Shown here in pieces: positions 1-64,000 of a stretch of 64,000 bases of DNA; the first letter of the stretch is position 1, and the number at the start of each line of letters is the position of its first letter. The stretch is from Opitutia bacterium (lineage in GTDB: Bacteria > Verrucomicrobiota > Verrucomicrobiia > Opitutales > Opitutaceae). The translations under genes and the position numbers were made by a program. The stretch spans positions 62,001-126,000 of the forward strand of contig JACPIT010000001.1 in assembly GCA_016187945.1 (NCBI GenBank), written 5' to 3'. The notes under the pieces are model-generated. The model searched no databases and was not told the origin of the DNA. It saw only the letters and a program-made list of their open reading frames with translations.

Positions 1-578
1 CTGACAATTTCGAGACACGTGAAGCCGTGCGCTACGCCGCCGCCGCGAAGCGCCCGGTGTTTCTCCGTTTCGGCAAAGCGGCGATGCTGGATTTGGCGAT
101 TGAGCCGGCATCGTTCGAGCCCGGACGCGCTCGCGTGGTGTTCCCTGTGGGAGGGAGCTTGCTCCCGACTTCATCGGGAGCCGTCGCGAGCAAGCTCGCT
201 CCCGCACACGACGTCGCGTTTCTCGCGAGCGGCGAGACCGTCGTGCACGCGCTGCTCGCCGCCGCCGCGCTGGCCGAGCAAGGGGTTTCCGCGCGCGTTC
301 TGAGTTTCCACACGATCAAGCCGCTCGACACCGCCGCCGTGATCGCCGCCGGACGCGAGTGCCGTGCGATCATGACAGTCGAGGAACACATGGTCGCCGG
401 CGGGTTAGGAGAGGCGGTCGCTTCCACTCTGCTCGAAGCCGGTCTCGCGCCGCATTTCAAACGCATCGGCTTCCCCGACGAGGACACTGTCACTGGCGCG
501 CAAGCCGATCTCTTCCGCCACTACGGCATCTCGATGGAGGGCCTCACCGATGCCGCGCTCGCGCTGCTTCAACGGTAG
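1..578 (+). CDS. Transketolase C-terminal subunit (5' truncated by window edge)
   Basis: The reading frame is open from base 3 to the TAG at 576-578, so the gene starts before the window. The protein shows the transketolase pyrimidine-domain end (ETREAVRYAA near the start) and the C-terminal domain (SGETVV, LSFHTIKPLD, TVEEHMVAGGLGEAVA). Only the C-terminal half can be encoded here. The tail is short and is followed directly by a kinase, as for the B subunit of split transketolases; the thiamine-binding A subunit would lie upstream. About 22 residues between RARVV and DVAFLASG are encoded by a palindromic repeat (146-208), where relatives have only a short turn. With the kinase next door it could be the B subunit of a D-apulose-4-phosphate transketolase; an ordinary split transketolase is equally possible from sequence alone. 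Confidence 0.85.
   Translation, partial: DNFETREAVRYAAAAKRPVFLRFGKAAMLDLAIEPASFEPGRARVVFPVGGSLLPTSSGAVASKLAPAHDVAFLASGETVVHALLAAAALAEQGVSARVLSFHTIKPLDTAAVIAAGRECRAIMTVEEHMVAGGLGEAVASTLLEAGLAPHFKRIGFPDEDTVTGAQADLFRHYGISMEGLTDAALALLQR
146..208. repeat. Intragenic palindromic repeat (GAGC-AAGCTC family) in transketolase
   Basis: Two arms, gggagggagcttgctccc and gcgagcaagctcgctccc, form an imperfect inverted repeat. It is read in frame as a Gly/Leu/Ser/Ala-rich insert in the transketolase C-terminal domain. REP-like in character and not needed by the fold. Confidence 0.7.
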
Positions 579-600
579 GGCGAGTCGTCCCGACGAGCTG
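575..600. repeat. GTAGGGCGAGTCGTCC repeat over transketolase stop
   Basis: Short palindrome GGCGAGTCGTCC/GACGAGC. Its first GTAG contains the transketolase stop codon TAG. Related copies lie at 6613-6639, inside the GH78 gene, and at 17736-17787. Confidence 0.7.
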
Positions 601-608
601 TTTTCTCC

Positions 609-2102
609 ATGCCGCTGATTCTCGCCGTCGACCAAAGCACCTCCGCCACGAAGGCGCTGCTCTTCGCGGCCGATGGCCGCCTGCTCGACAAGGAGTCGCA
701 CGACCACGCGCAGCACTACCCGCAGCCCGGCTGGGTCGAGCACGACGCCGAGGAAATCTGGCAAAACGTCCTCGCCACCGTCCGCGCGTTGCTCGCGCGC
801 CACGCGTCCGAGGTGAACGACATCCTCGGCCTCAGTCTCACGAACCAGCGCGAGACGATTGTCATCTTCGACCGAGCCACCGGCCGCCCGCTGCACCGCG
901 CGATTGTGTGGCAGTGCCGCCGCAGCGAAAAACTTTGCGCAGAAGCCATGGCATTCGGTCACGACGAACTCGTGCAATCGCGCACCGGCCTGCGCATCGA
1001 TCCGTATTTCTCCGCGTCGAAACTCCAGTGGCTCGTCCGCGAAAAGCCAGAGCTGCGCGCAAAGCTCGAAAGCGGCGAAGCGCTCATCGGCACCATCGAC
1101 GCCTACCTGATCTACCGCCTCACGGGCGGCGCAGTCTTCGCGACCGATCACACCAACGCCAGTCGCACGCTGCTCTTCGACGTGCGCCGCTTGCGTTGGG
1201 ACGAAGAGCTGTGCGCGCTCTGGCAGGTGCCGCTGCGCGCGCTGCCCGAAGTGCGCGAGAGTTTCGCGACGTTCGGCACCACGACGCTCGACGGCCTTCT
1301 GCCGCGCGCCGTGCCAATTTGCGGCGTGATGGGCGACTCGCAGGCGGCGTTGTTCGCACACGGCTGTTTCGCGCGCGGCACGGCGAAAGTCACAATGGGC
1401 ACCGGTTCGTCGGTGCTGCTCAACATCGGCAGCGAGTTTCGACGCTCGTCGCAAGGCGTCGTCACGGCGCTCGCGTGGGTGCGAAACGGCGCGCCGGTTT
1501 ACGCGTTCGAAGGCATCATCATCGCGGCGGCGTCGACGCTCACCTGGCTGCGCGACCAGTTGAAGCTCGTCGACACGCTCGACGGCATCGAGGCGATGGC
1601 GACGGAATTGCCGGACAACGGCGGCGTCTATCTCGTGCCGGCGTTTTCGGGTCTGGGGTTGCCGTATTGGAAGGCCGATGCGCGCGCGACGATCGTCGGC
1701 CTGACGACGCACAGCGATCGTCGCCACGTGCTGCGCGCGGCGCAGGAATCGATCGCGTTCCAGTTGCGCGACGCCTTGAAGGCGCTGCGCGCCGACGCCG
1801 CGCTCGAAGTCCGCGCGATCCACGCCGACGGCGGGCCGACCGCGAACAAGTTTCTCATGCAGTTCACCGCCGATGTGACGGGGGCCGAGTTGCGCCTCGC
1901 GCCCTTCGCGGAGTGTTCGGCGTTCGGCGCAGTGAGTGCGGGTCTGCTCGGGCTCGGGGTATTTTCCTCGCTGGACGAGCTTGCGACCTTGCCGCGAGCG
2001 GGTCTGGTTTATCGACCGAAGATGGATGCCGACCGCGTCGCCGAACTTGCGCGCGGATGGCAGCACGCCGTTCAGCAAACGATTTTCCCCCGAGAACCCT
2101 GA
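609..2102 (+). CDS. FGGY carbohydrate kinase, glycerol-kinase-like (candidate apulose or glycerol kinase)
   Basis: A 497-residue two-domain FGGY kinase that phosphorylates a polyol or ketose with ATP in the cytoplasm. The N-terminal phosphate loop (VDQSTSATKALL) and the later GTGSSVLLN and GGPTANKFLMQ segments are intact. It resembles glycerol kinase throughout: Arg81-Glu82, Trp101, Tyr133 and Asp243 sit where GlpK contacts glycerol. It lies 30 bases after a split transketolase subunit and ahead of glycosidases. In known D-apiose catabolism an FGGY kinase makes apulose 4-phosphate, which a split transketolase then cleaves, and apulose carries glycerol-like hydroxymethyl groups. Apulose kinase is therefore my favoured reading. 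Plain glycerol kinase cannot be excluded, since every glycerol contact is retained. Confidence 0.85.
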   Translation: MPLILAVDQSTSATKALLFAADGRLLDKESHDHAQHYPQPGWVEHDAEEIWQNVLATVRALLARHASEVNDILGLSLTNQRETIVIFDRATGRPLHRAIVWQCRRSEKLCAEAMAFGHDELVQSRTGLRIDPYFSASKLQWLVREKPELRAKLESGEALIGTIDAYLIYRLTGGAVFATDHTNASRTLLFDVRRLRWDEELCALWQVPLRALPEVRESFATFGTTTLDGLLPRAVPICGVMGDSQAALFAHGCFARGTAKVTMGTGSSVLLNIGSEFRRSSQGVVTALAWVRNGAPVYAFEGIIIAAASTLTWLRDQLKLVDTLDGIEAMATELPDNGGVYLVPAFSGLGLPYWKADARATIVGLTTHSDRRHVLRAAQESIAFQLRDALKALRADAALEVRAIHADGGPTANKFLMQFTADVTGAELRLAPFAECSAFGAVSAGLLGLGVFSSLDELATLPRAGLVYRPKMDADRVAELARGWQHAVQQTIFPREP

Positions 2103-2118
2103 TCGTCGGTTTCCACGC

Positions 2119-4305
2119 ATGAAAAACTCCGCTGTTCTCGCACCTTTGTCACTCGCTCGAATTCTCTTCGTCGTAGCGGAAGCCGTGAGGTTTTCGCGTT
2201 CGGGTATCGGCGAAATTCTCACGAGTTCCGCTACTCCGCTTCGTTCACCGTGTCGCCTGCGGTGCGGAATCTACGGCCTCGTCTCGCTCCTCGTGCTGTC
2301 GTCCGCTGCGTCGGCGGCCAGCAGGGCGCTGATCGACACCACGCAATCGCCGCACGCGGTCATGTATATGCCCGATCTCGGCGACGTCCGCTGGCACGGC
2401 GGTCTGCTCGGCGAACGCTTCGAGGTCGCGCGCACGACGATGGTGCCGCACATGGGCGAACTGATGAGCAACCCGGCGACGAGTCCCGCGTGGCGCAATT
2501 ACCGCATCGCCGCCGGGCTGGAGCAGGGGAAGTTCTCCGGCCCGCCGTTCAACGACGGCGATTTTCTCAAATGGTTCGAGGCGCTCGCGCAGGTTTACGC
2601 GGTCACCAAGGATCCCGCGATCGACCAACAGATGGACGAGATCGTCGCGGTCGTCGCGAAGGCCCAGCGCGAGGACGGCTACCTGCACACGCAGACGATC
2701 ATCCCGCAGCGCGCCGGCGAAAAGACGAAGGAGTTCGCCGATCGTGAGCACTTCGAGACCTACAACATGGGTCACCTGATGACGGCCGCCTGCGTCCACT
2801 ATCGCGCGACGGGTAAGACGACCTTGCTCGATTGCGCGCGCAAAGCGGCTGACTATATCGACCGCCTCTGCGCCGAAAAACCGCAGGAGCTCGCGCGCAA
2901 CGCCATCTGCCCTTCGCACTACATGGGCGTGGTGGAGCTTTATCGGGTCACCCGCGAGCCGCGCTACCTCAAGCTCGCGCAGCAACTCATCGAAATCCGC
3001 AGCCTCGTGCCGCCGAACGAGGGGAGCGACCACAACCAGGATCGCATGCCGTTTCGCCAGATGACGCAGGCCGTCGGCCACGCCGTGCGCGCCAACTACC
3101 TCTACGCCGGCGTCGCGGACGTGTTCGCCGAGGACGGCGACAAGACGCTCCTCAAAACGCTCGAGACGATTTCCGAAAACGTCGCCGACCGGAAGCTCTA
3201 CATCACCGGCATGACCGGCGCGCTCTACGACGGCGCGTCGCCCGACGGCGTCGACTACACGCAGCACAAATACATCAAGACCGTCCACCAGTCCTACGGC
3301 CGCGATTACCAGCTCCCGAATCTCACCGCCTACAACGAAACCTGCGCGACGATCGGCTACGGCATGTGGCTCTGGCGCATGCTCGCCGTCTCCGGTGACG
3401 CGGCCTACGCGGACCTCTTCGAGCAGACGCTCTACAACGGCATTCTTCCCGGCATCAGCCTCGACGGCACCCGCTACTTCTACGTCAACGCGCTGAAGAA
3501 ACTCCACGACTTCGACGTGCCGCTCCGCTGGTCGCGCACGCGCGAGGCGAACATCCCGGTGAGCTTCTGCTGCCCGCCGAACGTCGTGCGCACGATCGCC
3601 GAGGCGCACAACTACGTCTACGCGCTCTCCCCGGACACCGCGTGGGTCAACCTCTACGCCGCCAGCACGCTCGACTCACATTGGCTCGACGGCACGCCGA
3701 TCAAGCTCCGCCAGGAAACCGATTACCCGTGGGCCGGCGCCGTGAAAATCGTCGTCGACGAAGCGCCCGCTCGCGACGTGACGCTGAAACTCCGCGTCCC
3801 CGGCTGGCTGCGCGCCGGCGCCGCGACGCTCCGCGTCAACGGTCAGTCCGCATCCGTCGCGCTCCAGCCCGGCACCTACGCCGACGTGAAACGCACCTGG
3901 CAGAAGGGCGACGTCGTGCAGTTCGACATGGAGTTCAAACCGACGCTCTGGGAAGCGAATCCGCTCGTCGAAGAAACCGTCGACCAAGTCGCGATCAAAT
4001 ACGGCCCGCTCGTCTACTGCGTCGAATCGAACGACCTGCCCGCTGGCGTTAAGCTGAAGGACGTCGCGCTCTTTCTGCAAAAGCCCGCCAACTTCACCGC
4101 GCAGCGCGAGCAAATCGCCAACGCTTCCGTGCTCACGCTCACGTTCGACGCGCTCGCGTTGCAGCGCCCCGAGTGGAACGGCAAGCAGCTCTACCGCGAA
4201 ATTGACGGTCAGGCGCCGCGCACGATTGCCGTCAAAGCCGTGCCCTACTACGCGTGGGGCAATCGCGGCGATACCGACATGACCGTCTGGCTTCCCGCCC
4301 GCTAA
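2119..4305 (+). CDS. GH127 family (DUF1680) beta-L-arabinofuranosidase
   Basis: About 728 residues if the ATG at 2119 is used. The core is an (alpha/alpha)6 barrel of the GH127/DUF1680 family, whose characterised members cleave beta-L-arabinofuranosyl linkages. The zinc/catalytic signature is present: Glu407 and Cys409 in YNETC, and Cys484-Cys485 in SFCCPPN, matching the Glu/Cys ligands and cysteine nucleophile of Bifidobacterium HypBA1. A hydrophobic stretch (GLVSLLVLSSAASA) about 50 residues in looks like a signal peptide, so the enzyme is probably exported. The N-terminus is odd: residues 19-39 are encoded by a palindromic repeat (2173-2234), so the true start may be a non-ATG codon downstream of the repeat. 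It lies 16 bases after the kinase and 29 before the MFS gene, likely one operon. Confidence 0.88.
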   Translation: MKNSAVLAPLSLARILFVVAEAVRFSRSGIGEILTSSATPLRSPCRLRCGIYGLVSLLVLSSAASAASRALIDTTQSPHAVMYMPDLGDVRWHGGLLGERFEVARTTMVPHMGELMSNPATSPAWRNYRIAAGLEQGKFSGPPFNDGDFLKWFEALAQVYAVTKDPAIDQQMDEIVAVVAKAQREDGYLHTQTIIPQRAGEKTKEFADREHFETYNMGHLMTAACVHYRATGKTTLLDCARKAADYIDRLCAEKPQELARNAICPSHYMGVVELYRVTREPRYLKLAQQLIEIRSLVPPNEGSDHNQDRMPFRQMTQAVGHAVRANYLYAGVADVFAEDGDKTLLKTLETISENVADRKLYITGMTGALYDGASPDGVDYTQHKYIKTVHQSYGRDYQLPNLTAYNETCATIGYGMWLWRMLAVSGDAAYADLFEQTLYNGILPGISLDGTRYFYVNALKKLHDFDVPLRWSRTREANIPVSFCCPPNVVRTIAEAHNYVYALSPDTAWVNLYAASTLDSHWLDGTPIKLRQETDYPWAGAVKIVVDEAPARDVTLKLRVPGWLRAGAATLRVNGQSASVALQPGTYADVKRTWQKGDVVQFDMEFKPTLWEANPLVEETVDQVAIKYGPLVYCVESNDLPAGVKLKDVALFLQKPANFTAQREQIANASVLTLTFDALALQRPEWNGKQLYREIDGQAPRTIAVKAVPYYAWGNRGDTDMTVWLPAR
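2173..2234. repeat. GTAGCGGAA palindromic repeat in the GH127 N-terminus
   Basis: Arms gtagcggaagccgtgagg and, inverted, gtagcggaactcgtgaga flank a short loop. The element lies between the first ATG and the hydrophobic export signal, which makes the start call uncertain. Confidence 0.75.
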
Positions 4306-4334
4306 TCCACGTTCCCCGCAACCCCGCAAACCCC

Positions 4335-5615
4335 ATGAGTCAAGTCACCTCACCCGTCTCCGCCGAGCCCGCGCACGGTGCCGAGCACATCACCGCTCAA
4401 CAATGGAAATGGTCCGCGCTCGCGGGCATGGCGTCGTATCTCGACGCCGGTTCCATCGTCGCACTTGGCGCCGGCATGGCGTTGTTCAAAAAAGAATTTG
4501 GCCTCAGCGACGGCATGGTGGGCGCGCTGGCCGCCATCGGACCGAACGCGATCGGTTGCGCCATCGGTGCTTTCCTCGGCGGCTGGCTCGGCGACAAACT
4601 CGGCCGCAAGCGCATCTACCAATACGACCTGATGGTCTATGCGCTGGGCATTCTGATCATCGCGCTGTCGGTGAATGTCGCGATGCTCTTCCTCGGCACC
4701 TTCATCGTCGGCGTCGCCGTCGGCGCGGACGTGCCGACTTCGCTGGCGCTCGTCGGCGAGTTCGCTCCGGCGAAAGCGCGCGGCAAGCTGCTCGGCTTCA
4801 CCCAAGTCGCTTGGTGTCTCGGTCCGGTGATCGTGTTGTGGCTCGCCCTCGCGCTCGCGCCGCTCGAAATGCTCGGCATCCGCATCGTTTTGCTGCACCT
4901 GCTCGTCGTCGCGATCGTGACTTGGGCGCTGCGACAGGGACTGGCGGAGTCCGCCCGCTGGAAGGAAGCCGTGAAGTTTGGCAGCAAGAGCCTCGGCGAG
5001 CTGTTCTCGGGCTCGAACCTGCGCGCGCTCGTCTGGACCGCGACGATCTATCTTTTCTGGAATCTCGCCGCGGGCACGGCCGGCATTTTCAATCCCTACA
5101 TCTTCAAGACGCTGAACGTCGCCACCCAGGCGCAGAGTGTCGGGCTTTCGAGCATGTGGTTTGTGATTACGATGATCGTCACGGTCACCGTGTTCATGAA
5201 ATACGCGGATCGCAGTCACGGAATCCGTCGCGGGCTCTGGGGAATCGGTGCCGTCCTGCAGATCTCCGCTTACGCACTGTTCCTGCTGCTGCCGTTCACC
5301 GTGCCGGTGGTCGTGGCGAACATCGTGCTCTTCGCCGTCGGTTGCGCGCTCGCGGGCGAGGCGACCTACAAGGTTTTCAGCCAGGAGCTCTTTCCGACCA
5401 TGCTGCGCGGCACCGCGCAGGGCGTCACGTTCGGCGTCGCCCGCACCGTGCTCGGCTTCTGGAGCTTCTTCGTCCCGATCCTGGCCAATACCGGCATCAA
5501 ACCGGTCGCCGCGCTGCTCACGCTGTTCCTCGCGATCAGCGGCGTCGTCGGCTTCTTCTGGATGCCCGACACCTCCGGCAAATCGCTCGAGCAGATCGAA
5601 GCCGAGCGCGCCTGA
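4335..5615 (+). CDS. MFS sugar transporter
   Basis: A 426-residue major facilitator with about 12 hydrophobic segments. The loop 2-3 motif GGWLGDKLGRKRIY is typical of sugar porters, and the second half repeats the pattern around KYADRSHGIRRGLWG. It should sit in the inner membrane and import a sugar or short oligosaccharide by proton symport. The start at 4335 places the first membrane span about 30 residues in, which is normal. It lies between a secreted GH127 and a GH78 with no export signal, so a likely cargo is a rhamnose- or arabinose-containing oligosaccharide, or apiose. The substrate cannot be read from sequence. Confidence 0.85.
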   Translation: MSQVTSPVSAEPAHGAEHITAQQWKWSALAGMASYLDAGSIVALGAGMALFKKEFGLSDGMVGALAAIGPNAIGCAIGAFLGGWLGDKLGRKRIYQYDLMVYALGILIIALSVNVAMLFLGTFIVGVAVGADVPTSLALVGEFAPAKARGKLLGFTQVAWCLGPVIVLWLALALAPLEMLGIRIVLLHLLVVAIVTWALRQGLAESARWKEAVKFGSKSLGELFSGSNLRALVWTATIYLFWNLAAGTAGIFNPYIFKTLNVATQAQSVGLSSMWFVITMIVTVTVFMKYADRSHGIRRGLWGIGAVLQISAYALFLLLPFTVPVVVANIVLFAVGCALAGEATYKVFSQELFPTMLRGTAQGVTFGVARTVLGFWSFFVPILANTGIKPVAALLTLFLAISGVVGFFWMPDTSGKSLEQIEAERA

Positions 5616-5620
5616 TGGCA

Positions 5621-5719
5621 GAAGCTCCACGCGCCAATCTCCAAACTCCAATGAAAGTCCAAATTCCAAACTCCATTTGAGGCTTGGTGCTTCTCTGGAG
5701 TTTGGAGCTTGGAGCTTCC
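5621..5719. repeat. Inverted 'ctccaaa/tttggag' repeat pair
   Basis: AT-richer than its surroundings. The left arm has reiterated ctccaa words and the right arm the complementary ttggag words (tttggagcttggagcttc). A related element lies at 51791-51969. It fills the gap between the MFS and GH78 genes. Confidence 0.7.
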
Positions 5720-5727
5720 GTCGGCCG

Positions 5728-8541
5728 ATGTCCGTTTCTCCCACTCAACTCACCGCGCTTCGCTGCGAATACCTCGTCGATCCGCTCGGCATCGACGAAA
5801 CGAGTCCGCGTCTGAGCTGGCTGCTCGAAAGCGACCGCCGCGGCGCGCGCCAAGTCGCGTATCGCGTCCGCGTCGCCTCGACGCCGGAAAAACTCGCCGC
5901 ACGCGACGTCGACCGCTGGGACAGCGGCCGCGTCGACAGCACGCAGACCGCGCACGTTGCCTATGCCGGCCGCGCGCTGCGCTCGCGCGACGCCTGTTAC
6001 TGGAGCGTCGAAGTCTGGGACGAAACCGGCGCCAGCGTCCGCTCCGCGCCCGCGCATTGGACGATGGGCTTGCTCGACCGCGGCGACTGGACGGCGAAGT
6101 GGATCGCCGCCGCCCCGGAGATCGTTGCGGGCGATCCCGAGGCGATGGCTGCCACGCTGACGGAGCCGGGCACGCCCGCGGTTTTCCGTCGGGATTTTCA
6201 AGTCACCACCGCCGTCAAACGGGCCACGCTCTACGCGACCGCTCGCGGCTTGCTGGAACTTCGCGCCAACGGCCAGCGCGTCAGCGACGACCTCTTCGCG
6301 CCGGAGTGGACCGACTATTTCAAACGCATCCACTACCGCACCTACGACGTGACGACGTTGCTCGCCGCGGGCGCGAACGACCTCACCGTCACGCTCGGCG
6401 ACGGCTGGTGGTCGGGTTTTGTCGGCTGGCAGGAAACGAAAGGCCGCTACGGTTCGCTCGAAAACAGCCTGCTCGTGCAACTCGAGATCGAACTCGCCAG
6501 CGGCTCGTGCGTCGTCGTGGGCACAGATGGCACGTGGCGCTGCGCCACCGGCCCCATTCTTTCGTCGGACCTGCAAATGGGCGAAGTCTACGACGCCCGC
6601 CGCGAAGCGAGGGTAGGGCGAGTCGTCCCCGACGAGCCGCCGTTCGTGGTCGCGCGGGCAGTCGCTTGCCCGCCGCAGATCGACGGCGCGGAAGGCACTC
6701 CGCGCCCCGCCGTCTGGCTGCCGGCCCGCGAAGTCGCCGCACCCGACGCTCCGCTCGTCGCGCAGCGCAGCGAGCCCGTGCGCATCACGGAGACGCGTGC
6801 GCCGGTTTCCCGCACCGAAATCAGCCCTGGCGTCCATCTCTACGACATGGGCCAAAACATGACCGGCTGGATTCGGCTCACGCTCGCAGCGCCCGCCGGC
6901 ACGCGCGTGCAACTGCGCCACGGCGAGCGCCTGAATCCCGACGGCACGCTCTACACCGCCAACCTGCGTCGCGCGAAGGCGACCGACGTCTACGTGTGCC
7001 GCGGCGGTGGCACGGAAATCTTCGAGCCGCACTTCACCTTCCACGGTTTCCAATACGTCGAGCTCACCGCGACCGCCTCGGACAACTGTAACCTATTAGG
7101 TTACACTTTCGCACCCACGCTCGAGACGGTCACGGGGCGCGTCATTCACTCGGCGACACCGCCGGCGGGACATTTCGAGTGCTCGCACGCGGGCGTGAAT
7201 CGCCTATGGCTGAACGGCGTCTGGTCGCAGCGCGACAATTTTCTCTCCGTGCCCACCGACTGCCCGCAGCGCGACGAGCGCCTCGGCTGGACGGGCGACG
7301 CACAGGTGTTCTTCCGCACCGCGACGTGCAACATGGACGTCGCGGCGTTCTTCACGAAGTGGATGATCGACGTCGAGGACGCGCAGACGCCGGACGGCAT
7401 TTTCCCGGACATCGCGCCGCGCCTGCGCGAGGACATTAACTGGGTCGGTCTCGGTAACCTCAGCGGTGCCGCGGGCTGGGCCGACGCGGGCATCATCATC
7501 CCTTACACGTTTTGGCGGGTCTACGGCGACCTGCGCCTCGTCGAACGCCACTGGGGCGCGATGGTGCGCTGGCTCGACTGGATCGAGCGCCACAACCCGA
7601 ACGGTCTTCGCCTCAACCAACTCGGCAACAACTACGGCGACTGGCTCTGCATCCCGAGCGACACCTCGTTCGGCACGCATTCGCCGATGAAGAATCTCCT
7701 CGCGACCGCCTACTGGGCCGACGACGCCGCGAAGATGGCGCGTCTCGCCCGCGTGCTCGGCCGCGACGCCGAGGCGGCGCGCTTCCACGCGATGTTCGAA
7801 AAAGTGCGCGCCGCGTTCCAAGCCGAGTGGGTGCGCCCCGACGGTCGCATCGCGGTCGAGACGCAGACGGCTTGCCTGCTCGCGCTCGCGTTCGACCTGT
7901 TGCCGTCGCACCTGCGCGCGGCCGCCGCCGAGCACCTCGTCGCCAACATCCGCTCTCTCGACTGGCATCTGAGCACCGGCTTCGTCGGCATCGGGCATTT
8001 GAATCCGCAGCTCACGCTCGCGGGGCGCGCCGACGTCGCCTACCGGCTGTTGCTGCAGGAAAGTTATCCGTCGTGGCTCTTCCCCGTGCGGCAAGGCGCC
8101 ACGACGATCTGGGAACGCTGGGATAGCTGGACGATCGCGGGCGGGTTCCACAAGGACGGCATGAACTCCTTCAATCACTACTCGCTCGGCTCCGTCGGCG
8201 AGTGGCTGTTCCGCCACGTGCTCGGCATCGAACTCGACCCGGAGGTGCCGGCCTATCAGCGCTTCGTGCTGCGGCCGTTCGTCGGCGCCGGACTCGACTT
8301 CGCGCGGGGCAGCTATCGCTCGATCCACGGCGAAATCCGCAGCGCGTGGCGACGCGACGGAGCGCGTTTCGAGTGGGAGGTCACGATTCCGGCCAACACC
8401 GGCGCGAGCGTCTTCATTCCGTGCGCGCCGAATGCCGCGGTCGGCACCGACGGTCTTGCGATCCTCGAGCGCACGGACGCCTACGCGCTCTGCGAAGCGC
8501 CCGCGGGCAGCTACACGTTCACGAGCATCGTCGCCGTCTGA
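5728..8541 (+). CDS. GH78 alpha-L-rhamnosidase, apparently cytoplasmic
   Basis: A 937-residue GH78 enzyme that releases terminal L-rhamnose. Order of domains: an N-terminal fibronectin-like module (SPRLSW, YRVRVAST, YWSVEVWD), the rhamnosidase beta-sandwich (GLLELRANGQRVSDDLFAPEWTDY), a second sandwich ending near HGFQYVELT, then the (alpha/alpha)6 barrel with CPQRDERLGWTGDAQ and, late, TTIWERWDSW, the family's acid/base region. There is no signal peptide, so it probably acts inside the cell on imported oligosaccharides. Two palindromic repeats lie in frame: one at 6613-6639 in the middle sandwich and a 19-base palindrome at 7087-7105 just before the barrel. It is followed after one base by the RLP gene, so the two are translationally linked. 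Confidence 0.92.
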   Translation: MSVSPTQLTALRCEYLVDPLGIDETSPRLSWLLESDRRGARQVAYRVRVASTPEKLAARDVDRWDSGRVDSTQTAHVAYAGRALRSRDACYWSVEVWDETGASVRSAPAHWTMGLLDRGDWTAKWIAAAPEIVAGDPEAMAATLTEPGTPAVFRRDFQVTTAVKRATLYATARGLLELRANGQRVSDDLFAPEWTDYFKRIHYRTYDVTTLLAAGANDLTVTLGDGWWSGFVGWQETKGRYGSLENSLLVQLEIELASGSCVVVGTDGTWRCATGPILSSDLQMGEVYDARREARVGRVVPDEPPFVVARAVACPPQIDGAEGTPRPAVWLPAREVAAPDAPLVAQRSEPVRITETRAPVSRTEISPGVHLYDMGQNMTGWIRLTLAAPAGTRVQLRHGERLNPDGTLYTANLRRAKATDVYVCRGGGTEIFEPHFTFHGFQYVELTATASDNCNLLGYTFAPTLETVTGRVIHSATPPAGHFECSHAGVNRLWLNGVWSQRDNFLSVPTDCPQRDERLGWTGDAQVFFRTATCNMDVAAFFTKWMIDVEDAQTPDGIFPDIAPRLREDINWVGLGNLSGAAGWADAGIIIPYTFWRVYGDLRLVERHWGAMVRWLDWIERHNPNGLRLNQLGNNYGDWLCIPSDTSFGTHSPMKNLLATAYWADDAAKMARLARVLGRDAEAARFHAMFEKVRAAFQAEWVRPDGRIAVETQTACLLALAFDLLPSHLRAAAAEHLVANIRSLDWHLSTGFVGIGHLNPQLTLAGRADVAYRLLLQESYPSWLFPVRQGATTIWERWDSWTIAGGFHKDGMNSFNHYSLGSVGEWLFRHVLGIELDPEVPAYQRFVLRPFVGAGLDFARGSYRSIHGEIRSAWRRDGARFEWEVTIPANTGASVFIPCAPNAAVGTDGLAILERTDAYALCEAPAGSYTFTSIVAV
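6613..6639. repeat. GTAGGGCGAGTCGTCC repeat inside the GH78 gene
   Basis: Almost identical to the element at 575-600, but here read in frame as VGRVVPDEP in the GH78 middle domain. The TAG of GTAG is out of frame, so translation continues. Confidence 0.75.
7087..7105. repeat. 19-base palindrome TGTAACCTATTAGGTTACA in GH78
   Basis: Perfect palindrome apart from the central base, read in frame as CNLLGY. An identical copy lies at 24020-24038, and both are followed by a TTTCGC word. It is AT-rich compared with the gene around it. Confidence 0.85.
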
Positions 8542-8542
8542 C

Positions 8543-9817
8543 ATGGAGCGCGTCACCGCCACCTACCTGATCGAAACGCCGCTGCCGGTCGAAAAGGCCG
8601 CCGCGACGCTCGCGGGCGAGCAATCTTCCGGCACGTTTGTCGCCGTCCCCGGCGAAACCGAGGAACTGAAGCAGCGCTTCGCCGCGCGGGTCGAGTCGAT
8701 CAAGCCGCTCGAGTCCGTCGCCGCGCCCGCGATCCCGACCGGCCGCGCTCCCGCGCCGAGTTACCAGCGCGCCGAGGTGAAGGTGTCGTGGTCGATCGAG
8801 AACTTCGGCACGAATCTGCCGACGCTCGTCTCGACGCTCCAAGGCAACCTCTACGAACTCGCGCAGTTCTCCGGCCTGAAGCTGATGGATTTCGACGTGC
8901 CGCCGTCGTTCGCCGCGAAGTTCCGCGGCCCCGCCTTCGGCATCGCCGGCACGCGCCGCCTCACCGGCGTCGAAGCCCGCCCGCTCATCGGCACCATCAT
9001 CAAGCCGAGCATCGGTCTTTCGCCCGCGCAGACCGCCGAGATGGTGCGCGTGCTCGTGGAAGCCGGCATCGATTTCGTGAAGGACGACGAGCTGATGGCC
9101 GACCCGCCGCACTCGCCGTTCGACGCGCGCGTCGACGCGATCATGCGCGTCGTCAACGACCACGCGCAGCGCACCGGCAAGAAGGTGATGTTCGCCTTCA
9201 ACATCAGCGACGAACTCGACGCCATGCAGCGCCACTACGACAAGATCGTCGCGAGCGGCGGCACGTGCGCGATGATCAGCGTCAACAGCGTCGGTCTCGC
9301 CGGCACAAAAAAACTTTGCGATCGCGGCCAGATGGCGATCCACGGCCACCGTAACGGCTGGGGCATGCTCAACCGCCATCCGCTGCTCGGCATCGAGTTC
9401 TCCGCGTTTCAAAAACTGCAGCGTCTCGCCGGCGTCGACCAACTCCACGTCAACGGCATCGCGAATAAGTTTTGGGAAAGCGACGACTCGGTCGTGCGCT
9501 CGATCGCTTCGTGTCGCGCCGCCGAACCGCTCGGCAAACCGGTGTTGCCCGTCGTCTCGTCCGGCCAGTGGGGCGGCCAAGCGCCCGAGACGTGGCGTCG
9601 CACGCAAACCGTCGATCTCCTCTACATGGCGGGCGGCGGCATCCAGGCGCACCCCGACGGCGCCGCAGCCGGCGTGCGTTCGCTTCAACTCTGGTGGGAA
9701 GCCGCCGTCGAAGGACTGACGGTCGAGCAGGCCGTCGCCAAGTATCCGTTGCTCGCCAGATCGCAGGCGAAGTTCGGCGTAGCGCCGGCTTCAGCCGGCC
9801 CCAAGGACTCGCGCTAA
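8543..9817 (+). CDS. RuBisCO-like protein (form IV), candidate 3-oxo-isoapionate-4-phosphate enzyme
   Basis: A 424-residue RuBisCO large-chain homologue. Key residues align with true RuBisCO: Lys154 (GTIIKPS; Lys175), the metal-carbamate triad Lys180, Asp182 and Glu183 (FVKDDE; Lys201, Asp203, Glu204), His269-Arg270 (His294-Arg295), Lys309 in loop 6 (Lys334), Ser340, and the phosphate-binding glycines 364-366. The HRNGWG and SSGQWGGQ segments depart from CO2-fixing forms. The DUF1537 kinase gene follows directly. The two characterised RLP-plus-DUF1537 systems are 3-oxo-isoapionate-4-phosphate decarboxylase and transcarboxylase/hydrolase of D-apionate catabolism, so one of those activities is inferred. 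Autotrophic RuBisCO is unlikely: no small subunit or phosphoribulokinase is present. The last ~14 residues are encoded by a repeat. Confidence 0.9.
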   Translation: MERVTATYLIETPLPVEKAAATLAGEQSSGTFVAVPGETEELKQRFAARVESIKPLESVAAPAIPTGRAPAPSYQRAEVKVSWSIENFGTNLPTLVSTLQGNLYELAQFSGLKLMDFDVPPSFAAKFRGPAFGIAGTRRLTGVEARPLIGTIIKPSIGLSPAQTAEMVRVLVEAGIDFVKDDELMADPPHSPFDARVDAIMRVVNDHAQRTGKKVMFAFNISDELDAMQRHYDKIVASGGTCAMISVNSVGLAGTKKLCDRGQMAIHGHRNGWGMLNRHPLLGIEFSAFQKLQRLAGVDQLHVNGIANKFWESDDSVVRSIASCRAAEPLGKPVLPVVSSGQWGGQAPETWRRTQTVDLLYMAGGGIQAHPDGAAAGVRSLQLWWEAAVEGLTVEQAVAKYPLLARSQAKFGVAPASAGPKDSR

Positions 9818-9849
9818 TCCGACTAGACCGGCCGAAGCCTGCCCTACCC
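9779..9849. repeat. GTAGCGCCGGCTTCAGCCGG repeat at RLP 3' end
   Basis: Inverted repeat with arms gtagcgccggcttcagccgg and ccggccgaagcctgccctac. It encodes the tail VAPASAGPKDSR of the RLP and its TAA stop, then runs on to 8 bases before the next gene. Same family as 16104-16151, 30386-30506, 57102-57175 and 59309-59333. Confidence 0.8.
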
Positions 9850-9856
9850 ACGCACC

Positions 9857-11173
9857 GTGACTTCACTCGCTCCCGCCCAACTCCGCCTCGCGTATTTCGG
9901 CGATGATTTCACCGGCTCAACCGACGCACTCGAATTCCTCGCGCGCGCCGGCCTGCGCACCGCGCTCTTTCTCGAACCGCCGTCGCGCGAGCGGCTGGCT
10001 GCGATGCCGCCGCTCGACGCCGTCGGCGTCGCCGGCCTGACGCGCTCGCTGCCGCCGGCCGAAATGGAAACGGTGTTACGACCCGCGTTCGCCGCGCTGC
10101 GCGGACTGGCTCCGCGCCACGTGCACTACAAGGTGTGCTCCACCTTCGATTCGTCGCCGCAGATCGGCAGCATCGGACGCGCGATCGATGTCGGCGTCTC
10201 GATTTTCGGCGGGCGCTACGTGCCGCTCCTCGTCGGTGCGCCGGCACTCGGGCGCTATTGCGCATTCGGAAATCTTTTCGCGCGCATGGGCATCGGCAGC
10301 GACGGCGAAATTTTTCGCCTCGATCGCCACCCGTCGATGAGCCGCCATCCGGTCACGCCCGCCGATGAGGCGGACTTGCGGCTGCACCTGGCAAAACAAA
10401 CGGCGAAACGCATCGGCCTCTTCGACGTGCTGAAGCTGGACTTGCCCGCCGGCGATGCGCACGCCGCGCTCGAGCGTCTCGTCGCGGGCGGCGCGGAGAT
10501 CGTGCTGTTCGACGTGATGCGCGCCGAGCAACTGGCGCGCATCGGCGCGCTGATCGATTCGGCCGCGGGCGACGCGCCTGCGTTCTCTGTCGGCTCGTCA
10601 GGCATCGAGATGGCGCTCGGCGCGCATTGGGCGGAGCAGGGGAGCGTGCGGTCGCGCACCGACTGGCCACCGCCCGCCCGCGTGGACCGTATGCTCGTAG
10701 TCTCCGGCAGTTGCTCGCCGGTGACGGCGGGACAAATCGATTGGGCGCTCGCCCACGGTTTCGTCGGTGTGCCGCTCGACGCGCATACATTGGCGATCGA
10801 TCCGGCGATCGCGGCGGCGCGCGAGGCGCTCCGCGCTGGCAAAAGTCCGATCGTTTTCACGGCGCGCGGTCAGCAGACCGCTGCGCCGGCTCCAGCGGCC
10901 AAGCTCGGCCGTGCGCTCGGGACGATCTCGCGCATACTCGTCGAATCGGAATCGCTCTCTCGCGTGCTCGTGGCGGGCGGCGATACGTCGAGCTACGCGG
11001 CGCGCGCGCTCGGCGTCGAAGCTGTCGAAATGATCGCACCGCTCGCCCCCGGCGCGCCGCTGTGTCGTGCGCACTCGACAAGTCGCGCGGTTGACGGCCT
11101 CGAGGTGAATTTCAAGGGCGGCCAAGTCGGCGCGCCCGACTACTTCGGCGCCGTGCAGCGCGGCGCGCTCTAA
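9857..11173 (+). CDS. DUF1537 four-carbon acid sugar kinase family (candidate 3-oxo-isoapionate kinase)
   Basis: A 438-residue protein of the DUF1537 kinase family, which phosphorylates acid sugars with ATP. The N-terminal substrate domain begins with GDDFTGSTDALE (Asp16, Asp17, Asp23) and has the HYKVCSTFDSSPQIGSIG block near residue 95. The C-terminal nucleotide domain ends with VAGGDTSSYAARALG and LEVNFKGGQVG. The GTG at 9857 is the start that retains the first beta-strand. Directly after the RLP gene, its expected job is to make the 4-phosphate of 3-oxo-isoapionate that the RLP cleaves. This is inferred from the published D-apionate pathways; other four-carbon acid sugars remain possible. 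Confidence 0.88.
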   Translation: MTSLAPAQLRLAYFGDDFTGSTDALEFLARAGLRTALFLEPPSRERLAAMPPLDAVGVAGLTRSLPPAEMETVLRPAFAALRGLAPRHVHYKVCSTFDSSPQIGSIGRAIDVGVSIFGGRYVPLLVGAPALGRYCAFGNLFARMGIGSDGEIFRLDRHPSMSRHPVTPADEADLRLHLAKQTAKRIGLFDVLKLDLPAGDAHAALERLVAGGAEIVLFDVMRAEQLARIGALIDSAAGDAPAFSVGSSGIEMALGAHWAEQGSVRSRTDWPPPARVDRMLVVSGSCSPVTAGQIDWALAHGFVGVPLDAHTLAIDPAIAAAREALRAGKSPIVFTARGQQTAAPAPAAKLGRALGTISRILVESESLSRVLVAGGDTSSYAARALGVEAVEMIAPLAPGAPLCRAHSTSRAVDGLEVNFKGGQVGAPDYFGAVQRGAL

Positions 11174-11181
11174 ATTTTTCC

Positions 11182-11844
11182 ATGAAACGCAAGACGCTCG
11201 CTCTCGTTCACACCTCCGCGACGCTCGTCCCGGTTTTCCAACAGCTCTGCAAGGCGCAACTGCCGAACGTCGACACGTTCAACATCGTCGACGACAGCCT
11301 CGTGCGCGCCATCGGCGCGAAAGGCGGTCTCACTGCCGACATCGCGCGCCGCGTGCAGTCCTACATCACCTCCGCCGAGGCGGGCGGCGCAGACTACGTG
11401 CTCGTCACCTGCTCGTCGATCGGGCCCGCGGTCGAGGCGTCGGCGGCGTTCTCCGCCGTGCCGGTGCTGCGCGTCGATCAACCGATGGCGGATCAGGCGG
11501 TGCAAACCGGTCGCCGCATCGGCGTCATCGCGACGCTGCCGACGACGCTCAACCCCACCAAGGATCTCGTGCAGCGGCGTGCGGTCGCGGCGGGCAAGTC
11601 GATCGAACTTACCGCGGTGCTGGTCGAAGGCGCGTTCGAAGCGCTGATGTCCGGCGACGCGGCGAAACACGACGCACTGGTCGCGACCGCGCTGCGCACG
11701 CTCGCTTCGCACGTCGACGTGATCGTGCTCGCGCAAGCGTCGATGGCGCGCGTGGTCGAGACGCTCGCGCCGGAAGACCGCCGCATCCCGATCCTCGCCA
11801 GTCCGCCGCTCGCGATCGCGCACCTCGCGAAGGTGCTTTCGTAG
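11182..11844 (+). CDS. Asp/Glu racemase-fold protein with one catalytic cysteine
   Basis: A 220-residue protein of the aspartate/glutamate/hydantoin racemase superfamily, which works on carbanions next to carboxylates. The first cysteine motif is present (VTCSSIGP, Cys77), but the second motif, normally containing Cys, reads LAQASM with Ala186. A two-base racemase with two cysteines is therefore unlikely. The family also includes single-cysteine decarboxylases such as arylmalonate decarboxylase, and isomerases. It starts 8 bases after the kinase and precedes the BASS transporter, so it probably acts on an acid in the same RLP pathway. The actual reaction is unknown. Its TAG stop lies in a repeat. 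Confidence 0.75.
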   Translation: MKRKTLALVHTSATLVPVFQQLCKAQLPNVDTFNIVDDSLVRAIGAKGGLTADIARRVQSYITSAEAGGADYVLVTCSSIGPAVEASAAFSAVPVLRVDQPMADQAVQTGRRIGVIATLPTTLNPTKDLVQRRAVAAGKSIELTAVLVEGAFEALMSGDAAKHDALVATALRTLASHVDVIVLAQASMARVVETLAPEDRRIPILASPPLAIAHLAKVLS

Positions 11845-11895
11845 CGCAGGCGTCCCGCCTCCACTCCGAAAGAGCAGGCGAGACGCCTGCGCTAC
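11841..11895. repeat. GTAGCGCAGGCGTCCCGCCT inverted repeat
   Basis: Arms gtagcgcaggcgtcccgcct and aggcgagacgcctgcgctac pair almost fully. The left GTAG holds the stop codon of the upstream gene. Confidence 0.85.
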
Positions 11896-11913
11896 TTTCT
11901 ACCCCGATTCCCC

Positions 11914-13191
11914 ATGTTCGTTTTCCGGAAATTCTGTCTCGGTCTCGCCGCCGTCTCGCTGCTCGCGACGTTCGCCAGCCTCGCGCTCGGCCATGCTGCC
12001 GTCTGGTCGCCGGCCGCGGTGCTTGCGGCCGTTTCGCTCGCCATCGGTCTCGGCGCGGTGCCGTCGCTCAAAGGCTACCAGTTCACCGCGTGGATCGTCG
12101 CCGCGGTCGTGGCCGCGATGATCTATCCGAACGCGTTTCTGAAAGTCGGCGATTTCGATCTGCGCAACAAGTGGCTCATCCTTCTCGTGATTCAGACCGT
12201 GATGTTCGGCATGGGCACGCAGATGAGCCTGCACGATTTCTCCGGCGTCGTGAAAACGCCGCGCGGCGTGCTCGTCGGCATCATCTGTCATTTCTCGGTG
12301 ATGCCGCTCGTCGGCTTCGGGCTGACAAAGCTCTTCGCGTTTCCGCCGGAGATCGCGGCGGGGATCATTCTCATCGGCTCGTGTTCGAGCGGCCTCGCGT
12401 CGAACGTCATGGCCTATCTCGCGCGCTCGAATCTCGTGCTCTCGGTTACGGTCACGGCGATCACGACGCTCGTCGCGCCGTTCATGACGCCGCTGCTGAT
12501 GAAGCTGCTCGCGGGGACGCTCGTCGAAGTAAAGTTTCTCAACATGATGATCGAGATCATCAAGATCGTCATCGTGCCGATCGCCGCGGCGCTGATTCAC
12601 GACCACCTGAAGCACATCGCGGCGTCGAGCTACCGCAAGTGGGTCGTCGCGCAACTCGTCGCGGCGGCGGCGGTGATCGGCATCTTCGTCGCGCACGACC
12701 GTCCCGAGGTGACGGCGCTGCCGGCCAATGCCCAACTCGCGTTCGAGCTTGCCGGCTTTCTCCTCGCGTCGATCCCGGTCGGCGTCGCGTATCACCAGCT
12801 CACGCGCCTGCTGCCGAAACTCGATGCATGGATGCCGCTCTTCTCGATGGCGGGCATCGTCTACTTCACGACCGTGACGACCGCAGCGGGCCGCGACAAT
12901 CTGCTGAAGGTCGGCGCGCTGCTCTTCGTGGCATCGGTGATCCACAACGCTGCCGGCTACTTTTTCGGCTACTGGCTCAGCCGCGCGGCTGGGCTCGACA
13001 AGAGTTCGGCGCGTTCGGTGGCATTCGAGGTCGGCCTGCAAAACGGTGGCATGGCGTCCGGCCTCGCGGGTGCGATGGGGAAACTCGGCACCGTCGGTCT
13101 CGCGCCGGCAATTTTCAGCCCGTGGATGAACATCTCCGGATCGATCCTGGCGAATTTCTGGCACAAGCGTCCGCCGGACGATTTGAGGTAG
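11914..13191 (+). CDS. BASS-family (bile acid:sodium symporter-like) transporter
   Basis: A 425-residue integral membrane protein with about 10-12 hydrophobic helices. The BASS signatures are GMGTQMSLHDF in the N-terminal half, the proline/glycine-rich crossing CSSGLASNVMAYLARSN in the middle, and FEVGLQNGGMASGLA near the end. Bacterial members carry small organic anions such as bile acids, pantothenate or keto-acids, driven by sodium. As the last gene of the RLP/kinase unit it is a good candidate for apionate or a related sugar-acid importer (inference). About two extra N-terminal helices come before the usual family core. The stop TAG lies within a repeat. Confidence 0.85.
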   Translation: MFVFRKFCLGLAAVSLLATFASLALGHAAVWSPAAVLAAVSLAIGLGAVPSLKGYQFTAWIVAAVVAAMIYPNAFLKVGDFDLRNKWLILLVIQTVMFGMGTQMSLHDFSGVVKTPRGVLVGIICHFSVMPLVGFGLTKLFAFPPEIAAGIILIGSCSSGLASNVMAYLARSNLVLSVTVTAITTLVAPFMTPLLMKLLAGTLVEVKFLNMMIEIIKIVIVPIAAALIHDHLKHIAASSYRKWVVAQLVAAAAVIGIFVAHDRPEVTALPANAQLAFELAGFLLASIPVGVAYHQLTRLLPKLDAWMPLFSMAGIVYFTTVTTAAGRDNLLKVGALLFVASVIHNAAGYFFGYWLSRAAGLDKSSARSVAFEVGLQNGGMASGLAGAMGKLGTVGLAPAIFSPWMNISGSILANFWHKRPPDDLR

Positions 13192-13260
13192 GGTGGACCG
13201 GCCCGGTCCGCCGAGGGCGTGATGCGATATTCGCGGCGCACCGGGCCGGTGCGCCCTACC
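13188..13260. repeat. GTAGGGTGGACCGGCCCGGT inverted repeat
   Basis: Arms gtagggtggaccggcccggt and accgggccggtgcgccctac. It supplies the BASS gene's TAG and ends 16 bases before the convergent LacI gene, where it could also help terminate transcription. Confidence 0.8.
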
Positions 13261-13276
13261 TAACGTTCCCGCGTGG

Positions 13277-14341
13277 CTAACTCTGTTTCGCCGATGCGCG
13301 TTTCGTCACGCGCTTCACCGTCTTCCCCGGCTGCCACGAGGCGCCGATAAGCGTCGCACGCGGATAGGACGGCACGCCGCACTCGTTGTTGTGGAGATGG
13401 CTGATCACCATGTCGACGGCCGCCTCGCCGGTGCGGCCGTTGTGCTGGTCCATGCCGGCCCAGTCGCGATCTTCGGCGCGGCGCTCGAGTTGCAGCAGCC
13501 CGATGTCGTGCGGAATCTTGAGGCCGCGTGCTTCGATCAGGCGGCGGACAAAACGGTAGAGAGTGAACACCACATCGGGTTTCTCGCGCTCGAGCCACGC
13601 GTAGAATTCCCGCGGATCGTTGCGCGCCGCCTCGACCGCGTAGAACGGTGCGACGCGATCGGCCGCGGGCAGGACTTGCTGTCCGATCATCATGCCGGAC
13701 GTGAAGCGTCCTTCGACGAGCCGGTCGATGCGCTCGTCGATGACGAGCGCCGGACGGCGATAACCAAGCGCGAGCGCGCGCTCGCACGCCTGGAGCACGA
13801 GCGCGTGGTGATCGACGCAGCAAAACGACAGCGTCGGCTCGTGCGTGCGCACGCCGGTGACGACGCAGGCGTGCGCCTGCCAGGTGCTGGCGAAACGCTC
13901 CGGCAGGCGGTTTTCCTCCATGAGGCCGACGACGATCACGCCGCGAATGCCGCGCGCGCGCAGGATGCGGTTGAGGCGCGTGCCGTCGAGTTGCGGATCG
14001 TGCAGCCAGAATTCGTCGATGCCGTAGCCCTGCGCTGCGGCGCGGCGACGGATGCCGGCGACGTAGGTCGGGATCGTCGGGTGCGACTTGAAGGCGTCGC
14101 GCTCGCGATGGGCGTTGAGAACAGCGAGCGTGTGTTTCGATTTTCCCTGGGCCTGCTTCCGCAGCTCGGCCATGAGATGCGAGACGACGGGGTTGCGGGC
14201 GTAGCCGAGGCGTTGCGCGGCGGCGTGCACGCGCTCGCGGGTGGCGAGCGGGATTTGCGGATCGTGACGCAGCGCGAGCGAGATGGTGTTCTTGGACACC
14301 TTCAAATCGCGCGCGAGCGTCGCCATCGTGACGGAAGCCAT
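13277..14341 (-). CDS. LacI-family transcriptional regulator of the arabinose genes
   Basis: A 354-residue regulator with a LacI helix-turn-helix at the N-terminus (TMATLARDLKVSKNTISLALR) and a periplasmic-binding-like effector domain (IRGVIVVGLMEE, RPALVIDERIDR). The start at 14341 puts MASVTMATLA first, as usual for the family; an ATG 18 bases upstream is less likely. It is divergent from araB across about 98 bases containing a perfect CTTGACGGTCAAG palindrome. Similar sites lie ahead of the GH106 gene and the araF-like gene. I infer that it represses or activates the whole arabinose set in response to a pentose. The effector is not proven. Confidence 0.85.
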   Translation of the reverse strand: MASVTMATLARDLKVSKNTISLALRHDPQIPLATRERVHAAAQRLGYARNPVVSHLMAELRKQAQGKSKHTLAVLNAHRERDAFKSHPTIPTYVAGIRRRAAAQGYGIDEFWLHDPQLDGTRLNRILRARGIRGVIVVGLMEENRLPERFASTWQAHACVVTGVRTHEPTLSFCCVDHHALVLQACERALALGYRRPALVIDERIDRLVEGRFTSGMMIGQQVLPAADRVAPFYAVEAARNDPREFYAWLEREKPDVVFTLYRFVRRLIEARGLKIPHDIGLLQLERRAEDRDWAGMDQHNGRTGEAAVDMVISHLHNNECGVPSYPRATLIGASWQPGKTVKRVTKRASAKQS

Positions 14342-14366
14342 GCGCGACGACCAAGGCACACAGAGG

Positions 14367-14379
14367 CTTGACGGTCAAG
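14367..14379. promoter_or_regulatory. Candidate LacI-regulator operator CTTGACGGTCAAG
   Basis: Odd perfect palindrome in the 98-base divergent gap between the regulator and araB. An 11/13 match (reverse orientation) lies upstream of the araF-like gene at 26709-26721, and a half-site match lies at 18506-18514. Confidence 0.5.
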
Positions 14380-14439
14380 TGCCGGGGCCATCGCTCGAAC
14401 GGGTGAGGCAACTAGGCTCTGGCCGCTGTTCCCCTCACC

Positions 14440-16107
14440 ATGGCCAAAGACGTTTTCTCCATCGGCATCGACTACGGCACCAACTCGGTTCGCGCGCTCG
14501 TCGTGCGCTGTCGCGACGGCAAAGAGTTCGGCTCCTGCGTCGTGAATTATCCCAGCGGCCACCAAGGCGTGCTGCTCGATCCGCGCGACCACAATGTCGC
14601 CCGCCAAAATCCGGCCGACTACCTGCTCGGTCTCGAGAAATCCGTCAAGGGCGCGCTCGCGCAGGCGAAGAAGCAGCGCGGTTTCTCCGCGGCGCAGGTG
14701 ATCGGCCTCGGCGTCGACACGACCGGCTCGAGCCCGATCCCGGTCGACGCGAAGAACGTCCCGCTCGCGCTCGACAAGAAGTGGGAGAAAAACCTTAACG
14801 CGCAGTGCTGGCTCTGGAAGGACCACACGAGCTGGCGCGAGGCGGCGAAGATCACCGAACTCGCCGCGGCGCACCGCCCGCAGTTCATCGCGAAGTGCGG
14901 CAACACCTATTCCTCCGAGTGGTTCTGGGCGAAGCTCTGGCATTGCCTCAACGTCGACCCGAAACTGTTCGCCGCCGCCTACTCGTGGGTGGAGCTGTGC
15001 GACTGGATTCCGTCCGTGCTCGCGGGCGTGACCGATCCGCGCGCGGTGAAGCGCGGCGTGTGCGCCGCCGGACACAAGGCGCTCTACGCGGAAGAGTGGG
15101 GCGGTTTGCCCGACAAGGAATTTCTCGCGCTGCTCGACCCGCAGCTCGCCGATCTGCGCGACCGTCTCTACGAGAAGGCGCACGACGCGAGCGAGTCCGC
15201 CGGCAATCTCTCGCCCGAGTCGGCGAAGATTCTCGGGCTGCCCGCAGGCATTCCGATCGCGATCGGCGAGTTCGACGTGCACTACGGCGCGATCGGCTGC
15301 GGCGTCGCCGAAGGCACGATCGTGAAAGTCATCGGCACCTCGACGTGCGATTGCGGCGTCGTTTCCGCGGCGAAGACCGTGCCGGACATCCCGGGCATCT
15401 GCGGCATCGTGAAGGGCGCGATCCTACCGGGTTTCTACGGCATCGAGGCGGGCCAGAGCGCCGTGGGCGACATCTTCAAGTGGTATGTCGAGGGCGTGCT
15501 GAAGGACGTGAAACTCCACGCCGCGCTCACCGCCGAAGCCGCGAAGCTCGCGCCCGGCCAGAGCGGCTTGCTCGCGCTGGATTGGAACAACGGCAACCGC
15601 ACGATCCTCGTCGACCAACGACTCACCGGCTTGCTCGTCGGCCAAACGCTCTACACGACGCAGGCGGAGATTTACCGCGCGCTGATCGAAGCGACGGCGT
15701 TCGGCGCCCGCGCGATCATCGAGCGCATCAAGGAATACGGCGTGCCGATCGATCGCGTCGTCTGCGCCGGCGGCATTGCGGAGAAAAATCCGCTGCTGAT
15801 GCAGATTTACGCGGACATCACCGGTTGCACGATGCTGGTCGCCGGCTCATCGCAAGCCTGCGCGCTCGGCTCGGCCGTCAGCGCCGCCGTGCTCGCGGGC
15901 ACGCACCCGGATTTCCCGACCGCGCAGAAGAAGATGACCTCGCTCAAAAAGGTCGCCTACAAGCCGCGCGCCGCCGCGCAGAAAACCTACGACCAGCTCT
16001 ACTCGCTCTACCGCCAGCTCCACGACAGCTTCGGCGGAAAGAACAAGTCCGCCGACCTCAGCGGCGTGATGAAGGAACTGCTCACGATCAAGGAATCGGT
16101 GAAGTAG
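14440..16107 (+). CDS. araB: Ribulokinase
   Basis: A 555-residue FGGY kinase matching ribulokinase in length and motifs: [16 protein letters not shown] at the start, [52 protein letters not shown] and [18 protein letters not shown]. It phosphorylates L-ribulose from AraA to L-ribulose 5-phosphate for AraD; both partner genes follow on the same strand. The order B-A-D matches the classic arabinose operon. Expression is probably controlled by the divergent LacI-type regulator. The stop TAG is the TAG of a GTAG-ended repeat, so the last residues (ESVK) sit right against it. Confidence 0.95.
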
Positions 16108-16204
16108 CGCCGGTCTCCGACCGGCGTCGGCCAGTCGCAGACTGGCCCTACCTCCCGCTTCGCCGCTCTCCCTCTACTCGCTACTCACTACCCGCTACTC
16201 GCTA
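16104..16204. repeat. GTAGCGCCGG inverted repeat plus short ctactcg reiterations
   Basis: 16104-16151 is an inverted repeat with accggcgtcggcc in the loop region and a closing ccctac. 16160-16204 follows with degenerate tandem ctactcgctactc words. Together they fill the araB-araA gap. Confidence 0.65.
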
Positions 16205-16216
16205 CTTCTCCCTCCC

Positions 16217-17725
16217 ATGTCCGTCATCAATCTCTCCACTCCTGAAATCTGGTTCGTCTGCGGTTCGCAGCACCTCTACGGCCCCGGCCCGCTGAAGCAG
16301 GTCGCCGCCAACGCCCAAGCCGTCGTCGACGGCCTCGTGAAATCCAAGCGCCTGCCGCTCCCGCTGAAATTCAAGGCGCTGCTCGTCGACTCCGACCAGA
16401 TCGCGAAGGTCTGCCTCGAAGCCAACGCCGACGCGAACTGCGCCGGCCTCGTGCTCTGGATGCACACGTTCTCGCCGTCGAAGATGTGGATTCGCGGCCT
16501 CACGTCGCTCAAGAAGCCGTTCCTGCACCTGCACACGCAGTTCAACCGCGATCTGCCGTGGTCGACGATCGACATGGATTTCATGAACCTCAACCAGGCC
16601 GCCCACGGCGACCGCGAGGCCGGGTTCATCCACACGCGCCTCCGCCTCGGCCGCAAGGTCGTCGTCGGCCATTGGAGCGACAGCGAAGTGCAGGACCGCA
16701 TCGCGGCTTGGATGAGCGCGGCGCACGCCTGGCACGATTGGCAGGGCGCCAAGGTCGTCCGCTTCGGCGACAACATGCGCTACGTCGCCGTCACCGAAGG
16801 CGACAAGGTTAGCAGCGAAATCCGTTTCGGTTTTGAAGTGAACACCTACGGCGTCGGCGACCTCGTCGCGAAGGTCAACGCCGTCAGCGACGCCGACATC
16901 GGCGCGCTCTGCGCCGATTACGAAAAACTCTACACGGTCGTTCCCGCACTCAAGAAGGGCGGCAAGCGCCACGACGAGCTGCGCTACAGCGCCCGCCTCG
17001 AGCTCGGCATGAGCGCATTCCTCTCCGAAGTCGGCGCGAAGGCCTTCACCGACACCTTCGAAGACCTGCACGGGCTGCGCCAGCTCCCCGGCATGGCCAC
17101 GCAACGCCTGATGGGCGCCGGCTACGGCTTCGGTGGCGAAGGCGACTGGAAGACCGCCGCACTCGTCCGCGCCATGAAGGTCATGGCCGGCGGCGAGCGC
17201 ACCTCCTTCATGGAGGACTACACGTATCATCTCTCGCCGAAGGGCCACCAAGTGCTCGGCGCGCACATGCTCGAGATTTGCCCGTCGATCGCCTCCGGCA
17301 AGCCCGCCGTCGAGGTCCACCCGCTCGGCATCGGCGGCAAGGAAGACCCGGTGCGCTTCGTGTTCGACGCGCCCGCCGGCGAAGCGCTCAACGCCTGCCT
17401 CGTCGACCTCGGCAACCGTTTCCGCCTCGTCGTGAACGAAGTCAAAGCCGTGAAGACGCCGAAGCTCCCGAGGCTCCCCGTCGCGCGCGCCGTGTGGGAA
17501 TGCAAACCGGACTTCAAGACGGCGTGCGCCGCGTGGATCTACGCCGGCGGAGCGCACCACACCGGTTACAGCTACGTCGTCACGAGCGAAATGCTCGAAG
17601 ACTTCGCGACGATCGCCGGCGTCGAGACGGTGCACATCAACGCCGACACGACGCTCCCGCAACTCAAGCAGGATCTCCGCAACAACGAGGTATACTACCA
17701 CCTCGCCCAAGGCATCCGCGTCTGA
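16217..17725 (+). CDS. araA: L-arabinose isomerase
   Basis: A 502-residue protein, the expected length for AraA, which interconverts L-arabinose and L-ribulose using manganese. Recognisable blocks are [10 protein letters not shown] at the N-terminus, [26 protein letters not shown], and the metal-binding glutamates in [15 protein letters not shown] and SFMEDYTYH. It is second in the araBAD-like unit, with a repeat in each flanking gap. Cytoplasmic. No anomalies were seen. Confidence 0.96.
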
Positions 17726-17735
17726 TTCAAGCAAG

Positions 17736-17787
17736 GTAGGGCGAGTCCTCCGGACGAGCCGCGGCTCACCGAGACGGTTCGCCCTAC
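17736..17787. repeat. GTAGGGCGAGTCCTCC inverted repeat
   Basis: Arms gtagggcgagtcctccggac and an inverted ...gttcgccctac. It is intergenic between araA and araD and belongs to the family seen at 575-600 and 6613-6639. Confidence 0.8.
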
Positions 17788-17800
17788 CATTTCCGTCACC

Positions 17801-18493
17801 ATGCTCACTGAACTCAAACGCGAAGCCTACGAGGCCAACATCGCCCTGCCGCGGCACGGGCTCATCAATCTGACGTTCGGCAACGCCAGCGCGATCGATC
17901 GCGCGAAGGGCGTTTTCGCCATCAAGCCGAGCGGCGTAGCTTACGCCGACCTGCGGCCCAAGGACATGGTGCTCGTCGACCTCGACGGCAAAATCGTCGA
18001 GGGAAAACTCAACCCGTCATCCGACACCCCGACGCATCGTCGGCTGTTTCTCGCTTTCGCGGACATCGGCGGCGTCGTGCACACGCACTCGTCGCACGCG
18101 ACCGCCTTCGCGCAGGCCGGCCGCGAGATTCCGATCTTCGGCACGACGCACGCCGACTATTTCTACGACAACATTCCCGTGACGCGGAAGATGACCGTGA
18201 AGGAAATCGGCGGCGGCGCCTACGAATGGGAGACGGGCAACGTGATCGTCGAGCGCTTCAAAAAACTCGATCCGCTCGACTCGCCCGGTGTGCTGGTGAA
18301 CCGCCACGCGCCGTTCACGTGGGGCAAGACGGTCGCAAAGGCGGTGGAAGTCGCCGTGGCCGTCGAGTGCATCGCGCACATGGCGCTGATGTCGCTCACG
18401 CTCGAGCCAAAGCTGAAAACGATCGAGCCCGAGCTGCTGAACAAGCACTTCAAGCGCAAGCACGGCCCCGGCGCCTACTACGGGCAGAAGTAA
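17801..18493 (+). CDS. araD: L-ribulose-5-phosphate 4-epimerase
   Basis: A 230-residue class II aldolase/epimerase that converts L-ribulose 5-phosphate to D-xylulose 5-phosphate, the last step before the pentose phosphate pathway. Features: HGLINLTFGNASAID at the N-terminus, KPSGVAYADL, PSSDTPTHR with the family Asp, the zinc motif HTHSSHAT, and FGTTHADYF. Length and order match E. coli AraD. It closes the araBAD set; a gap with a partial operator and a repeat then leads to the GH106 gene. Confidence 0.95.
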   Translation: MLTELKREAYEANIALPRHGLINLTFGNASAIDRAKGVFAIKPSGVAYADLRPKDMVLVDLDGKIVEGKLNPSSDTPTHRRLFLAFADIGGVVHTHSSHATAFAQAGREIPIFGTTHADYFYDNIPVTRKMTVKEIGGGAYEWETGNVIVERFKKLDPLDSPGVLVNRHAPFTWGKTVAKAVEVAVAVECIAHMALMSLTLEPKLKTIEPELLNKHFKRKHGPGAYYGQK

Positions 18494-18505
18494 TCGCCCG
18501 AATTG

Positions 18506-18516
18506 ATTGACGGTTT
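18506..18516. promoter_or_regulatory. Possible half-operator TTGACGGT upstream of GH106
   Basis: The left eight bases equal the operator in the regulator-araB gap, but the second half-site is degenerate. It lies 13 bases after araD and about 240 before the GH106 start. Confidence 0.25.
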
Positions 18517-18518
18517 GA

Positions 18519-18602
18519 GGTGGAGCGCGTTGACCCCAACGCGCTCGAACGCGCGACCGGCGGCGAGAGTCTCCGAATGCGTTGAAGTCAACGCGTTCCA
18601 CC
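18519..18602. repeat. GTGGAGCGCGTTGACCCCAA repeat
   Basis: Inverted pair: ggtggagcgcgttgacccca and, inverted at the right end, gaagtcaacgcgttccacc. A sister copy lies at 25548-25608. The rest of the 264-base gap before the GH106 gene shows no gene. Confidence 0.8.
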
Positions 18603-18757
18603 CGTCTCAATCGCACGCGCGCAGCCCGCTCGGACCGCGACAGCACATGACCCGACGGTGGGCATGCGTTCGCCGCGCCTTACGAAATCGGGGACGCTGC
18701 GGGATTTCCCGGAAGCTTTTCTGCCGGCACTCGGGTAGACTGCGGGCGCTGTCCGCT

Positions 18758-21700
18758 ATGCTCACCCCGCGCTCGTTTTGCGTTTTGGTTGTTGCCTTCA
18801 CCCTGTGGATACAGGCCCTGCCGGGCGCGGCGGCCGCGACGCGCGACACGCTCGCGGACGAGTTCGCGCGTCCACCCGCCTCGGCGAAACCGCGCGCGCT
18901 TTGGTTTTGGATGAACGGCAACGTCACCGCCGACGGCATCACCCGCGACCTCGAAGCGATCGTGCGCGTCGGTTTCGGCGGCGTGATCGCGTTCGACGGC
19001 AGTTCGTATCTGCCCGCCGGTCCGGCGAGCTACCTGTGGCCGCACTGGCGCGAGCTGATGGTGCACGCGATGAAGGAGTCGGATCGCCTCGGACTGAATT
19101 TCGGCATGCACAACGCCCCCGGCTGGTCGAGCAGCGGCGGCCCGTGGATCGCGCCCGCGCTCTCGATGCAGCAACTCGTCTGGACGGAGACGACCGTGCA
19201 GGGCGGGCAACCCGTCGAGCTGGCGCTCGCTCAGCCGCAGACAAATCTCGCCTACTACGCCGACGTGCGAGTCGTGGCGTTTCCCGCGCTGCCTGGTGAA
19301 ACCGTGCGCTACGAGGACGCGATCGCGTCGCTCGCGCGCGCCGACGGCACGGCGGAGGACTTCGCGCGATTCAGCGACGGTCAACTCGGCACGGTGCTCG
19401 CGCTGACGGAGAAGCAACCGCTCACGCTCGAGTTCAAGGAGCCGGTCGAACTGCACGCGCTCACTGCCTGGCCGAGCGCAAGCGGCGGATTCCCCCGGCT
19501 GCAAGTCGACGGTTCGCTCGACGGCACGAGCTACACGCCGCTCACGAACGTCGCCGCACCGGCCCGCCACGGAATCGTCGGCCCGGCGGTGCGCAATTTT
19601 GATCCGCGGCGGGTGAAGTTCGTTCGCCTCACGCCCGCGAAGACGGGTCAGATCGCCGAGTTCGTGCTGCATCGCTCGCCGCGCATCCGCGATTGGGCGG
19701 CGAAGGCCAATTTCGACTATCGCGTCTCCGGTCAGCTCGCGCTGCCGCCGGATGCGGCGGCCGGCATCCGACCGGAGTCGGTCGTCGATCTCACGCCGCA
19801 CGTGCGCGACGGCACATTGCGTTGGGACGCGCCGCCGGGCGCGTGGACAATTCTGCGCGTCGGCCACACGAGCACCGGCAAGGAGAACGTCGCGGCGTCG
19901 GCGGCCGGGCGCGGCCTCGAGTGCGACAAGCTGAATCCGGCGGGCGCAGAGTTTCATTTTCGCCACGTGATCGAGCAGGTGCGCGCCGACGCGGCTAAGG
20001 CCGGCGCGACAGGCCCGCAGACGATCGAGGTCGATAGCTACGAGGCGGGCATGCAGAACTGGACGGCGAATTTCCCCGCGGAGTTCGCGCGCCGCGTCGG
20101 CTACGATCTCACGCCGTTCTTGCCCGCGCTGTTCGGGCGGCCGGTCGGCAGCACGGCGATCACGGAGCGCTTTCTCTTCGATTTCCGACGCGTGCAGGCG
20201 GACATGATGGCCGAGCTCTACTACGACAAACTCGGCGAGCTCACGCGCGCGGTCGGCATGCGCTACTACGTCGAAGGCTACGGCGCGGGAAATTTCGACG
20301 AACTGCGCGTCGCGGGCGGCTCGCCCGACGTGCCGATGACGGAATTCTGGAACCGCACGCCGTGGACGCCGAACCGCGCCGTCAAGATGGTGACCTCGGC
20401 CGCGCACGTTTACGGCAAGATGACGGTCGCGGCGGAGGCGTTCACCGGCGAAGCGCAAACCTCGCGCTGGCTCGAGTATCCTTACGCGCTGAAAATTCTC
20501 GGCGACGACATGCTCGCGCAGGGCGTGAATCAGCTGATCTTTCACCGCTTCGCGCATCAGCCGCATCCGGACGCCGCGCCGGGCATGGCGATGGGGCCCT
20601 ACGGTTCCCACTTCGATCGCACCAACACCTGGTTCGCGCAGGGCGCACCGTGGCTGAGCTACCTCGCGCGCACGCAGAATCTGCTCCGGCACGGCACCTA
20701 CGTGGCCGACATTCTCTATTTCAGCGGCGAGCGCGCGCCCGATCCGTCCTCGATGGCGCTGCCGGTCGTGCCGCTCGGCTACACCTACGATTTGGTGAAC
20801 ACCGACGTGCTGCTGAACCGCGTGCGAGTCGAGAAGGGCGACTACGTGCTGCCCGATGGCGGTCGCTACAAGCTGCTCGTGCTGCCGCCGGACTCGCGGG
20901 CGATGCGGCCCGCGTTGCTCAAGAAGCTGCGCGCGTTCGTCGACGCGGGTGCGACGCTCGTCGGACCGCAGCCGCAGTTTTCGCCGACGCTGCAAGGCTT
21001 CCCGCAGAGCGAACGGGAAATGCTGCGTGAGGCGCGCGAGTTGTGGACGAATTCGCGTGTGCTGGCGAAAGCCACGATCGCCGAAGCTCTGCGCACGCGC
21101 GGCGTGGCGCCGGATTTGACCTACGTCGGTCGCCAGCCGGACGCAGCGCTCCCGTGGCAGCACCGGCGGCTCGCGGACGGCGACTTGTTCTTCATCGGTA
21201 ATCGTCAGCGCCGCGTCGAAGAGGTCGTCGCGTCGTTTCGCGGCATGGCCGGCAAGCAGCCGGAAATCTGGCGCCCCGAAACGGGTGAGCGGAGCGATGC
21301 GGTCGTGTTCGAGAGATTCGAGGATCGCGCGCTCGTGCCGCTGCGACTCGAGTCGGGCGAGTCGGTGTTCGTGTTGTTCCGGCGCGACGCGTCGAGCGGC
21401 GCGCGCAACTTGATGAAGGACGGGCGACCGGTCCTGACGACGCAGGTGCCGGTGGTGCGACGCGAGGTGCCGGCGCACGATTTCACGATGGCGATCTGGG
21501 TGAAGCCCGACACCGACCTGCGCGTATTTCCGTCGGAAAGCACGGACGGCCGAATCGACGAGGTCGGAAAGTTCTACGCGATTCCGGCCGACCCGGGCGA
21601 CGGGCGTTTCGGCGCCGGTCATGCAACCGCCGGACTCGCGGTGGGGCGCAACGGCATCTTCGTCGTCGAGCGCGCGCTCGAAACCTGCCCGGCAGTGCTC

Positions 21701-22747
21701 GCGTGGCCGAAGCCGGTGTCGGGCTGGACGCATGTGGCGGTGGCTTATCGCGCCGGCAAGCCGCAGCTTTTTGTGAATGGCGAACTCGTGCGCGAAGGAC
21801 TCGTGTCAGGCAAGGTCGTGCACTCGGGCGTCGGCTCGCCGATCCCGCCGGTCGACTACATGCTGCACTTCCCCGGGATCGAGGCGCTGACGCGCGCGGC
21901 CAACCAGTCGCCGCCGCCGTCGCGTGGGCAGGTGTTCTTTTTCGAAGGCAATTTCGTGCCGGCGCAGGAGTTCAGTTGCGCGCTCACGCCGGAAGAGTTG
22001 AAGTCGATCGTCGCCGCAGGCGTGCCGGCGCCGAACCTCCCGGTCGTCAGCGAGGTTGGACGCCGCGAGGGACGGGCGACCGCTCTCGTGTGGCAAAGCG
22101 GTCTTTATGCGTTCGATGATCGCAAGGGCGAAACCGTGCAGGTGACCACGCCGCGAATCGTCGACGGCGCATGGCACGTGAAATTCCAGCCCGGTCGCGG
22201 CGCGCCAGATTCGATCGAGCTGCCGACGCTCCAGTCGCTGCACCGGCACGAGAATCCCGGCGTGAGATTCTTTTCCGGCACGGCGACCTACTCGCATTCG
22301 CTCGAAGTGCCGTCGGATTTTCTCGGCGTGGGCAAACGCGTGTTGCTCGATCTCGGGCGCGTCGAAGTCATTGCTTCCGTCCGAGTGAACGGGAAGGAGG
22401 CCGGCACGGTGTGGAAGGAGCCTTATCGCCTCGATGTGACCGATATCGTTCGCGCCGGGGAGAACGCGCTGGAGATTGCGGTGACGAACCTGTGGACGAA
22501 TCGGCTGATCGGCGACGAGCTTCTCCCGCCGGAGAACGACTACGGCATCCGCGACGAACAGGGCAACGACCCTCGCGGCATCGTGCGCTTGCCCGAGTGG
22601 TATCGCGAGGGGAAGCCGAAGCCGCCCGGCGGACGAGTGACGTTCGCGACTTGGAAATTCTACGACAAGGACGAGCCGCTGGTGGCCTCGGGGTTGCTGG
22701 GGCCGGTGCGGCTGCTGAATCCGGTGCGCGTCACGTTCGCCGAATAA
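18758..22747 (+). CDS. GH106-type alpha-L-rhamnosidase, secreted, with LamG-like and sugar-binding modules
   Basis: A 1329-residue secreted enzyme. A signal peptide ([21 protein letters not shown]) follows the ATG at 18758. The start of the mature part ([32 protein letters not shown]) and [29 protein letters not shown] and [24 protein letters not shown] are typical of GH106, whose studied members remove L-rhamnose from pectic chains, including rhamnogalacturonan-II. A concanavalin/LamG-like segment ([16 protein letters not shown]) starts near residue 905. A galactose-binding-like sandwich ([21 protein letters not shown]) lies near residue 1200. It follows the araBAD set and may share its regulator. 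No insertions were seen. Confidence 0.88.
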
Positions 22748-22800
22748 CGAGCGGGAGCGAGTTGCCGAGCGCGCGATCATCGCACGCGCCGTTTGAAACC

Positions 22801-22876
22801 TGTAGGAGCGGCTTTACGCCGCGATTCGGACGCGGCGTGCGCAACGCAGCAATCGCGGCGTAAAGCCGCTCCTACA
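22801..22876. repeat. TGTAGGAGCGGCTTTACGCC inverted repeat, copy 1
   Basis: Near-perfect inverted arms of about 26 bases. The same element is at 29191-29267 and 55472-55547. Confidence 0.9.
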
Positions 22877-22899
22877 GTTCACGCGAGCGGTGGCTCGGG

Positions 22900-22960
22900 G
22901 TAGCGCGGTGCTTTAGCCCGCGCGGAGAGCTCGAGGCGCGGGCTGAAGGCACCACGCTAC
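22900..22960. repeat. GTAGCGCGGTGCTTTAGCCC inverted repeat
   Basis: The arms pair across a short loop. Relatives lie at 34041-34099 and 39177-39236. It stands between the convergent GH106 and ABC permease genes, where it may act as a bidirectional terminator. Confidence 0.8.
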
Positions 22961-22963
22961 TTG

Positions 22964-23959
22964 TCAGCCGCGACGCTGCTTTAGCTGATCGAGCATAACG
23001 GCGGCGAGGAGGATCGCGCCGCGAACGATGTATTGGTAGAACGAGTCGATGTTCAGCAGATTCATCGCGTTCTCGACGACGCCCATGATGAACACGCCGG
23101 CGATCACGTGACTCATTTTTCCCACGCCGCCGGAGAGCGAAACGCCGCCCAGCACGCAGGCGGAGATGATCGAGAGCTCGCTGCCCTGCGCGGTCTTCGG
23201 GTCACCGATGCCGAGGCGCGCGGCGAGCAGCACGCCGGCGAGCGAGGCGACGAGCCCTTGCAGCGTGAAAATGATCACCTTCACGCGCGTCACGCTCACG
23301 CCGGCGAGGCGCGCGGCCTCCTCGTTGCCGCCAATGGCGAGCGTGTTGCGACCGAACGTCGTTCGTTGGAGGACGAAGCCGAAGAGCGCGAACAATCCGA
23401 GGCAGACCCAGACGGGAAACGTGATTTGAAATACGATCGCGCCTGAAGAGTTCGTGATCACGGGAAACGCAGCGCTCGCGAGGTTGAGCAGAGCGTCGTT
23501 CGCGATGCCGATCGACTTGCCGTCGGCAAATACGAACGCGATGCCGCGCACCATCATCATCGTCGAGAGCGTCGTGATGAGCGGGTTGATTTTCAGGCGG
23601 GCGACGACGGTGCCGTTGACGAATCCCACGAGCGCGCCGAACGCGAGCGACGCCGTTAGCGCGAGGAAGAGGTTGTTCGTTTCGCGGAGGATGAGCGCGC
23701 ACAGCACGCCGCCCGCAGGGATGATCGTGCCGACGGAAAGATCGAAATTTCCCGACGCGAGACAGAACAGCATCGTGGTGGCGACGGTGCCGACCATCGA
23801 AACCTGCAGGAGCAGGTTCATCAGGTTTTCCGGCGTGCCGAAGCCGCGGACCGTGATCCAGCACACGACAGCGAGGGCGATCAGCACGAGCGTCATGCCG
23901 CCGCGGTCGAGCAACGTGGCGGCGAAGGAAGGAGCGGAGGATTTCGGCGCGGAAGTCAT
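22964..23959 (-). CDS. Sugar ABC transporter permease (AraH/RbsC type)
   Basis: A 331-residue inner-membrane permease of the ribose/arabinose (CUT2) family with about 8-10 hydrophobic helices. The family blocks are GNFDLSVGTIIPAGG, GFVNGTVVARLKINPLITTL, GNEEAARLAGV and VVENAMNLLNIDSFYQYIVRG. It is the last gene of the minus-strand set binding protein, ATPase, permease. The binding protein is clearly AraF-like, so L-arabinose is the likely cargo. The gap to the ATPase holds the 19-base palindrome. Confidence 0.92.
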   Translation of the reverse strand: MTSAPKSSAPSFAATLLDRGGMTLVLIALAVVCWITVRGFGTPENLMNLLLQVSMVGTVATTMLFCLASGNFDLSVGTIIPAGGVLCALILRETNNLFLALTASLAFGALVGFVNGTVVARLKINPLITTLSTMMMVRGIAFVFADGKSIGIANDALLNLASAAFPVITNSSGAIVFQITFPVWVCLGLFALFGFVLQRTTFGRNTLAIGGNEEAARLAGVSVTRVKVIIFTLQGLVASLAGVLLAARLGIGDPKTAQGSELSIISACVLGGVSLSGGVGKMSHVIAGVFIMGVVENAMNLLNIDSFYQYIVRGAILLAAVMLDQLKQRRG

Positions 23960-24019
23960 GAGGCGCTCGGAGTGTGAGACGTTGGGACGGAGAGGGAGAG
24001 TTCGGTGCTTCGCGGAAAG

Positions 24020-24038
24020 TGTAACCTATTAGGTTACA
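24020..24038. repeat. 19-base palindrome TGTAACCTATTAGGTTACA, copy 2
   Basis: Identical to 7087-7105. On the minus strand it contains the TAA stop of the ABC ATPase gene (24036-24034). Confidence 0.85.
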
Positions 24039-25542
24039 TTTTCGCGGGTGCGGTTTCTTGGGGAAGGGCGAGGGAGAGGACGCGCTCGGGCGTGGCTTCG
24101 GCGCGGTCGAGGACGGCGGCGAGCGCGCCTTGGCGCATGATCGCGACGCGGTCGGCGAGGCCGAGCGCTTCGGGCAGATCGCTCGAAACGAGGACGACGG
24201 CGACGCCTTCGGACGCGAGGCGCGTGATGATGCGGTAGATTTCGCTCTTCGCGCCGACGTCGATGCCGCGCGTCGGCTCGTCGAGCAGCAGGACGCGAAT
24301 TTTGGTCGAGAGCCAGCGGCCGAGGATGACTTTCTGCTGGTTGCCGCCGGAGAGATGCTTGATGAGCTGCTCGACCGACGGTGTGCGCACGGCGAGTTGT
24401 GCGACCTTGTCGGTCGCGTTCTCGCGTTCCCAGCGGCCGTTGACGATGCCGCCCCAACGCGTATGCGGCGCGCGGATGCCGAGGTTGCAGTTGTCCTGCA
24501 CCGAGAGGATCGGAACGATGCCTTCGCGTTTGCGATCTTCGGTGCAGTAGACGATGCCGGCGGCGATGGCGTCGGCGGGCGCGGCGATCGAAATGGGTGC
24601 GCCGTGAACGGCGACGGTGCCCGCCGTGGCGCGTTCGGCGCCGAAGATCAGTTTCAGCAACTCGGTGCGTCCGGCGCCGACGAGGCCGAACAGGCCGAGA
24701 ATCTCGCCTTGTGTGACGCGGAGCGAGACGGGTTCGCGCACGCCAGGTCCGACGAGACCGCGCACATCCAAGCCGACCGCGCCGTGCGGACGCGACTTGT
24801 AGGCGTAGACGTCGGCGATGTCGCGACCGACCATGTCTTGCACGAGCCGCGCCGGAGTGATTTCCGCGAGTGAGTCGTAGGTGCGCACGTGCTTACCGTC
24901 GCGCAGGACCGTGCAGGCATCGCACAAGGCGAAGACCTCCTCCATGCGGTGCGTGACGTAGAGGATCACGCAGCCTTGCGCGCGGAGTTCGCGGATGACG
25001 GCGAAGAGTCGCTCGATCTCGCGGACCGAGAGGCTGCTCGTCGGCTCGTCGAACGCGATGACCTTGGCGCCGCGACTGAGCGCCTTCGCAATCTCGACCA
25101 TCTGCCGTTGGCCGATCGGCAAGCGCGCGAGCTTCGTGTCCGGATCGATTTCCTCGCCGAGTCGCTGGAGCAGGACGGCGGCTTGCTGGTTGAGTTTCTG
25201 GCGATCGATGACGCCGCCGCGTTGCGGCAAATGGCCGAGGAAAATGTTCTCGGCGACGGTCATCTCCGGCACGAGGTGCAACTCCTGGTAGATCACCGCG
25301 ACGCCGGCGGCGAGGGCGGCCGCGGCCGAGTGAAACTCGTGCGCCCGGTTGCCGATCATGATCTGGCCGGAAGTCGGGCGATGCGCGCCGCTGAGCGCCT
25401 TCAGCAGCGTCGATTTGCCGGCGCCGTTCTCGCCCATGAGCGCATGCACCGTTCCTTCCCGCACGCCGAAGGAGACCTCGTGCAGCGCCGTGACGCCGAC
25501 GTAGGTCTTCGTGACCGAAGCGAATTGGAGGAAGGGCGTCAC
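24034..25542 (-). CDS. Sugar ABC transporter ATP-binding protein (AraG type)
   Basis: A 502-residue tandem ATPase of the CUT2 class. The first cassette has GENGAGKSTLLKALSG, signature PIGQRQMVEIAKAL and FDEPTSSLS. The second has the degenerate Walker A GLVGAGRTELLKLIFG, signature LSGGNQQKVILGRW and LLDEPTRGIDVG, as usual for this class. It energises import by the adjacent permease. The stop codon lies in the shared 19-base palindrome, and a repeat separates it from the binding-protein gene upstream. Confidence 0.93.
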   Translation of the reverse strand: MTPFLQFASVTKTYVGVTALHEVSFGVREGTVHALMGENGAGKSTLLKALSGAHRPTSGQIMIGNRAHEFHSAAAALAAGVAVIYQELHLVPEMTVAENIFLGHLPQRGGVIDRQKLNQQAAVLLQRLGEEIDPDTKLARLPIGQRQMVEIAKALSRGAKVIAFDEPTSSLSVREIERLFAVIRELRAQGCVILYVTHRMEEVFALCDACTVLRDGKHVRTYDSLAEITPARLVQDMVGRDIADVYAYKSRPHGAVGLDVRGLVGPGVREPVSLRVTQGEILGLFGLVGAGRTELLKLIFGAERATAGTVAVHGAPISIAAPADAIAAGIVYCTEDRKREGIVPILSVQDNCNLGIRAPHTRWGGIVNGRWERENATDKVAQLAVRTPSVEQLIKHLSGGNQQKVILGRWLSTKIRVLLLDEPTRGIDVGAKSEIYRIITRLASEGVAVVLVSSDLPEALGLADRVAIMRQGALAAVLDRAEATPERVLSLALPQETAPAKM

Positions 25543-25547
25543 CGAGG

Positions 25548-25608
25548 GTGGAACGCGTTGACCCCAACGCGTTCTGGCGCGAGCGCGTTGGGGTCAACGC
25601 GCTCCACC
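25548..25608. repeat. GTGGAACGCGTTGACCCCAA inverted repeat
   Basis: Arms gtggaacgcgttgacccca and tggggtcaacgcgctccac. Sister of 18519-18602. It fills the araF-araG gap. Confidence 0.9.
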
Positions 25609-25636
25609 TGATTTCCGAACATTGTGGAATGGTTCC

Positions 25637-26662
25637 TCAGAGGATGCCTTCGCGCTTGAGCACCGCTTCGAAATTCTCGCGCGTGATGAAGATGCCGGGC
25701 GTGCGCGTCTCGAGCGGCGGAGCTTTGCCTTCCTTTACCCAGACGTGGAGCAGGCGCGCGGTCTCGTAGCCTTCAAACGGCGCGGAAACCAGCATCGAGC
25801 CGAAGAAACCGGTCGGTTTGGGTTTGCGGAGTTCGTCGATGCAATCGGTGCCGTTGATGCCGATTCCGATCACGGTCTCGGAGTTGAAACCACGGCCTTC
25901 CATGGCGCGCACGGCGCCGAGCACGGCGTTGTCGTTCATGCCGGCGATGAGCCAGCGCTTGATGCCGCCCTGGCGCGTGAGCAGCGAGGTGGCGGCGTCG
26001 AAGCTGCCGGGGATGTCGGTCGTCTTCTGCGGCGCTTTGAAGATGCGCGCGGCGGGGAAACCGGCCGCCTCGAGCGCGCGGCGCGCGCCTTCGGTGCGTT
26101 CGCGGGCGGTGTCGAGTTCCTCGAAGGTGATGAGGCACACGCCGGTCTCCTCGAGGTTCCAGCCGCGCTTCTTCGCTTCTTCAAAAAGCGTCTTGCCGAC
26201 GGACTCGCCGATCTGCGACGCCGACATGCCGAGGTAGGGGACGTCGGTCATGAATTTGCCGTCGGGCAGCACGAACATGTCGTCGACGGTCACGACCTTC
26301 ATGTTCTTCTGCTTCGCGCGCGCCATGATTTGCGGCCCGAGGCGGACGTCCGGTGTGCAGATGACGAAGCCCTTCGCACCGACCACAGCGAGATTGTCGA
26401 TCGCGCCCATGACCTTCTCGCCGTCGGTCGTGCCGTATTTGAGCAATTCGAAGCCGTGTTCAGCGGCGGCCTTCTCGGCGCCTTTCCATTCGAATTGGAA
26501 CCACGGCTCTTCGGGCTGCTTCACGAGGAAGCCGAGTTTGATCTTTTCGGCGGACGCCGCGGTCGGAGCGGATTTCGCGGCCGTGTCCGACTTCGGACCG
26601 CAACCGGTGATAGCGAGCGCGCAGCCAACAGCGGCGAGGAGAAACGCGGGGTGGAGTTTCAT
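25637..26662 (-). CDS. L-arabinose-binding protein (AraF type), lipoprotein
   Basis: 341 residues from the ATG at 26662, which starts MKLHPAFLL and gives a lipoprotein signal with the box LAITGC. The mature protein parallels E. coli AraF closely: KLGFLVKQPEEPWFQFEW, AKGFVICTPDVRLGP, KVVTVDDMFV, ELDTARERTEGARRAL, IPGSFDAA, KRWLIAGMNDNAVLG and GIGINGTDCIDEL. It captures L-arabinose in the periplasm for the adjacent ATPase and permease. An in-frame ATG four codons earlier is an alternative start. Upstream, 47-59 bases before the ATG, lies a near match to the putative LacI operator, tying import to arabinose catabolism. Confidence 0.93.
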   Translation of the reverse strand: MKLHPAFLLAAVGCALAITGCGPKSDTAAKSAPTAASAEKIKLGFLVKQPEEPWFQFEWKGAEKAAAEHGFELLKYGTTDGEKVMGAIDNLAVVGAKGFVICTPDVRLGPQIMARAKQKNMKVVTVDDMFVLPDGKFMTDVPYLGMSASQIGESVGKTLFEEAKKRGWNLEETGVCLITFEELDTARERTEGARRALEAAGFPAARIFKAPQKTTDIPGSFDAATSLLTRQGGIKRWLIAGMNDNAVLGAVRAMEGRGFNSETVIGIGINGTDCIDELRKPKPTGFFGSMLVSAPFEGYETARLLHVWVKEGKAPPLETRTPGIFITRENFEAVLKREGIL

Positions 26663-26708
26663 AGGCGGGAGCAAAGAGTGGATTCCGGGGCGCGCGATAC
26701 GGCGCTTA

Positions 26709-26721
26709 CTTGACCGTTAGG
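26709..26721. promoter_or_regulatory. Candidate operator CTTGACCGTTAGG upstream of araF-like gene
   Basis: Matches the reverse complement of the site at 14367-14379 at 11 of 13 positions. Suggests shared control of arabinose import and catabolism. Confidence 0.4.
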
Positions 26722-26776
26722 AACCGAGGCCCCGACCGCAATCGCGGACGCAGTCCGCCACTGGGCGCTGAGCGCG

Positions 26777-29173
26777 TCACGGTTTGAACACGAAGGCCGA
26801 CCTGTTGGCGTCGGGGAACGTCACCGGCACGGTCGTCGCGCCGTAGCGGAGCTGCGTGCCTCCGCCGCCGGTGCTGCGGACGGTGGCACGGGTGAGCTTG
26901 CCGGCGCGCCACTCGAGGTCGACTTCGTAGCCGCCGCGCGCGCGCAGGCCGGTCACGCTGCCGTCCGGCCAGGCGGAGGGCAGCGCAGGCAGGACGACGA
27001 TTTCCTCTGGCGTGCTTTGCAGGAGCATCTCGGCGATGGCGGCGGTGCCGCCGAAGTTGCCGTCGATCTGGAACGGCGGATGCGCATCGAAAAGATTATC
27101 GTAGGTGCCGCCGCTCCACTGCTTGCTCGCGGTCTGCGCGGTGGCGGGACGCAGCGCGTTGCGGAGGAGCCGGTGCGCGCGGTCGCCGTCGCCGAGGCGG
27201 GCCCACATGCCCATCTTGTAGGCGAGGCTCCAGCCCGTGCTCACGTCGCCGCGGACGTCGAGCGTTTTGCGGGCGCCGGCGGCGAGCGCGGGCGTGCCGT
27301 GCGGCGTGATTTCGTTGCCGGGAAAAAGGCCCCAGAGGTGCGCGATGTGGCGGTGCTGCGGGTCGGCTTCGGGATACTCCTGCTGCCACTCGAGCACACG
27401 ACCGTCGGAGCCAGGGCGCGTCGGCGCGAGGCGAGCGCGTTTGGTTTTCAATTCGGCCCGTAATTCGGGGTCGGTGCCGAGCGTTTCGGACGCGGCAATG
27501 CATGCGTCGAACAAGTAGCGGAGAAGCTGCATGTCGGCCGTCGGACCGAGGCAGACATGCGCGGGTTTGCCGTCGAGCAGGAACGCGTTCTCGGGCGAAT
27601 TCGACGGCGCCGTGACGAGGAAGCCGCTTTTCGGATCTTCGATCAGCATGTCGAGGTAGAACAGCGCAGAGCCTTTGAGTGTCGGCCAAGCGCGGGCGAG
27701 GAATTCGCGATCGCCGGTGAAGAGGTAATGATCCCACAAATGCTGACAGAGCCACGCGGAGCACGAGACGGTCGAGCCCCAGCTTGCCGACTCGCCGGGC
27801 GAGGTGAAGCCCCACGGGTTATTGAGCAGGAATGCGACCCAGCCGCGCGCCCGGTAGTAGGCTTGCGCGGTTTTTTTGCCGGGCTCGATGAGCGAGTCGA
27901 CGAGGGCGAACAACGGCTGGTGCAGTTCGCTAAGATTCGTGGTCTCGGCGGGCCAGTAATTCATCTGCACGTTCACGTTCGAGTGCCAGTCGCCGTTCCA
28001 CGGAGTCTGGATCGAATCGGCCCAAATGCCTTGGAGATTCGCGGGCAGGCCGCCGGGACGGGACGACGAAATGAGGAGGTAGCGGCCGAAGTTGAAGTAG
28101 AGCGCCGCCAAACCCGGATCGGCCGCGCCGCTGTGAAACGCACTCAGGCGCTCGGGGGCGGGTCGCGAGGCCGCGGCCGCGTCGGGCTCGCCGAGCGAGA
28201 GCGAGACGCGATTGAAGAGCTTCTGGTAGTGCGCGACGTGAGCCTGGCGCAGCGCGGTGAAGTCGGTCCTCAACGCTGCGGCGAGATCCACTTCGGCAGT
28301 AGCGCGCGGGTCGGCGACGTCGCGACCAGCAAAACTACGACGTTTGATGTCCGTCGCGGCGGTCACGAAAAGGAGAACTTCGTCGGCTTGTCGCACGCGG
28401 ACGGTCGCATGGTCGATCATTTCGACGCTACCGCCTTGCGCGCGCACTTCGAGGCGGGCGGCGTAGCGGACGCCGTTCGTGCCGTTGTAGCCGTCGTTGA
28501 GTTGCCCGTGCATCACCAAGCCGGATTTACCGACGGCTTCGATCGTGGCGCGTTCAGTGCGTGCGAGTGTGGCGTCGAGCGAGAGTTTGCCGGGCTGATC
28601 GGCGCTGAGACGGAGCACGAACGCCTCGGCGGGCTGGCTGACGAAGCCTTCGCGGGTGAAGTGCACGCCGTTCTGTTCGTAGGTGAGGCGTGCCACCGCC
28701 TCGGCGAGGTCGAGCGTGCGGCGGTAATTGGTAGCCGGCGCTTCGGCGCCGAGAAACTTCAGGCGCAGATCGCCGAGCGTCTGGTAAGAACCATAAGGCA
28801 CGTTCGCGCCCGCGCCTCGGCCCGAGCCGGCACCCGCGCAGGTGAAATTGGCGTTCACGAGCGCTTCGGCTTCGTGATTTTTGCCTTCGAGGAGCAGTCG
28901 GCGAATCTCCGGGAGCGCTTGGTGCGCATCTTGGCGGTCGGCGTCCTCCGGCGAACCGGACCACATGCCGGACTCGTTGAGCACGATGCGCTCCTCGGTG
29001 ACGCCGCCGTAAAGCGAGGCGCCGAGGCGGCCGTTGCCGAGCGGCGACGACTCGTAGAGCCTCTGGCCGGGCGCGGCGAGGAGGACGTAGCGGGATTCGT
29101 CGCGCGGGGTGGCGAAAGCGATCATGGCGCAGGTGAGGGGAAGCAGGACAATCGCAGGGAGTTTCGTTTTCAT
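26777..29173 (-). CDS. GH95 alpha-L-fucosidase (or related alpha-L-glycosidase), secreted
   Basis: A 798-residue GH95 enzyme with an export signal at the N-terminus ([16 protein letters not shown]). The catalytic set of Bifidobacterium AfcA can be placed: Asn399 and Asn401 in [14 protein letters not shown], the acid Glu528 in SNSPENAF, and Asp704 in [12 protein letters not shown]95 members remove alpha-1,2-linked L-fucose, some L-galactose, from glycans. The gene is last in a minus-strand run that starts with a RhaT-type symporter and encodes a fuconate-type pathway, supporting L-fucose as product. A repeat lies immediately upstream. No missing motif. Confidence 0.93.
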
Positions 29174-29190
29174 TCGGGTGCTTGTCCGAC

Positions 29191-29267
29191 TGTAGGAGCG
29201 GCTTTACGCCGCGATCCGGTGCGAGGGCGGCGCCACGTTCGTATTGCGGCGTAAAGCCGCTCCTACA
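29191..29267. repeat. TGTAGGAGCGGCTTTACGCC inverted repeat, copy 2
   Basis: Same arms as at 22801-22876 with a different loop. It lies in the gap between the beta-propeller and GH95 genes. Confidence 0.9.
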
Positions 29268-29285
29268 GGGCAGAGATGGGGAAAT

Positions 29286-30524
29286 TCATTTTGCGGAGGA
29301 GCGCAGGTCTTTCGAGGTGGCAAGCGCGATGACGCGGCCCTCGTTGCCGACGGCGCAGTAGAAGTGATAGACGACGCCGTCGTGTTTCAAGACCCACGGC
29401 TTGTGCGCGAACTGTTTGTCGTAGGGCTCGCTCGGGGCAATGAGGTGCGGGCCGTCCCATTTCGTCCAGTGCACGAGATCGTAGGAGCACGCGAACGTGT
29501 CGAACGCGCCGGGTTTCCAGAACGCGCCGAAATAGAACATCACCCAGACGTCGCCGATGCGCGCGAGCTGCGGATCGCCGCTGATCGCCCACGGCGCGGC
29601 GCCGATGTTGGCGACGACCGGACCGTGACCGAAGCGTCGCCACGTGCGCAGGTCGTCGGAGATGGCGAGGCCGATCGTCTCGACGCCGTAGGGCGCGGAT
29701 TTGCCGTTGTAGAACATCACGAACGGTGCGCCGAGCGTGCGCTGCTCGTCGCGGACGACCGCGCTCTTGTAGAGCGTGACGTGCTCGAAATCGCGCGCGT
29801 CGCGCTGATCGGGCGCGAGCACGGGATTTTCCGGCAGGCGCGTCCACTCGCGTGGGGCGGCCGGGTCGTCGGTGTGCGCGAGACCGATCGCGAGCGGGTC
29901 GGGCTCGTAGCCTTGCTGCGCGCCGCCGAGGTAGGAAAGCCAGTAGCGGCCGTCGTGCTGGGCGAGTTCGTGCGTGCCGTCCCAACGCGGATCGTAGAGA
30001 GCGAGGCCGCCGTCAGCTTGCCAGGCGTCCCAGGTGTGCCGGCGGAACGAGAGGATCGGACCGAGTTTTTCCCAATGGAGCAGGTCGTCGCTGCGCGCGA
30101 GGTAGGTTTGGTAGCCGACCTTGTCCTTATTCGCGACGTAGACCATGAACCAGCGGCCGCCGTGGCGGAAGACGTTCGGGCAGTCGACGAGTTCGCCGGG
30201 CTCGCCGCGGAGCACGACGCCATATTTGAACGGCGTTTTCACCTCTTCGTAGATGCGCTGCAGCGCGGCCGACGAGACGAGGCGCGGTTTGCCGGTTGGG
30301 AAGGGGACGATGTCGGGGCGTTCGGCGGCGGAGGCGGCAGTGGCGGCCAGGGTGGCGCTGAGAAACAGATTGGCGAGGCGGAGAAGTAGCGCCGGTTTCC
30401 AACCGGCGTCAGGAACGCTCGAGTGTCGGCGCGAGAATGCGACCGCGGTGTCGCTCGCCGTGGGCGATTCGCCGATTGCGATCCGCCGGTCGGGGACCGG
30501 CGCTACTGGCGAAGGGCTGCGCAT
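29286..30524 (-). CDS. Five-bladed beta-propeller glycosidase-like protein (GH43/GH117 type)
   Basis: Up to 412 residues. Blade motifs repeat: CPNVFRHGGRWFMVYVANKD, YQTYLARSDDLLHWEKLG, ALYDPRWDGTHELAQHDGRYWL, GDPQLARIGDVWVMFYFGAF and CSYDLVHWTKWDGPHL. This is the five-bladed propeller of GH43, GH117 and related clans; family and substrate cannot be fixed by eye. An export signal (LRLANLFLSATLAATAASAA) ends near residue 67, far in for a signal peptide. The first ~45 codons are encoded by a palindromic repeat (30386-30506), so the real start may be a non-ATG codon downstream of it. It lies 7 bases after the hydrolase gene. Confidence 0.75.
   Translation of the reverse strand: MRSPSPVAPVPDRRIAIGESPTASDTAVAFSRRHSSVPDAGWKPALLLRLANLFLSATLAATAASAAERPDIVPFPTGKPRLVSSAALQRIYEEVKTPFKYGVVLRGEPGELVDCPNVFRHGGRWFMVYVANKDKVGYQTYLARSDDLLHWEKLGPILSFRRHTWDAWQADGGLALYDPRWDGTHELAQHDGRYWLSYLGGAQQGYEPDPLAIGLAHTDDPAAPREWTRLPENPVLAPDQRDARDFEHVTLYKSAVVRDEQRTLGAPFVMFYNGKSAPYGVETIGLAISDDLRTWRRFGHGPVVANIGAAPWAISGDPQLARIGDVWVMFYFGAFWKPGAFDTFACSYDLVHWTKWDGPHLIAPSEPYDKQFAHKPWVLKHDGVVYHFYCAVGNEGRVIALATSKDLRSSAK
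30386..30506. repeat. GTAGCGCCGGTTTCCAACCG long inverted repeat
   Basis: Outer arms gtagcgccggtttccaaccg and cggtcggggaccggcgctac enclose about 80 bases. It overlaps the predicted 5' end of the beta-propeller gene. Confidence 0.8.
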
Positions 30525-30531
30525 GCTCCAC

Positions 30532-31341
30532 CTAGACGCGTTCCAGCGCGACCGAGTTCGTGAGCGCGCCGATTTTTTCGATCTCGATGGTGACGCTGTC
30601 GCCGGGACGCAGCCAGCGCGGCTCGGGCTTTGCCGCCATGCCGACGCCTTGCGGCGTGCCGGTAAGAATGACGGTGCCAGGGAGGAGCGTCGTCGAGCCG
30701 CTCAGGTATTCGATCAGCGCGGGGACGTCGAAGATCATGTCGGCGGTCGTCGAGTCCTGCACGCGCTGGCCGTTGAGCGTCGTCGAAATCCGGAGCGCGT
30801 TCGGGTTCGAAATCTCGTCGGCGGTAACGAGGCGCGGACCGAGTGGGGCGAAGGTGTCGAAAAATTTGCCGCGGCACCACTGGCCGCCGCCGAGCTTGAT
30901 CTGGTGGTCGCGCGCGGAGACGTCGTTGGCGCAGGTGTAACCGAGCACGTAGTCGAGCGCGCGGGCGCGGCCGACGTTTTTGCAGGGCTTGCCGATCACG
31001 ACGGCGAGTTCGCACTCGTAGTCGACCTCGCTGCTCGCGAGGTGCGTCGGAATCTCGATCGCATCGCCGGGGTGCTGGAGCGTGTTGATGCCTTTGACGA
31101 AGAGGATGGGACGCTCGGGAATCTTTGCGCCGGTCTCGGCGGCGTGCTGGCGGTAGTTGAGGCCGATGCAGAGAATCTGGGTCGGCGCGACCGGCGCGAG
31201 GAGCTTCGCGATGTCGGCGCGTTCGGCGGTGAGGCGCGGCGCGGCGTAGATGTCGCCGTCGAGGCGGAGCGCGGAGCCGTCGGGTTGCTCGGCGCCAAAA
31301 TGCGCGCGGCCGTGCGAATCGAGGTAGCGGATGATTTTCAT
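30532..31341 (-). CDS. Fumarylacetoacetate-hydrolase family protein, probable 2,4-diketo-3-deoxy-L-fuconate hydrolase
   Basis: A 269-residue FAH-family enzyme. Key blocks: CIGLNYRQHAAETG, the metal-binding acids in DYECELAVVIGK, YTCANDVSARD, and ILTGTPQGVGMA. Members of this length cleave acylpyruvates. With the SDR three bases upstream and a lactone hydrolase before it, the likely step is cleavage of 2,4-diketo-3-deoxy-L-fuconate (or the rhamnonate analogue) to pyruvate and L-lactate. Ureidoglycolate lyase is a close paralogue, but the neighbours argue against it. Cytoplasmic. Confidence 0.85.
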   Translation of the reverse strand: MKIIRYLDSHGRAHFGAEQPDGSALRLDGDIYAAPRLTAERADIAKLLAPVAPTQILCIGLNYRQHAAETGAKIPERPILFVKGINTLQHPGDAIEIPTHLASSEVDYECELAVVIGKPCKNVGRARALDYVLGYTCANDVSARDHQIKLGGGQWCRGKFFDTFAPLGPRLVTADEISNPNALRISTTLNGQRVQDSTTADMIFDVPALIEYLSGSTTLLPGTVILTGTPQGVGMAAKPEPRWLRPGDSVTIEIEKIGALTNSVALERV

Positions 31342-31344
31342 GAA

Positions 31345-32100
31345 TTACTTTCCGGCGCTCCAGCCGCCGTCGATCATCAGGCAACTGCCGGTGACCATCG
31401 CGGCTTCGTCGCTCGCCAGGTAGAGCGCGGCGGCGGCGATTTCTTCGGGACGCGCCATGCGGCCGGTGAGTTGGGTGGCGGACATGTCGCGGTAGGCTTG
31501 CGCCGGGTCGGGATACTCGGCGATGCGCGCCTTCACGAACGGCGTTTCGACGCGGCCGGGGCAAACGGCGTTGAAGCGCACGCCGGTGTGCGAGTGGTCG
31601 AGGGCGAGCGCCTTGGTGAGGCCGACGACGGCGTGTTTCGTGATCGTGTAGGCGAGGCGGTCGCGCACGGCGAAGACGCCGCCGATCGAGGCGATGTTGA
31701 CCACGCTGCCGCTGCCGCGCGTGAGCATCGCAGGGACGAAGGCCTTGCAGAGATTGAAGGGGCCGCGGACGTTCACGGCGTGGAGGCGGTCGAGGTCGGC
31801 GGCGGCGGTGCCGAGCAGATTGCCGACGTGGCCGATGCCGGCGTTGTTCACGAGGATATCGACCGCGCCGAGTTTCGCGGCGAGCGCGAGGGTGTCGGCT
31901 TCGCACGAGACGTCGAGCGCGGCGAAATCCGCTCGCCCGCCTGCGTCGCGGATTTGCGCGACGGTGGTTTCGCCGGCGGGCGCGTCGCGATCGACGACGA
32001 TCACGCGGGCGCCGGCGCGCGCGAGCGTCTGGGCGATAGCCTGGCCGATGCCGGAGCCGGCGCCGGTGACGAGGGCGGTTTTCGAGGCGAGGTTAAACAC
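31345..32100 (-). CDS. SDR dehydrogenase, probable 2-keto-3-deoxy-L-fuconate 4-dehydrogenase
   Basis: A 251-residue classical short-chain dehydrogenase: the NAD-binding TGAGSGIGQAI, NNAGIG, the catalytic Ser in NIASIGG and Tyr/Lys in YTITK, and a C-terminal MIDGGWSAGK. The start is a GTG at 32100, overlapping the lactonase stop by 8 bases (GTGTTTAA), which gives the normal SDR length; the longer upstream frame is spurious. In the L-fucose pathway an SDR of this kind oxidises 2-keto-3-deoxy-L-fuconate before FAH-type cleavage. It could instead be the first L-fucose dehydrogenase, which otherwise is not visible here. Confidence 0.85.
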   Translation of the reverse strand: MFNLASKTALVTGAGSGIGQAIAQTLARAGARVIVVDRDAPAGETTVAQIRDAGGRADFAALDVSCEADTLALAAKLGAVDILVNNAGIGHVGNLLGTAAADLDRLHAVNVRGPFNLCKAFVPAMLTRGSGSVVNIASIGGVFAVRDRLAYTITKHAVVGLTKALALDHSHTGVRFNAVCPGRVETPFVKARIAEYPDPAQAYRDMSATQLTGRMARPEEIAAAALYLASDEAAMVTGSCLMIDGGWSAGK

Positions 32101-32929
32101 GGTAGAGGCGTTCGGCGTTGCGATGGTAGAGTTTCGCGCGCTGCTCGAGCGTGGCGTTCGCGGTGAGCGCGTGTGTGGCCTCGACCCAGCGCGCGAGCGG
32201 CGCGGAGAGCGTGCACACCGGCCAGTCGCCGCCCCAGACGAGCCGGTCCCAGCCGAAGCAGGCGACGGCGTGCTCGAAATACGGTCGCAAGTCGTCGACC
32301 GTCCACGTGGCCGCGTCGGCGTAGGCGACGAGGCCGCTGATCTTGCAGTTGACGTTGGGCAGTTCCGCGAGACGAGCGAGGCCGGTGCGCCAGGGTTCAT
32401 CCATGCGGGCCTTCACGTCGGGCACGCCGACGTGGTCGACGATGAACGTCACCTGCGGGCAGCGTTCGACGAGCGCGCGGATATTGGCGTGCTGGCGCGG
32501 GAGCGCGCAGAGGTCGAACGTCAGGCCGAAGTCGGCGAGCAGGCGGACGTTTTCGGCGAAGCGCGGTTCGAGACAAAGATCGTCGCGCACGACGTGCAGC
32601 ACGCGACGCACGCCGCGGATTTTCGGGAGCCGGGCGAGCGCTTCGAGGTGCGCGCGAAAGCCGTCGCTCTCGGGGCGGCCGCTCGCGACGATGCCGGCGA
32701 TGAGCGGATTCGCTTCGGCGAGTCGCTGGATGTGCTGCACTTCGCCGAGCTGGTGCGGATCGTCGACGTCGCACTCCATGAAAACCGTCTTCGTGATGCC
32801 GGTGCCGGCCGACGCGGCGCGGTAATCGTCGAGGAGGAAGCTGCGGTTGAGCGCCGGAAGGCCTGCGCACCACGAGTAGGGGAATTGGCGGAGATCCCAG
32901 AGGTGTTGGTGAGTGTCGACGAGATGCAT
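32093..32929 (-). CDS. Amidohydrolase-family lactonase (L-fucono-/L-rhamnono-lactonase type)
   Basis: A 278-residue amidohydrolase of the sugar-lactonase group. It opens with DTHQHLWDLRQFPYSWC. Internal blocks are IRGVRRVLH, VTFIVDHVGVPD, NVNCKISGL and LVWGGDWPVC, with the metal/acid Asp in the last. Members hydrolyse L-fucono-1,5-lactone or L-rhamnono-lactone to the sugar acid. The gene follows the symporter by 3 bases and overlaps the SDR, forming a compact uptake-lactonase-dehydrogenase-hydrolase line. The fuconate dehydratase needed between lactonase and SDR is missing from the window and would have to lie elsewhere. Confidence 0.85.
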   Translation of the reverse strand: MHLVDTHQHLWDLRQFPYSWCAGLPALNRSFLLDDYRAASAGTGITKTVFMECDVDDPHQLGEVQHIQRLAEANPLIAGIVASGRPESDGFRAHLEALARLPKIRGVRRVLHVVRDDLCLEPRFAENVRLLADFGLTFDLCALPRQHANIRALVERCPQVTFIVDHVGVPDVKARMDEPWRTGLARLAELPNVNCKISGLVAYADAATWTVDDLRPYFEHAVACFGWDRLVWGGDWPVCTLSAPLARWVEATHALTANATLEQRAKLYHRNAERLYRV

Positions 32930-32932
32930 GGC

Positions 32933-33988
32933 TCAGTGCGCGCCGGGCAACGACGCGAGATGGTTGCCGTAACTGATAAGGCCCACGGCGCCGAGGAGCA
33001 ACGCGATGGCGGTTGATATCATCCATTTTGTCGCGCGTCGGCAGGAGGTCCATTCGCCGATCGCGACGCCGAAGCCGCAACTCAGCAGGATCAGGATGAT
33101 CATGTGAATCGCCCAGCTCGAAAATTTGAAGTCGCCCATGCGCACGTGCCCGAGGCCGTAGAAGAAAAATTGCAGATACCAGAGCAGGCCGGTGAGCAGC
33201 GAGAGCGCGTAGTTGCGCACGAGACTGGCGCCGCCGGCGGAGGCGAACTCGCCGGCGGAGCGATCGCGCGCGATGAGGAACAGGCAATAGAGCAGCGTCG
33301 TCGTGAACGCGCCGGTGTTGGAGAAAAGATAGATGACGTTGCCCTGAAAATTTCCGGCGCCGTGACGCGCGGCGACGTCGGCGACGGGTTGTCCCGCGGC
33401 GAGCGAGAAACTGAAAACCGCCGACAGCACTCCGGCGAGCAGCACGATGGGCAGGCCGACGCGCGGGTTGAACGCCGAGGCGGCGCCGTCCGACTTGATC
33501 TCGCGCTCCTTGCGGAAGCCCGCGAGGCCGGTCACGAGCATCGCGCCGCCGCCGAGCAACACGCCGGCGACGACGTAGATGCCGGCGGTGCTGACGAGCG
33601 TCGCGCCGAGCGTGCCGGCCATGATCGGCGGCAACAGCGTGCCGAGCACGCACGAGACGCCGATGGCGATCGCGTAGGTGAGCGAGAAGCCGATGTGGCG
33701 GATGGCGACACCGAACGCGATGCCGCCCACGCCGTAGAGCACGCCGAGCAGATACGATTTCCCCATGGCGGCGGCGGGCGCTTCGCGGAGCACCGCGCCG
33801 AGCTCCGGAATCGTGAACCACGCAAAAATCCACGGGAGCACGAGCCAGCAGCCGGAGGCTTGCGCGAGCCAATAGGTCTGCCAGCGCCAGTTTTTCACGT
33901 AACGTTGCGGCGCGTAGCAGAGCGCGGCGGCAGCGGCGCCGATCGCGTGGAAGGCGGTGCCGAGCAGGGGTGCGGCTTCGGGGTTCAT
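32933..33988 (-). CDS. rhaT: L-rhamnose-proton symporter family (RhaT)
   Basis: A 351-residue inner-membrane protein with about 10 helices, matching RhaT in length and in blocks such as FHAIGAAAAALCYAPQRYVKNW, YLLGVLYGVGGIAFGVAIRHIGFSLTYAIAIG and ELGAVLREAPA. RhaT couples 6-deoxyhexose uptake to protons. It heads the operon with lactonase, SDR, hydrolase and GH95, so the physiological cargo could be L-fucose or L-rhamnose. The rhamnose genes themselves lie 15 kb away on the other strand. A repeat precedes it. Confidence 0.9.
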   Translation of the reverse strand: MNPEAAPLLGTAFHAIGAAAAALCYAPQRYVKNWRWQTYWLAQASGCWLVLPWIFAWFTIPELGAVLREAPAAAMGKSYLLGVLYGVGGIAFGVAIRHIGFSLTYAIAIGVSCVLGTLLPPIMAGTLGATLVSTAGIYVVAGVLLGGGAMLVTGLAGFRKEREIKSDGAASAFNPRVGLPIVLLAGVLSAVFSFSLAAGQPVADVAARHGAGNFQGNVIYLFSNTGAFTTTLLYCLFLIARDRSAGEFASAGGASLVRNYALSLLTGLLWYLQFFFYGLGHVRMGDFKFSSWAIHMIILILLSCGFGVAIGEWTSCRRATKWMISTAIALLLGAVGLISYGNHLASLPGAH

Positions 33989-34040
33989 GCGTGGGGTGGC
34001 GGGGTGGAAATTGGACGGAAAGGCGAGCGGAGCGGGAGGT

Positions 34041-34099
34041 CGCGCGGTGCTTCAACCCGCGCTCGGCAGTGCTCGGCGCGGGCTGAAGCACCGCGCTAC
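34041..34099. repeat. GCGCGGTGCTTCAACCCGCG inverted repeat
   Basis: Pairs with cgcgggctgaagcaccgcgc. Family of 22900-22960 and 39177-39236. It occupies the gap between the CoA transferase and rhaT. Confidence 0.85.
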
Positions 34100-34124
34100 T
34101 GCCGGACGTCGATGCGGAAATCGG

Positions 34125-35270
34125 TCATACTTGAAGGCGGAACTCGGCCTGAATCTCGCGCGTGTGCTGGCCGACGCGGGGGGCGCCGCGGGGCGATTTG
34201 AACAACTGGCCATCGATCCGGATCGGACAGCGCGTCGTCGCGAGCGTCGGGCCGTCGTCGCGTGTGACTTGTTGCACGAAGTCGAGCGCCTTGAACGCGT
34301 CGGTCCGCCAGAGGCGATTCCAGTCGAGCACCTCGGCGCACCAGTAGTCGGCGGGCTCGAGGCGGTCGAGCCAGTGGCGTGTCGGCTTGGCGGCGAGGTG
34401 CGCGGCGATGAGACGCTTGATCTCGTCGCGGCGCGTGAACCACGTCGGCGGAGCGGAGAATTGCGCAAGCGCGGGCAGCTCGAGCAGCTCGCCGAGTGTC
34501 ACGATCGAGCCCATGGCGAGCGCGAGGAAGCCGTCCGCGGTGGCGTAGATGCCGTAGGGCGCGCCGAGGTAGGCGTTGGCGTTGTTGATCGCGCTGCGCT
34601 CGGGGCGCTTGCCGCCGTCGTTGAGGAAAGTGGTCGTCAGCTCGAATTGCAGATCGAGGATCGACTCGAGCAGGCTCACCTCGACGAGCGCGCCTTGGCC
34701 GGTGATGCCGCGGCGCACGAGAGCGGCGAGGATGCCTTGGACGAGATGCGCGCTGGCGGTGAGATCGGCGATCGAGAGGCCGAACGCCAGCGGCGGCTGG
34801 TCGGCGTTGCCGTTGAGCCACGTGAGGCCCGAGACGGATTGCGCGAGCAGATCCTGGCCGGGCTTCTCGCGCCACGGGCCGTCGCCGTAGCCGGTGACGA
34901 CGCCGTAAACGAGCCGCGGATTCAGCGCGCGACAGGCGTCAGAGCCGAGGCCGATGCGCTCCATGACGCCGGGGCGGAAATTCTGGATCATCACGTCGGC
35001 GCGCGCGACGAGCCGCTTCACCGCCGCGAGGTCGGCGGGATTCTTCAGATCGGCGGCGAAGCTCTGCTTGTTGCGGTTGATCGAGTGAAAGAGCGTGCTG
35101 TCGCCGTCGAGCGAGAGGTTCGAGATGTAGAGCTGGCGGCAGATGTCGCCGGTGCCGGGGCGCTCGATCTTGATGACGCGCGCGCCGAGGTCGGCGAGGC
35201 GCGTGGCGGCCCACGGCGCGGCGAGGAACTGTGCGAAATCGAGCACGAGGAGGCCTTCGAGCGGTTTCAT
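34125..35270 (-). CDS. Family III (CaiB/BaiF) CoA transferase
   Basis: A 381-residue enzyme with the family's opening MKPLEGLLVLDFAQFLAAPWAATRLADLGARVIKIE (shown in parts here: LVLDFAQFLAAPW, ADLGARVIKIE), NKQSFAADLKN, VMIQNFRPGVMERIGLG, and the catalytic Asp169 in LSIADLTASAHL, at the same number as in formyl-CoA transferase. It moves CoA between carboxylic acids. The ATG at 35270 overlaps the upstream gene's TGA (ATGA), so expression is coupled. Substrate unknown. The partners (solute-binding-like protein, oxidoreductase, MaoC-like protein) suggest a sugar-acid or hydroxy-acid processed as a CoA thioester. Confidence 0.87.
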   Translation of the reverse strand: MKPLEGLLVLDFAQFLAAPWAATRLADLGARVIKIERPGTGDICRQLYISNLSLDGDSTLFHSINRNKQSFAADLKNPADLAAVKRLVARADVMIQNFRPGVMERIGLGSDACRALNPRLVYGVVTGYGDGPWREKPGQDLLAQSVSGLTWLNGNADQPPLAFGLSIADLTASAHLVQGILAALVRRGITGQGALVEVSLLESILDLQFELTTTFLNDGGKRPERSAINNANAYLGAPYGIYATADGFLALAMGSIVTLGELLELPALAQFSAPPTWFTRRDEIKRLIAAHLAAKPTRHWLDRLEPADYWCAEVLDWNRLWRTDAFKALDFVQQVTRDDGPTLATTRCPIRIDGQLFKSPRGAPRVGQHTREIQAEFRLQV

Positions 35271-36439
35271 GCGGGAATCGCGCGGACGCCGACGGACGCG
35301 TCGCGATAAAGGCGGTTGAGGTGATCGATGGCGCTCTCGGCCGGCGTCTCGCCGCGCAGCGCCGCGTGAAGGACGAGCGAGGCTTTTTCCTGAAAGCCGA
35401 TGTAGCCCGGGAAGTGCGGGCGCACGAACGCGCGGTCGAGCGCGGGCAGCGTGCGCGCGAAATAGTCGCCGGTGTCGCGGTTGTTCGCGGCGTCGAGCCA
35501 TGCGCTGCGGTAACCAGGCTGGCCGCCGCTTCGAGTGTAGAGCGTGCGCTGGATCTCGCCCGACGCGACGAACTCGGCATACGCGAGCGCGGCGGCGCGG
35601 TGACGCGAAAACGCCGACACGGCGAGGCCGGCGCCGCCGAGCGTGGTGCGGAGCGGCGCGCCGTGCAGCGTGGGCGGCTCGCCGAAAGCGAGGCGATGCG
35701 CGGCGAAGCCGGCGCGGGCGTAATTCGAGTAACCGTAGGCGAGGGGGCAGTAGGCGAGACGCGTGTTTGCCGCGGAGGCGACGAGTTCGTGCGAGGCGAT
35801 GGGATTGCGGTGCCACGCCTCGGTGTCGCAGAGCGAGAGGAGTTCGCGCAGGCGGTCAAGGGCCGCGAGCGAGGTTTCGCTGGAGGCGACGCACTGCGTC
35901 GTGGCGAAGGGCGTTTCGCCGGCCGCCAGGCAGAGCGTGTAGAAATTCATCAGGCAGTTGATCGGCGCCGCCGGCACTTCGACGTGGCCGCGACGAGCGA
36001 GCGCGAGCACGTCGTCCCACGACCGCGGCACGCCGGCGCCGAACTGCGCGAGCAAGTCCTCGCGCCAGAACGCGACCGGAGTGGCGGCGTCGATCGCGAG
36101 CGCCCGGTGATGGCCGCGATACAGGTAGCTCATGTGCGAGCCGCCGACCGCGTGTGCCGCTTGATCGGCGAGGAACGCGACCGGCAGATGTTCGTCGAGC
36201 GGGAGGATGGCGTTGCGTGCGCTGACCTGCGGGATGCACGGATGGTCGAGCACGATCAGGTCGTAGTCCGCCGCGAGTTTCTCGACGGGAAAATCCTCGA
36301 ACGCTTTCAACGAGCGTTGCTCCCAGTGAATCGTGATCTCCGGATGCATCTCGTGAAAGCGTGCGGCGGTCGCGGCCATCGGCGCGTAGCCGCGGGGGTG
36401 GTTCCAGGTCATGCCCCGGAGTGAAATCGGTGCGGTCAT
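35267..36439 (-). CDS. Solute-binding-protein-like protein without an export signal
   Basis: A 390-residue protein with the fold pattern of ABC extracellular solute-binding family 1: HEMHPEITIHWEQRSLKAF, ADYDLIVLDHPCIPQ, PVAFWREDLLAQFGAGVPRSWDDVLALA and the late ALAYAEFVASGEIQRTLY. The start at 36439 (MTAPISLRGMTWNHPRG) shares one base with the upstream stop (TGATG) and gives no signal peptide or lipobox. No permease or ATPase is nearby. It may be a cytoplasmic ligand-binding protein, or an enzyme built on this fold, working with the CoA transferase it overlaps. A signal on an alternative start was looked for and not found. Confidence 0.75.
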   Translation of the reverse strand: MTAPISLRGMTWNHPRGYAPMAATAARFHEMHPEITIHWEQRSLKAFEDFPVEKLAADYDLIVLDHPCIPQVSARNAILPLDEHLPVAFLADQAAHAVGGSHMSYLYRGHHRALAIDAATPVAFWREDLLAQFGAGVPRSWDDVLALARRGHVEVPAAPINCLMNFYTLCLAAGETPFATTQCVASSETSLAALDRLRELLSLCDTEAWHRNPIASHELVASAANTRLAYCPLAYGYSNYARAGFAAHRLAFGEPPTLHGAPLRTTLGGAGLAVSAFSRHRAAALAYAEFVASGEIQRTLYTRSGGQPGYRSAWLDAANNRDTGDYFARTLPALDRAFVRPHFPGYIGFQEKASLVLHAALRGETPAESAIDHLNRLYRDASVGVRAIPA

Positions 36440-37488
36440 CAGAAATTCGGGATCGGCGTCGCGCCATCGGCGCTGGATTGGTAGGCGGCCTCGACGACCG
36501 CCATGGTGCGAAACGCGTCTTCGACGCGCGTGGGCAGCTCGGTCGTCTCGCCGGCGGCGTAGCGCTGGAGCGATTCCATCGTGCCGATGAACGCGTGGGG
36601 GAACCACGACCCTTCGACCGGAATCTCGCGCCATTCGCGCACCGTGTCGCCCGGCGCGACCGAGCAGACTTCGAGCACGTCGCGGCCGCCGCGCGGGTAG
36701 TCGAGGAGGAGGCCGAGTTGCGTGCGGATGGCGCCGCGCGTGCCCTCCCATTTCACGTAGCTCTCCTGGTGGTGCGGACCGAAATCGTGCGCGTGGTTCG
36801 TCGTGATCGTGGCGCGCGTGAAATCGCCGTAATCGAGCGCCATCGTCGTGCGCGTCGAGGCGAGTTGCGGCGTCGACGGGTGGCGCACGGTCTTGGCGTA
36901 GACGCCGCGCGGTTCACCGAGGAACGAGCGGATCAGGTCCACGTAGTGAATGCTGTGGTAGAGAATCTCGAGGCGTGGCGACGTCGCGAGGAACGACCAG
37001 AGGTGCCACGGCATGTGGACGGTCACGCGCACTTCGACGTCGTGCAGTTCGCCGATCGCACCCTCGGCGATCAGCCGGCGTGCGGCGGCGATCGCCGGAG
37101 CGAAGCGCAATTGGAAGTTCACGGCCGCGCGCAGGCGCTTCGCCCGACACAGGCGCAGCAGTGCGCGAGCTTGCGCGAGGTCGGCGCCGAACGGTTTCTG
37201 GATAAGCACGGCGGCACCGTCGGGGAGCTCGCGCAGCACGGATTCGATGGCAGTCGCAGGGACGGCGACGTCGTAGATCGTCTCGGGCGACGACGCCCGA
37301 ATTGCGGCGGCGAGCGACGCGTCGACGCGCGGGAGGCCGAAGTCGGCGGCGAGTTGCATGGCCTTCGCGGAATCGAGATCGACGACGCCGGCCACGGGGA
37401 AGCCCGCGAGGCGGTAGGCGGGCAGATGGGCGTCGCGGACGATGCCGCCGGCGCCGACGAGCTGAATGGGGTAGGGGTGGATCAGCAT
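36439..37488 (-). CDS. Gfo/Idh/MocA-family oxidoreductase
   Basis: 349 residues from the ATG at 37488 (MLIHPYPIQLVGAGGIVRDAHLPAY, read in parts: IQLVGAGGIV, DAHLPAY), which puts the NAD(P)-binding loop at the start. The family Lys-Pro motif is IQKPFG, followed by the typical NFQLRFAPAIAAARRLI and the substrate-domain EILYHSIHYVDLIRSFLG with its active His. These enzymes oxidise sugars, inositols or their acids. It is the first gene of the minus-strand trio and is divergent from the IclR gene. Known D-apiose dehydrogenase belongs to this family, but nothing specific identifies the substrate here. Confidence 0.87.
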   Translation of the reverse strand: MLIHPYPIQLVGAGGIVRDAHLPAYRLAGFPVAGVVDLDSAKAMQLAADFGLPRVDASLAAAIRASSPETIYDVAVPATAIESVLRELPDGAAVLIQKPFGADLAQARALLRLCRAKRLRAAVNFQLRFAPAIAAARRLIAEGAIGELHDVEVRVTVHMPWHLWSFLATSPRLEILYHSIHYVDLIRSFLGEPRGVYAKTVRHPSTPQLASTRTTMALDYGDFTRATITTNHAHDFGPHHQESYVKWEGTRGAIRTQLGLLLDYPRGGRDVLEVCSVAPGDTVREWREIPVEGSWFPHAFIGTMESLQRYAAGETTELPTRVEDAFRTMAVVEAAYQSSADGATPIPNF

Positions 37489-37520
37489 GAAAAACGGAAC
37501 CGCGGGTGGCCGAGCCATTT

Positions 37521-37553
37521 TTTATTTGCAAAACGAGATTTTATTAGCAAACA
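37521..37553. promoter_or_regulatory. AT-rich divergent promoter with direct repeats TTTATTWGCAAA
   Basis: The 80-base gap between the oxidoreductase and IclR genes is strikingly AT-rich for this genome. It holds two near-identical 14-mers (37521-37534 tttatttgcaaaac and 37540-37553 tttattagcaaaca) spaced by 19 bases, a plausible IclR operator. Confidence 0.45.
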
Positions 37554-37568
37554 CAGCGCAAGTCCAAA

Positions 37569-38342
37569 ATGCCGAAGACCCCAAGCTACCCCGTGCCGGC
37601 ACTGGAAAAGGGGCTCGATGTCCTCGAGACGCTCGCTGCCGCCGCCGTCCCGCAATCGCTCGCGGAGCTCGCCGCGGCGCTGGAGCGCAGCAGTAGCGAA
37701 TTGTTCCGCATGCTGAATTGCCTCGAGCAGCGCGGCTACATCACGCGCGAGCCGGTCTCCGGGAAATACGCGCTGACCTTGAAACTCTTCAGCCTCGCGC
37801 ACGCGCACTCGGTGATCGAGAAGCTGCTGCGCGCGGCCGGCGTGCCGATGCAGGAGCTGACCGCAAAGGTGCGCGAGTCCGTGCATTTGAGCGTGCTCGA
37901 ACGTGACCGTCTCCTCGTCGTGGCGCAGCAGGAAAGCCCCGAGCGCGTGCGGCTCTCGATCGAAGTCGGCGGCGAATTCGATCCGGTCGCGACGGCGTCG
38001 GGGCGTTTGCTGCTGGCGTTTGCGACCGACGAGCAACGCGCCCAGGCGTTCGCCGGATCGCCAGCATGGAAGGCGCTCTCCGCACGCGCCCGCGCGGCGC
38101 TGGTGGAGACTTTGGCCGAAATCCGGAAAACCGGCCTGTCGTTCGCGGAAAGCGAGACGATCGAGGGTGTGCGCGACGTCGCCGTGCTCGTGGGCAATCC
38201 CGCGAGCGGCGTTCTGGCTGCGCTCGCGATCACGCGGCTGCTCCGCCGCGGCCAACGCGGCGACGAAACCGCACTCGTGGCGGCGATGCGCGGCGCGGCG
38301 AAAGCGATCACCGGATCGCTCGGCTGGGAGGTGGCGGCATGA
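37569..38342 (+). CDS. IclR-family transcriptional regulator
   Basis: A 257-residue regulator with a winged helix at residues 8-75 ([43 protein letters not shown]) and the IclR effector domain ([46 protein letters not shown]). It is divergent from the three-gene oxidoreductase/CoA-transferase set and overlaps the MaoC-like gene (ATGA), so it likely controls both arms. IclR proteins commonly respond to small organic acids, in line with CoA-dependent acid metabolism here. Confidence 0.9.
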
Positions 38343-38800
38343 AGGCGCAATTTTTCGAGGATTACGTCGTCGGCGTGCAGCGCACTTCGACCGGGCGCAC
38401 GATCACCGACGCCGACATCGTGCTGCACGCCGGCCAGACGGGAGATTTCTATCCGCACCACATGGACGCGGAGTGGTGCAAAACGCAGGACTTCAAGCAG
38501 CGGATCGCGCACGGCACTCTGGTGTTCAGCGTCGCCATCGGTCAGACCGCGGGCGAGATCAACCCCGAGGCGTTCTCCTACGGCTACGATCGCGTGCGCT
38601 TCATCCGCCCGGTCTTCATCGGCGACACGCTCACGTCGCACTGCACGGTGAAGGATCGCCGCGATGACCCGAAGCGCCCGGCGTTCGGCGTCGTAGTCGA
38701 ACTCGTCGAGTCCCTCAACCAGCGCGGCGAGACGGTCCTCGCGGCGGAGCATCTTTTGTTGGTCAAACGTCGTCCACTTTCCACGCCTACGACGTCCTGA
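38339..38800 (+). CDS. MaoC-like dehydratase domain protein
   Basis: A 153-residue single hot-dog protein. The hydratase-2 motif region is [21 protein letters not shown] (here split: [20 protein letters not shown]) followed by [14 protein letters not shown], with the Asp and His of MaoC hydratases. It would hydrate or dehydrate an enoyl-CoA. Translation is coupled to the IclR gene (ATGA). Together with the divergent CoA transferase it completes a small CoA-thioester unit. In other bacteria such proteins pair with mesaconyl-CoA-type steps; that is only a lead. Confidence 0.88.
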
Positions 38801-38979
38801 ATCCGGACATCTTTGCCGAAACCAAAAAAGTCCACCGCTCGCGCGTCCGCTTTCCCTCGCGGGCACGCGGCGGGAGGTCTACGCAATGCAATCGAAACTG
38901 AAGCTGCGCCGGGCGACTGGGCACGGCACGCTCATCTCTCTCGGATCGATCGCCGTGACCGCTCAGTCATCAACCTCCC

Positions 38980-39036
38980 CAGAACGCCTACATCGACGAC
39001 CGACAAATCAGCGCCGCCGTAACCTACCGCTTCTGA
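38980..39036 (+). pseudogene. Relic of a TonB-dependent receptor C-terminus
   Basis: One frame reads QNAYIDDRQISAAVTYRF then TGA. This looks like the last strand of an outer-membrane receptor, with the terminal Phe preceded by Tyr-Arg. A neighbouring frame just upstream (RDRSVINL) could be the previous strand, shifted by one base. The 180 bases before are not a coherent frame, and a good terminator follows at 39078. I read this as the remnant of a deleted receptor gene. Chance resemblance is possible because it is short. Confidence 0.4.
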
Positions 39037-39077
39037 CGTTCGTCTCGTTCACCTCAATTTAGTTCGGGGGAACTAAA

Positions 39078-39127
39078 GGCCCCGGATTCTGGCGACCGCA
39101 CTCGCTGGAGTCCGGGGTCCATTTTTT
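39078..39127 (+). terminator. Rho-independent terminator
   Basis: Stem GGCCCCGGATTC / GAGTCCGGGGTCC around a 20-base loop, followed by a T6 run. It sits 42 bases after the receptor-like stop and may also end the IclR-MaoC transcript. The interval 38801-39367 otherwise holds only the relic, one repeat and the next terminator. Confidence 0.7.
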
Positions 39128-39176
39128 GGAGCCGGACGCTCGTCCGCGAAGCAGTTCACGCCGCGACGATTTGCCT

Positions 39177-39236
39177 TAGCGCGGCTCTTGGCCCGCGATG
39201 AAAAATCAGCCAGCGCGAGCTGAAGCTCCGCGCTGC
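39177..39236. repeat. TTAGCGCGGCTCTTGGCCCG degenerate inverted repeat
   Basis: Degenerate member of the family at 22900-22960 and 34041-34099. Confidence 0.6.
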
Positions 39237-39240
39237 CTCC

Positions 39241-39279
39241 GAAAAAGAAAACCGGCGCGCCACCCCCGCGGCGCGCCGG
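39241..39279 (-). terminator. Rho-independent terminator of the AraC-family gene
   Basis: Perfect 10-bp stem ccggcgcgcc/ggcgcgccgg with an 8-base loop. On the minus strand it is followed by ttttcttttt. It lies about 90 bases past the regulator's stop. Confidence 0.75.
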
Positions 39280-39367
39280 AATCCTCCCGACCGTCGCCAG
39301 CATAGCGAATCCCGCCGCCGCGTTCCATCGGTGCGATGATCTTTCGCCTACAGAAAATGCCCCGCGC

Positions 39368-40291
39368 TCACTCGCGCTCGGGACGTTCTCCCGGACGCCG
39401 CACGCGTTGGCGCAATTGCTCCCGCCAATGCTGCGGCGCGATGCCGTAGGCTTGCTTGAACGCCGCCGAAAGATGGAACGCCGAGCTGAAACCGAGGCGC
39501 GCCGCGATGTCGTCGAGCGTCGCGTCGCCGGCCGCCAGCAGGCGCCGGGCGCGGGACAGCCGCAGGTGCACGACGTAGTTCCAGGGCGAAAAACCGGTCT
39601 GCGCCTTGAACTCGCGGCGAAAATGCGAGTAGGCGACGCCGAGATTTTTGGCGAGCGCCTCGACGTTGATCGCCTCGGTGTGGTGGTCGGCGAAGTAGCG
39701 CTCCGCCTCGAGCACCGCTCGCACCATGCGCGCACGCGCCGGCGCCGTTTCCCCTGCGCGCGACCACGCGGCGAGGATGCTCAGGGCGAACGCAGACATC
39801 TCCGGATCGAAGCCCGGTCCGGCGCGCCGCGCGTGTTGATGCAGCGTGTCCATCGCCGCATCGAGCCCCGCCGCCAGCGCTCCGGGGCGGATCGCACCCT
39901 CGACCGCGAGCACGTCGGTCTTCCGCAACGTGTCGACGATCGGCCCGCGCAGCTCGGCCCAGCTCTCGGACCAACCCGTTTTCGCATCCGGGCGGTAGCG
40001 ATGCCAGAGTCCCGGCAGGAGCAGCAGCGCCGTGCCGGTTTCCAAAGTGCGTTTGCCCAACTCGCGCGACTCGAACGTCCCGCGGCCCGACGTGATCAGC
40101 ACGATTTGCAACGCGTCGAGCACGCGCCCGTGGGACCAGTCGAAGTGGTGATCCGCCGGATGCTGGTGCGGCGGGTAGGGCGCCCCCGGCGACACGTCGG
40201 CGAGACCACACGCCGCGACACCGATGCCCCAACGCGCGATGTCGGGATGCTCCGGGAAATAGCGGAAGTAGTCGGGCGACGGCTTGGGCAT
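39368..40291 (-). CDS. AraC-family transcriptional regulator
   Basis: 307 residues from the ATG at 40291 (MPKPSPDYFRYFPEHPD). A cupin-like N-terminal sensor (HQHPADHHFDWSHGRVLDALQIVLI, read as HQHPADHHFDW, LQIVLITSGRGTF) is followed by two AraC helix-turn-helices (INVEALAKNLGVAYSHFRREF and LDDIAARLGFSSAFHLSAAFK). It is divergent from the GH2 galactosidase gene across 121 bases and is the obvious regulator of the GH2/GH42 genes. The effector is probably a sugar; which one is unknown. A strong terminator lies downstream. Confidence 0.9.
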   Translation of the reverse strand: MPKPSPDYFRYFPEHPDIARWGIGVAACGLADVSPGAPYPPHQHPADHHFDWSHGRVLDALQIVLITSGRGTFESRELGKRTLETGTALLLLPGLWHRYRPDAKTGWSESWAELRGPIVDTLRKTDVLAVEGAIRPGALAAGLDAAMDTLHQHARRAGPGFDPEMSAFALSILAAWSRAGETAPARARMVRAVLEAERYFADHHTEAINVEALAKNLGVAYSHFRREFKAQTGFSPWNYVVHLRLSRARRLLAAGDATLDDIAARLGFSSAFHLSAAFKQAYGIAPQHWREQLRQRVRRPGERPERE

Positions 40292-40412
40292 TTCTTGGAT
40301 GCCAAAGATCAGCCCGGATATTCCGCAGCGCAAGCCTTTGCCATACAGTAACTGCACCCGCGATTGCGCGCTGGTCACCCCGGCCGTTTCGGCAACACTC
40401 CCGTTCGCGTTT

Positions 40413-42833
40413 ATGCTGCACTCCAAGCTCCTTCGGCTCCGCCTCGCCGCCGCGTTTTTCCTTCTCGTCGGCGTGACCATCGCGAGCGCGCGCGAACGCT
40501 ACGCCTGGGACGCCCAATGGAAATTCCACCTCGGCGACGCCCCGGGCGCGGCCGCCGCCGATTTCGATGACGCGGCGTGGCGAAAGCTCGATCTCCCGCA
40601 CGATTGGAGCATCGCGCTGCCGCTCGACAAGGATGCGCCCTCCGCGGGCCATGGCGGATTTTTTCAGAACGGCATTGGCTGGTATCGGAAAACCTTTCGC
40701 GCCGCCAAGTCGTGGCGCGGTCAACTTGTCACGCTCGAGTTCGACGGCGTGATGATGAACGCCGAGGTGTTCGTGAACGGTGTGGCGGTCGGGAAGCACG
40801 CGCATGGCTTCACGCCGTTCACGGTCGATCTGACGCCGCATTTGAAACTCGCCGCGGAAAACGTCGTCGCCGTGCGGGTCGATCACTCGGCGCAACCGAC
40901 GGCGCGCTTCTACACCGGCGCGGGCATCTACCGGCACGTCACGCTGCACGTCAGTGCGCCGGTGCGCGTGGCCGCGGACGGCGTGCTTGCGGTGACCAGC
41001 GCGCTTTCGTCGACTGAAGCGACGCTCGCCGTCGAGACGACGCTCGCGAATGCGACGGCGGCCGAACGGAAAATTTCGGCGGAAATCAGCATCTTCGATG
41101 TCGCCGGGAAACGCGTCGCGCAGGTGAAGACGCCAGCGACCGTCGCCTCGGGCACGGAGTCGCGTGTCAGCACCACGGTGAAAGTCGCGCAACCGCAGCC
41201 GTGGTCGCCTGCGACCCCGACGCTCTATCGTGCCGTCGTGCGCCTCACCGACGGCAACGAGCTGCTCGACGACTACTCGACGCTCTTCGGCATCCGCACG
41301 CTGCGCTGGTCCGCGGAGCGCGGCCTCGAATTGAATGGCGCGCCGATCAAGCTCAACGGCGGCAACGTTCACCACGACACCGGCATCCTCGGCGCCGCCG
41401 CCTTCGATCGCGCCGAGGAGCGCAAGGTGGAACTCTTGAAAGCGGAAGGCTTCAACGCCGTCCGCACCGCGCACAATCCGCCATCGCGCGCGTTTCTCGA
41501 TGCCTGCGATCGCCTCGGCCTGCTCGTGATGGACGAGATTTTCGACGGCTGGGCGAAAGCCAAAACCAAACACGACTACCACGAACTCTTCGTCGCCGAG
41601 TGGTCGCGCGACGTGGAGGCGTGGGTGAAGCGCGACCGCAATCATCCGTCGGTCGCGATCTGGAGCATCGGCAACGAGATGTTCGAGCGCACGAGCGCGG
41701 AAGGGCAGCGCATCGCGCGCGAACTCGCCGATCGCGTGCGCACGCTCGATCCGACGCGCCCCGTGTCGGCCGGCGTCAACGGCGCGGGCAAGGGCGGCAA
41801 GTGGGAGCAACTCGACCCGCTCTTCGCCTCGCTCGATATCGCCGGCTACAATTACGAACTCGCCGCGCAGCACACGAACGACCACGCGCGTCTGCCGAAC
41901 CGCATCATGATGGCGACCGAGTCGTATCAGACAGAAGTCTTCGCGAACTGGACTATCGCGCAGGCGCAGCCGCACGTCGTCGGCGATTTCGTCTGGAGCG
42001 CGCTCGACTACCTCGGCGAGGCGGGCATCGGCCGCGTATATCTGCCCGACGAGCCGGCGCTGAAACATTGGGAGGGCAACATGTGGCCGTGGCACGGCGC
42101 GGCATGCGGCGACGTCGACCTCATCGGCGGGCGCAAACCGATTTCGCACTACCGCAACATCGTCTGGGATCGCGGCGAGAAACTCTACGCCGCCGTCATC
42201 GCGCCGACGCCCGACGGTCGACCGTGGAACGTCACGCCATGGTCGCTGCCGCCCACGTTGCCGAGCTGGACCTGGCCGGGCGGCGAGGGCAGGGCGCTGA
42301 GCGTCGAAGTCTACTCACGCCACGAGCGCGTGCGCCTCGAGTTGAACGGACGATCTCTCGGCGAGCGGCCTACCGATCGCGCGCACGAATTTCGCGCCGT
42401 CTTCAACGTGCCCTACGCGCCCGGCGAACTCGTGGCCATCGGCCTCGACGGCGACGGCGAGGCCGAACGCTTCACGCTCCGCACGGCGGGCAAGCCGGTC
42501 GAGCTGCGCGTCACTCCCGACCGCACGCGCCTGCGTCCCGGCGGTCAGGACTTGCTCTACCTTACGATCGAGGCGGTCGACGCGAACGGCGTTTGGGTGC
42601 CCAACGCCGATCAGCTCGTGACCGTCGAAGTCTCCGGCGCCGCCACGCTGCTTGCCCTCGGCAACGCCGATCTCACCTCGAAGGAACCCTACCTCGGCCC
42701 GAAGCGCTCGCTCTTTCAAGGTCGCGCGCTCGCCGTCGTGCGCTCGCGCGAAAAAGGCGGCGAAGTCGCCGTCCGTGTGTCCGCTCCCAAACTGAAACCC
42801 GCCACGCTGAACCTGCGCGCCGCCGCGCGCTGA
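40413..42833 (+). CDS. GH2 beta-galactosidase, secreted
   Basis: An 806-residue GH2 enzyme with an export signal (LRLRLAAAFFLLVGVTIASA). Domains: jelly-roll sugar-binding (WRKLDLPHDWSIALPL, GIGWYRKTF), immunoglobulin-like, then the TIM barrel with GGNVHHDTGILGAAAF, AVRTAHNPPSRAFLDACD, acid/base Glu422 in SIGNEMFE and nucleophile Glu503 in MATESY. C-terminal domains of the DUF4982/Big type follow. It releases terminal beta-galactose, or related beta-linked sugars, from oligosaccharides. Divergent AraC control is likely. No insertions. Confidence 0.92.
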   Translation: MLHSKLLRLRLAAAFFLLVGVTIASARERYAWDAQWKFHLGDAPGAAAADFDDAAWRKLDLPHDWSIALPLDKDAPSAGHGGFFQNGIGWYRKTFRAAKSWRGQLVTLEFDGVMMNAEVFVNGVAVGKHAHGFTPFTVDLTPHLKLAAENVVAVRVDHSAQPTARFYTGAGIYRHVTLHVSAPVRVAADGVLAVTSALSSTEATLAVETTLANATAAERKISAEISIFDVAGKRVAQVKTPATVASGTESRVSTTVKVAQPQPWSPATPTLYRAVVRLTDGNELLDDYSTLFGIRTLRWSAERGLELNGAPIKLNGGNVHHDTGILGAAAFDRAEERKVELLKAEGFNAVRTAHNPPSRAFLDACDRLGLLVMDEIFDGWAKAKTKHDYHELFVAEWSRDVEAWVKRDRNHPSVAIWSIGNEMFERTSAEGQRIARELADRVRTLDPTRPVSAGVNGAGKGGKWEQLDPLFASLDIAGYNYELAAQHTNDHARLPNRIMMATESYQTEVFANWTIAQAQPHVVGDFVWSALDYLGEAGIGRVYLPDEPALKHWEGNMWPWHGAACGDVDLIGGRKPISHYRNIVWDRGEKLYAAVIAPTPDGRPWNVTPWSLPPTLPSWTWPGGEGRALSVEVYSRHERVRLELNGRSLGERPTDRAHEFRAVFNVPYAPGELVAIGLDGDGEAERFTLRTAGKPVELRVTPDRTRLRPGGQDLLYLTIEAVDANGVWVPNADQLVTVEVSGAATLLALGNADLTSKEPYLGPKRSLFQGRALAVVRSREKGGEVAVRVSAPKLKPATLNLRAAAR

Positions 42834-42867
42834 CCAAAATGAACCGACACGGGCACGAGGAGGTCTT

Positions 42868-42951
42868 GGCCACAAAAAGGCACGAAGAACCACGACCCGC
42901 GGACTCTGCTTTTCGTGCGTTTTTGCGCCCTTTGTGACCAAGCTCTTCGTG
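42868..42951. repeat. 'ccacaaaaaggcacgaag' inverted repeat
   Basis: Left arm ggccacaaaaaggcacgaag and right arm of the cgtgcgtttttgcgcc / ctttgtgacc type. AT-rich for the region. Same family as the inner part of 51791-51969, 56945-57020 and 57184-57265. Confidence 0.65.
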
Positions 42952-42992
42952 GATTGGGTTTGGTTTCGTCCTGCTAAATTTCTGCCGCCCTC

Positions 42993-45125
42993 ATGAAATC
43001 GCTCCATCTTCTCTCTTCGGTTTTCTGTCTCGCCGCCCTTGCGCTCGTCGCGCGCGCCGCGAACGTCCCGCCGCTCATGTATGGCGCAGCCTGGTATCCC
43101 GAGCAATGGCCCGAGGCGCAGTGGGACGCCGATCTCTCGCGCATGCAAGCCGCCGGGCTGAACATGGTGCGCATCGGCGAGTTTGCCTGGAGCAGCCTCG
43201 AGCCCTCCGAAGGAAACTACCAACTCGACTGGATGGAGCGCGCCGTCGCCGCGGCCGCGCGGCACGGCCTCGTCACGATCGTCGGCACGCCCACCGACAC
43301 GCCGCCCGCCTGGCTGACGACGAAGTATCCCGAAGTGCTGCGCGTGAGCGAGGACGGCAAGCAACTCCAGCACGGCTCGCGCCGGCATTTTTCCACCGCG
43401 AGCGCGAAATATCGCGAACTCTGCGCGAAGATCGTCACGCAACTCGCGCAGCATTTCGGCAAGAACCCGAACGTCGTCGCGTGGCAGATCGGCAACGAGT
43501 TCACCGAAGATTCCTTCGACGACGAGGCGCGCCGCGGCTGGCACCTGTGGCTCGAAAAGCGCTACGGCTCGCTCGACCAGTTGAACAAGCACTGGATGAC
43601 CGCGTATTGGAGCCAGACTTACAGCGAGTGGAGCCAGATTCCGATGACGACCGGCCGTGCGAATCCCGGCCTGCTGCTCGACTACAAACGCTACGTCACC
43701 GACACCTGGCTCGCATTTCAGCGCAACCAGATCGCCGTGCTCCGCGCGCATGTCGAGCCGCGCCAGCTCATCACGACGAACCTCGGCGGCGTGGGCTGGG
43801 CGAACCGCTTCAACCGCCAGCTCATCGCCGCCGACTACGACGTCATCTCGTGGGACGAATACCTCGGCGCCGGCTATGCCGACAGCTCGCGCAACGGCAC
43901 CGGCCACCTCGATCCCGACCGCAGCGGCTCGACGCACGACCTCGTGCGCGGTTGGAAACAGAAAAATTTCTGGGTGCTGGAGATGCCGCCCGGTTTCGTC
44001 GACTGGTCGAGCGTCAGCAACTCGCTCGATCGCGGCGAGACGCGCGCGATGGCGTGGCACGCCGTGGCGCACGGCGCGGACTGCGTCGCCTACTGGCAAT
44101 GGCGCAGCGCGCTCAACGGCCAGGAGCAATACCACGGCTCGCTGGTCGGCCCCGACGGCGAGCCCGTGCCCGTCTACGCCGAGGCCGCCCAAGCCGGTCG
44201 CGAGTTCGCGAAAGCGGCGCCGGTCATCGCCGGCACGTCGCCGGTGGCGGAGGTCGCGTTGATCCACGACTACGACAGCCGCTGGGCGATCGACTTCAAC
44301 CGCTTCAGCAACCGCTACGAGCAGCTCGAGGTGCTGCATAGTTACTACAAGGCGCTGCGGCAGCAGACGCAGTCGGTCGACATCGTCACGCCCGCGATGG
44401 ACCTCGGCCGCTACAAGCTGATCGTCGCGCCGAGCCTGAATGTCGTTTCCGCCGAACTCGCCGCCAAGCTTTCCGCGTGGGTGGAGCAGGGCGGCCACCT
44501 CGTGCTCGGCCCGCGCACGGGCATGAAAAACGAGTTCAATGCGCTCAACACCCAGCGCCAGCCCGGCCCGCTCGTCGCTACGCTCGGCGCGCGCGTGGAG
44601 CAATTCTACGCCTTGCTCGAAGACGTGCCCGTCGCCGGCGAGCGGGGGAGCGGCAAAGCGACCGTCTGGGCGGAAACGCTCGCGCCCTTGTCCGCGGATC
44701 GACTCTCAACTCTCAGCTCTCAACTCTCAACTGCTGCCGGCGCTCCCGAAGTCCTGCTGCGCTACGGCACCGGCAACGATTGGCTCACCGGCCAACCGGC
44801 CGCGCTTCGCCGTCGCGTCGGCCAAGGCACGATCACTTACCTCGGCGCCGTCGTCGACCAGCCGCTCATGCAGACGCTCGCCAAACAGTGGATCGCGCTC
44901 GCGAAAATCGATTCACCGATAATCGCCGTCCCCGACCGCGTGAGCGTCGGCCGCCGCGTCGCCGCCAACCGCGAGGTTTTCATCCTCACGAATTTCGCCG
45001 CCGGCCCGCAGGAGATCGCGTTGCCCGCGCCGATGACTGACGTGCTCAATGGCGGTGAAGTGACGAACGTAAGCCTGCCGCGCTACGGCGTGGCGGTGCT
45101 CCAGCGGCCGCTGACCACGAGGTAG
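42993..45125 (+). CDS. GH42 beta-galactosidase, secreted
   Basis: A 710-residue GH42 enzyme with a signal peptide (LLSSVFCLAALALVARA). The family start MYGAAWYPEQWPEAQWDADLSRM (read as YGAAWYPEQWPE) leads into the barrel, with acid/base Glu169 in IGNEFTED and nucleophile Glu330 in FWVLEMPPG. The trimerisation domain (VALIHDYDSRWAIDF, YKLIVAPSLNVV, GGHLVLGPRTGMKNEFNA) and a C-terminal sandwich follow. It cleaves beta-galactosides, for example pectic galactan fragments. A Ser/Leu-rich stretch (DRLSTLSSQLSTAAG) in the trimerisation domain is encoded by a simple ctcaactctcag reiteration and is probably an insertion. Confidence 0.92.
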   Translation: MKSLHLLSSVFCLAALALVARAANVPPLMYGAAWYPEQWPEAQWDADLSRMQAAGLNMVRIGEFAWSSLEPSEGNYQLDWMERAVAAAARHGLVTIVGTPTDTPPAWLTTKYPEVLRVSEDGKQLQHGSRRHFSTASAKYRELCAKIVTQLAQHFGKNPNVVAWQIGNEFTEDSFDDEARRGWHLWLEKRYGSLDQLNKHWMTAYWSQTYSEWSQIPMTTGRANPGLLLDYKRYVTDTWLAFQRNQIAVLRAHVEPRQLITTNLGGVGWANRFNRQLIAADYDVISWDEYLGAGYADSSRNGTGHLDPDRSGSTHDLVRGWKQKNFWVLEMPPGFVDWSSVSNSLDRGETRAMAWHAVAHGADCVAYWQWRSALNGQEQYHGSLVGPDGEPVPVYAEAAQAGREFAKAAPVIAGTSPVAEVALIHDYDSRWAIDFNRFSNRYEQLEVLHSYYKALRQQTQSVDIVTPAMDLGRYKLIVAPSLNVVSAELAAKLSAWVEQGGHLVLGPRTGMKNEFNALNTQRQPGPLVATLGARVEQFYALLEDVPVAGERGSGKATVWAETLAPLSADRLSTLSSQLSTAAGAPEVLLRYGTGNDWLTGQPAALRRRVGQGTITYLGAVVDQPLMQTLAKQWIALAKIDSPIIAVPDRVSVGRRVAANREVFILTNFAAGPQEIALPAPMTDVLNGGEVTNVSLPRYGVAVLQRPLTTR
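44702..44732. repeat. Tandem ctcaactctcag reiteration inside the GH42 gene
   Basis: Four imperfect copies of ctctcaact read in frame as Ser/Leu/Thr. No counterpart was seen elsewhere in this gene. Confidence 0.75.
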
Positions 45126-45244
45126 AGAAGGGCAGTCCCTTCTCGCCTCCGCGACTTCCGCTTCCAGCACCGAGCGTCGTAATCGCACAACACAACGTCA
45201 TCGGGACACCGTGATTTCCCGGCGCGAACGTCGAAATTTCCCTC

Positions 45245-45967
45245 ATGCACCGCCTTCTGCCTCCTCTCCTTCTGCTCATCCTTTCGATTTCATCGCGCGC
45301 CGCTGAATCAGAGACGATGCCCGTCCTCGATCACGGCGCCACGGTGCTGTTCATCGGCGACTCCATCACCGACGCCGGTCGCGCCCGGACCGGCAGCGAC
45401 TACAACCACACGATGGGCCAGGGCTACGCGTTCATCATTTCAGCCACTCTCGGAAACCAACTCGCCGAGCGCGATCTCACCTTCATCAATCGCGGCATCA
45501 GCGGAAATCGCGTGGGCGATCTGCGCAAGCGCTGGCAAGCCGACGTCCTCGACCTCAAACCCGACGTCCTCAGCATTCTCGTCGGCGTAAACGACACGCT
45601 GGCGAAAGACGCCGGCTCCGCGGAGGAGTTTGAGCGCATCTACGACGAGTTGCTCCACGACACCCTCGCGGCATTGCCGAAGGTCCGAATCGTCCTCGGT
45701 GAACCGTTTCTCCTCCCGGTCGGCAAAATCAAGGACGGCTACGTCGCCAGTTTTGCGGAGTTGAAAAAACGGCAGGACGCCGTCGCGCGGCTCGCCGCGA
45801 AATACCAGCTTCCGTTCATCCGCTACCAGGCGGCCTTTGACGAAGCGTGCGCTCGCGCCCCCGCCGACCATTGGTCTTGGGACGGCGTGCATCCCCACTA
45901 CGCCGGCCACGCGCTCATGGCCGACGCCTGGCTCCGCACCGTCGCGGCTCTCCGGCCAACCGATTGA
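45245..45967 (+). CDS. SGNH/GDSL hydrolase, secreted
   Basis: 240 residues with a short signal peptide (LLPPLLLLILSISSRA). SGNH blocks are present: IGDSITDAG with Ser40, the Gly in RGISGNRVGDL, the Asn in ILVGVNDTLAKD, and Asp/His in WDGVHPHYAGH. Such enzymes deacetylate or de-esterify carbohydrates; rhamnogalacturonan acetylesterase is one member. It follows GH42 after 119 bases, in which only a small GAAGGG/CCCTTC hairpin (45127-45141) is seen, and would strip acetyl groups ahead of the galactosidases. Confidence 0.88.
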   Translation: MHRLLPPLLLLILSISSRAAESETMPVLDHGATVLFIGDSITDAGRARTGSDYNHTMGQGYAFIISATLGNQLAERDLTFINRGISGNRVGDLRKRWQADVLDLKPDVLSILVGVNDTLAKDAGSAEEFERIYDELLHDTLAALPKVRIVLGEPFLLPVGKIKDGYVASFAELKKRQDAVARLAAKYQLPFIRYQAAFDEACARAPADHWSWDGVHPHYAGHALMADAWLRTVAALRPTD

Positions 45968-46068
45968 CCGCGAAGCCCGCCAAATCATCCAAGTGCTCTT
46001 CGGTGTCGTCCGGGCGAGACATCAGGGAGGAACCGTCCAGTATCTTTCTTTGCCAAAGGCGCCGCAGC

Positions 46069-46329
46069 TCAGACTTCGTCAAGTTCCGTAATCCGCAGCT
46101 CTCTGACGGCGTGGTCCGCCCAGAAGCTGATATGCCAATCCCCAACCATCAGGTGCTGAATTTCCCGTCCGTCGGTTTCGCGCGTTGAATAGTCACCAAG
46201 TTGGCTCGGGAACTCCGAGAGTTGAAAGAGCAATCGCAAAACTTGTCTTTGCTTCGAGCGCGAGAGACCAATCAGGAACGAGGATGCTTTGCTCGAAAGG
46301 ACCGGGTCGTAGCTGGTCGGCTTAGGCAT
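46069..46329 (-). CDS. RelE/ParE-superfamily toxin
   Basis: An 86-residue basic protein (MPKPTSYDPVLSSKASSFLIG...), with the late strands REIQHLMVGDWHISFWADHAVRELRI typical of RelE/ParE-fold toxins, which cleave ribosome-bound mRNA or poison gyrase. The start at 46329 lies within the 3' end of the antitoxin gene (8-base overlap). Lower GC than its neighbours suggests acquisition. Target not determinable. Confidence 0.65.
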   Translation of the reverse strand: MPKPTSYDPVLSSKASSFLIGLSRSKQRQVLRLLFQLSEFPSQLGDYSTRETDGREIQHLMVGDWHISFWADHAVRELRITELDEV

Positions 46330-46525
46330 GCCCGAGCTGCTTCGCCAAATCTTTGAGTCTGACTTTCTTTCCGGCGTCCATTTCACGCATCGTGCGCGTC
46401 GCTTCCCGCCTGCCGGCCGCCGACTCGTGCTTCAGCCTGAGTAAATACGCGGAAACCATCCTGCGATCCGCCTCGGAAAGCTTCGAGAGTCGTTGCTTGA
46501 GGTCGAGAATAGCGGATGCCGTCAT
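46322..46525 (-). CDS. Antitoxin of the RelE-like pair
   Basis: A 67-residue, helix-rich, charged protein (LDLKQRLSKLSEADRRMVSAYLLRLKHES...MREMDAGKKVRLKDLAKQLGHA, in parts) encoded first in a two-gene unit that overlaps the toxin. The size and the order antitoxin-toxin fit a type II module. A C-terminal segment, VRLKDLAKQLG, could be part of a DNA-binding or toxin-wrapping element. I do not recognise the exact family. Confidence 0.6.
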   Translation of the reverse strand: MTASAILDLKQRLSKLSEADRRMVSAYLLRLKHESAAGRREATRTMREMDAGKKVRLKDLAKQLGHA

Positions 46526-46589
46526 GGCGCGAAACTAACTTCGTCGGCACATTCGTCAAGGGAGCGCGTTCCCGCAGCCCTCTACACGC

Positions 46590-48080
46590 TTACGGTCGCA
46601 GTTCGAGAGACTTCGTGGCCGGGCGATTGATCTTCACCGGCCACTCGTCCGTGCGGAACGGCACGGCGGGCAGGCCGACGCGGTTGAGGAGATTCGGTGT
46701 GGCGATCTCGTGCCAGGCGAAGCGGGCGGCGACGGGCGCGGGCACGTCAGGGCAGGTGAGGGTGATCGTGTTCTCCTTGATGACGGCGGTCGCCGGATGA
46801 AACACGCGATCTGCGCCGGCGACGACGAAGTCGGTCGGCGGCAGGCGATCGCGCGTGTGCAGGCCTTCCGCGTGCGCGTAGGTGAGGACGATGGTCGCTC
46901 CGTCGACCTTCCAGCTCGCGAGCGTCGGACCGCGCGCCGCGACGGCGGTGCGACCAAAGGTTTCGTGCAGCGCGAGTCGCGCGAGGCGGTCGCCGACGAC
47001 GCGTTTGTTGACGGGGTGGATGTCGTGCAGGTCGTCGACGCCGTCGCTGATGACGGCGTAGCCGGTGTGCGGCGCGGAGAGCGCTTCGATCTGCGCCTGC
47101 CAGAAACGCGGGAGCGCTTGGTCCGTCGTGCCGAATTTCTCCCACTTCGAATAGTCGAATGGCGCCAGCAGCACGCCGTAGAACGGTGCGTCGGCGTTTT
47201 CCCACGCACGCCGCCAGTGCGCGATCAGCGTCGTGAGCTTGTGCGCGTAGCGGTCGGAATCAGGCACCGTGCAGTTCGTCTCGCCCTGATACCAGAGGAA
47301 GCCGCGGATCGCGAACGGCGCGTAGGGTCGCACCATGCTTTGAAAGAGCTCGGTCGGCTGCACACCCGGAACCCACGCTGGGTAGCGCTCCTTCTCGAGA
47401 CCGGCGAGTTGCGGATCGGCGAACGCCTCGGCGGGCAACCACGCTTCGATCCGCGTGCCGCCGAAGCTCGCGTGAATGATGCCGACGGGCACGCCGAGCG
47501 TCTGCTGCACGTTCCGACCGAAGAAGTAGGCGGCCGCGGAGAAATTCGACTCGCGCAACGCCTCCGGCGAGCACGGCAGCCACCGCAACACGCCCGGTCC
47601 GTCCTGTTTCAGATCGGTGCGCGGCACCTGAAAGAGGCGTAACAGCGGATAATTCGCCGCCGCGATCTCGAGGTCGTAGCCGAGCGTCGGCTTCTGGCCT
47701 TTGCGCTCACCGAGCGGCTTCTCCATGTTCGACTGACCCGACGCAAACCACACCTCACCGACGAGCACGTCGGAGAACGTCAGCGTGTTCGTGCCGCGCA
47801 CGGTGAGTTCGCGTGGCGCGGCGCTCGTCGCGAGCGGATCGAGCGTGACGCGCCACGTGCCGTCGGGCCGCGCGGCGATTGTTTTCGTTTGTTCGGCGAA
47901 GGCGACAGTGACCCGCTCGCCGGGCGCGGCGGTGCCCCAGATCGGCACGGGACGCTCGCGTTGCAGGACCATGTGATCGGTGAAAAGCTTGGCGCAGCGC
48001 ACCTCGGCGTGCAGTGCGGACACGAACAGAGCGACAAGGCCAAGCGAGAATCCGCGGCGAAGAAGAGCAGGGGAGATCAT
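46590..48080 (-). CDS. Sialate O-acetylesterase-type esterase, secreted
   Basis: 496 residues from the ATG at 48080, giving a signal peptide (LLRRGFSLGLVALFVSALHA). SASA-family blocks: HMVLQRERPVPIWGTAAPGE (read as VLQRERPVPIWG), the nucleophile Ser in ASGQSNME, the IHASFGGTRIEAWL segment, FLWYQGETN, and the Asp/His in DIHPVNKR. Family members remove O-acetyl groups from sugars; in plant-biomass bacteria they act on acetylated hemicellulose or pectin rather than sialic acid. It is divergent from the rhamnose isomerase gene across 209 bases in which no clear promoter was identified. Confidence 0.9.
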   Translation of the reverse strand: MISPALLRRGFSLGLVALFVSALHAEVRCAKLFTDHMVLQRERPVPIWGTAAPGERVTVAFAEQTKTIAARPDGTWRVTLDPLATSAAPRELTVRGTNTLTFSDVLVGEVWFASGQSNMEKPLGERKGQKPTLGYDLEIAAANYPLLRLFQVPRTDLKQDGPGVLRWLPCSPEALRESNFSAAAYFFGRNVQQTLGVPVGIIHASFGGTRIEAWLPAEAFADPQLAGLEKERYPAWVPGVQPTELFQSMVRPYAPFAIRGFLWYQGETNCTVPDSDRYAHKLTTLIAHWRRAWENADAPFYGVLLAPFDYSKWEKFGTTDQALPRFWQAQIEALSAPHTGYAVISDGVDDLHDIHPVNKRVVGDRLARLALHETFGRTAVAARGPTLASWKVDGATIVLTYAHAEGLHTRDRLPPTDFVVAGADRVFHPATAVIKENTITLTCPDVPAPVAARFAWHEIATPNLLNRVGLPAVPFRTDEWPVKINRPATKSLELRP

Positions 48081-48289
48081 CGGAAGCAGACCGCCGCGGG
48101 GGAGGCGCCGCCGGCTCGGATTGAACCGCGAGGCTCCACTTTGGCGATCCGAAACCCGCAAAATTTCGGGAGCACATTCTGTATTCCAAAGATCATTGCC
48201 CGGATTCTCGGCGGTGGCTCCACACTGTAGACTTTGCGCCTACGCTGTCCCCATCACCCCGCCGCGCCGTCGGCAAATGCTGCATCCTC

Positions 48290-49546
48290 ATGACTCGCTC
48301 GCTCTACGATTCCGCCCGTGAAACCTACGCCGCGCTCGGCGTCGATACCGAGACCGCGCTCGCGACGCTCGCGCGCACGCCGATTTCGCTGCACTGCTGG
48401 CAAGGCGACGATGTCGGCGGCTTCGAGCGCGCCGGCGCGACGCTCGACGGCGGCGGCATCCAGGCCACCGGCAACTACCCGGGCAAGGCGCGCACGATCG
48501 CCGAACTGCGCAGCGATCTCGACGTCGCGCTGTCGCTCATCCCGGGCAAGCACCGCCTCAACCTGCACGCGATCTACGGCGACTTCGGTGGCAAGAAGGT
48601 CGACCGAAACGCAATTGGCGTGGAGCATTTCCAAAGTTGGATCGACTGGGCGAAGCAGCGCGGCATGGGACTCGATTTCAACCCGACGTGTTTCTCGCAC
48701 CCGCTCGCGAACGACGGGTTTACGCTCTCGAATCGCGATCCCGCCATCCGCCAATTCTGGATCGAGCACGCGATCGCGTGCCGCCGCATCGGCGCGGCGA
48801 TGGGCCAGGCGCTCGGCACGCCCACGGTGACGAACGTCTGGATTCCCGACGGCCACAAAGACCTTCCCGCCGACCGCAAAGGCCCGCGCGAACGTCTCGA
48901 GCAGTCGCTCGACGCCGTGTTCAAGGAGCAATTCGACGAACGCGTTCACCGCGACGCCGTGGAATCGAAACTCTTCGGCATCGGCTCCGAGAGCTACGTC
49001 GTCGGTTCGCACGAGTTTTATCTCGGTTACGCTGTCACTCGAAAAAAAGTCCTCTGCCTCGACATGGGCCACTTCCACCCGACCGAGTCGGTGGCCGACA
49101 AGATTTCCTCCGTGCTGCAATTCGTGCCCGGTTTGCTGCTCCACGTGAGTCGCGGTGTCCGCTGGGACAGCGACCACGTCGTCCTCTTCGACGACGTCAC
49201 GCGCGCGCTCTTCGAGGAACTCGTCCGCGGCGGCTTTCTCCCGCGCACGGCGATCGGCCTCGATTACTTCGACGCGAGCATCAACCGCGTCGCGGCGTGG
49301 GTCATCGGCACGCGCAACGCGCAAAAGTGCCTGCTCGCCGCTCTGCTCGAACCGTCGCAGCGCTTGCGCGATCTCGAAGCCGCCGGCGACCACACGGCGC
49401 GCCTCGCGTTACTCGAAGAACTCAAGACGCTCCCGCTCGGCGCGATCTGGGAGGAACACTGCCGTCGCGCGAACGTCCCGGGCGACCGCGCCTGGCTGCC
49501 AGTTGTGACACGCTACGAGCGCGAAACGCTCGCGCAGCGTCGCTGA
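48290..49546 (+). CDS. rhaA: L-rhamnose isomerase
   Basis: A 418-residue TIM-barrel aldose isomerase. Recognised by [81 protein letters not shown] (in parts), [17 protein letters not shown] and [14 protein letters not shown], all landmark blocks of RhaA. It makes L-rhamnulose from the L-rhamnose freed by the GH78 and GH106 enzymes. First gene of the rha set; the kinase and the aldolase genes follow on the same strand. Confidence 0.96.
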
Positions 49547-49586
49547 TTCGTTTCAGCTCGCCGGTCTCCTCTTTTCTCCTCCACGC

Positions 49587-51779
49587 ATGGCCTCCTATCA
49601 ATTCGTCAACTATCTCTGGGACGACGCGAAAGCCGCGTCGCTCGATCCCGTCGCGCGCCTCGTCTATCGCTCGAACCTCCTCGGCAGCGACCAACGCATC
49701 ACCAACACCGGCGGCGGCAACACGTCGTCGAAACTCACCGAGAAAGACCCGCTCACCGCTCAACCGGTCGAAGTGCTCTGGGTGAAAGGCTCAGGCGGCG
49801 ACCTGCGCACGAGCACGCGCGAGAACTTCTCGTCGCTCTACCAGAGCAAGCTGCTCGACCTCCAGAAGCTCTACGCGTCGCGCGCCGACAAGGGCCTCAA
49901 GTCGCCCGCCGAGGACGACATGGTCGGCATGTATACGCACGCGACGTTCAACCTGAACCCGCGCGCCTCGTCGATCGACACGCCGCTGCATTCGTTCCTG
50001 CCCGGCAAGCACGTCGACCACATGCACCCGAACGCGATCATCGCGATCGCGGCCTCGGCGAGTTGCGAGAAGCTCACCCAGGAAATCTTCGGCGGCCGCA
50101 TGGCCTACGTGCCGTGGATGCGCCCGGGCTTCGAACTCGGTCTCGCCATGCAGAAGATCGCGCGCGAGCAGCCGAACGTCCGCGCCATCATGATGGGCCA
50201 GCACGGCTTCATCTCGTGGGCCGACGACGACAAGCAGTGCTACACCGACACGCTCAATTTCATCGAGGAAGCCTCCGCCTACATCGAGAAGGCCTACGCG
50301 GCCAAGGGCGGCGACGTTGCGGCCTTCGGCGGACAAAAATACGCCACGCTCGACGAAGCGAAGCGCCGCGCGACGTTTGCCGCGATCCTGCCATGGCTGC
50401 GCGGCCAGGTTTCCAAGGAGAAGCGTTTCATTGGCACCGTGCAGGACGATGCGAAGATCCTGCGCTTCGTGAACTCGAAGGACGCCGCGCGTCTCGCCGA
50501 ACTCGGCACGTCGTGCCCGGACCATTTTCTCCGCACGAAGATCAAGCCCCTCTACGTCGACTGGAACCCGCAGACGGAAACCGTCGCCGAGCTGAAAGCC
50601 AAACTCGCCGCCGGCCTCACCGCCTACCGCGCCGACTACGCCGCCTACTACGCGGCCTGCAAACACGCCAACTCGCCCGCGATGCGCGACCCGAATCCGA
50701 CGGTCGTGCTCATCCCGGGCCTCGGATTGATCGCGTGGGGCAAGGACAAATCCGAGTCGCGCGTCACCGCCGAGTTCTACAACTGCGCCGTCGAAGTCAT
50801 GCGCGGCGCCGAGGCGATCGACCGCTACATCGCGCTCCCGCAGCAGGAGGCGTTCGACATCGAGTATTGGCTGCTCGAGGAAGCGAAACTCAAGCGCATG
50901 CCCGCCGAGAAAGAGCTCGCGCGCCAGGTGATCGTCGTGATCGGCGCTGGCTCCGGCATCGGCAAGGAAACCGCGCACCGCCTCGTGAAGGAAGGCGCAC
51001 ACATCGTCGCCGTCGACCTCAACGAGGCCGCCGCGCAAGCGACCGCGAAGGAGATCGAGGCTAAATACGGAGTCGGCATCGGCGTGGCCGGCACCGGCGT
51101 TTCCAACTGCGGCCCGGCCGTCGGCCTCGCGGCCAACATCACCGACCGCGCCTCCGTGCGCGCGATGCTCGACAACGTCGCGCTCGCTTACGGCGGCTTC
51201 GATTCCATCTGCGTCACCGCGGGCATCTTCGTGCCGAGCGACACGTCCGGGCACATCCCCGACGACAAGTGGGCGCTCACGTTCGCCATCAACGTCACCG
51301 GCAGCTACGTCGTGGGCGACGAAGCCGCAAAGACGTGGAAAGAGCAGGGGCTGCGCGGCAATCTCGTCTTCACGACTTCGGCCAACGCGGTCGTCGCGAA
51401 GAAGGGCTCTGTCGCCTACGACACCTCGAAGGCCGCTGCGAACCACCTCGTGCGCGAACTCGCGATCGAACTTGCGCCGCTCGTGCGCGTGAACGGCGTC
51501 GCGCCCGCGACGGTCGTGCAAGGCTCCGCGATGTTCCCGCGCGACCGCGTGATCGGCTCGCTCGCGAAATACAACATTCCCTACACCGACCACGAAGCGA
51601 CCGAGTCGCTCGTGAAGAAGCTGGCGCAGTTCTACGCCGACCGCACGCTGACGAAGGCGCCGATCACGCCCGCCGACCAGGCCGAGGCGTATTTCCTCCT
51701 CGTCTCGCAACGCCTCAGCAAGACCACCGGCCAGGTCATCACGGTCGACGGCGGCTTGCACGAGGCCTTCCTGCGCTGA
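49587..51779 (+). CDS. Bifunctional L-rhamnulose-1-phosphate aldolase / L-lactaldehyde dehydrogenase
   Basis: A 730-residue fusion. The N-terminal ~430 residues are a class II aldolase/adducin-type domain (NTGGGNTSSKL, EVLWVKGSGGDLRT, zinc region HVDHMHPNAIIAIAAS, MGQHGFISW). The C-terminal ~290 residues are an SDR (VIVVIGAGSGIGKETAHRL, catalytic Tyr/Lys in YDTSKAAANH, ITVDGGLHEAFLR). The family, often called RhaEW or RhaD-SDR, cleaves rhamnulose 1-phosphate to glycerone phosphate and L-lactaldehyde and oxidises the latter to L-lactate. The lactate would feed the LutABC genes downstream. Confidence 0.93.
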   Translation: MASYQFVNYLWDDAKAASLDPVARLVYRSNLLGSDQRITNTGGGNTSSKLTEKDPLTAQPVEVLWVKGSGGDLRTSTRENFSSLYQSKLLDLQKLYASRADKGLKSPAEDDMVGMYTHATFNLNPRASSIDTPLHSFLPGKHVDHMHPNAIIAIAASASCEKLTQEIFGGRMAYVPWMRPGFELGLAMQKIAREQPNVRAIMMGQHGFISWADDDKQCYTDTLNFIEEASAYIEKAYAAKGGDVAAFGGQKYATLDEAKRRATFAAILPWLRGQVSKEKRFIGTVQDDAKILRFVNSKDAARLAELGTSCPDHFLRTKIKPLYVDWNPQTETVAELKAKLAAGLTAYRADYAAYYAACKHANSPAMRDPNPTVVLIPGLGLIAWGKDKSESRVTAEFYNCAVEVMRGAEAIDRYIALPQQEAFDIEYWLLEEAKLKRMPAEKELARQVIVVIGAGSGIGKETAHRLVKEGAHIVAVDLNEAAAQATAKEIEAKYGVGIGVAGTGVSNCGPAVGLAANITDRASVRAMLDNVALAYGGFDSICVTAGIFVPSDTSGHIPDDKWALTFAINVTGSYVVGDEAAKTWKEQGLRGNLVFTTSANAVVAKKGSVAYDTSKAAANHLVRELAIELAPLVRVNGVAPATVVQGSAMFPRDRVIGSLAKYNIPYTDHEATESLVKKLAQFYADRTLTKAPITPADQAEAYFLLVSQRLSKTTGQVITVDGGLHEAFLR

Positions 51780-51790
51780 GGCGCGGGAAG

Positions 51791-51969
51791 GAAGCTCCAA
51801 ATTCCAAGCACCAAGCTCCAGAGAAGCACCAAACCTGAAAACCACAAAGACACGGAGACACGAAGAATACGCAGGAGCGGAGTTTTCTCCGTGCCTTCGT
51901 GTCCCTGTGGTTGCTCCGTTTTTGAGGGTTGGGGCTTCTCTGGTGCTTGGAGATTGGGGCTTGGAGCTT
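51791..51969. repeat. Nested inverted repeat: 'gctccaa' outer arms, 'accacaaagacacgg' inner arms
   Basis: The outer arms (gaagctccaaattccaagca / cttggagattggggcttgga) match the family at 5621-5719. Nested inside (51839-51912) is an accacaaagacacggaga / ccgtgccttcgtgtccctgt pair of the family at 42868 and 56945. One repeat seems to have landed in another. Confidence 0.8.
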
Positions 51970-51977
51970 TCCCTTTC

Positions 51978-53258
51978 ATGAACTCCTCCTGGCTGCATCC
52001 TCGCGAACAACTCGTTGCCACGATGGCGCGCATCTACCGCCATCGCATGACGACCACCTCGGGAGGCAATCTCTCGATTCGCGACGAGGACGGCAGCATC
52101 TGGATCACGCCGTCGCGGGTGGACAAGGGCAACCTCACGCCCGCCGACATCGTGCGCGTGTTCCCGGACGGGAAGCGCGAAGGACTGCATCCGCCGTCGT
52201 CGGAGCTGCCGTTCCACGCGGAGATCTACCGCCGCCGCCCGGACCTGAAGGCGATCGTGCACGCGCACCCCGGCGCGCTCGTGGCGTTTTCCATCTGCAG
52301 AAAACTGCCCGACACGCGCGTGCAATCGCACGCCTACTCCGTGTGCCGCCAACTCGCGTTTGCGCCCTACGCGTGCCCGGGCACACAGGAACTCGGCGAC
52401 AACATCGCCGCCGCGTTCGCGACCGGCGCGGCCTGCGTGCTCTTGGAAAACCACGGCGTCGTCATCGGCGGCTCCGATCTGCAGGACGCGTTCCAGCGGT
52501 TCGAGACGCTCGAATTCGTCGCACTGACGCTCTCTCGCGCCGCGAGCCTCGGCGAGATTACGACGGTGCCCGCCGACTCGCTGACGGTCGAGACGGCGCC
52601 GCTGCTGCCGGCGCTCGATCCGGTGCCGCCTCTCACCAATCGCGAGCGCGAACTGCGTAGCGATATCTGTCGCTTCGTCCGCCGCTCTTACGAACAGCGT
52701 CTGCTCATCAGCACGGCCGGCGCGTTTTCCGCGCGACTCGGCGCCGACGATTTTGTCATCACGCCGCGCCGCCGCGACCGCCTTGAACTCACGCCGCCGG
52801 GTCTCGTGCGCGTGAAAGGGGCGGCGTGCCCCGCCGGACAATCGCCGAGCCGCACGGCGCGGTTGCACGCCGAAATCTACGCGCGTCTCCCGGAAGTCGG
52901 CGCCATCATCAACGCCCAGCCGGCGCACGCTTCGGCGTTTTGCATGACCGCCGCGCAACTCGACACGCGCACGATTCCCGAGAGCGCGCTGGTGTTGTTC
53001 GAGGCGCCGAAGCTGCCGTTCCTGCGGCTCGTCGAGGACGCCGCCGAGATCGCGAGTCACCTTTCGCTGAAGCAAACGCCCGTCGTGCTCATCGCCAACG
53101 AAGGCGTGCTCGTCATCGGTCGCACACTGCTCGAAGCGTTCGATCGGCTCGAAGTGCTCGAAGCGACCGCGGAGGCGTTGCTGCTCGCCAAGCCCGTCGG
53201 CCCGCTCGTGCCGATGCCCGACAGTGCGATCGCGGAATTGCGCCGCATCTTCGGCTGA
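51978..53258 (+). CDS. Tandem class II aldolase/adducin protein with degenerate second domain
   Basis: 426 residues made of two class II aldolase domains. Domain 1 (1-210) is complete: TTSGGNLSIRDEDG, catalytic-type Glu76 in SSELPFHAEIY, zinc ligands His95/His97 in VHAHPG and His159 in ENHGVVIGG. Domain 2 (about 225-426) repeats the pattern (STAGAFSARLG, RLHAEIYARLPEVGAIINAQPA, IANEGVLVIG), but the ligand positions read Asn312, Gln314 and Glu375, and Glu76 is replaced by Thr293. Domain 1 could be a rhamnulose- or fuculose-phosphate aldolase, redundant with the fusion protein upstream. Domain 2 looks structural. It lies 7 bases before rhaB. Confidence 0.85.
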   Translation: MNSSWLHPREQLVATMARIYRHRMTTTSGGNLSIRDEDGSIWITPSRVDKGNLTPADIVRVFPDGKREGLHPPSSELPFHAEIYRRRPDLKAIVHAHPGALVAFSICRKLPDTRVQSHAYSVCRQLAFAPYACPGTQELGDNIAAAFATGAACVLLENHGVVIGGSDLQDAFQRFETLEFVALTLSRAASLGEITTVPADSLTVETAPLLPALDPVPPLTNRERELRSDICRFVRRSYEQRLLISTAGAFSARLGADDFVITPRRRDRLELTPPGLVRVKGAACPAGQSPSRTARLHAEIYARLPEVGAIINAQPAHASAFCMTAAQLDTRTIPESALVLFEAPKLPFLRLVEDAAEIASHLSLKQTPVVLIANEGVLVIGRTLLEAFDRLEVLEATAEALLLAKPVGPLVPMPDSAIAELRRIFG

Positions 53259-53265
53259 TTTTCCC

Positions 53266-54684
53266 ATGGCCAAAACAGTTCATTGCGCAGCCATCGACCT
53301 CGGTGCGACCAGCGGACGAGTGATCGTCGGCACGTGGACCAATCACCGCCTCGAACTCACCGAGGTGCACCGTTTCACCAACCAGTTCCGCTCGCTCGGC
53401 GCGAACGACTACTGGGATCTGCCGTATCTTTGGAGCGAGGCGCGCGCCGGGCTGCTGAAAGCGAAGGCGAAATCCCCGAAGCTCGCTTCGGTCGGCTGCG
53501 ACACCTGGGCTGTCGACCACGTGCTCGTCAACGCCGCCGGCCGCCCCGTTTATCCGGTGCACGCCTACCGCGACAACCGCACGCAAGCCGCCTCCGCCGC
53601 GCTCGCGCGCCGCGGCTTCGAGCGCGTCTACAAGCTCACCGGCGTCCCGAATTATTCTTACAACACGAGCCTGCAGCTTCAGGAAACGCTCGCGGCCGCG
53701 CCCGGCATCGCGCGCACCGCGGCGCGCTGTCTGTTCATCCCGGACTACTTCAATTTTCTGCTCTCGGGCAAAATGGAGAACGAAATCTCCATCTGCAGCC
53801 ACGCGCAACTGCTCGATGTGCGCGGCGACGACTGGTCGCCGGCCGCGCTGAAATCCTTCGGCATCCCACGGCACTGGTTCTCGACGCCGGCCAAGTCACC
53901 GCGCCGCCTCGGTCGCGTCACCGGCCTCGCCGAACTCGCGGGCGTCGAGACCGTGCTCGTGCCCGGTCACGATACCGCCTGCGCCTTCGCCGCGATGCCC
54001 GCGGCGCCGGACGGCTCCGATCTCTACCTCAGCTCCGGCACGTGGTCGCTGCTCGGTTTCGAGAGCGATGCGCCCGTGTTCGGCGACGAGGCGCGCGCCG
54101 CCAAGATTTCGAACGAGCGCATGGGCGACGGTCGCTACCGTCCGCTGCGCTCGTGCCTCGGGCTGTGGTTGCTCGAGAAGACGCTCCCGGCGTTCGACGC
54201 GCACCCGACGAATGCGGCGCAATGGAAGAAACTCATCGCCGCTGCCGAGCAAGCGCCCGCACCGACGCGCCTGATCGACGTCACCGACGCATCGCTTTTC
54301 AACCCGCCCGACATGCGAGCGGCGATCGACGCGCAGCTTCGCAAAAACGGCGCGCGTCCGCCGCGCAATCTCGAGGGCTACGTCCGCGTGATCTGCGATT
54401 CGCTCGGCCGCGGTCACGCCGATGCTGTGCGGACGTTCGAGCGGCTGGCGCAGCGGAAATTCAACCGCATTCTCATCGTCGGCGGCGGCTCGAAGAACCG
54501 TCTGTTGTGTCAGGCGACGGCGGACGCGAGCGGCTTGCCCGTCGTGTCGTATTCACTCGAAGGCACGGCCGTCGGCAACATTGCCAGTCAGCTTATCGGG
54601 CTCGGCGCGGTCCGTGATATTCACGTCTTCCGCGCCCACCTGACTCGCCAACTCGCAGCCACCGTCTACACTCCGCGTTCCTGA
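53266..54684 (+). CDS. rhaB: Rhamnulokinase
   Basis: A 472-residue FGGY kinase: AAIDLGATSGRVIVG at the N-terminus, SVGCDTWAVDHVLVN, VYPVHAYRDNRT, PDYFNFLLSGKMENEISICSHAQLLD (in parts), GHDTACAFAA, SSGTWSLLGFES, and GGGSKNRLLCQATADASGLPV. These are the RhaB landmarks, down to DNRT and SGTWSL. It phosphorylates L-rhamnulose from RhaA at C1 for the aldolase. The TGA overlaps the next ATG (TGATG), coupling it to the lactate-oxidation genes, a sensible arrangement since rhamnose ends in L-lactate. Confidence 0.95.
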   Translation: MAKTVHCAAIDLGATSGRVIVGTWTNHRLELTEVHRFTNQFRSLGANDYWDLPYLWSEARAGLLKAKAKSPKLASVGCDTWAVDHVLVNAAGRPVYPVHAYRDNRTQAASAALARRGFERVYKLTGVPNYSYNTSLQLQETLAAAPGIARTAARCLFIPDYFNFLLSGKMENEISICSHAQLLDVRGDDWSPAALKSFGIPRHWFSTPAKSPRRLGRVTGLAELAGVETVLVPGHDTACAFAAMPAAPDGSDLYLSSGTWSLLGFESDAPVFGDEARAAKISNERMGDGRYRPLRSCLGLWLLEKTLPAFDAHPTNAAQWKKLIAAAEQAPAPTRLIDVTDASLFNPPDMRAAIDAQLRKNGARPPRNLEGYVRVICDSLGRGHADAVRTFERLAQRKFNRILIVGGGSKNRLLCQATADASGLPVVSYSLEGTAVGNIASQLIGLGAVRDIHVFRAHLTRQLAATVYTPRS

Positions 54685-55463
54685 TGCATGCTCCCGTTCG
54701 TCCTTCGCCCTTCGCGCCCGGTGAGCGGCCGAAAATCCAGTTGATGGCGACTTGCCTGTGCGACGCGTTCTACGACGATGTCGCGCGCGCCACGGTCGAG
54801 GTGCTGGAGCATCTCGGCGTCGAGATCGAGTTTCCCGAGGGCCAGACCTGTTGCGGCCAACCGGCGTTCAACGGCGGCGATTGGCCCGCGTCGCGCAAAG
54901 TCGTGCGCCACGCACTGCGGACGTTCGCGGGCGACGCGCCCGTGCTGCTCCCGTCTGGTTCGTGCGCCGCGATGCTGCGGCACGGAACGTTGCTTGAATT
55001 TGAGAAGGAGAGCGATCTGCCCGCGGTGAAGGCGCTCGCGGCGCGCACGTGGGAGTTCGCCGATTTCGTCGTCAACGCCCTCGGCGTGAAGACGTGGCCC
55101 GGCCGCTATGAGGCGACGATCGCGTTCCACCGCAACTGCCACAATCGCGGCACCGGCAGCGAGGCGGCGTCGCTCGCGCTGCTCGGCTCGATTGCCGGCG
55201 CGAAGGTTGTGCCCTTCGGCGAGCAGGAGCAGTGCTGCGGCTTCGGCGGCACGTTCTCCGTCGCGTTCCCGCACGTCTCATCGAGCATGGGCACGCTGAA
55301 ACTCGAACACATCCGCGCCGCGGGGCCCGACGTGCTCGTCTCCGGCGACATGAGTTGCCTCATGCACATGGGCGGCCTCGCCCAGAAAGCCGGCCAGCCG
55401 ATCAAAACCCAGCACATCGCGCAGGTGATGCGCGACGCGTTGAAAGACGGAGGGCTGCTTTGA
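54684..55463 (+). CDS. lutA: LutA-type (Fe-S)-binding lactate utilisation protein
   Basis: A 259-residue protein with the two CCG (cysteine-rich) domains of the LutA/YkgE family: MATCLCDAFY, GQTCCGQPAFNGG, then HRNCHNRG, QEQCCGFGGTFSVAFP and SGDMSCLMHM. With LutB and LutC it forms the iron-sulfur L-lactate dehydrogenase that passes electrons to quinone. It overlaps rhaB by one base, so it belongs to the rhamnose transcript. The first 16 residues before IQLMATC are proline-rich and may be a mild extension. Confidence 0.92.
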   Translation: MHAPVRPSPFAPGERPKIQLMATCLCDAFYDDVARATVEVLEHLGVEIEFPEGQTCCGQPAFNGGDWPASRKVVRHALRTFAGDAPVLLPSGSCAAMLRHGTLLEFEKESDLPAVKALAARTWEFADFVVNALGVKTWPGRYEATIAFHRNCHNRGTGSEAASLALLGSIAGAKVVPFGEQEQCCGFGGTFSVAFPHVSSSMGTLKLEHIRAAGPDVLVSGDMSCLMHMGGLAQKAGQPIKTQHIAQVMRDALKDGGLL

Positions 55464-55471
55464 ATTTCAAC

Positions 55472-55547
55472 TGTAGGAGCGGCTTTACGCCGCGATCTGC
55501 CCGCGTCGAAGCGTGCGCAACAATCGCGGCGTAAAGCCGCTCCTACA
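55472..55547. repeat. TGTAGGAGCGGCTTTACGCC inverted repeat, copy 3
   Basis: Same as 22801-22876 and 29191-29267. It fills the lutA-lutB gap and ends 12 bases before the lutB ATG. Confidence 0.9.
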
Positions 55548-55558
55548 CCCCGCACACC

Positions 55559-56989
55559 ATGCCTCGCCAACTCATCGACCAAGCCGCCGCGACGCTGCCC
55601 GCTGACAAGCGCGTCTCGGTTTACCAGAGCACGAAGGCGACGCACGAGAAGCGCACCAAGCTGCTCTTCGACCAGTTCAACGATCCCGACTTGCTGCGCC
55701 AGCGCGCCGGCGAGATCAAGCAACACGTCATCGAAAATCTCGACGCGCTGTTGCCCGCCGTCGAAGCGAAGCTGAAGGCCAACGGCGCCTACGTGCATTG
55801 GGCGTCGACCGGCGAGGCGGCTTGCGAAGCCGTGCTGCGCATCATGCAGGCGCGCGGCGCCAAGAAGATGGTGAAGGCGAAGACGATGGTCTCCGAGGAG
55901 ATCGAACTCGCGCACTACCTCGAGAAGCACGGCATCGAGGCGCTCGAGACCGACCTCGGCGAGTTCATCGTCCAGATCGACAAGGATCACCCGAGCCACA
56001 TCGTCCGGCCGATCATTCACAAGAACCGCCGCGAAATCGCGACGAGCTTCGAGCGGGAGGGCCTCGGCGCCTACAACGACGATCCCGAGACGATCACGCG
56101 CCGCGCGCGGCAGTTTCTCCGCCACAAGTATCTCCAGGCCGACGTCGGCCTGACCGGCGCGAACTTCGTCTCGGTCGAGAGCGGGCGCATCGTGCTCGTG
56201 ACGAACGAGGGCAACTCGCGCTTCAGCCTCGCGGCGCCGAAGGTGCACATCGCCCTCGTCGGCATCGAGAAACTCGTGCCGCGCGACCGCGATCTCGGCG
56301 TGCTGCTCAACCTGCTCGCACGCTCGGCCACGGCGCAGCAGCTCACCGTTTACACCGAGTTCATTTCCGGCCCGAAAGCGCCGACGCAGCCCGACGGCCC
56401 CGAGGAGATGCACGTCATCTTCGTCGACAACGGCCGCACCGACGTCCTCGCATCCGAGTGTCGCGAAATCCTCCGTTGCATCCGCTGCGGCGCGTGCCTG
56501 AACGTCTGCCCGGTTTATCGCCAGGCGAGCGGCCACGCGTATCGCAGCGTCTACCCGGGGCCGGTCGGCGCGGTGCTCTCGCCTCTGCTCGCGGGGAAGA
56601 AATTTCCGGAGCTGGCTGATCTGCCGAAAGCGTCGTCGCTCTGTGGCGCGTGCAACGAGGTGTGCCCGGTGAACATTCCGATTCCCGATCTGCTGTTGCG
56701 CCTGCGCGAAAAAGGCAAACGCGAGGGCGCGCCGCTCGCCTCCGTCGGCACGCCGCCGATGGGCGCGTGGGCGTTGATGGCCTCGCAGCCGACCGCGTGG
56801 AAGGCCGCGCTCTTCGGCGGCAAGGCGCTGAATTATCTGCCGACGAAACTCATTCCTGTGCCCGCGCTGCGTGCGTGGGAGGAAAAACGCGCGCTGCCCG
56901 AGTGGCGCGGCGGCGAGTTCAGAAAGTGGATGAAGAGTCGGAGTAAACCACAGAATACTCAGAACACACAGAAGGGACGCGACGCATGA
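55559..56989 (+). CDS. lutB: LutB-type lactate utilisation iron-sulfur protein
   Basis: A 476-residue LutB/YkgF protein: an N-terminal DUF162-like domain (HWASTGEAACEAVLRIM, KAKTMVSEEIELAHYLEKHG in parts, VGLTGANFVSVESGRIVLVTNEGN), then two 4Fe-4S clusters (CIRCGACLNVCPVYRQ and CGACNEVCPVNIPIPDLL), and a C-terminal tail. It relays electrons in the LutABC complex. The last ~14 residues (KPQNTQNTQKGRDA) and the stop are encoded by an AT-rich inverted repeat (56945-57020), so the tail is probably acquired and not functional. Confidence 0.93.
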   Translation: MPRQLIDQAAATLPADKRVSVYQSTKATHEKRTKLLFDQFNDPDLLRQRAGEIKQHVIENLDALLPAVEAKLKANGAYVHWASTGEAACEAVLRIMQARGAKKMVKAKTMVSEEIELAHYLEKHGIEALETDLGEFIVQIDKDHPSHIVRPIIHKNRREIATSFEREGLGAYNDDPETITRRARQFLRHKYLQADVGLTGANFVSVESGRIVLVTNEGNSRFSLAAPKVHIALVGIEKLVPRDRDLGVLLNLLARSATAQQLTVYTEFISGPKAPTQPDGPEEMHVIFVDNGRTDVLASECREILRCIRCGACLNVCPVYRQASGHAYRSVYPGPVGAVLSPLLAGKKFPELADLPKASSLCGACNEVCPVNIPIPDLLLRLREKGKREGAPLASVGTPPMGAWALMASQPTAWKAALFGGKALNYLPTKLIPVPALRAWEEKRALPEWRGGEFRKWMKSRSKPQNTQNTQKGRDA

Positions 56990-57020
56990 GCTTCTGTGTC
57001 TTCCGTGTTTTCTGTGGTTC
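56945..57020. repeat. 'aaaccacagaatactcagaa' inverted repeat at lutB 3' end
   Basis: Arms aaaccacagaatactcagaa and ttccgtgttttctgtggttc. It encodes the LutB tail and its stop. It opens a 283-base gap before lutC that holds three repeats and no gene. Confidence 0.8.
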
Positions 57021-57101
57021 TTTCCGATTCGGGGGCATCCCCGAATTGATGGCCGCAAAAAGACAGATCGAGGCGGCGATTCGCGCGTTCGCGGTTTGCC
57101 C

Positions 57102-57175
57102 CGTAGGACCGGCTTCAGCCGGTTCATCGGAATGCGCGAATCCAACAGGGCCGGCTGAAGACCGGCCCTGCAGTA
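57102..57175. repeat. GTAGGACCGGCTTCAGCCGG inverted repeat
   Basis: Arms gtaggaccggcttcagccgg and ccggctgaagaccggccctg. Family of 9779-9849. Confidence 0.85.
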
Positions 57176-57183
57176 GCCAGACT

Positions 57184-57265
57184 TTGTGTTTTGCGCCTTC
57201 TGCGCCTTTTGTGGCCTCTGCCGCCTTGGCGTTTTCGTGCCTCTTCGTGTTTTTCGTGGCCAACC
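57184..57265. repeat. 'gcgccttttgtggcc' single-arm repeat
   Basis: A T/G-rich run of gtgttttgcgccttctgcgcc- and cgtgtttttcgtggcc-type words, the right-arm type of the accacaaagacacgg family without a clear left arm. Confidence 0.55.
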
Positions 57266-57272
57266 TCCTTCG

Positions 57273-57881
57273 ATGAATTCCGATCGTGAACAGATTCTCG
57301 GCCGCGTGCGCGCGGCACTCGCGCCTCTGGCGGAGCGTGCCGCCTTGCCCGATTGGGAGCGCGATCTTGTGCGCATGCGCCAGATGCAGGGCATCACCGA
57401 TCTCGCCGCGACGTTTTGCGCGCGCCTCAAGGGCGTGAACGGCACGCCGCTGCAATCGACGGCGGAACTGACGGACTTGCTCACGAAGAACGGTTGGACG
57501 CGCGGCTATTGCGATCCCGTGCTGCTGCCGTCGCTCGACGCCGCGCTCGCCGGCCTGCGAGTGGAGACCAGTTACGACCGCACGCGCGTTGACGACTACG
57601 CGTTCGGCATCACGCGCGCCACCGCAGCGATCGCCGAGACGGGCACGGTCGTGCTCACGGATCGCGACACCAGCACGCGCCTCGCGGCGCTGGCACCCTG
57701 GGCGCATATCGTCGTGCTGAAACGAGCCGACATTTTCCCGGACATCCCCGCCGCGCTCGCTGCGTTGCCGGCGGATCCGAACATCATCTGGGTTACCGGG
57801 CCGTCGAAGACGGCGGACGTCGAAGGCATCTTGATCGAAGGCGTCCACGGCCCGGGTGTCCAGGCCGTGCTGTTGGTGTAG
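57273..57881 (+). CDS. lutC: LutC-type lactate utilisation protein
   Basis: 202 residues from the ATG at 57273, which restores a normal LutC/YkgG length. The DUF162 core is clear: DDYAFGITRATAAIAETGTVVLTD (in parts), RLAALAPWAHIVVLKRADIFPDI, and GPSKTADVEGILIEGVHGP near the end. It is the third part of the L-lactate oxidising complex. Three repeats separate it from lutB. Its TAG stop is the first arm of a GTAG-ended repeat shared with the convergent gene. Confidence 0.92.
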   Translation: MNSDREQILGRVRAALAPLAERAALPDWERDLVRMRQMQGITDLAATFCARLKGVNGTPLQSTAELTDLLTKNGWTRGYCDPVLLPSLDAALAGLRVETSYDRTRVDDYAFGITRATAAIAETGTVVLTDRDTSTRLAALAPWAHIVVLKRADIFPDIPAALAALPADPNIIWVTGPSKTADVEGILIEGVHGPGVQAVLLV

Positions 57882-57945
57882 CACGGTGCGTGGCGTGGAG
57901 GGGCGATATCATATCGCCCTTCCAAAGGCCGGAAGGCAGCGCTAC
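57878..57945. repeat. GTAGC...GCTAC repeat between convergent genes, with GGGCGATATCATATCGCCC core
   Basis: The left GTAGC carries the lutC TAG. The right GCTAC carries, on the minus strand, the TAG of the methyltransferase gene. The centre (57901-57919) is a strong palindrome that could end transcription both ways. Confidence 0.75.
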
Positions 57946-59156
57946 TTAGCGAGTGCGAACTCCAGGTGCTGCGCGAGCGCCTGCGTTTTGACGCCGTAGA
58001 ACTCGGCGAATTCGCGGATCGCCGACGCGCGTCTCTCCCGAGCGGGCTCGTCCTCGGCATGGGAGCGTTTCGTCGCGGCGATCATGAGATTTTTCGCGGT
58101 GTGCTCGGTCGAGATGAACTCGAAGACCTTCGTCTCGTAGCCGGCCCATTCGAGCAGCAGCGCGCGCAGCGCGTCGGTGGCGAACTCGGCGTGGCGTTCC
58201 TGGAAAATCCCGTGGCGCAACGCCGGCGCGAGCACGGGGGCGGCGCGGAGTTGCGGGCGGAGTTCCTTCTGGCAACACGGCGCCGTGACGATCAGCGCGC
58301 TGCCGGCGGCGAGGCCGCGGGCGATCGCGTCGTCGGTTGCGGTGTCGCAGGCGTGGAGCGCGATGAGCACGTCGGGCGCCGGAATCGTGGCTTCCTGAAT
58401 CGTGCCGCGGACAAACGAGAGTTTCTCGCGGCCGGTTTCCTGGGCGAGGCGGTTGCATTGCTCGACGAGTTCGGGGCGGAGTTCGACGCCGCAGACGCGC
58501 ACCGAGAGTTTCGCCACGCGGTCGAAATAGTCGTGCGTCGCAAACGTCAGGTAGCCTTTGCCGCAACCCATGTCGGCGATTTCGAGCGGCCGGCCGTGCG
58601 GCAGCGTTGCGCTGGCGACGAGGTGGTGGAGGAGCTCGACGAATTTGTGAATCTGCCGGTGCTTGTCGGCCATGCCCTCGCGCACGACGCCGGCGGAGTT
58701 CGTGACGCCGAGCGCGTGCAGCCAATCCTGACTCGCGGCGGGCAGCAGGCGCGCTTTCGTGCGATCATGCGCGGTGTCGCTCGCGCCGGGCGCGGTTTTC
58801 GCGTCCTTGCCGAACGTCAGGCGCGGTTCGCCTTTCTTGTTGAACTCGAGCTGCACGGTGCGCGGGCCGATGAAGAGATGTGCGCTGTGGAAAATCGCGC
58901 CGACGAGCCGGCCGACCTCGATGACGCCGTCTTCGGGCGCGACGTTTTTGGTGAGGTCGCGCGTGTCGTGCCGCCAAAGGAAGCTGAGGTGCGGGCCGGA
59001 TTTCAGGCGCACCGGGCGCACGTAGACGTTTTGCAGCGTCGCGTCGTCGCCGCCGCGCGGCTTGCCGAGCGTCAGGCGCGTGAACGTGCCTTCGCGCACG
59101 CTGCGGTCGAGCAATTCGAGAAATTCGGCGACTTCGGGCGCGAGGCCGGTGGACAT
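57942..59156 (-). CDS. SAM-dependent methyltransferase (METTL25/PF13679-like)
   Basis: 404 residues from the ATG at 59156. The C-terminal half is a Rossmann methyltransferase: IADMGCGKGYLTFATHDYF (SAM loop), VCGVELRPELVEQCN, VLIALHACDTATDDAIARGL and IVTAPCCQKELRPQL, features shared with eukaryotic METTL25/RRNAD1-type proteins. The N-terminal ~180 residues (LQNVYVRPVRLKSGPHLSFLWRHDTRDLTKN in parts) form a separate domain I do not recognise. The substrate is unknown, perhaps RNA or protein. It is convergent to lutC and not obviously linked to sugar use. Confidence 0.82.
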   Translation of the reverse strand: MSTGLAPEVAEFLELLDRSVREGTFTRLTLGKPRGGDDATLQNVYVRPVRLKSGPHLSFLWRHDTRDLTKNVAPEDGVIEVGRLVGAIFHSAHLFIGPRTVQLEFNKKGEPRLTFGKDAKTAPGASDTAHDRTKARLLPAASQDWLHALGVTNSAGVVREGMADKHRQIHKFVELLHHLVASATLPHGRPLEIADMGCGKGYLTFATHDYFDRVAKLSVRVCGVELRPELVEQCNRLAQETGREKLSFVRGTIQEATIPAPDVLIALHACDTATDDAIARGLAAGSALIVTAPCCQKELRPQLRAAPVLAPALRHGIFQERHAEFATDALRALLLEWAGYETKVFEFISTEHTAKNLMIAATKRSHAEDEPARERRASAIREFAEFYGVKTQALAQHLEFALAK

Positions 59157-59308
59157 GCCAAACGGTGCGCGAGACGGACGATGCCCGCAAGCGTGGTGTG
59201 CGCGGTGGTGGCGAGCCGGCAGCGTGGAGCAGGGCCCGTCTTTGATTGGCCGGTTTGGAGCAGGCGCGGCGTGATTCGCGCATGGCGCTCGCAAACGGGG
59301 GCGCTTTC

Positions 59309-59333
59309 GGCCGGTCGGAGACCGGCCCTACCT
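59309..59333. repeat. GGCCGGTCGGAGACCGGCCC hairpin repeat
   Basis: Single-arm member of the GCCGGTCTCCGACCGGC family (compare 16104-16151), in the 221-base gap between the methyltransferase and TPR genes. Nothing else was seen in that gap. Confidence 0.6.
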
Positions 59334-59377
59334 GGCGCGGCGGTGACGTTCGCGCGAGGCGACTGGCCCGCCTGCCT

Positions 59378-60250
59378 TCAGCCGAGCTTCTTAAGCGCCT
59401 CGATGGCGTTCTTGAAATTCGGGTCGACGCGGAGCGACGCTTCGTAGGCAGTCTTGGCGGCGGTCTTGTCGCCCTGCTTCTCGAGGATGTTGCCGATGCG
59501 CCAGTGCACTGCGGCGTGGGGCGGCTGACCTTGGGGCGGCGTGAGCGTGAGGCATTGTCGGAGCGTGGCGAGGCCGCGGTCGAGGTGCTCGCCGGTGATC
59601 GCGGCGAGGCGGCCGACTTGGTAGAGCGCTTCGTAGTCGTTCGGCGTGTCCTTCAGCACGTCATCGAGAAGGGCGAAAGCCTCGGCGTATTTCTTTTCCG
59701 CGAGATAGAGCGTGGCGTAAGCGGCGCGCCCCTGAGCCGGATCGAGTTTCTTGATCTCCTCGGCTTGTGCGTAAGCCTTGTCGATGCCGCCGCCGACGAT
59801 GCTGGGGGCCTGGAGACAGAACTGCATGACGCTGGCGCGCGCGAAGATGTTCTTCGGATCGAGCTCGACGGCTTTTTCGTAGGCGGCTTTGCATTTTCGC
59901 GCCCAGCCGAGTTTGGAAAACAAGCCGGACTTCTGCGCGCTGACGCCGTAAGCGTCGCCGAGCGCGCGCTGGTATTCGCTGTTCGTCGGCGCGAGCGCGG
60001 TGGCTTTCTCGAGTGGAGCGACGGCGGTGTCGCCTTTGTTCTGGTTGATCAGCGAGAGGCCGAGCAGGTAGTGCGCTTCGGCGTCCTGCGGTTGGGCGGC
60101 GATCGCCTTTTCGAGCAACGGCTGGGCGGCAGCCCAGTGTCGGCCGTCGATGAGACGTTTGATCTCGGCGCGATCGGAATCTTCCGTCGCAGCGAGCGTT
60201 GAAACAGTGAGGAGCAGCGCGGTGGCGCAGAGGGCGAAGGGGCGGAGCAT
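59378..60250 (-). CDS. TPR-repeat protein, exported
   Basis: 290 residues from the ATG at 60250, giving a signal peptide (FALCATALLLTVSTLAA). At least five tetratricopeptide units follow, e.g. AEAHYLLGLSLINQNKGDTA, CKAAYEKAVELDPKNIFARA, YEALYQVGRLAAITGEHLDRG and VHWRIGNILEKQGDKTAAKTAYEASLRVDPNF (in parts). Probably a periplasmic scaffold. It starts 43 bases after the permease gene end on the same strand and may be cotranscribed with it. Confidence 0.85.
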   Translation of the reverse strand: MLRPFALCATALLLTVSTLAATEDSDRAEIKRLIDGRHWAAAQPLLEKAIAAQPQDAEAHYLLGLSLINQNKGDTAVAPLEKATALAPTNSEYQRALGDAYGVSAQKSGLFSKLGWARKCKAAYEKAVELDPKNIFARASVMQFCLQAPSIVGGGIDKAYAQAEEIKKLDPAQGRAAYATLYLAEKKYAEAFALLDDVLKDTPNDYEALYQVGRLAAITGEHLDRGLATLRQCLTLTPPQGQPPHAAVHWRIGNILEKQGDKTAAKTAYEASLRVDPNFKNAIEALKKLG

Positions 60251-60293
60251 GCGGTTTAGAACGCTTCGAGGTCGGAAGGTTTCCGTCAAACTG

Positions 60294-62708
60294 TCACTGT
60301 TCGGCGCGTAGGGCCGAGAGCGGATCGACGCTGGCCGCGCGCCGTGCAGGGAGCCAGCAGGCGAGCGCGGCCACGCCGAGCAGGAGCAGCGGCACGCCGG
60401 CGTAGATCAGCGGGTCGCCGAAGGCCACGCCGACCAGTCGCGGCTGGAGAACGTAGCCGAGCGCCAGCGCCGCGACCCAGCCGAGCGCAGTGCCGACGAG
60501 GACCACGCGGAGACCTTGCCAGATCATCAACCGGACGACGCACGACGGCGTGGCGCCGAGCGCGAGTCGCACGCCGATTTCCTGGACCCGTTGCGCGAGC
60601 GAATACGCGATGACCGCGTAAAGGCCGATCGCAGCCAGCGCCAGCGCGAGCGGGGCGAGGAACGACAGCATGCGCGCCGGCAGGCGCTGGAGGACGAGGT
60701 TGCTGTCGACATTGGCCGCCAACGTGCGCGGCTGGATGAGCGCGATTTCGGGGTCGAGGGCACGCACGACTTCCCGGATCGAGCCGAGAGCTGCGCGCGG
60801 ATCGCCTGAAGTCCGGATGTGCAGCGTGGGACTGCCCGCGGGTTGGCGGCGAAGGCTGAGCCAGGTCATCGGCTGCGGCGCTTCGCCGACGCTTTCGTAT
60901 TTCGTGGTCCGCACGACGCCGGCGACGATGAACCAAGTATCGTTGATGATGAATTTGCGGCCGACCGGAGATTCGCCGGGCCAGTAGCGCTGCGCCATTT
61001 CCTCGTTGATGACGGCGTCGAGCGGCAGGTCTTTCCGGCTGAGAGGGGCGATGTCGCCGCCCTCGACGAAAGTCACGCCCATGGTGGCGAAGTAGCCCGG
61101 CGTCACGTCGAAGTAGAGCGCTCGGCGGTTCGGATCGAACGGACGCCCCGCGATCGCGAACACTCCGGTCGCGATGCCGTGGGTGGCGAGCGGAACGTTG
61201 TTGGCGGCGGCGGCCGAAATCACGCCCGGCGTCTCGCGCAAGCGGCGGAGCGCCTCTGCGACGAACGCGTGGCTGCGCGCCTGATCGTAGCCGCGACCGC
61301 TGAGATCGACCGTGGCGAGCATCACGAGCGTGGTGTCGTAACCGGTCTCGGCACGCAGCGAATTGCGAAAGCTCTGGAGATAAAGCGCGGCGAGAACGAG
61401 GACGACGAGAGCCGTCGCGACCTCGAGCGCGACCAAGCCGTCGCGCAGCCAATTGCGCCCCGCCACCGCGCCTGAGCCGCCACGCAGCGCGTGCAGCACA
61501 TCGGCGCGCGCGAGCTGCGCCGCGGGAGCGAGTCCGAACAGCACGCCGCACCCGAGCGACACGAGGGCCGCGAAGGCGACCGACGTCGCATCGATCTCCG
61601 GCGTGAAGAAGATCGGAGCGGCATCGACGGACGGAAGCGGCAGGTGCCCGATGATCTCGACACCCCACAGGGAGAACAGCAGGCCGGCCGCGCCGCCGAG
61701 GAGCGCGAGCAGAACGCTTTCACCGAGAAGTTGAACGAGGATGCGGGCGGGCGCGCCGCCGATGGCGAGACGGATGCCGATCTCGCGGCGGCGCGTGGTT
61801 GCGCGAGCGAGGAGCAAGCTCGCGCTGTTGACGCACACGACCGTCAGGATCAGCGCGGCGAAAACCTGAAGCGTCGCGAGCGAGGCAACGATGACCTGGC
61901 CGCCCCGCGGCGAGCGCCAGAGCGGGAGCATGCCGTAGGCGAGGCCGCGGTTGGTTTCCGGGTAAGCGTCGAGGAGCTTCTTCGCCGCCGCGTCGAGTTC
62001 GCCTTGGACTTGTGCAAGCGAGACGCCGGGGCGGAGCTGCGCGAGCATCGTATAAGTGCGCGCCTTGCGGGCCGTGAGCTCGTCCGACGCGGGCTGCAGT
62101 AGCGGCATGAGCGTCGCCGGCAGGAAAAGATCGAACGAGAGCGCGTTGTAGCCGCCGCGGAAGTCGGGAGCGGAGACGCCGACGATCGTGAGCGTCTGGC
62201 CGTTGAGCCGGAGCGTTCGGCCGACGACGTCGTCGGCGCGATGGAATTGTTTCCGCCAGAAGCCGTCGGAGAGCACGACCACCGGCGCGCCGCCGGGACG
62301 GGCGACCTCGTCTGACTTGAAAAAGCGGCCGAGTTGGGCGCGCACGCCGAGAACGTCGAAGAAATTTCCCGAGACAAACTCGCCGTAGACGCGCGCATCC
62401 CGCTCCCCATCGCCAAGAGAAAACGAGCGCGGGCGTTGCGCGGCGACACCTGCCAGCGCCGGGACAAGTTCGCGCAGTTCTCGATACTCGGTCCACGAGG
62501 TCGTCACCCAGTTGCCGGTGTCGTCCTTGACCTCGAGCGACATCAGGCGCGGCGCCTCGGCACCCGGCAGCGGGGCGAACAGGGCGCTCTTCAGCCAACT
62601 GTAGATGACGGTGTTGGCGCCGATGCCCGCACCGAGCGAGAGGACGATGACGGCCGAGAGAAACGGCGTGCGCGCGAGATTGCGCAGGAGGTGGCGAAGT
62701 GAACCCAT
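60294..62708 (-). CDS. MacB/FtsX-type ABC permease (duplicated, ADOP-like)
   Basis: An 804-residue inner-membrane protein with the duplicated layout: helix 1 (AVIVLSLGAGIGANTVIYSWL), a periplasmic MacB core domain, three helices around EIGIRLAIGGAPARILVQLLGE, a further helix and second core domain, then a final FtsX unit with VQEIGVRLALGATPSCVVRL and VDPLSALRAE. Such orphan permeases without their own ATPase are numerous in Acidobacteria and Verrucomicrobia and are thought to act in lipoprotein or efflux transport. It lies 17 bases after a second copy. Confidence 0.88.
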   Translation of the reverse strand: MGSLRHLLRNLARTPFLSAVIVLSLGAGIGANTVIYSWLKSALFAPLPGAEAPRLMSLEVKDDTGNWVTTSWTEYRELRELVPALAGVAAQRPRSFSLGDGERDARVYGEFVSGNFFDVLGVRAQLGRFFKSDEVARPGGAPVVVLSDGFWRKQFHRADDVVGRTLRLNGQTLTIVGVSAPDFRGGYNALSFDLFLPATLMPLLQPASDELTARKARTYTMLAQLRPGVSLAQVQGELDAAAKKLLDAYPETNRGLAYGMLPLWRSPRGGQVIVASLATLQVFAALILTVVCVNSASLLLARATTRRREIGIRLAIGGAPARILVQLLGESVLLALLGGAAGLLFSLWGVEIIGHLPLPSVDAAPIFFTPEIDATSVAFAALVSLGCGVLFGLAPAAQLARADVLHALRGGSGAVAGRNWLRDGLVALEVATALVVLVLAALYLQSFRNSLRAETGYDTTLVMLATVDLSGRGYDQARSHAFVAEALRRLRETPGVISAAAANNVPLATHGIATGVFAIAGRPFDPNRRALYFDVTPGYFATMGVTFVEGGDIAPLSRKDLPLDAVINEEMAQRYWPGESPVGRKFIINDTWFIVAGVVRTTKYESVGEAPQPMTWLSLRRQPAGSPTLHIRTSGDPRAALGSIREVVRALDPEIALIQPRTLAANVDSNLVLQRLPARMLSFLAPLALALAAIGLYAVIAYSLAQRVQEIGVRLALGATPSCVVRLMIWQGLRVVLVGTALGWVAALALGYVLQPRLVGVAFGDPLIYAGVPLLLLGVAALACWLPARRAASVDPLSALRAEQ

Positions 62709-62725
62709 GGCTCGATGCGAGAAGA

Positions 62726-64000
62726 CTACTCCGCGCGCAGCGCGTCGAGCGGGTTGACGCGGGTGGCGCGCGCCGCGGGGACGAGGCAGGCGAGCGTCGC
62801 GACGATCGCGAAGAACGCGGCGACCGCGGAAAACACGAGCGGGTCGAACGGCTGCACTTGATAGAGTCCATCCTGGAGCAGCCGGCTCGCAGCGAACGCG
62901 CCGAGGAGGCCGAGGGCGAGGCCGCTGCCGACTTGCGTGGCGCCGGTGCGGAGCACGAGACCGAGAATGCTCGCGGGGCTGGCGCCGAGCGCCATGCGCA
63001 CGCCGATCTCGCCGGTGCGCTGCGTGACCGCATAGGCCATCACCGAGTAGACGCCGACCGCGGCGAGTAGCGCGGCGATCGCCGCGAACGTGAGCAGCAG
63101 GGCCATCGTCACGCGTTGGACGCCGATGGACTGCTCGACGAGCTGCTCCATCGTCTGCGGCTGCGCGACGGCGAGCGTCGGATCGATTTCCTTCACGAGA
63201 CGGCGGAGAACCGGAATGACGGTCGACGCGCTGAGGCCGGGCCGGGCGACGGCCACCACGTTCATGAACGCGCCGGCGCGTTGGAGTGCGGGAATATAGA
63301 TTTCCTCCGGCGGCGGCGCGGCGAGTCCGGCGGCCTTCACGTCGCGGATGACGCCGACGATGCGGTTTTTCGTGGCGGAGTTCGGACCGTTGAGCAGCAC
63401 GTGGTCGAGCGCGGACTCGCCGGGGAAAAGTTTCTTCGCGAGCGTCTCGTTGATAACGATGACGCGTTCACCATCCGCGCGGTCCTGCGCGTTGAAGAAA
63501 CGGCCCTCGAGCAGACGGATGCCCATGGTGTTGAAATAGCCGACGGAGGCGAAGCGCATGTTGGCGAGCGATTGCTTCGTCACGTCGGGAATCGGCCGGC
63601 CCTGCACGGCGAAGGGGGAAATGAAGCCCGCCTGCGTGAGCGGCATGCCGAAGGCGACGCCGCCGCCGGCGAGTTCGGGGGCTTCGTCGATCTTCTGCTG
63701 CAACTGGCGGTAGAATTCGCGGTTCGCCTCGGGCTTGCCGTAGCGCGCGGCGGGCAGATTGATCTGGCCGAGCGCGCGCCCCTCGACGGCGAAGCCGAGC
63801 GCGGAATTTTGGAGCTTGTAGAAACTGAGCACGAGCAGACCGGCGCAGATGAGCAGCGTGAGCGACAGCGCGACCTGCGCGACGACGAGGAAATGCCGGA
63901 ACGCTTTCGCCGCCGTGCCGCCGCCGGCGCCGCGCGTGTTGTCCTTCAGCACGGTGCCGACATCGGTGCGCGACGCCTGCCACGCCGGATAGACGCCGAT
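62726..64000 (-). CDS. MacB/FtsX-type ABC permease, 5' end beyond the window
   Basis: The frame is open to the window edge (about 424 residues seen), so the N-terminal half is missing. It matches the second half of the neighbouring permease: a linker ending in KDNTRGAG, a helix (FLVVAQVALSLTLLICAGLLVL), a MacB core domain with GIRLLEGRFFNAQDRADGERVIVINE (in parts), and the FtsX helices with TGEIGVRMALGASPASILGLVLR and RVNPLDALRAE. A tandem paralogue of the downstream gene. Confidence 0.88.
   Translation of the reverse strand: MGVYPAWQASRTDVGTVLKDNTRGAGGGTAAKAFRHFLVVAQVALSLTLLICAGLLVLSFYKLQNSALGFAVEGRALGQINLPAARYGKPEANREFYRQLQQKIDEAPELAGGGVAFGMPLTQAGFISPFAVQGRPIPDVTKQSLANMRFASVGYFNTMGIRLLEGRFFNAQDRADGERVIVINETLAKKLFPGESALDHVLLNGPNSATKNRIVGVIRDVKAAGLAAPPPEEIYIPALQRAGAFMNVVAVARPGLSASTVIPVLRRLVKEIDPTLAVAQPQTMEQLVEQSIGVQRVTMALLLTFAAIAALLAAVGVYSVMAYAVTQRTGEIGVRMALGASPASILGLVLRTGATQVGSGLALGLLGAFAASRLLQDGLYQVQPFDPLVFSAVAAFFAIVATLACLVPAARATRVNPLDALRAE

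Follow-up and report, generated by a model that had tools for sequence, protein, structure and literature searches.

A conserved four-gene cassette around a RuBisCO-like protein, proposed to catabolize the L-aceric acid of rhamnogalacturonan-II

The described systems closest to the locus analyzed here are the pathways for D-apionate and 3-oxo-isoapionate, in which the kinase OiaK operates either with the RuBisCO-like protein (RLP) OiaX or with an RLP that is a transcarboxylase/hydrolase (Carter et al. 2018, as cited in the part of PMC6302742 consulted). A transketolase pathway for D-apiose, comprising ApsI, AplK, AptA, and AptB, is described from Pectobacterium and Escherichia coli in the consulted part of PMC13001218. 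BT1003 is given as the aceric-acid hydrolase of rhamnogalacturonan-II (RG-II) in excerpts of PMC5698469 and PMC10850190, the former of which also names carrageenan as the sugar substrate of some GH127 enzymes. In the accessible portions of the work on RG-II degradation by Bacteroides thetaiotaomicron we found no description of the fate of the freed acid, and the literature searched yielded no catabolic pathway for it. L-Aceric acid is 3-C-carboxy-5-deoxy-L-xylose, a rare branched acidic sugar of plant cell wall RG-II. The transcarboxylase/hydrolase RLP, characterized in Xanthobacter, is named XiaX. On balance, we favor the view that the four genes described below constitute a catabolic cassette for L-aceric acid, every substrate and every reaction in it being our inference.

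The window analyzed is a stretch of 64,000 nucleotides from an Opitutia bacterium (contig JACPIT010000001.1, C2 for short, positions 62,001 to 126,000). Its relevant features are as follows.

3..575, + strand: aptB-like gene for a transketolase subunit, 3' part; the remainder lies upstream on the contig
609..2102, + strand: FGGY kinase gene, candidate AplK (D-apulose kinase)
1936..4305, + strand: GH127 gene, closest to PDB 5mqo (presumably BT1003), proposed aceric-acid hydrolase, with a likelier start at an internal ATG (2119) than at 1936
4335..5615, + strand: MFS sugar transporter gene (ORF listed from 4254)
5728..8541, + strand: GH78 alpha-L-rhamnosidase gene (ORF listed from 5248; 5728 is the likelier start)
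8543..9817, + strand: RLP gene, 424 aa, with Pfam RuBisCO_large and RuBisCO_large_N domains
9857..11173, + strand: DUF1537 sugar-acid kinase gene, GTG start, 438 aa, with SBD_N and NBD_C domains, OiaK-like
11182..11844, + strand: Asp/Glu-racemase-fold gene, 220 aa, Asp_Glu_race
11914..13191, + strand: SBF/BASS-family transporter gene, 425 aa
13277-14359: LacI-type gene, considered as part of the unit and left out
17801-18493: araD-like class II aldolase-family gene, 4.6 kb downstream of the cassette

The RLP, kinase, racemase-fold, and BASS genes are uninterrupted and lie on one strand, separated by gaps of 39, 8, and 69 bases. An earlier note on this DNA had described the RLP and kinase as adjacent and intact and had placed all four genes in one row at 8543-13191. 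Both descriptions hold, and the limits do enclose the four genes, but the run of genes on this strand is longer. Its first members, fucose-isomerase-like and aptA/aptB-like genes (C2:58924-62575), reach in from upstream of the window (which starts at C2:62001), and it proceeds inside the window through the FGGY kinase, GH127, MFS, and GH78 genes, the last of which is separated from the RLP start codon by 1 base. The limits given earlier therefore start too late. A promoter and terminator scan gave 0 promoter-like sites, versus 1.0 in shuffled sequences, and 15 terminator-like sites, versus 11.7, which was of no help. The LacI-type gene and the araBAD genes were excluded from the cassette because no more than 4 of the 20 loci clustered have members of their clusters.

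To gauge conservation, we used 88 clustered loci chosen by RLP similarity (80 among the matches listed and 8 others), 82 of which supplied the flank counts. One subset, of 70 loci, had 5 kb or more of DNA downstream of the RLP, and another, of 62, had 9 kb or more on each side of it. Homologs of the kinase, racemase-fold, and BASS genes are present in 67 of the 70 (among the matches listed), and the arrangement is therefore not due to chance; the four genes are kept together across several phyla and form a conserved cassette. A public record labels them, in order, only "ribulose-bisphosphate carboxylase large subunit family protein," "four-carbon acid sugar kinase family protein," "aspartate/glutamate racemase family protein," and "bile acid:sodium symporter family protein." The unit has no match in the published work covered by our literature search, which agrees with the earlier remark that the racemase-fold and BASS genes are not familiar parts of the described pathways and that this may be a new variant.

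The earlier note had also linked the RLP-kinase pairing to 3-oxo-isoapionate metabolism, and profile comparisons do place both proteins nearest to enzymes of that metabolism. The best model for the window RLP is OiaX, at 505 bits, short of the 700-bit cutoff of the NCBIfam equivalog NF042437; with the same model, a Pedobacter relative scores 518 bits, versus 785 and 740 for annotated OiaX proteins, and Bacteroides ihuae, one of 14 control genomes, gave no match. A methionine-salvage RLP (MtnW) is ruled out by the low scores to both equivalog models (166 bits against a cutoff of 409, and 127 against 513.6). An IQ-TREE analysis of 35 of 97 sequences recovered the split uniting cassette RLPs with OiaX at UFBoot 99 and that of the cassette clade at UFBoot 100; in a FastTree of all 97, the printed support for the cassette clade after re-rooting was 0.22. 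The kinase likewise has OiaK as its best model (442 bits, below the 700-bit cutoff of NF042436); a Pedobacter relative (438 bits) and the kinases of two other RLP-kinase loci (421 and 426 bits) also score below 700. The best NCBIfam match of the BASS transporter is PanS, at 223 of 400 bits; we propose that it is the importer of the acid.

In its active site, the cassette RLP diverges from OiaX. Alignment showed Glu, Asn, and His to be kept in all 86 cassette RLPs compared (four loci, L090, L139, L145, and L146, were left out for a stop codon or short match), at positions that we take to equate with E60, N123, and H327 of RuBisCO, where three annotated OiaX proteins have Asp, Gly, and Gln. None of the 86 has this latter set, which may mark the decarboxylase. 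The window RLP retains the greater part of the catalytic residues of RuBisCO. Residues peculiar to the cassette RLPs fall at positions 46, 100, 113, 232, 260, and 321 of the window protein and may line the pocket that would take the CH(OH)CH3 group. The retained residues bear on a scheme, which we judge improbable, in which the substrate is aceric acid and the RLP only decarboxylates, to yield 5-deoxy-pentulose 1-phosphate, which an aldolase would split into dihydroxyacetone phosphate and acetaldehyde. The sister relationship to the decarboxylase OiaX would suit it, decarboxylation of a beta-keto acid is the simplest step for an RLP, and the araD-like gene downstream could supply the aldolase. 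However, besides the retained residues, the araD-like gene is present in just 3 of 20 loci, and no aldolase was found among the annotated recurrent neighbor families, annotation having covered representatives of the commoner families.

The third gene product has the Asp/Glu racemase fold, as confirmed by its match to 1jfl (Z 21.1, rmsd 2.5, 208 residues aligned). It shares with Asp/Glu racemases this fold and the N-terminal cysteine (C77), the only conserved one of the two catalytic cysteines, and differs from them in that the C-terminal cysteine is replaced by Gln185, part of a motif (Ala-Gln-Ala-Ser-Met) that all 39 aligned sequences share unchanged. This rules out an ordinary two-cysteine racemase. 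Arylmalonate decarboxylase, which retains the C-terminal cysteine, shows the reverse pattern and turns up in the structural comparison at lower TM-scores; this role too was rejected. We propose that the protein acts as an aldose-ketose isomerase on aceric acid, although we know of no such isomerase with a racemase fold. Among loci with paralogs of this protein (L052-L058), one paralog has RpiB-like and Dak1/Dak2 genes as neighbors and another a distant DUF1537 kinase, contexts that hint at sugar chemistry and are not decisive.

The substrate favored by the earlier note was D-apionate, and the same enzymes could be read as degrading apiose-derived D-apionate or 3-oxo-isoapionate, ApnO being replaced by some unrelated enzyme, for which the racemase-fold protein would be a candidate. 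The kinship of the RLP and kinase with OiaX and OiaK speaks for this reading, as does apiose being a component of RG-II, with an apiosidase-family protein encoded on the same contig (C2:28918-29688); so do the ApnO-like gene of genome G375 (E 2.8e-71) and the AptA that goes with the cassette in Verrucomicrobiota. However, 43 of the 44 cassette genomes searched (12 Verrucomicrobiota and 32 hand-picked from the 80 listed loci, mostly isolates) lack a strong ApnO match, one match being clear and two marginal, with both control records matched; the window genome has none. The enzyme ApnO is an oxidoisomerase that depends on NAD, and the racemase fold is not known to bind this cofactor. Of the 62 loci with 9-kb flanks, none had EryH/EryI-like genes (among the matches listed).

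Moreover, apiose appears to have its own genes beside the cassette. The upstream genes have 49, 40, and 34% identity to AptA, AptB, and AplK of E. coli SE15 (reference locus tags from the consulted part of PMC13001218), and homology and clustering together mark them as this set, although the best NCBIfam match of the FGGY kinase is glycerol kinase. The fucose-isomerase-like gene stays with aptA and occurs in 6 of 62 cassette loci (among the matches listed); it is therefore more likely an apiose isomerase, and we rejected it as the aceric-acid isomerase. The upstream kinase, aptA, and aptB genes are likewise predicted to serve apiose. All 12 Verrucomicrobiota cassette genomes have a close AptA match (at least 65%), just as they have GH127, so co-occurrence in that phylum cannot separate apiose from aceric acid. 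Of three Bacteroidota cassette genomes tested, by contrast, one has a close AptA (Dyadobacter, 61%), and Pedobacter G391 and Flavobacterium G402, with AptA matches of 39% each, both have GH127. With ApnO and the downstream isomerases lacking, and with apiose provided for by genes of its own, we keep D-apionate only as a rival that we consider rather unlikely.

One line of evidence for aceric acid is GH127, the commonest partner of the cassette. Among the matches listed, it occurs in 31 of the 62 loci with 9-kb flanks, and de novo clustering found it in 44 of 88 loci, versus 16 for the next family. In Verrucomicrobiota, a GH127 of at least 650 bits is present in 12 of 12 RLP genomes versus 2 of 375 others (Fisher test, 4.6e-21), and in the Pedobacter family, where genomes were classed by the RLP and the search did not extend to the other three genes, in 43 of 44 RLP genomes versus 83 of 335 without the RLP (3.1e-22); both tests treat related genomes as independent. 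G668, whose RLP diverges most among the 44, is the one RLP genome of that family lacking GH127 at the threshold. All 18 cassette genomes picked from those without GH127 in the flanks covered carry it elsewhere (654-766 bits). The converse does not follow: as the 83 Pedobacter-family genomes show, GH127 does not imply the cassette, and genome G143 has an isomerase-aptA-aptB-aplK-GH127-GH78 run with no RLP. The window GH127 scores 693 bits to 5mqo, which we take to be BT1003, versus 366 to the next solved chain, and a Pedobacter GH127 neighbor scores 846 versus 379; judged by these scores, the cassette-linked GH127 is of the BT1003 type, and we propose that the window enzyme frees aceric acid. 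That the commonest partner is of this type points to aceric acid, although carrageenan-active members show that the GH127 family also takes other sugars. The RG-II setting envisaged earlier is supported.

The cassette might instead act on a different acid of plants or RG-II, either branched or a keto acid, with 2-carboxyarabinitol (hamamelonate), Dha, and Kdo as examples, and GH127 might be a marker of general RG-II use. Other RG-II families do lie near it, namely, BT_1020-like proteins (7 of 88 loci), GH141 (9 of 88), and GH106 (18 of 62, second to GH127 in that subset), all among the matches listed. Yet GH127 stands far above these partners, and the structures of Dha and Kdo contain no C(OH)(COOH)-C=O motif; we give this alternative little weight.

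Returning to L-aceric acid, the four conserved genes fit the four steps needed. The BT1003-type GH127 would free the acid outside the cytoplasm, and the BASS transporter would take its anion in. The racemase-fold protein, with its single cysteine as base, would turn the aldose into its ketose, CH2OH-CO-C(OH)(COOH)-CHOH-CH3, and the kinase would place a phosphate on the CH2OH adjoining the ketone. The RLP would then attack the beta-keto acid POCH2-CO-C(OH)(COOH)-R, here 3-C-carboxy-5-deoxy-pentulose 1-phosphate, and through decarboxylation, re-carboxylation at the neighboring carbon, and hydrolysis, a reaction course reported for a transcarboxylase/hydrolase RLP, probably yield 3-phosphoglycerate and lactate, the alternative outcome being plain decarboxylation as above. 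The aceric-acid ketose is 3-oxo-isoapionate with CH2OH replaced by CH(OH)CH3, and the chemistry, by analogy, would favor aceric acid, as the RLP and kinase are nearest the enzymes for this similarly structured compound. What the sequences show directly is the cassette and its conservation, its association with GH127 of the BT1003 type, an active site resembling that of RuBisCO, and the absence of ApnO from nearly every genome tested. We only tentatively entertain the broader view that this is the missing aceric-acid pathway, with RLP cleavage to 3-phosphoglycerate and lactate and a racemase-fold isomerase, common to Bacteroidota, Verrucomicrobiota, Planctomycetota, and Balneolota. If the proposal is right, it names four testable genes for bacterial use of freed aceric acid and gives a function to a gene set so far labeled by family name only; RLPs would gain one substrate and probably one reaction, and the Asp/Glu-racemase fold a chemistry that is, as far as we know, new.

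Set against the D-apionate RLP pathways, the cassette shares a DUF1537 kinase adjoining an RLP, these being its nearest sequence relatives, and its proposed substrate has the same POCH2-CO-C(OH)(COOH)- core. It differs in that ApnO lacks a strong match in nearly all cassette genomes searched and EryH/EryI-like genes are missing from the 62 loci, in the added racemase-fold and BASS genes and GH127 partner, in scores below the curated cutoffs, and in an active-site set unlike that of OiaX. The D-apiose transketolase pathway, which to our knowledge includes no RLP, DUF1537 kinase, or racemase-fold protein, is represented by the isomerase-, aptA-, aptB-, and aplK-like genes directly upstream in the same run, and is a neighbor of the cassette rather than its own pathway. 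With the RG-II degradation system of B. thetaiotaomicron, the locus and its relatives share BT1003-type GH127, GH78, and GH106, and the relatives further share BT_1020-like, GH141, and apiosidase-family proteins.

The four cassette genes, the first two of which the earlier note had described as adjacent and intact, are all uninterrupted on the + strand of the window, and they follow four genes on the same strand that overlap or almost abut one another:

609-2102, + strand, FGGY kinase, upstream of the RuBisCO-like protein (RLP)
ending at 4305, + strand, GH127, upstream of the RLP
ending at 5615, + strand, MFS transporter, upstream of the RLP
ending at 8541, + strand, GH78 rhamnosidase, upstream of the RLP
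8543-9817, + strand, RLP, intact
9857-11173, + strand, DUF1537 kinase, intact
11182-11844, + strand, Asp/Glu-racemase-family protein, intact
11914-13191, + strand, BASS transporter, intact

An aptB-like gene straddles the start of the window. The contig continues upstream with the remainder of this gene, then an aptA-like one and another that encodes an L-fucose-isomerase C-terminal domain and is probably the apiose isomerase. On the other side, positions 13277-22747 hold a LacI-type regulator (13277-14359) divergent from araB, araA and a class II aldolase gene resembling araD, and then a GH106 gene (18503-22747) whose nearest solved relatives are 6q2f and 5mqm. Farther upstream, the same contig (C2, on which the window starts at 62001) carries a match to the apiosidase family (PF13204; C2:28918-29688) and a GH141-domain protein (C2:52621-54627), and these two suggest a larger region devoted to rhamnogalacturonan-II (RG-II).

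The RLP gave only one match in its own genome and was detected at E < 1e-50 in 12 of 387 Verrucomicrobiota genomes; all 12 also carry the racemase-fold protein (E < 1e-85), and five further genomes of the phylum have weaker racemase-fold matches and no RLP. At least 80 RLP loci occur in named genomes of Verrucomicrobiota, Bacteroidota, Planctomycetota and Balneolota (phyla assigned by record title), the last represented by the single genus Fodinibius. Among the 82 loci examined, 70 had 5 kb or more of sequence downstream of the RLP. The kinase, racemase-fold and BASS genes were all present in 67 of these; of the other three, L084 lacks every partner, L104 the kinase and L132 the BASS transporter. 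A Rufibacter tibetensis plasmid has the four genes in identical order, with a pectinesterase and GH28 nearby, and Dyadobacter loci have them all in two divergent blocks. The Dyadobacter loci L079, L085 and L086 also bring together SusC/SusD-like, BT_1020-like, GH127, apiosidase-family and AplK-like genes, making them an attractive model system for RG-II. In several Verrucomicrobiota loci, an enolase-superfamily gene resembling sugar acid dehydratases is immediately 5' of the RLP (e.g., L041:10881-12053).

De novo clustering of the neighbors revealed that GH127 is the most frequent family after the four core genes, found in 44 of 88 loci, with the next family in 16. In loci with full flanks, the counts out of 62 are 31 for GH127, 18 for GH106, 9 for AplK and 6 for AptA, and in 23 of the 41 GH127-bearing loci (of 82) GH127 lies at most 3.5 kb upstream on the RLP strand. 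Other RG-II families are sparser across the 88 loci (GH141, 9; BT_1020-like, 7; apiosidase-family protein, 3). At the level of genomes, GH127 reaches at least 650 bits in 12/12 RLP-bearing Verrucomicrobiota versus 2/375 others. One of these two, G351, has a 13-kb contig that shows GH127 only; the other, G143, has a run of isomerase, aptA, aptB, aplK, GH127 and GH78 genes (L141) with no cassette within the 20 kb read and thus offers a natural comparison for the role of the cassette. Of 379 genomes in the family to which one Pedobacter genome belongs, 44 have the RLP (10 at 518 to 608 bits, the others at 676 or more), and GH127 at E < 1e-150 accompanies it in 43 of the 44 versus 83 of the 335 others. 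All 18 cassette genomes picked for having no GH127 in the fetched flanks encode it elsewhere. Fisher tests of co-occurrence, which treat genomes as unrelated, gave 4.6e-21 for Verrucomicrobiota and 3.1e-22 for the Pedobacter family. The RLP is therefore almost always accompanied by GH127, which frequently occurs without the RLP, an asymmetry expected if GH127 frees a sugar consumed via the cassette. Among solved chains, the window GH127 is closest to 5mqo (693 bits; next, 366), as is a Pedobacter GH127 adjoining the cassette (846 bits; next, 379). We take 5mqo to be BT1003, and by these matches the enzyme is of the BT1003 type. BT1003 cleaves aceric acid (3-C-carboxy-5-deoxy-L-xylose) from RG-II, according to PMC5698469 and PMC10850190.

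The comparison with OiaX and OiaK proposed in the earlier note came out in its favor as to kinship: these are the nearest NCBIfam models of the RLP (505 bits) and the kinase (442 bits), and an IQ-TREE phylogeny of 35 sequences groups the cassette RLPs in a single clade (UFBoot 100) sister to OiaX (UFBoot 99). In this tree the OiaX branch is long and the characterized transcarboxylase/hydrolase RLP is absent. Membership did not follow, as both scores are below the cutoffs of 700 bits. Two annotated OiaX proteins score 785 and 740 bits with the OiaX model, and five other RLPs with such kinases adjoining score 353 to 469. We then compared 97 RLPs (86 cassette, 8 other non-OiaX and 3 OiaX), matching positions to RuBisCO by motifs and assuming the residue numbers of the latter. 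The positions equated with E60, N123 and H327 are Glu, Asn and His in 86/86 cassette and 8/8 other non-OiaX RLPs and Asp, Gly and Gln in the three OiaX. Those equated with Lys175, Lys201, Asp203, Glu204, His294, Lys334 and Ser379 are retained in all 97, and those equated with W66, K177, H298, L335 and G381 are altered in the cassette RLPs, as in the others. These residues suggest that the cassette RLP has kept the capacity for carboxylation and hydrolysis, and on that account transcarboxylase/hydrolase chemistry appears more likely for it than plain decarboxylation. Both decarboxylation and transcarboxylation/hydrolysis of 3-oxo-isoapionate-4-phosphate are described for Agrobacterium and Xanthobacter RLPs in PMC6302742, citing Carter et al. 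2018.

The racemase-fold protein was modeled with a mean pLDDT of 95.8 and adopts the Asp/Glu-racemase fold (1jfl; Z 21.1, rmsd 2.5 over 208 residues). It shares with these racemases the fold and Cys77, which is kept within a TCSS motif in 39/39 aligned sequences, but differs in missing the second Cys, where all 39 have AQASM. We therefore rejected an ordinary two-Cys racemase. RpiB-type isomerases offer a precedent for a 1,2-proton shift in which one Cys serves as the base. At L055:3447-7805, one paralogue (33% identical) adjoins genes for an RpiB-like isomerase and for Dak1/Dak2 kinase domains, with GH95 upstream, and perhaps belongs to another, unassigned sugar pathway; a second adjoins a distant DUF1537 kinase. 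These contexts fit sugar chemistry without proving it.

The RLP substrate of the apionate pathway is POCH2-CO-C(OH)(COOH)-CH2OH. In the proposed catabolism of aceric acid, the sugar would be released by the BT1003-type GH127, and its carbonyl moved from C1 to C2 to give HOCH2-CO-C(OH)(COOH)-CH(OH)CH3. The racemase-fold protein would be the isomerase, this being the sole step left without a gene and that the sole conserved gene left without a step, with Cys77 as the possible single base of the proton shift. The DUF1537 kinase would then yield POCH2-CO-C(OH)(COOH)-CH(OH)CH3, which the RLP might cleave in transcarboxylase/hydrolase fashion to 3-phosphoglycerate and lactate.

In the accessible literature, in which subscription papers are mostly uncovered, we found no account of how free aceric acid is catabolized, which is weak evidence that none has been published. 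The suggestion in the earlier note that the unit may be a new variant is borne out as far as such weak evidence of absence goes: the RLP-kinase-racemase-BASS unit was not found in accessible apionate, apiose and RLP literature, including PMC13001218, PMC6302742, PMC8920986 and PMC10103415.

The D-apionate substrate favored in the earlier note fared worse. As the ApnO query we used the "phosphogluconate dehydrogenase C-terminal" protein of a Rhizobium OiaX locus, encoded 3' of TIM-like and RpiB-like genes; we assume the names ApnO, EryH and EryI for the three. The query matched both control records; of the 44 cassette genomes, one had a clear match (G375; E 2.8e-71) and two more had marginal ones (G295 and G408). 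The window operon already has an apiose set, whose AptA-like, AptB-like and AplK-like proteins share 49%, 40% and 34% identity with their counterparts in Escherichia coli SE15; PMC13001218 reports the apiose cluster of this strain with its locus tags. Apiose genes are present in 12/12 Verrucomicrobiota cassette genomes and there track the cassette no less closely than GH127. Among Bacteroidota cassette genomes, one Pedobacter and one Flavobacterium combine GH127 with only weak AptA matches, and one Dyadobacter has a close AptA. The separation of apiose from aceric acid thus rests mainly on the missing ApnO, the redundancy with the apiose genes and Bacteroidota. The cassette is not the apionate pathway as described: the TIM-like and RpiB-like queries, too, matched none of 62 cassette loci.
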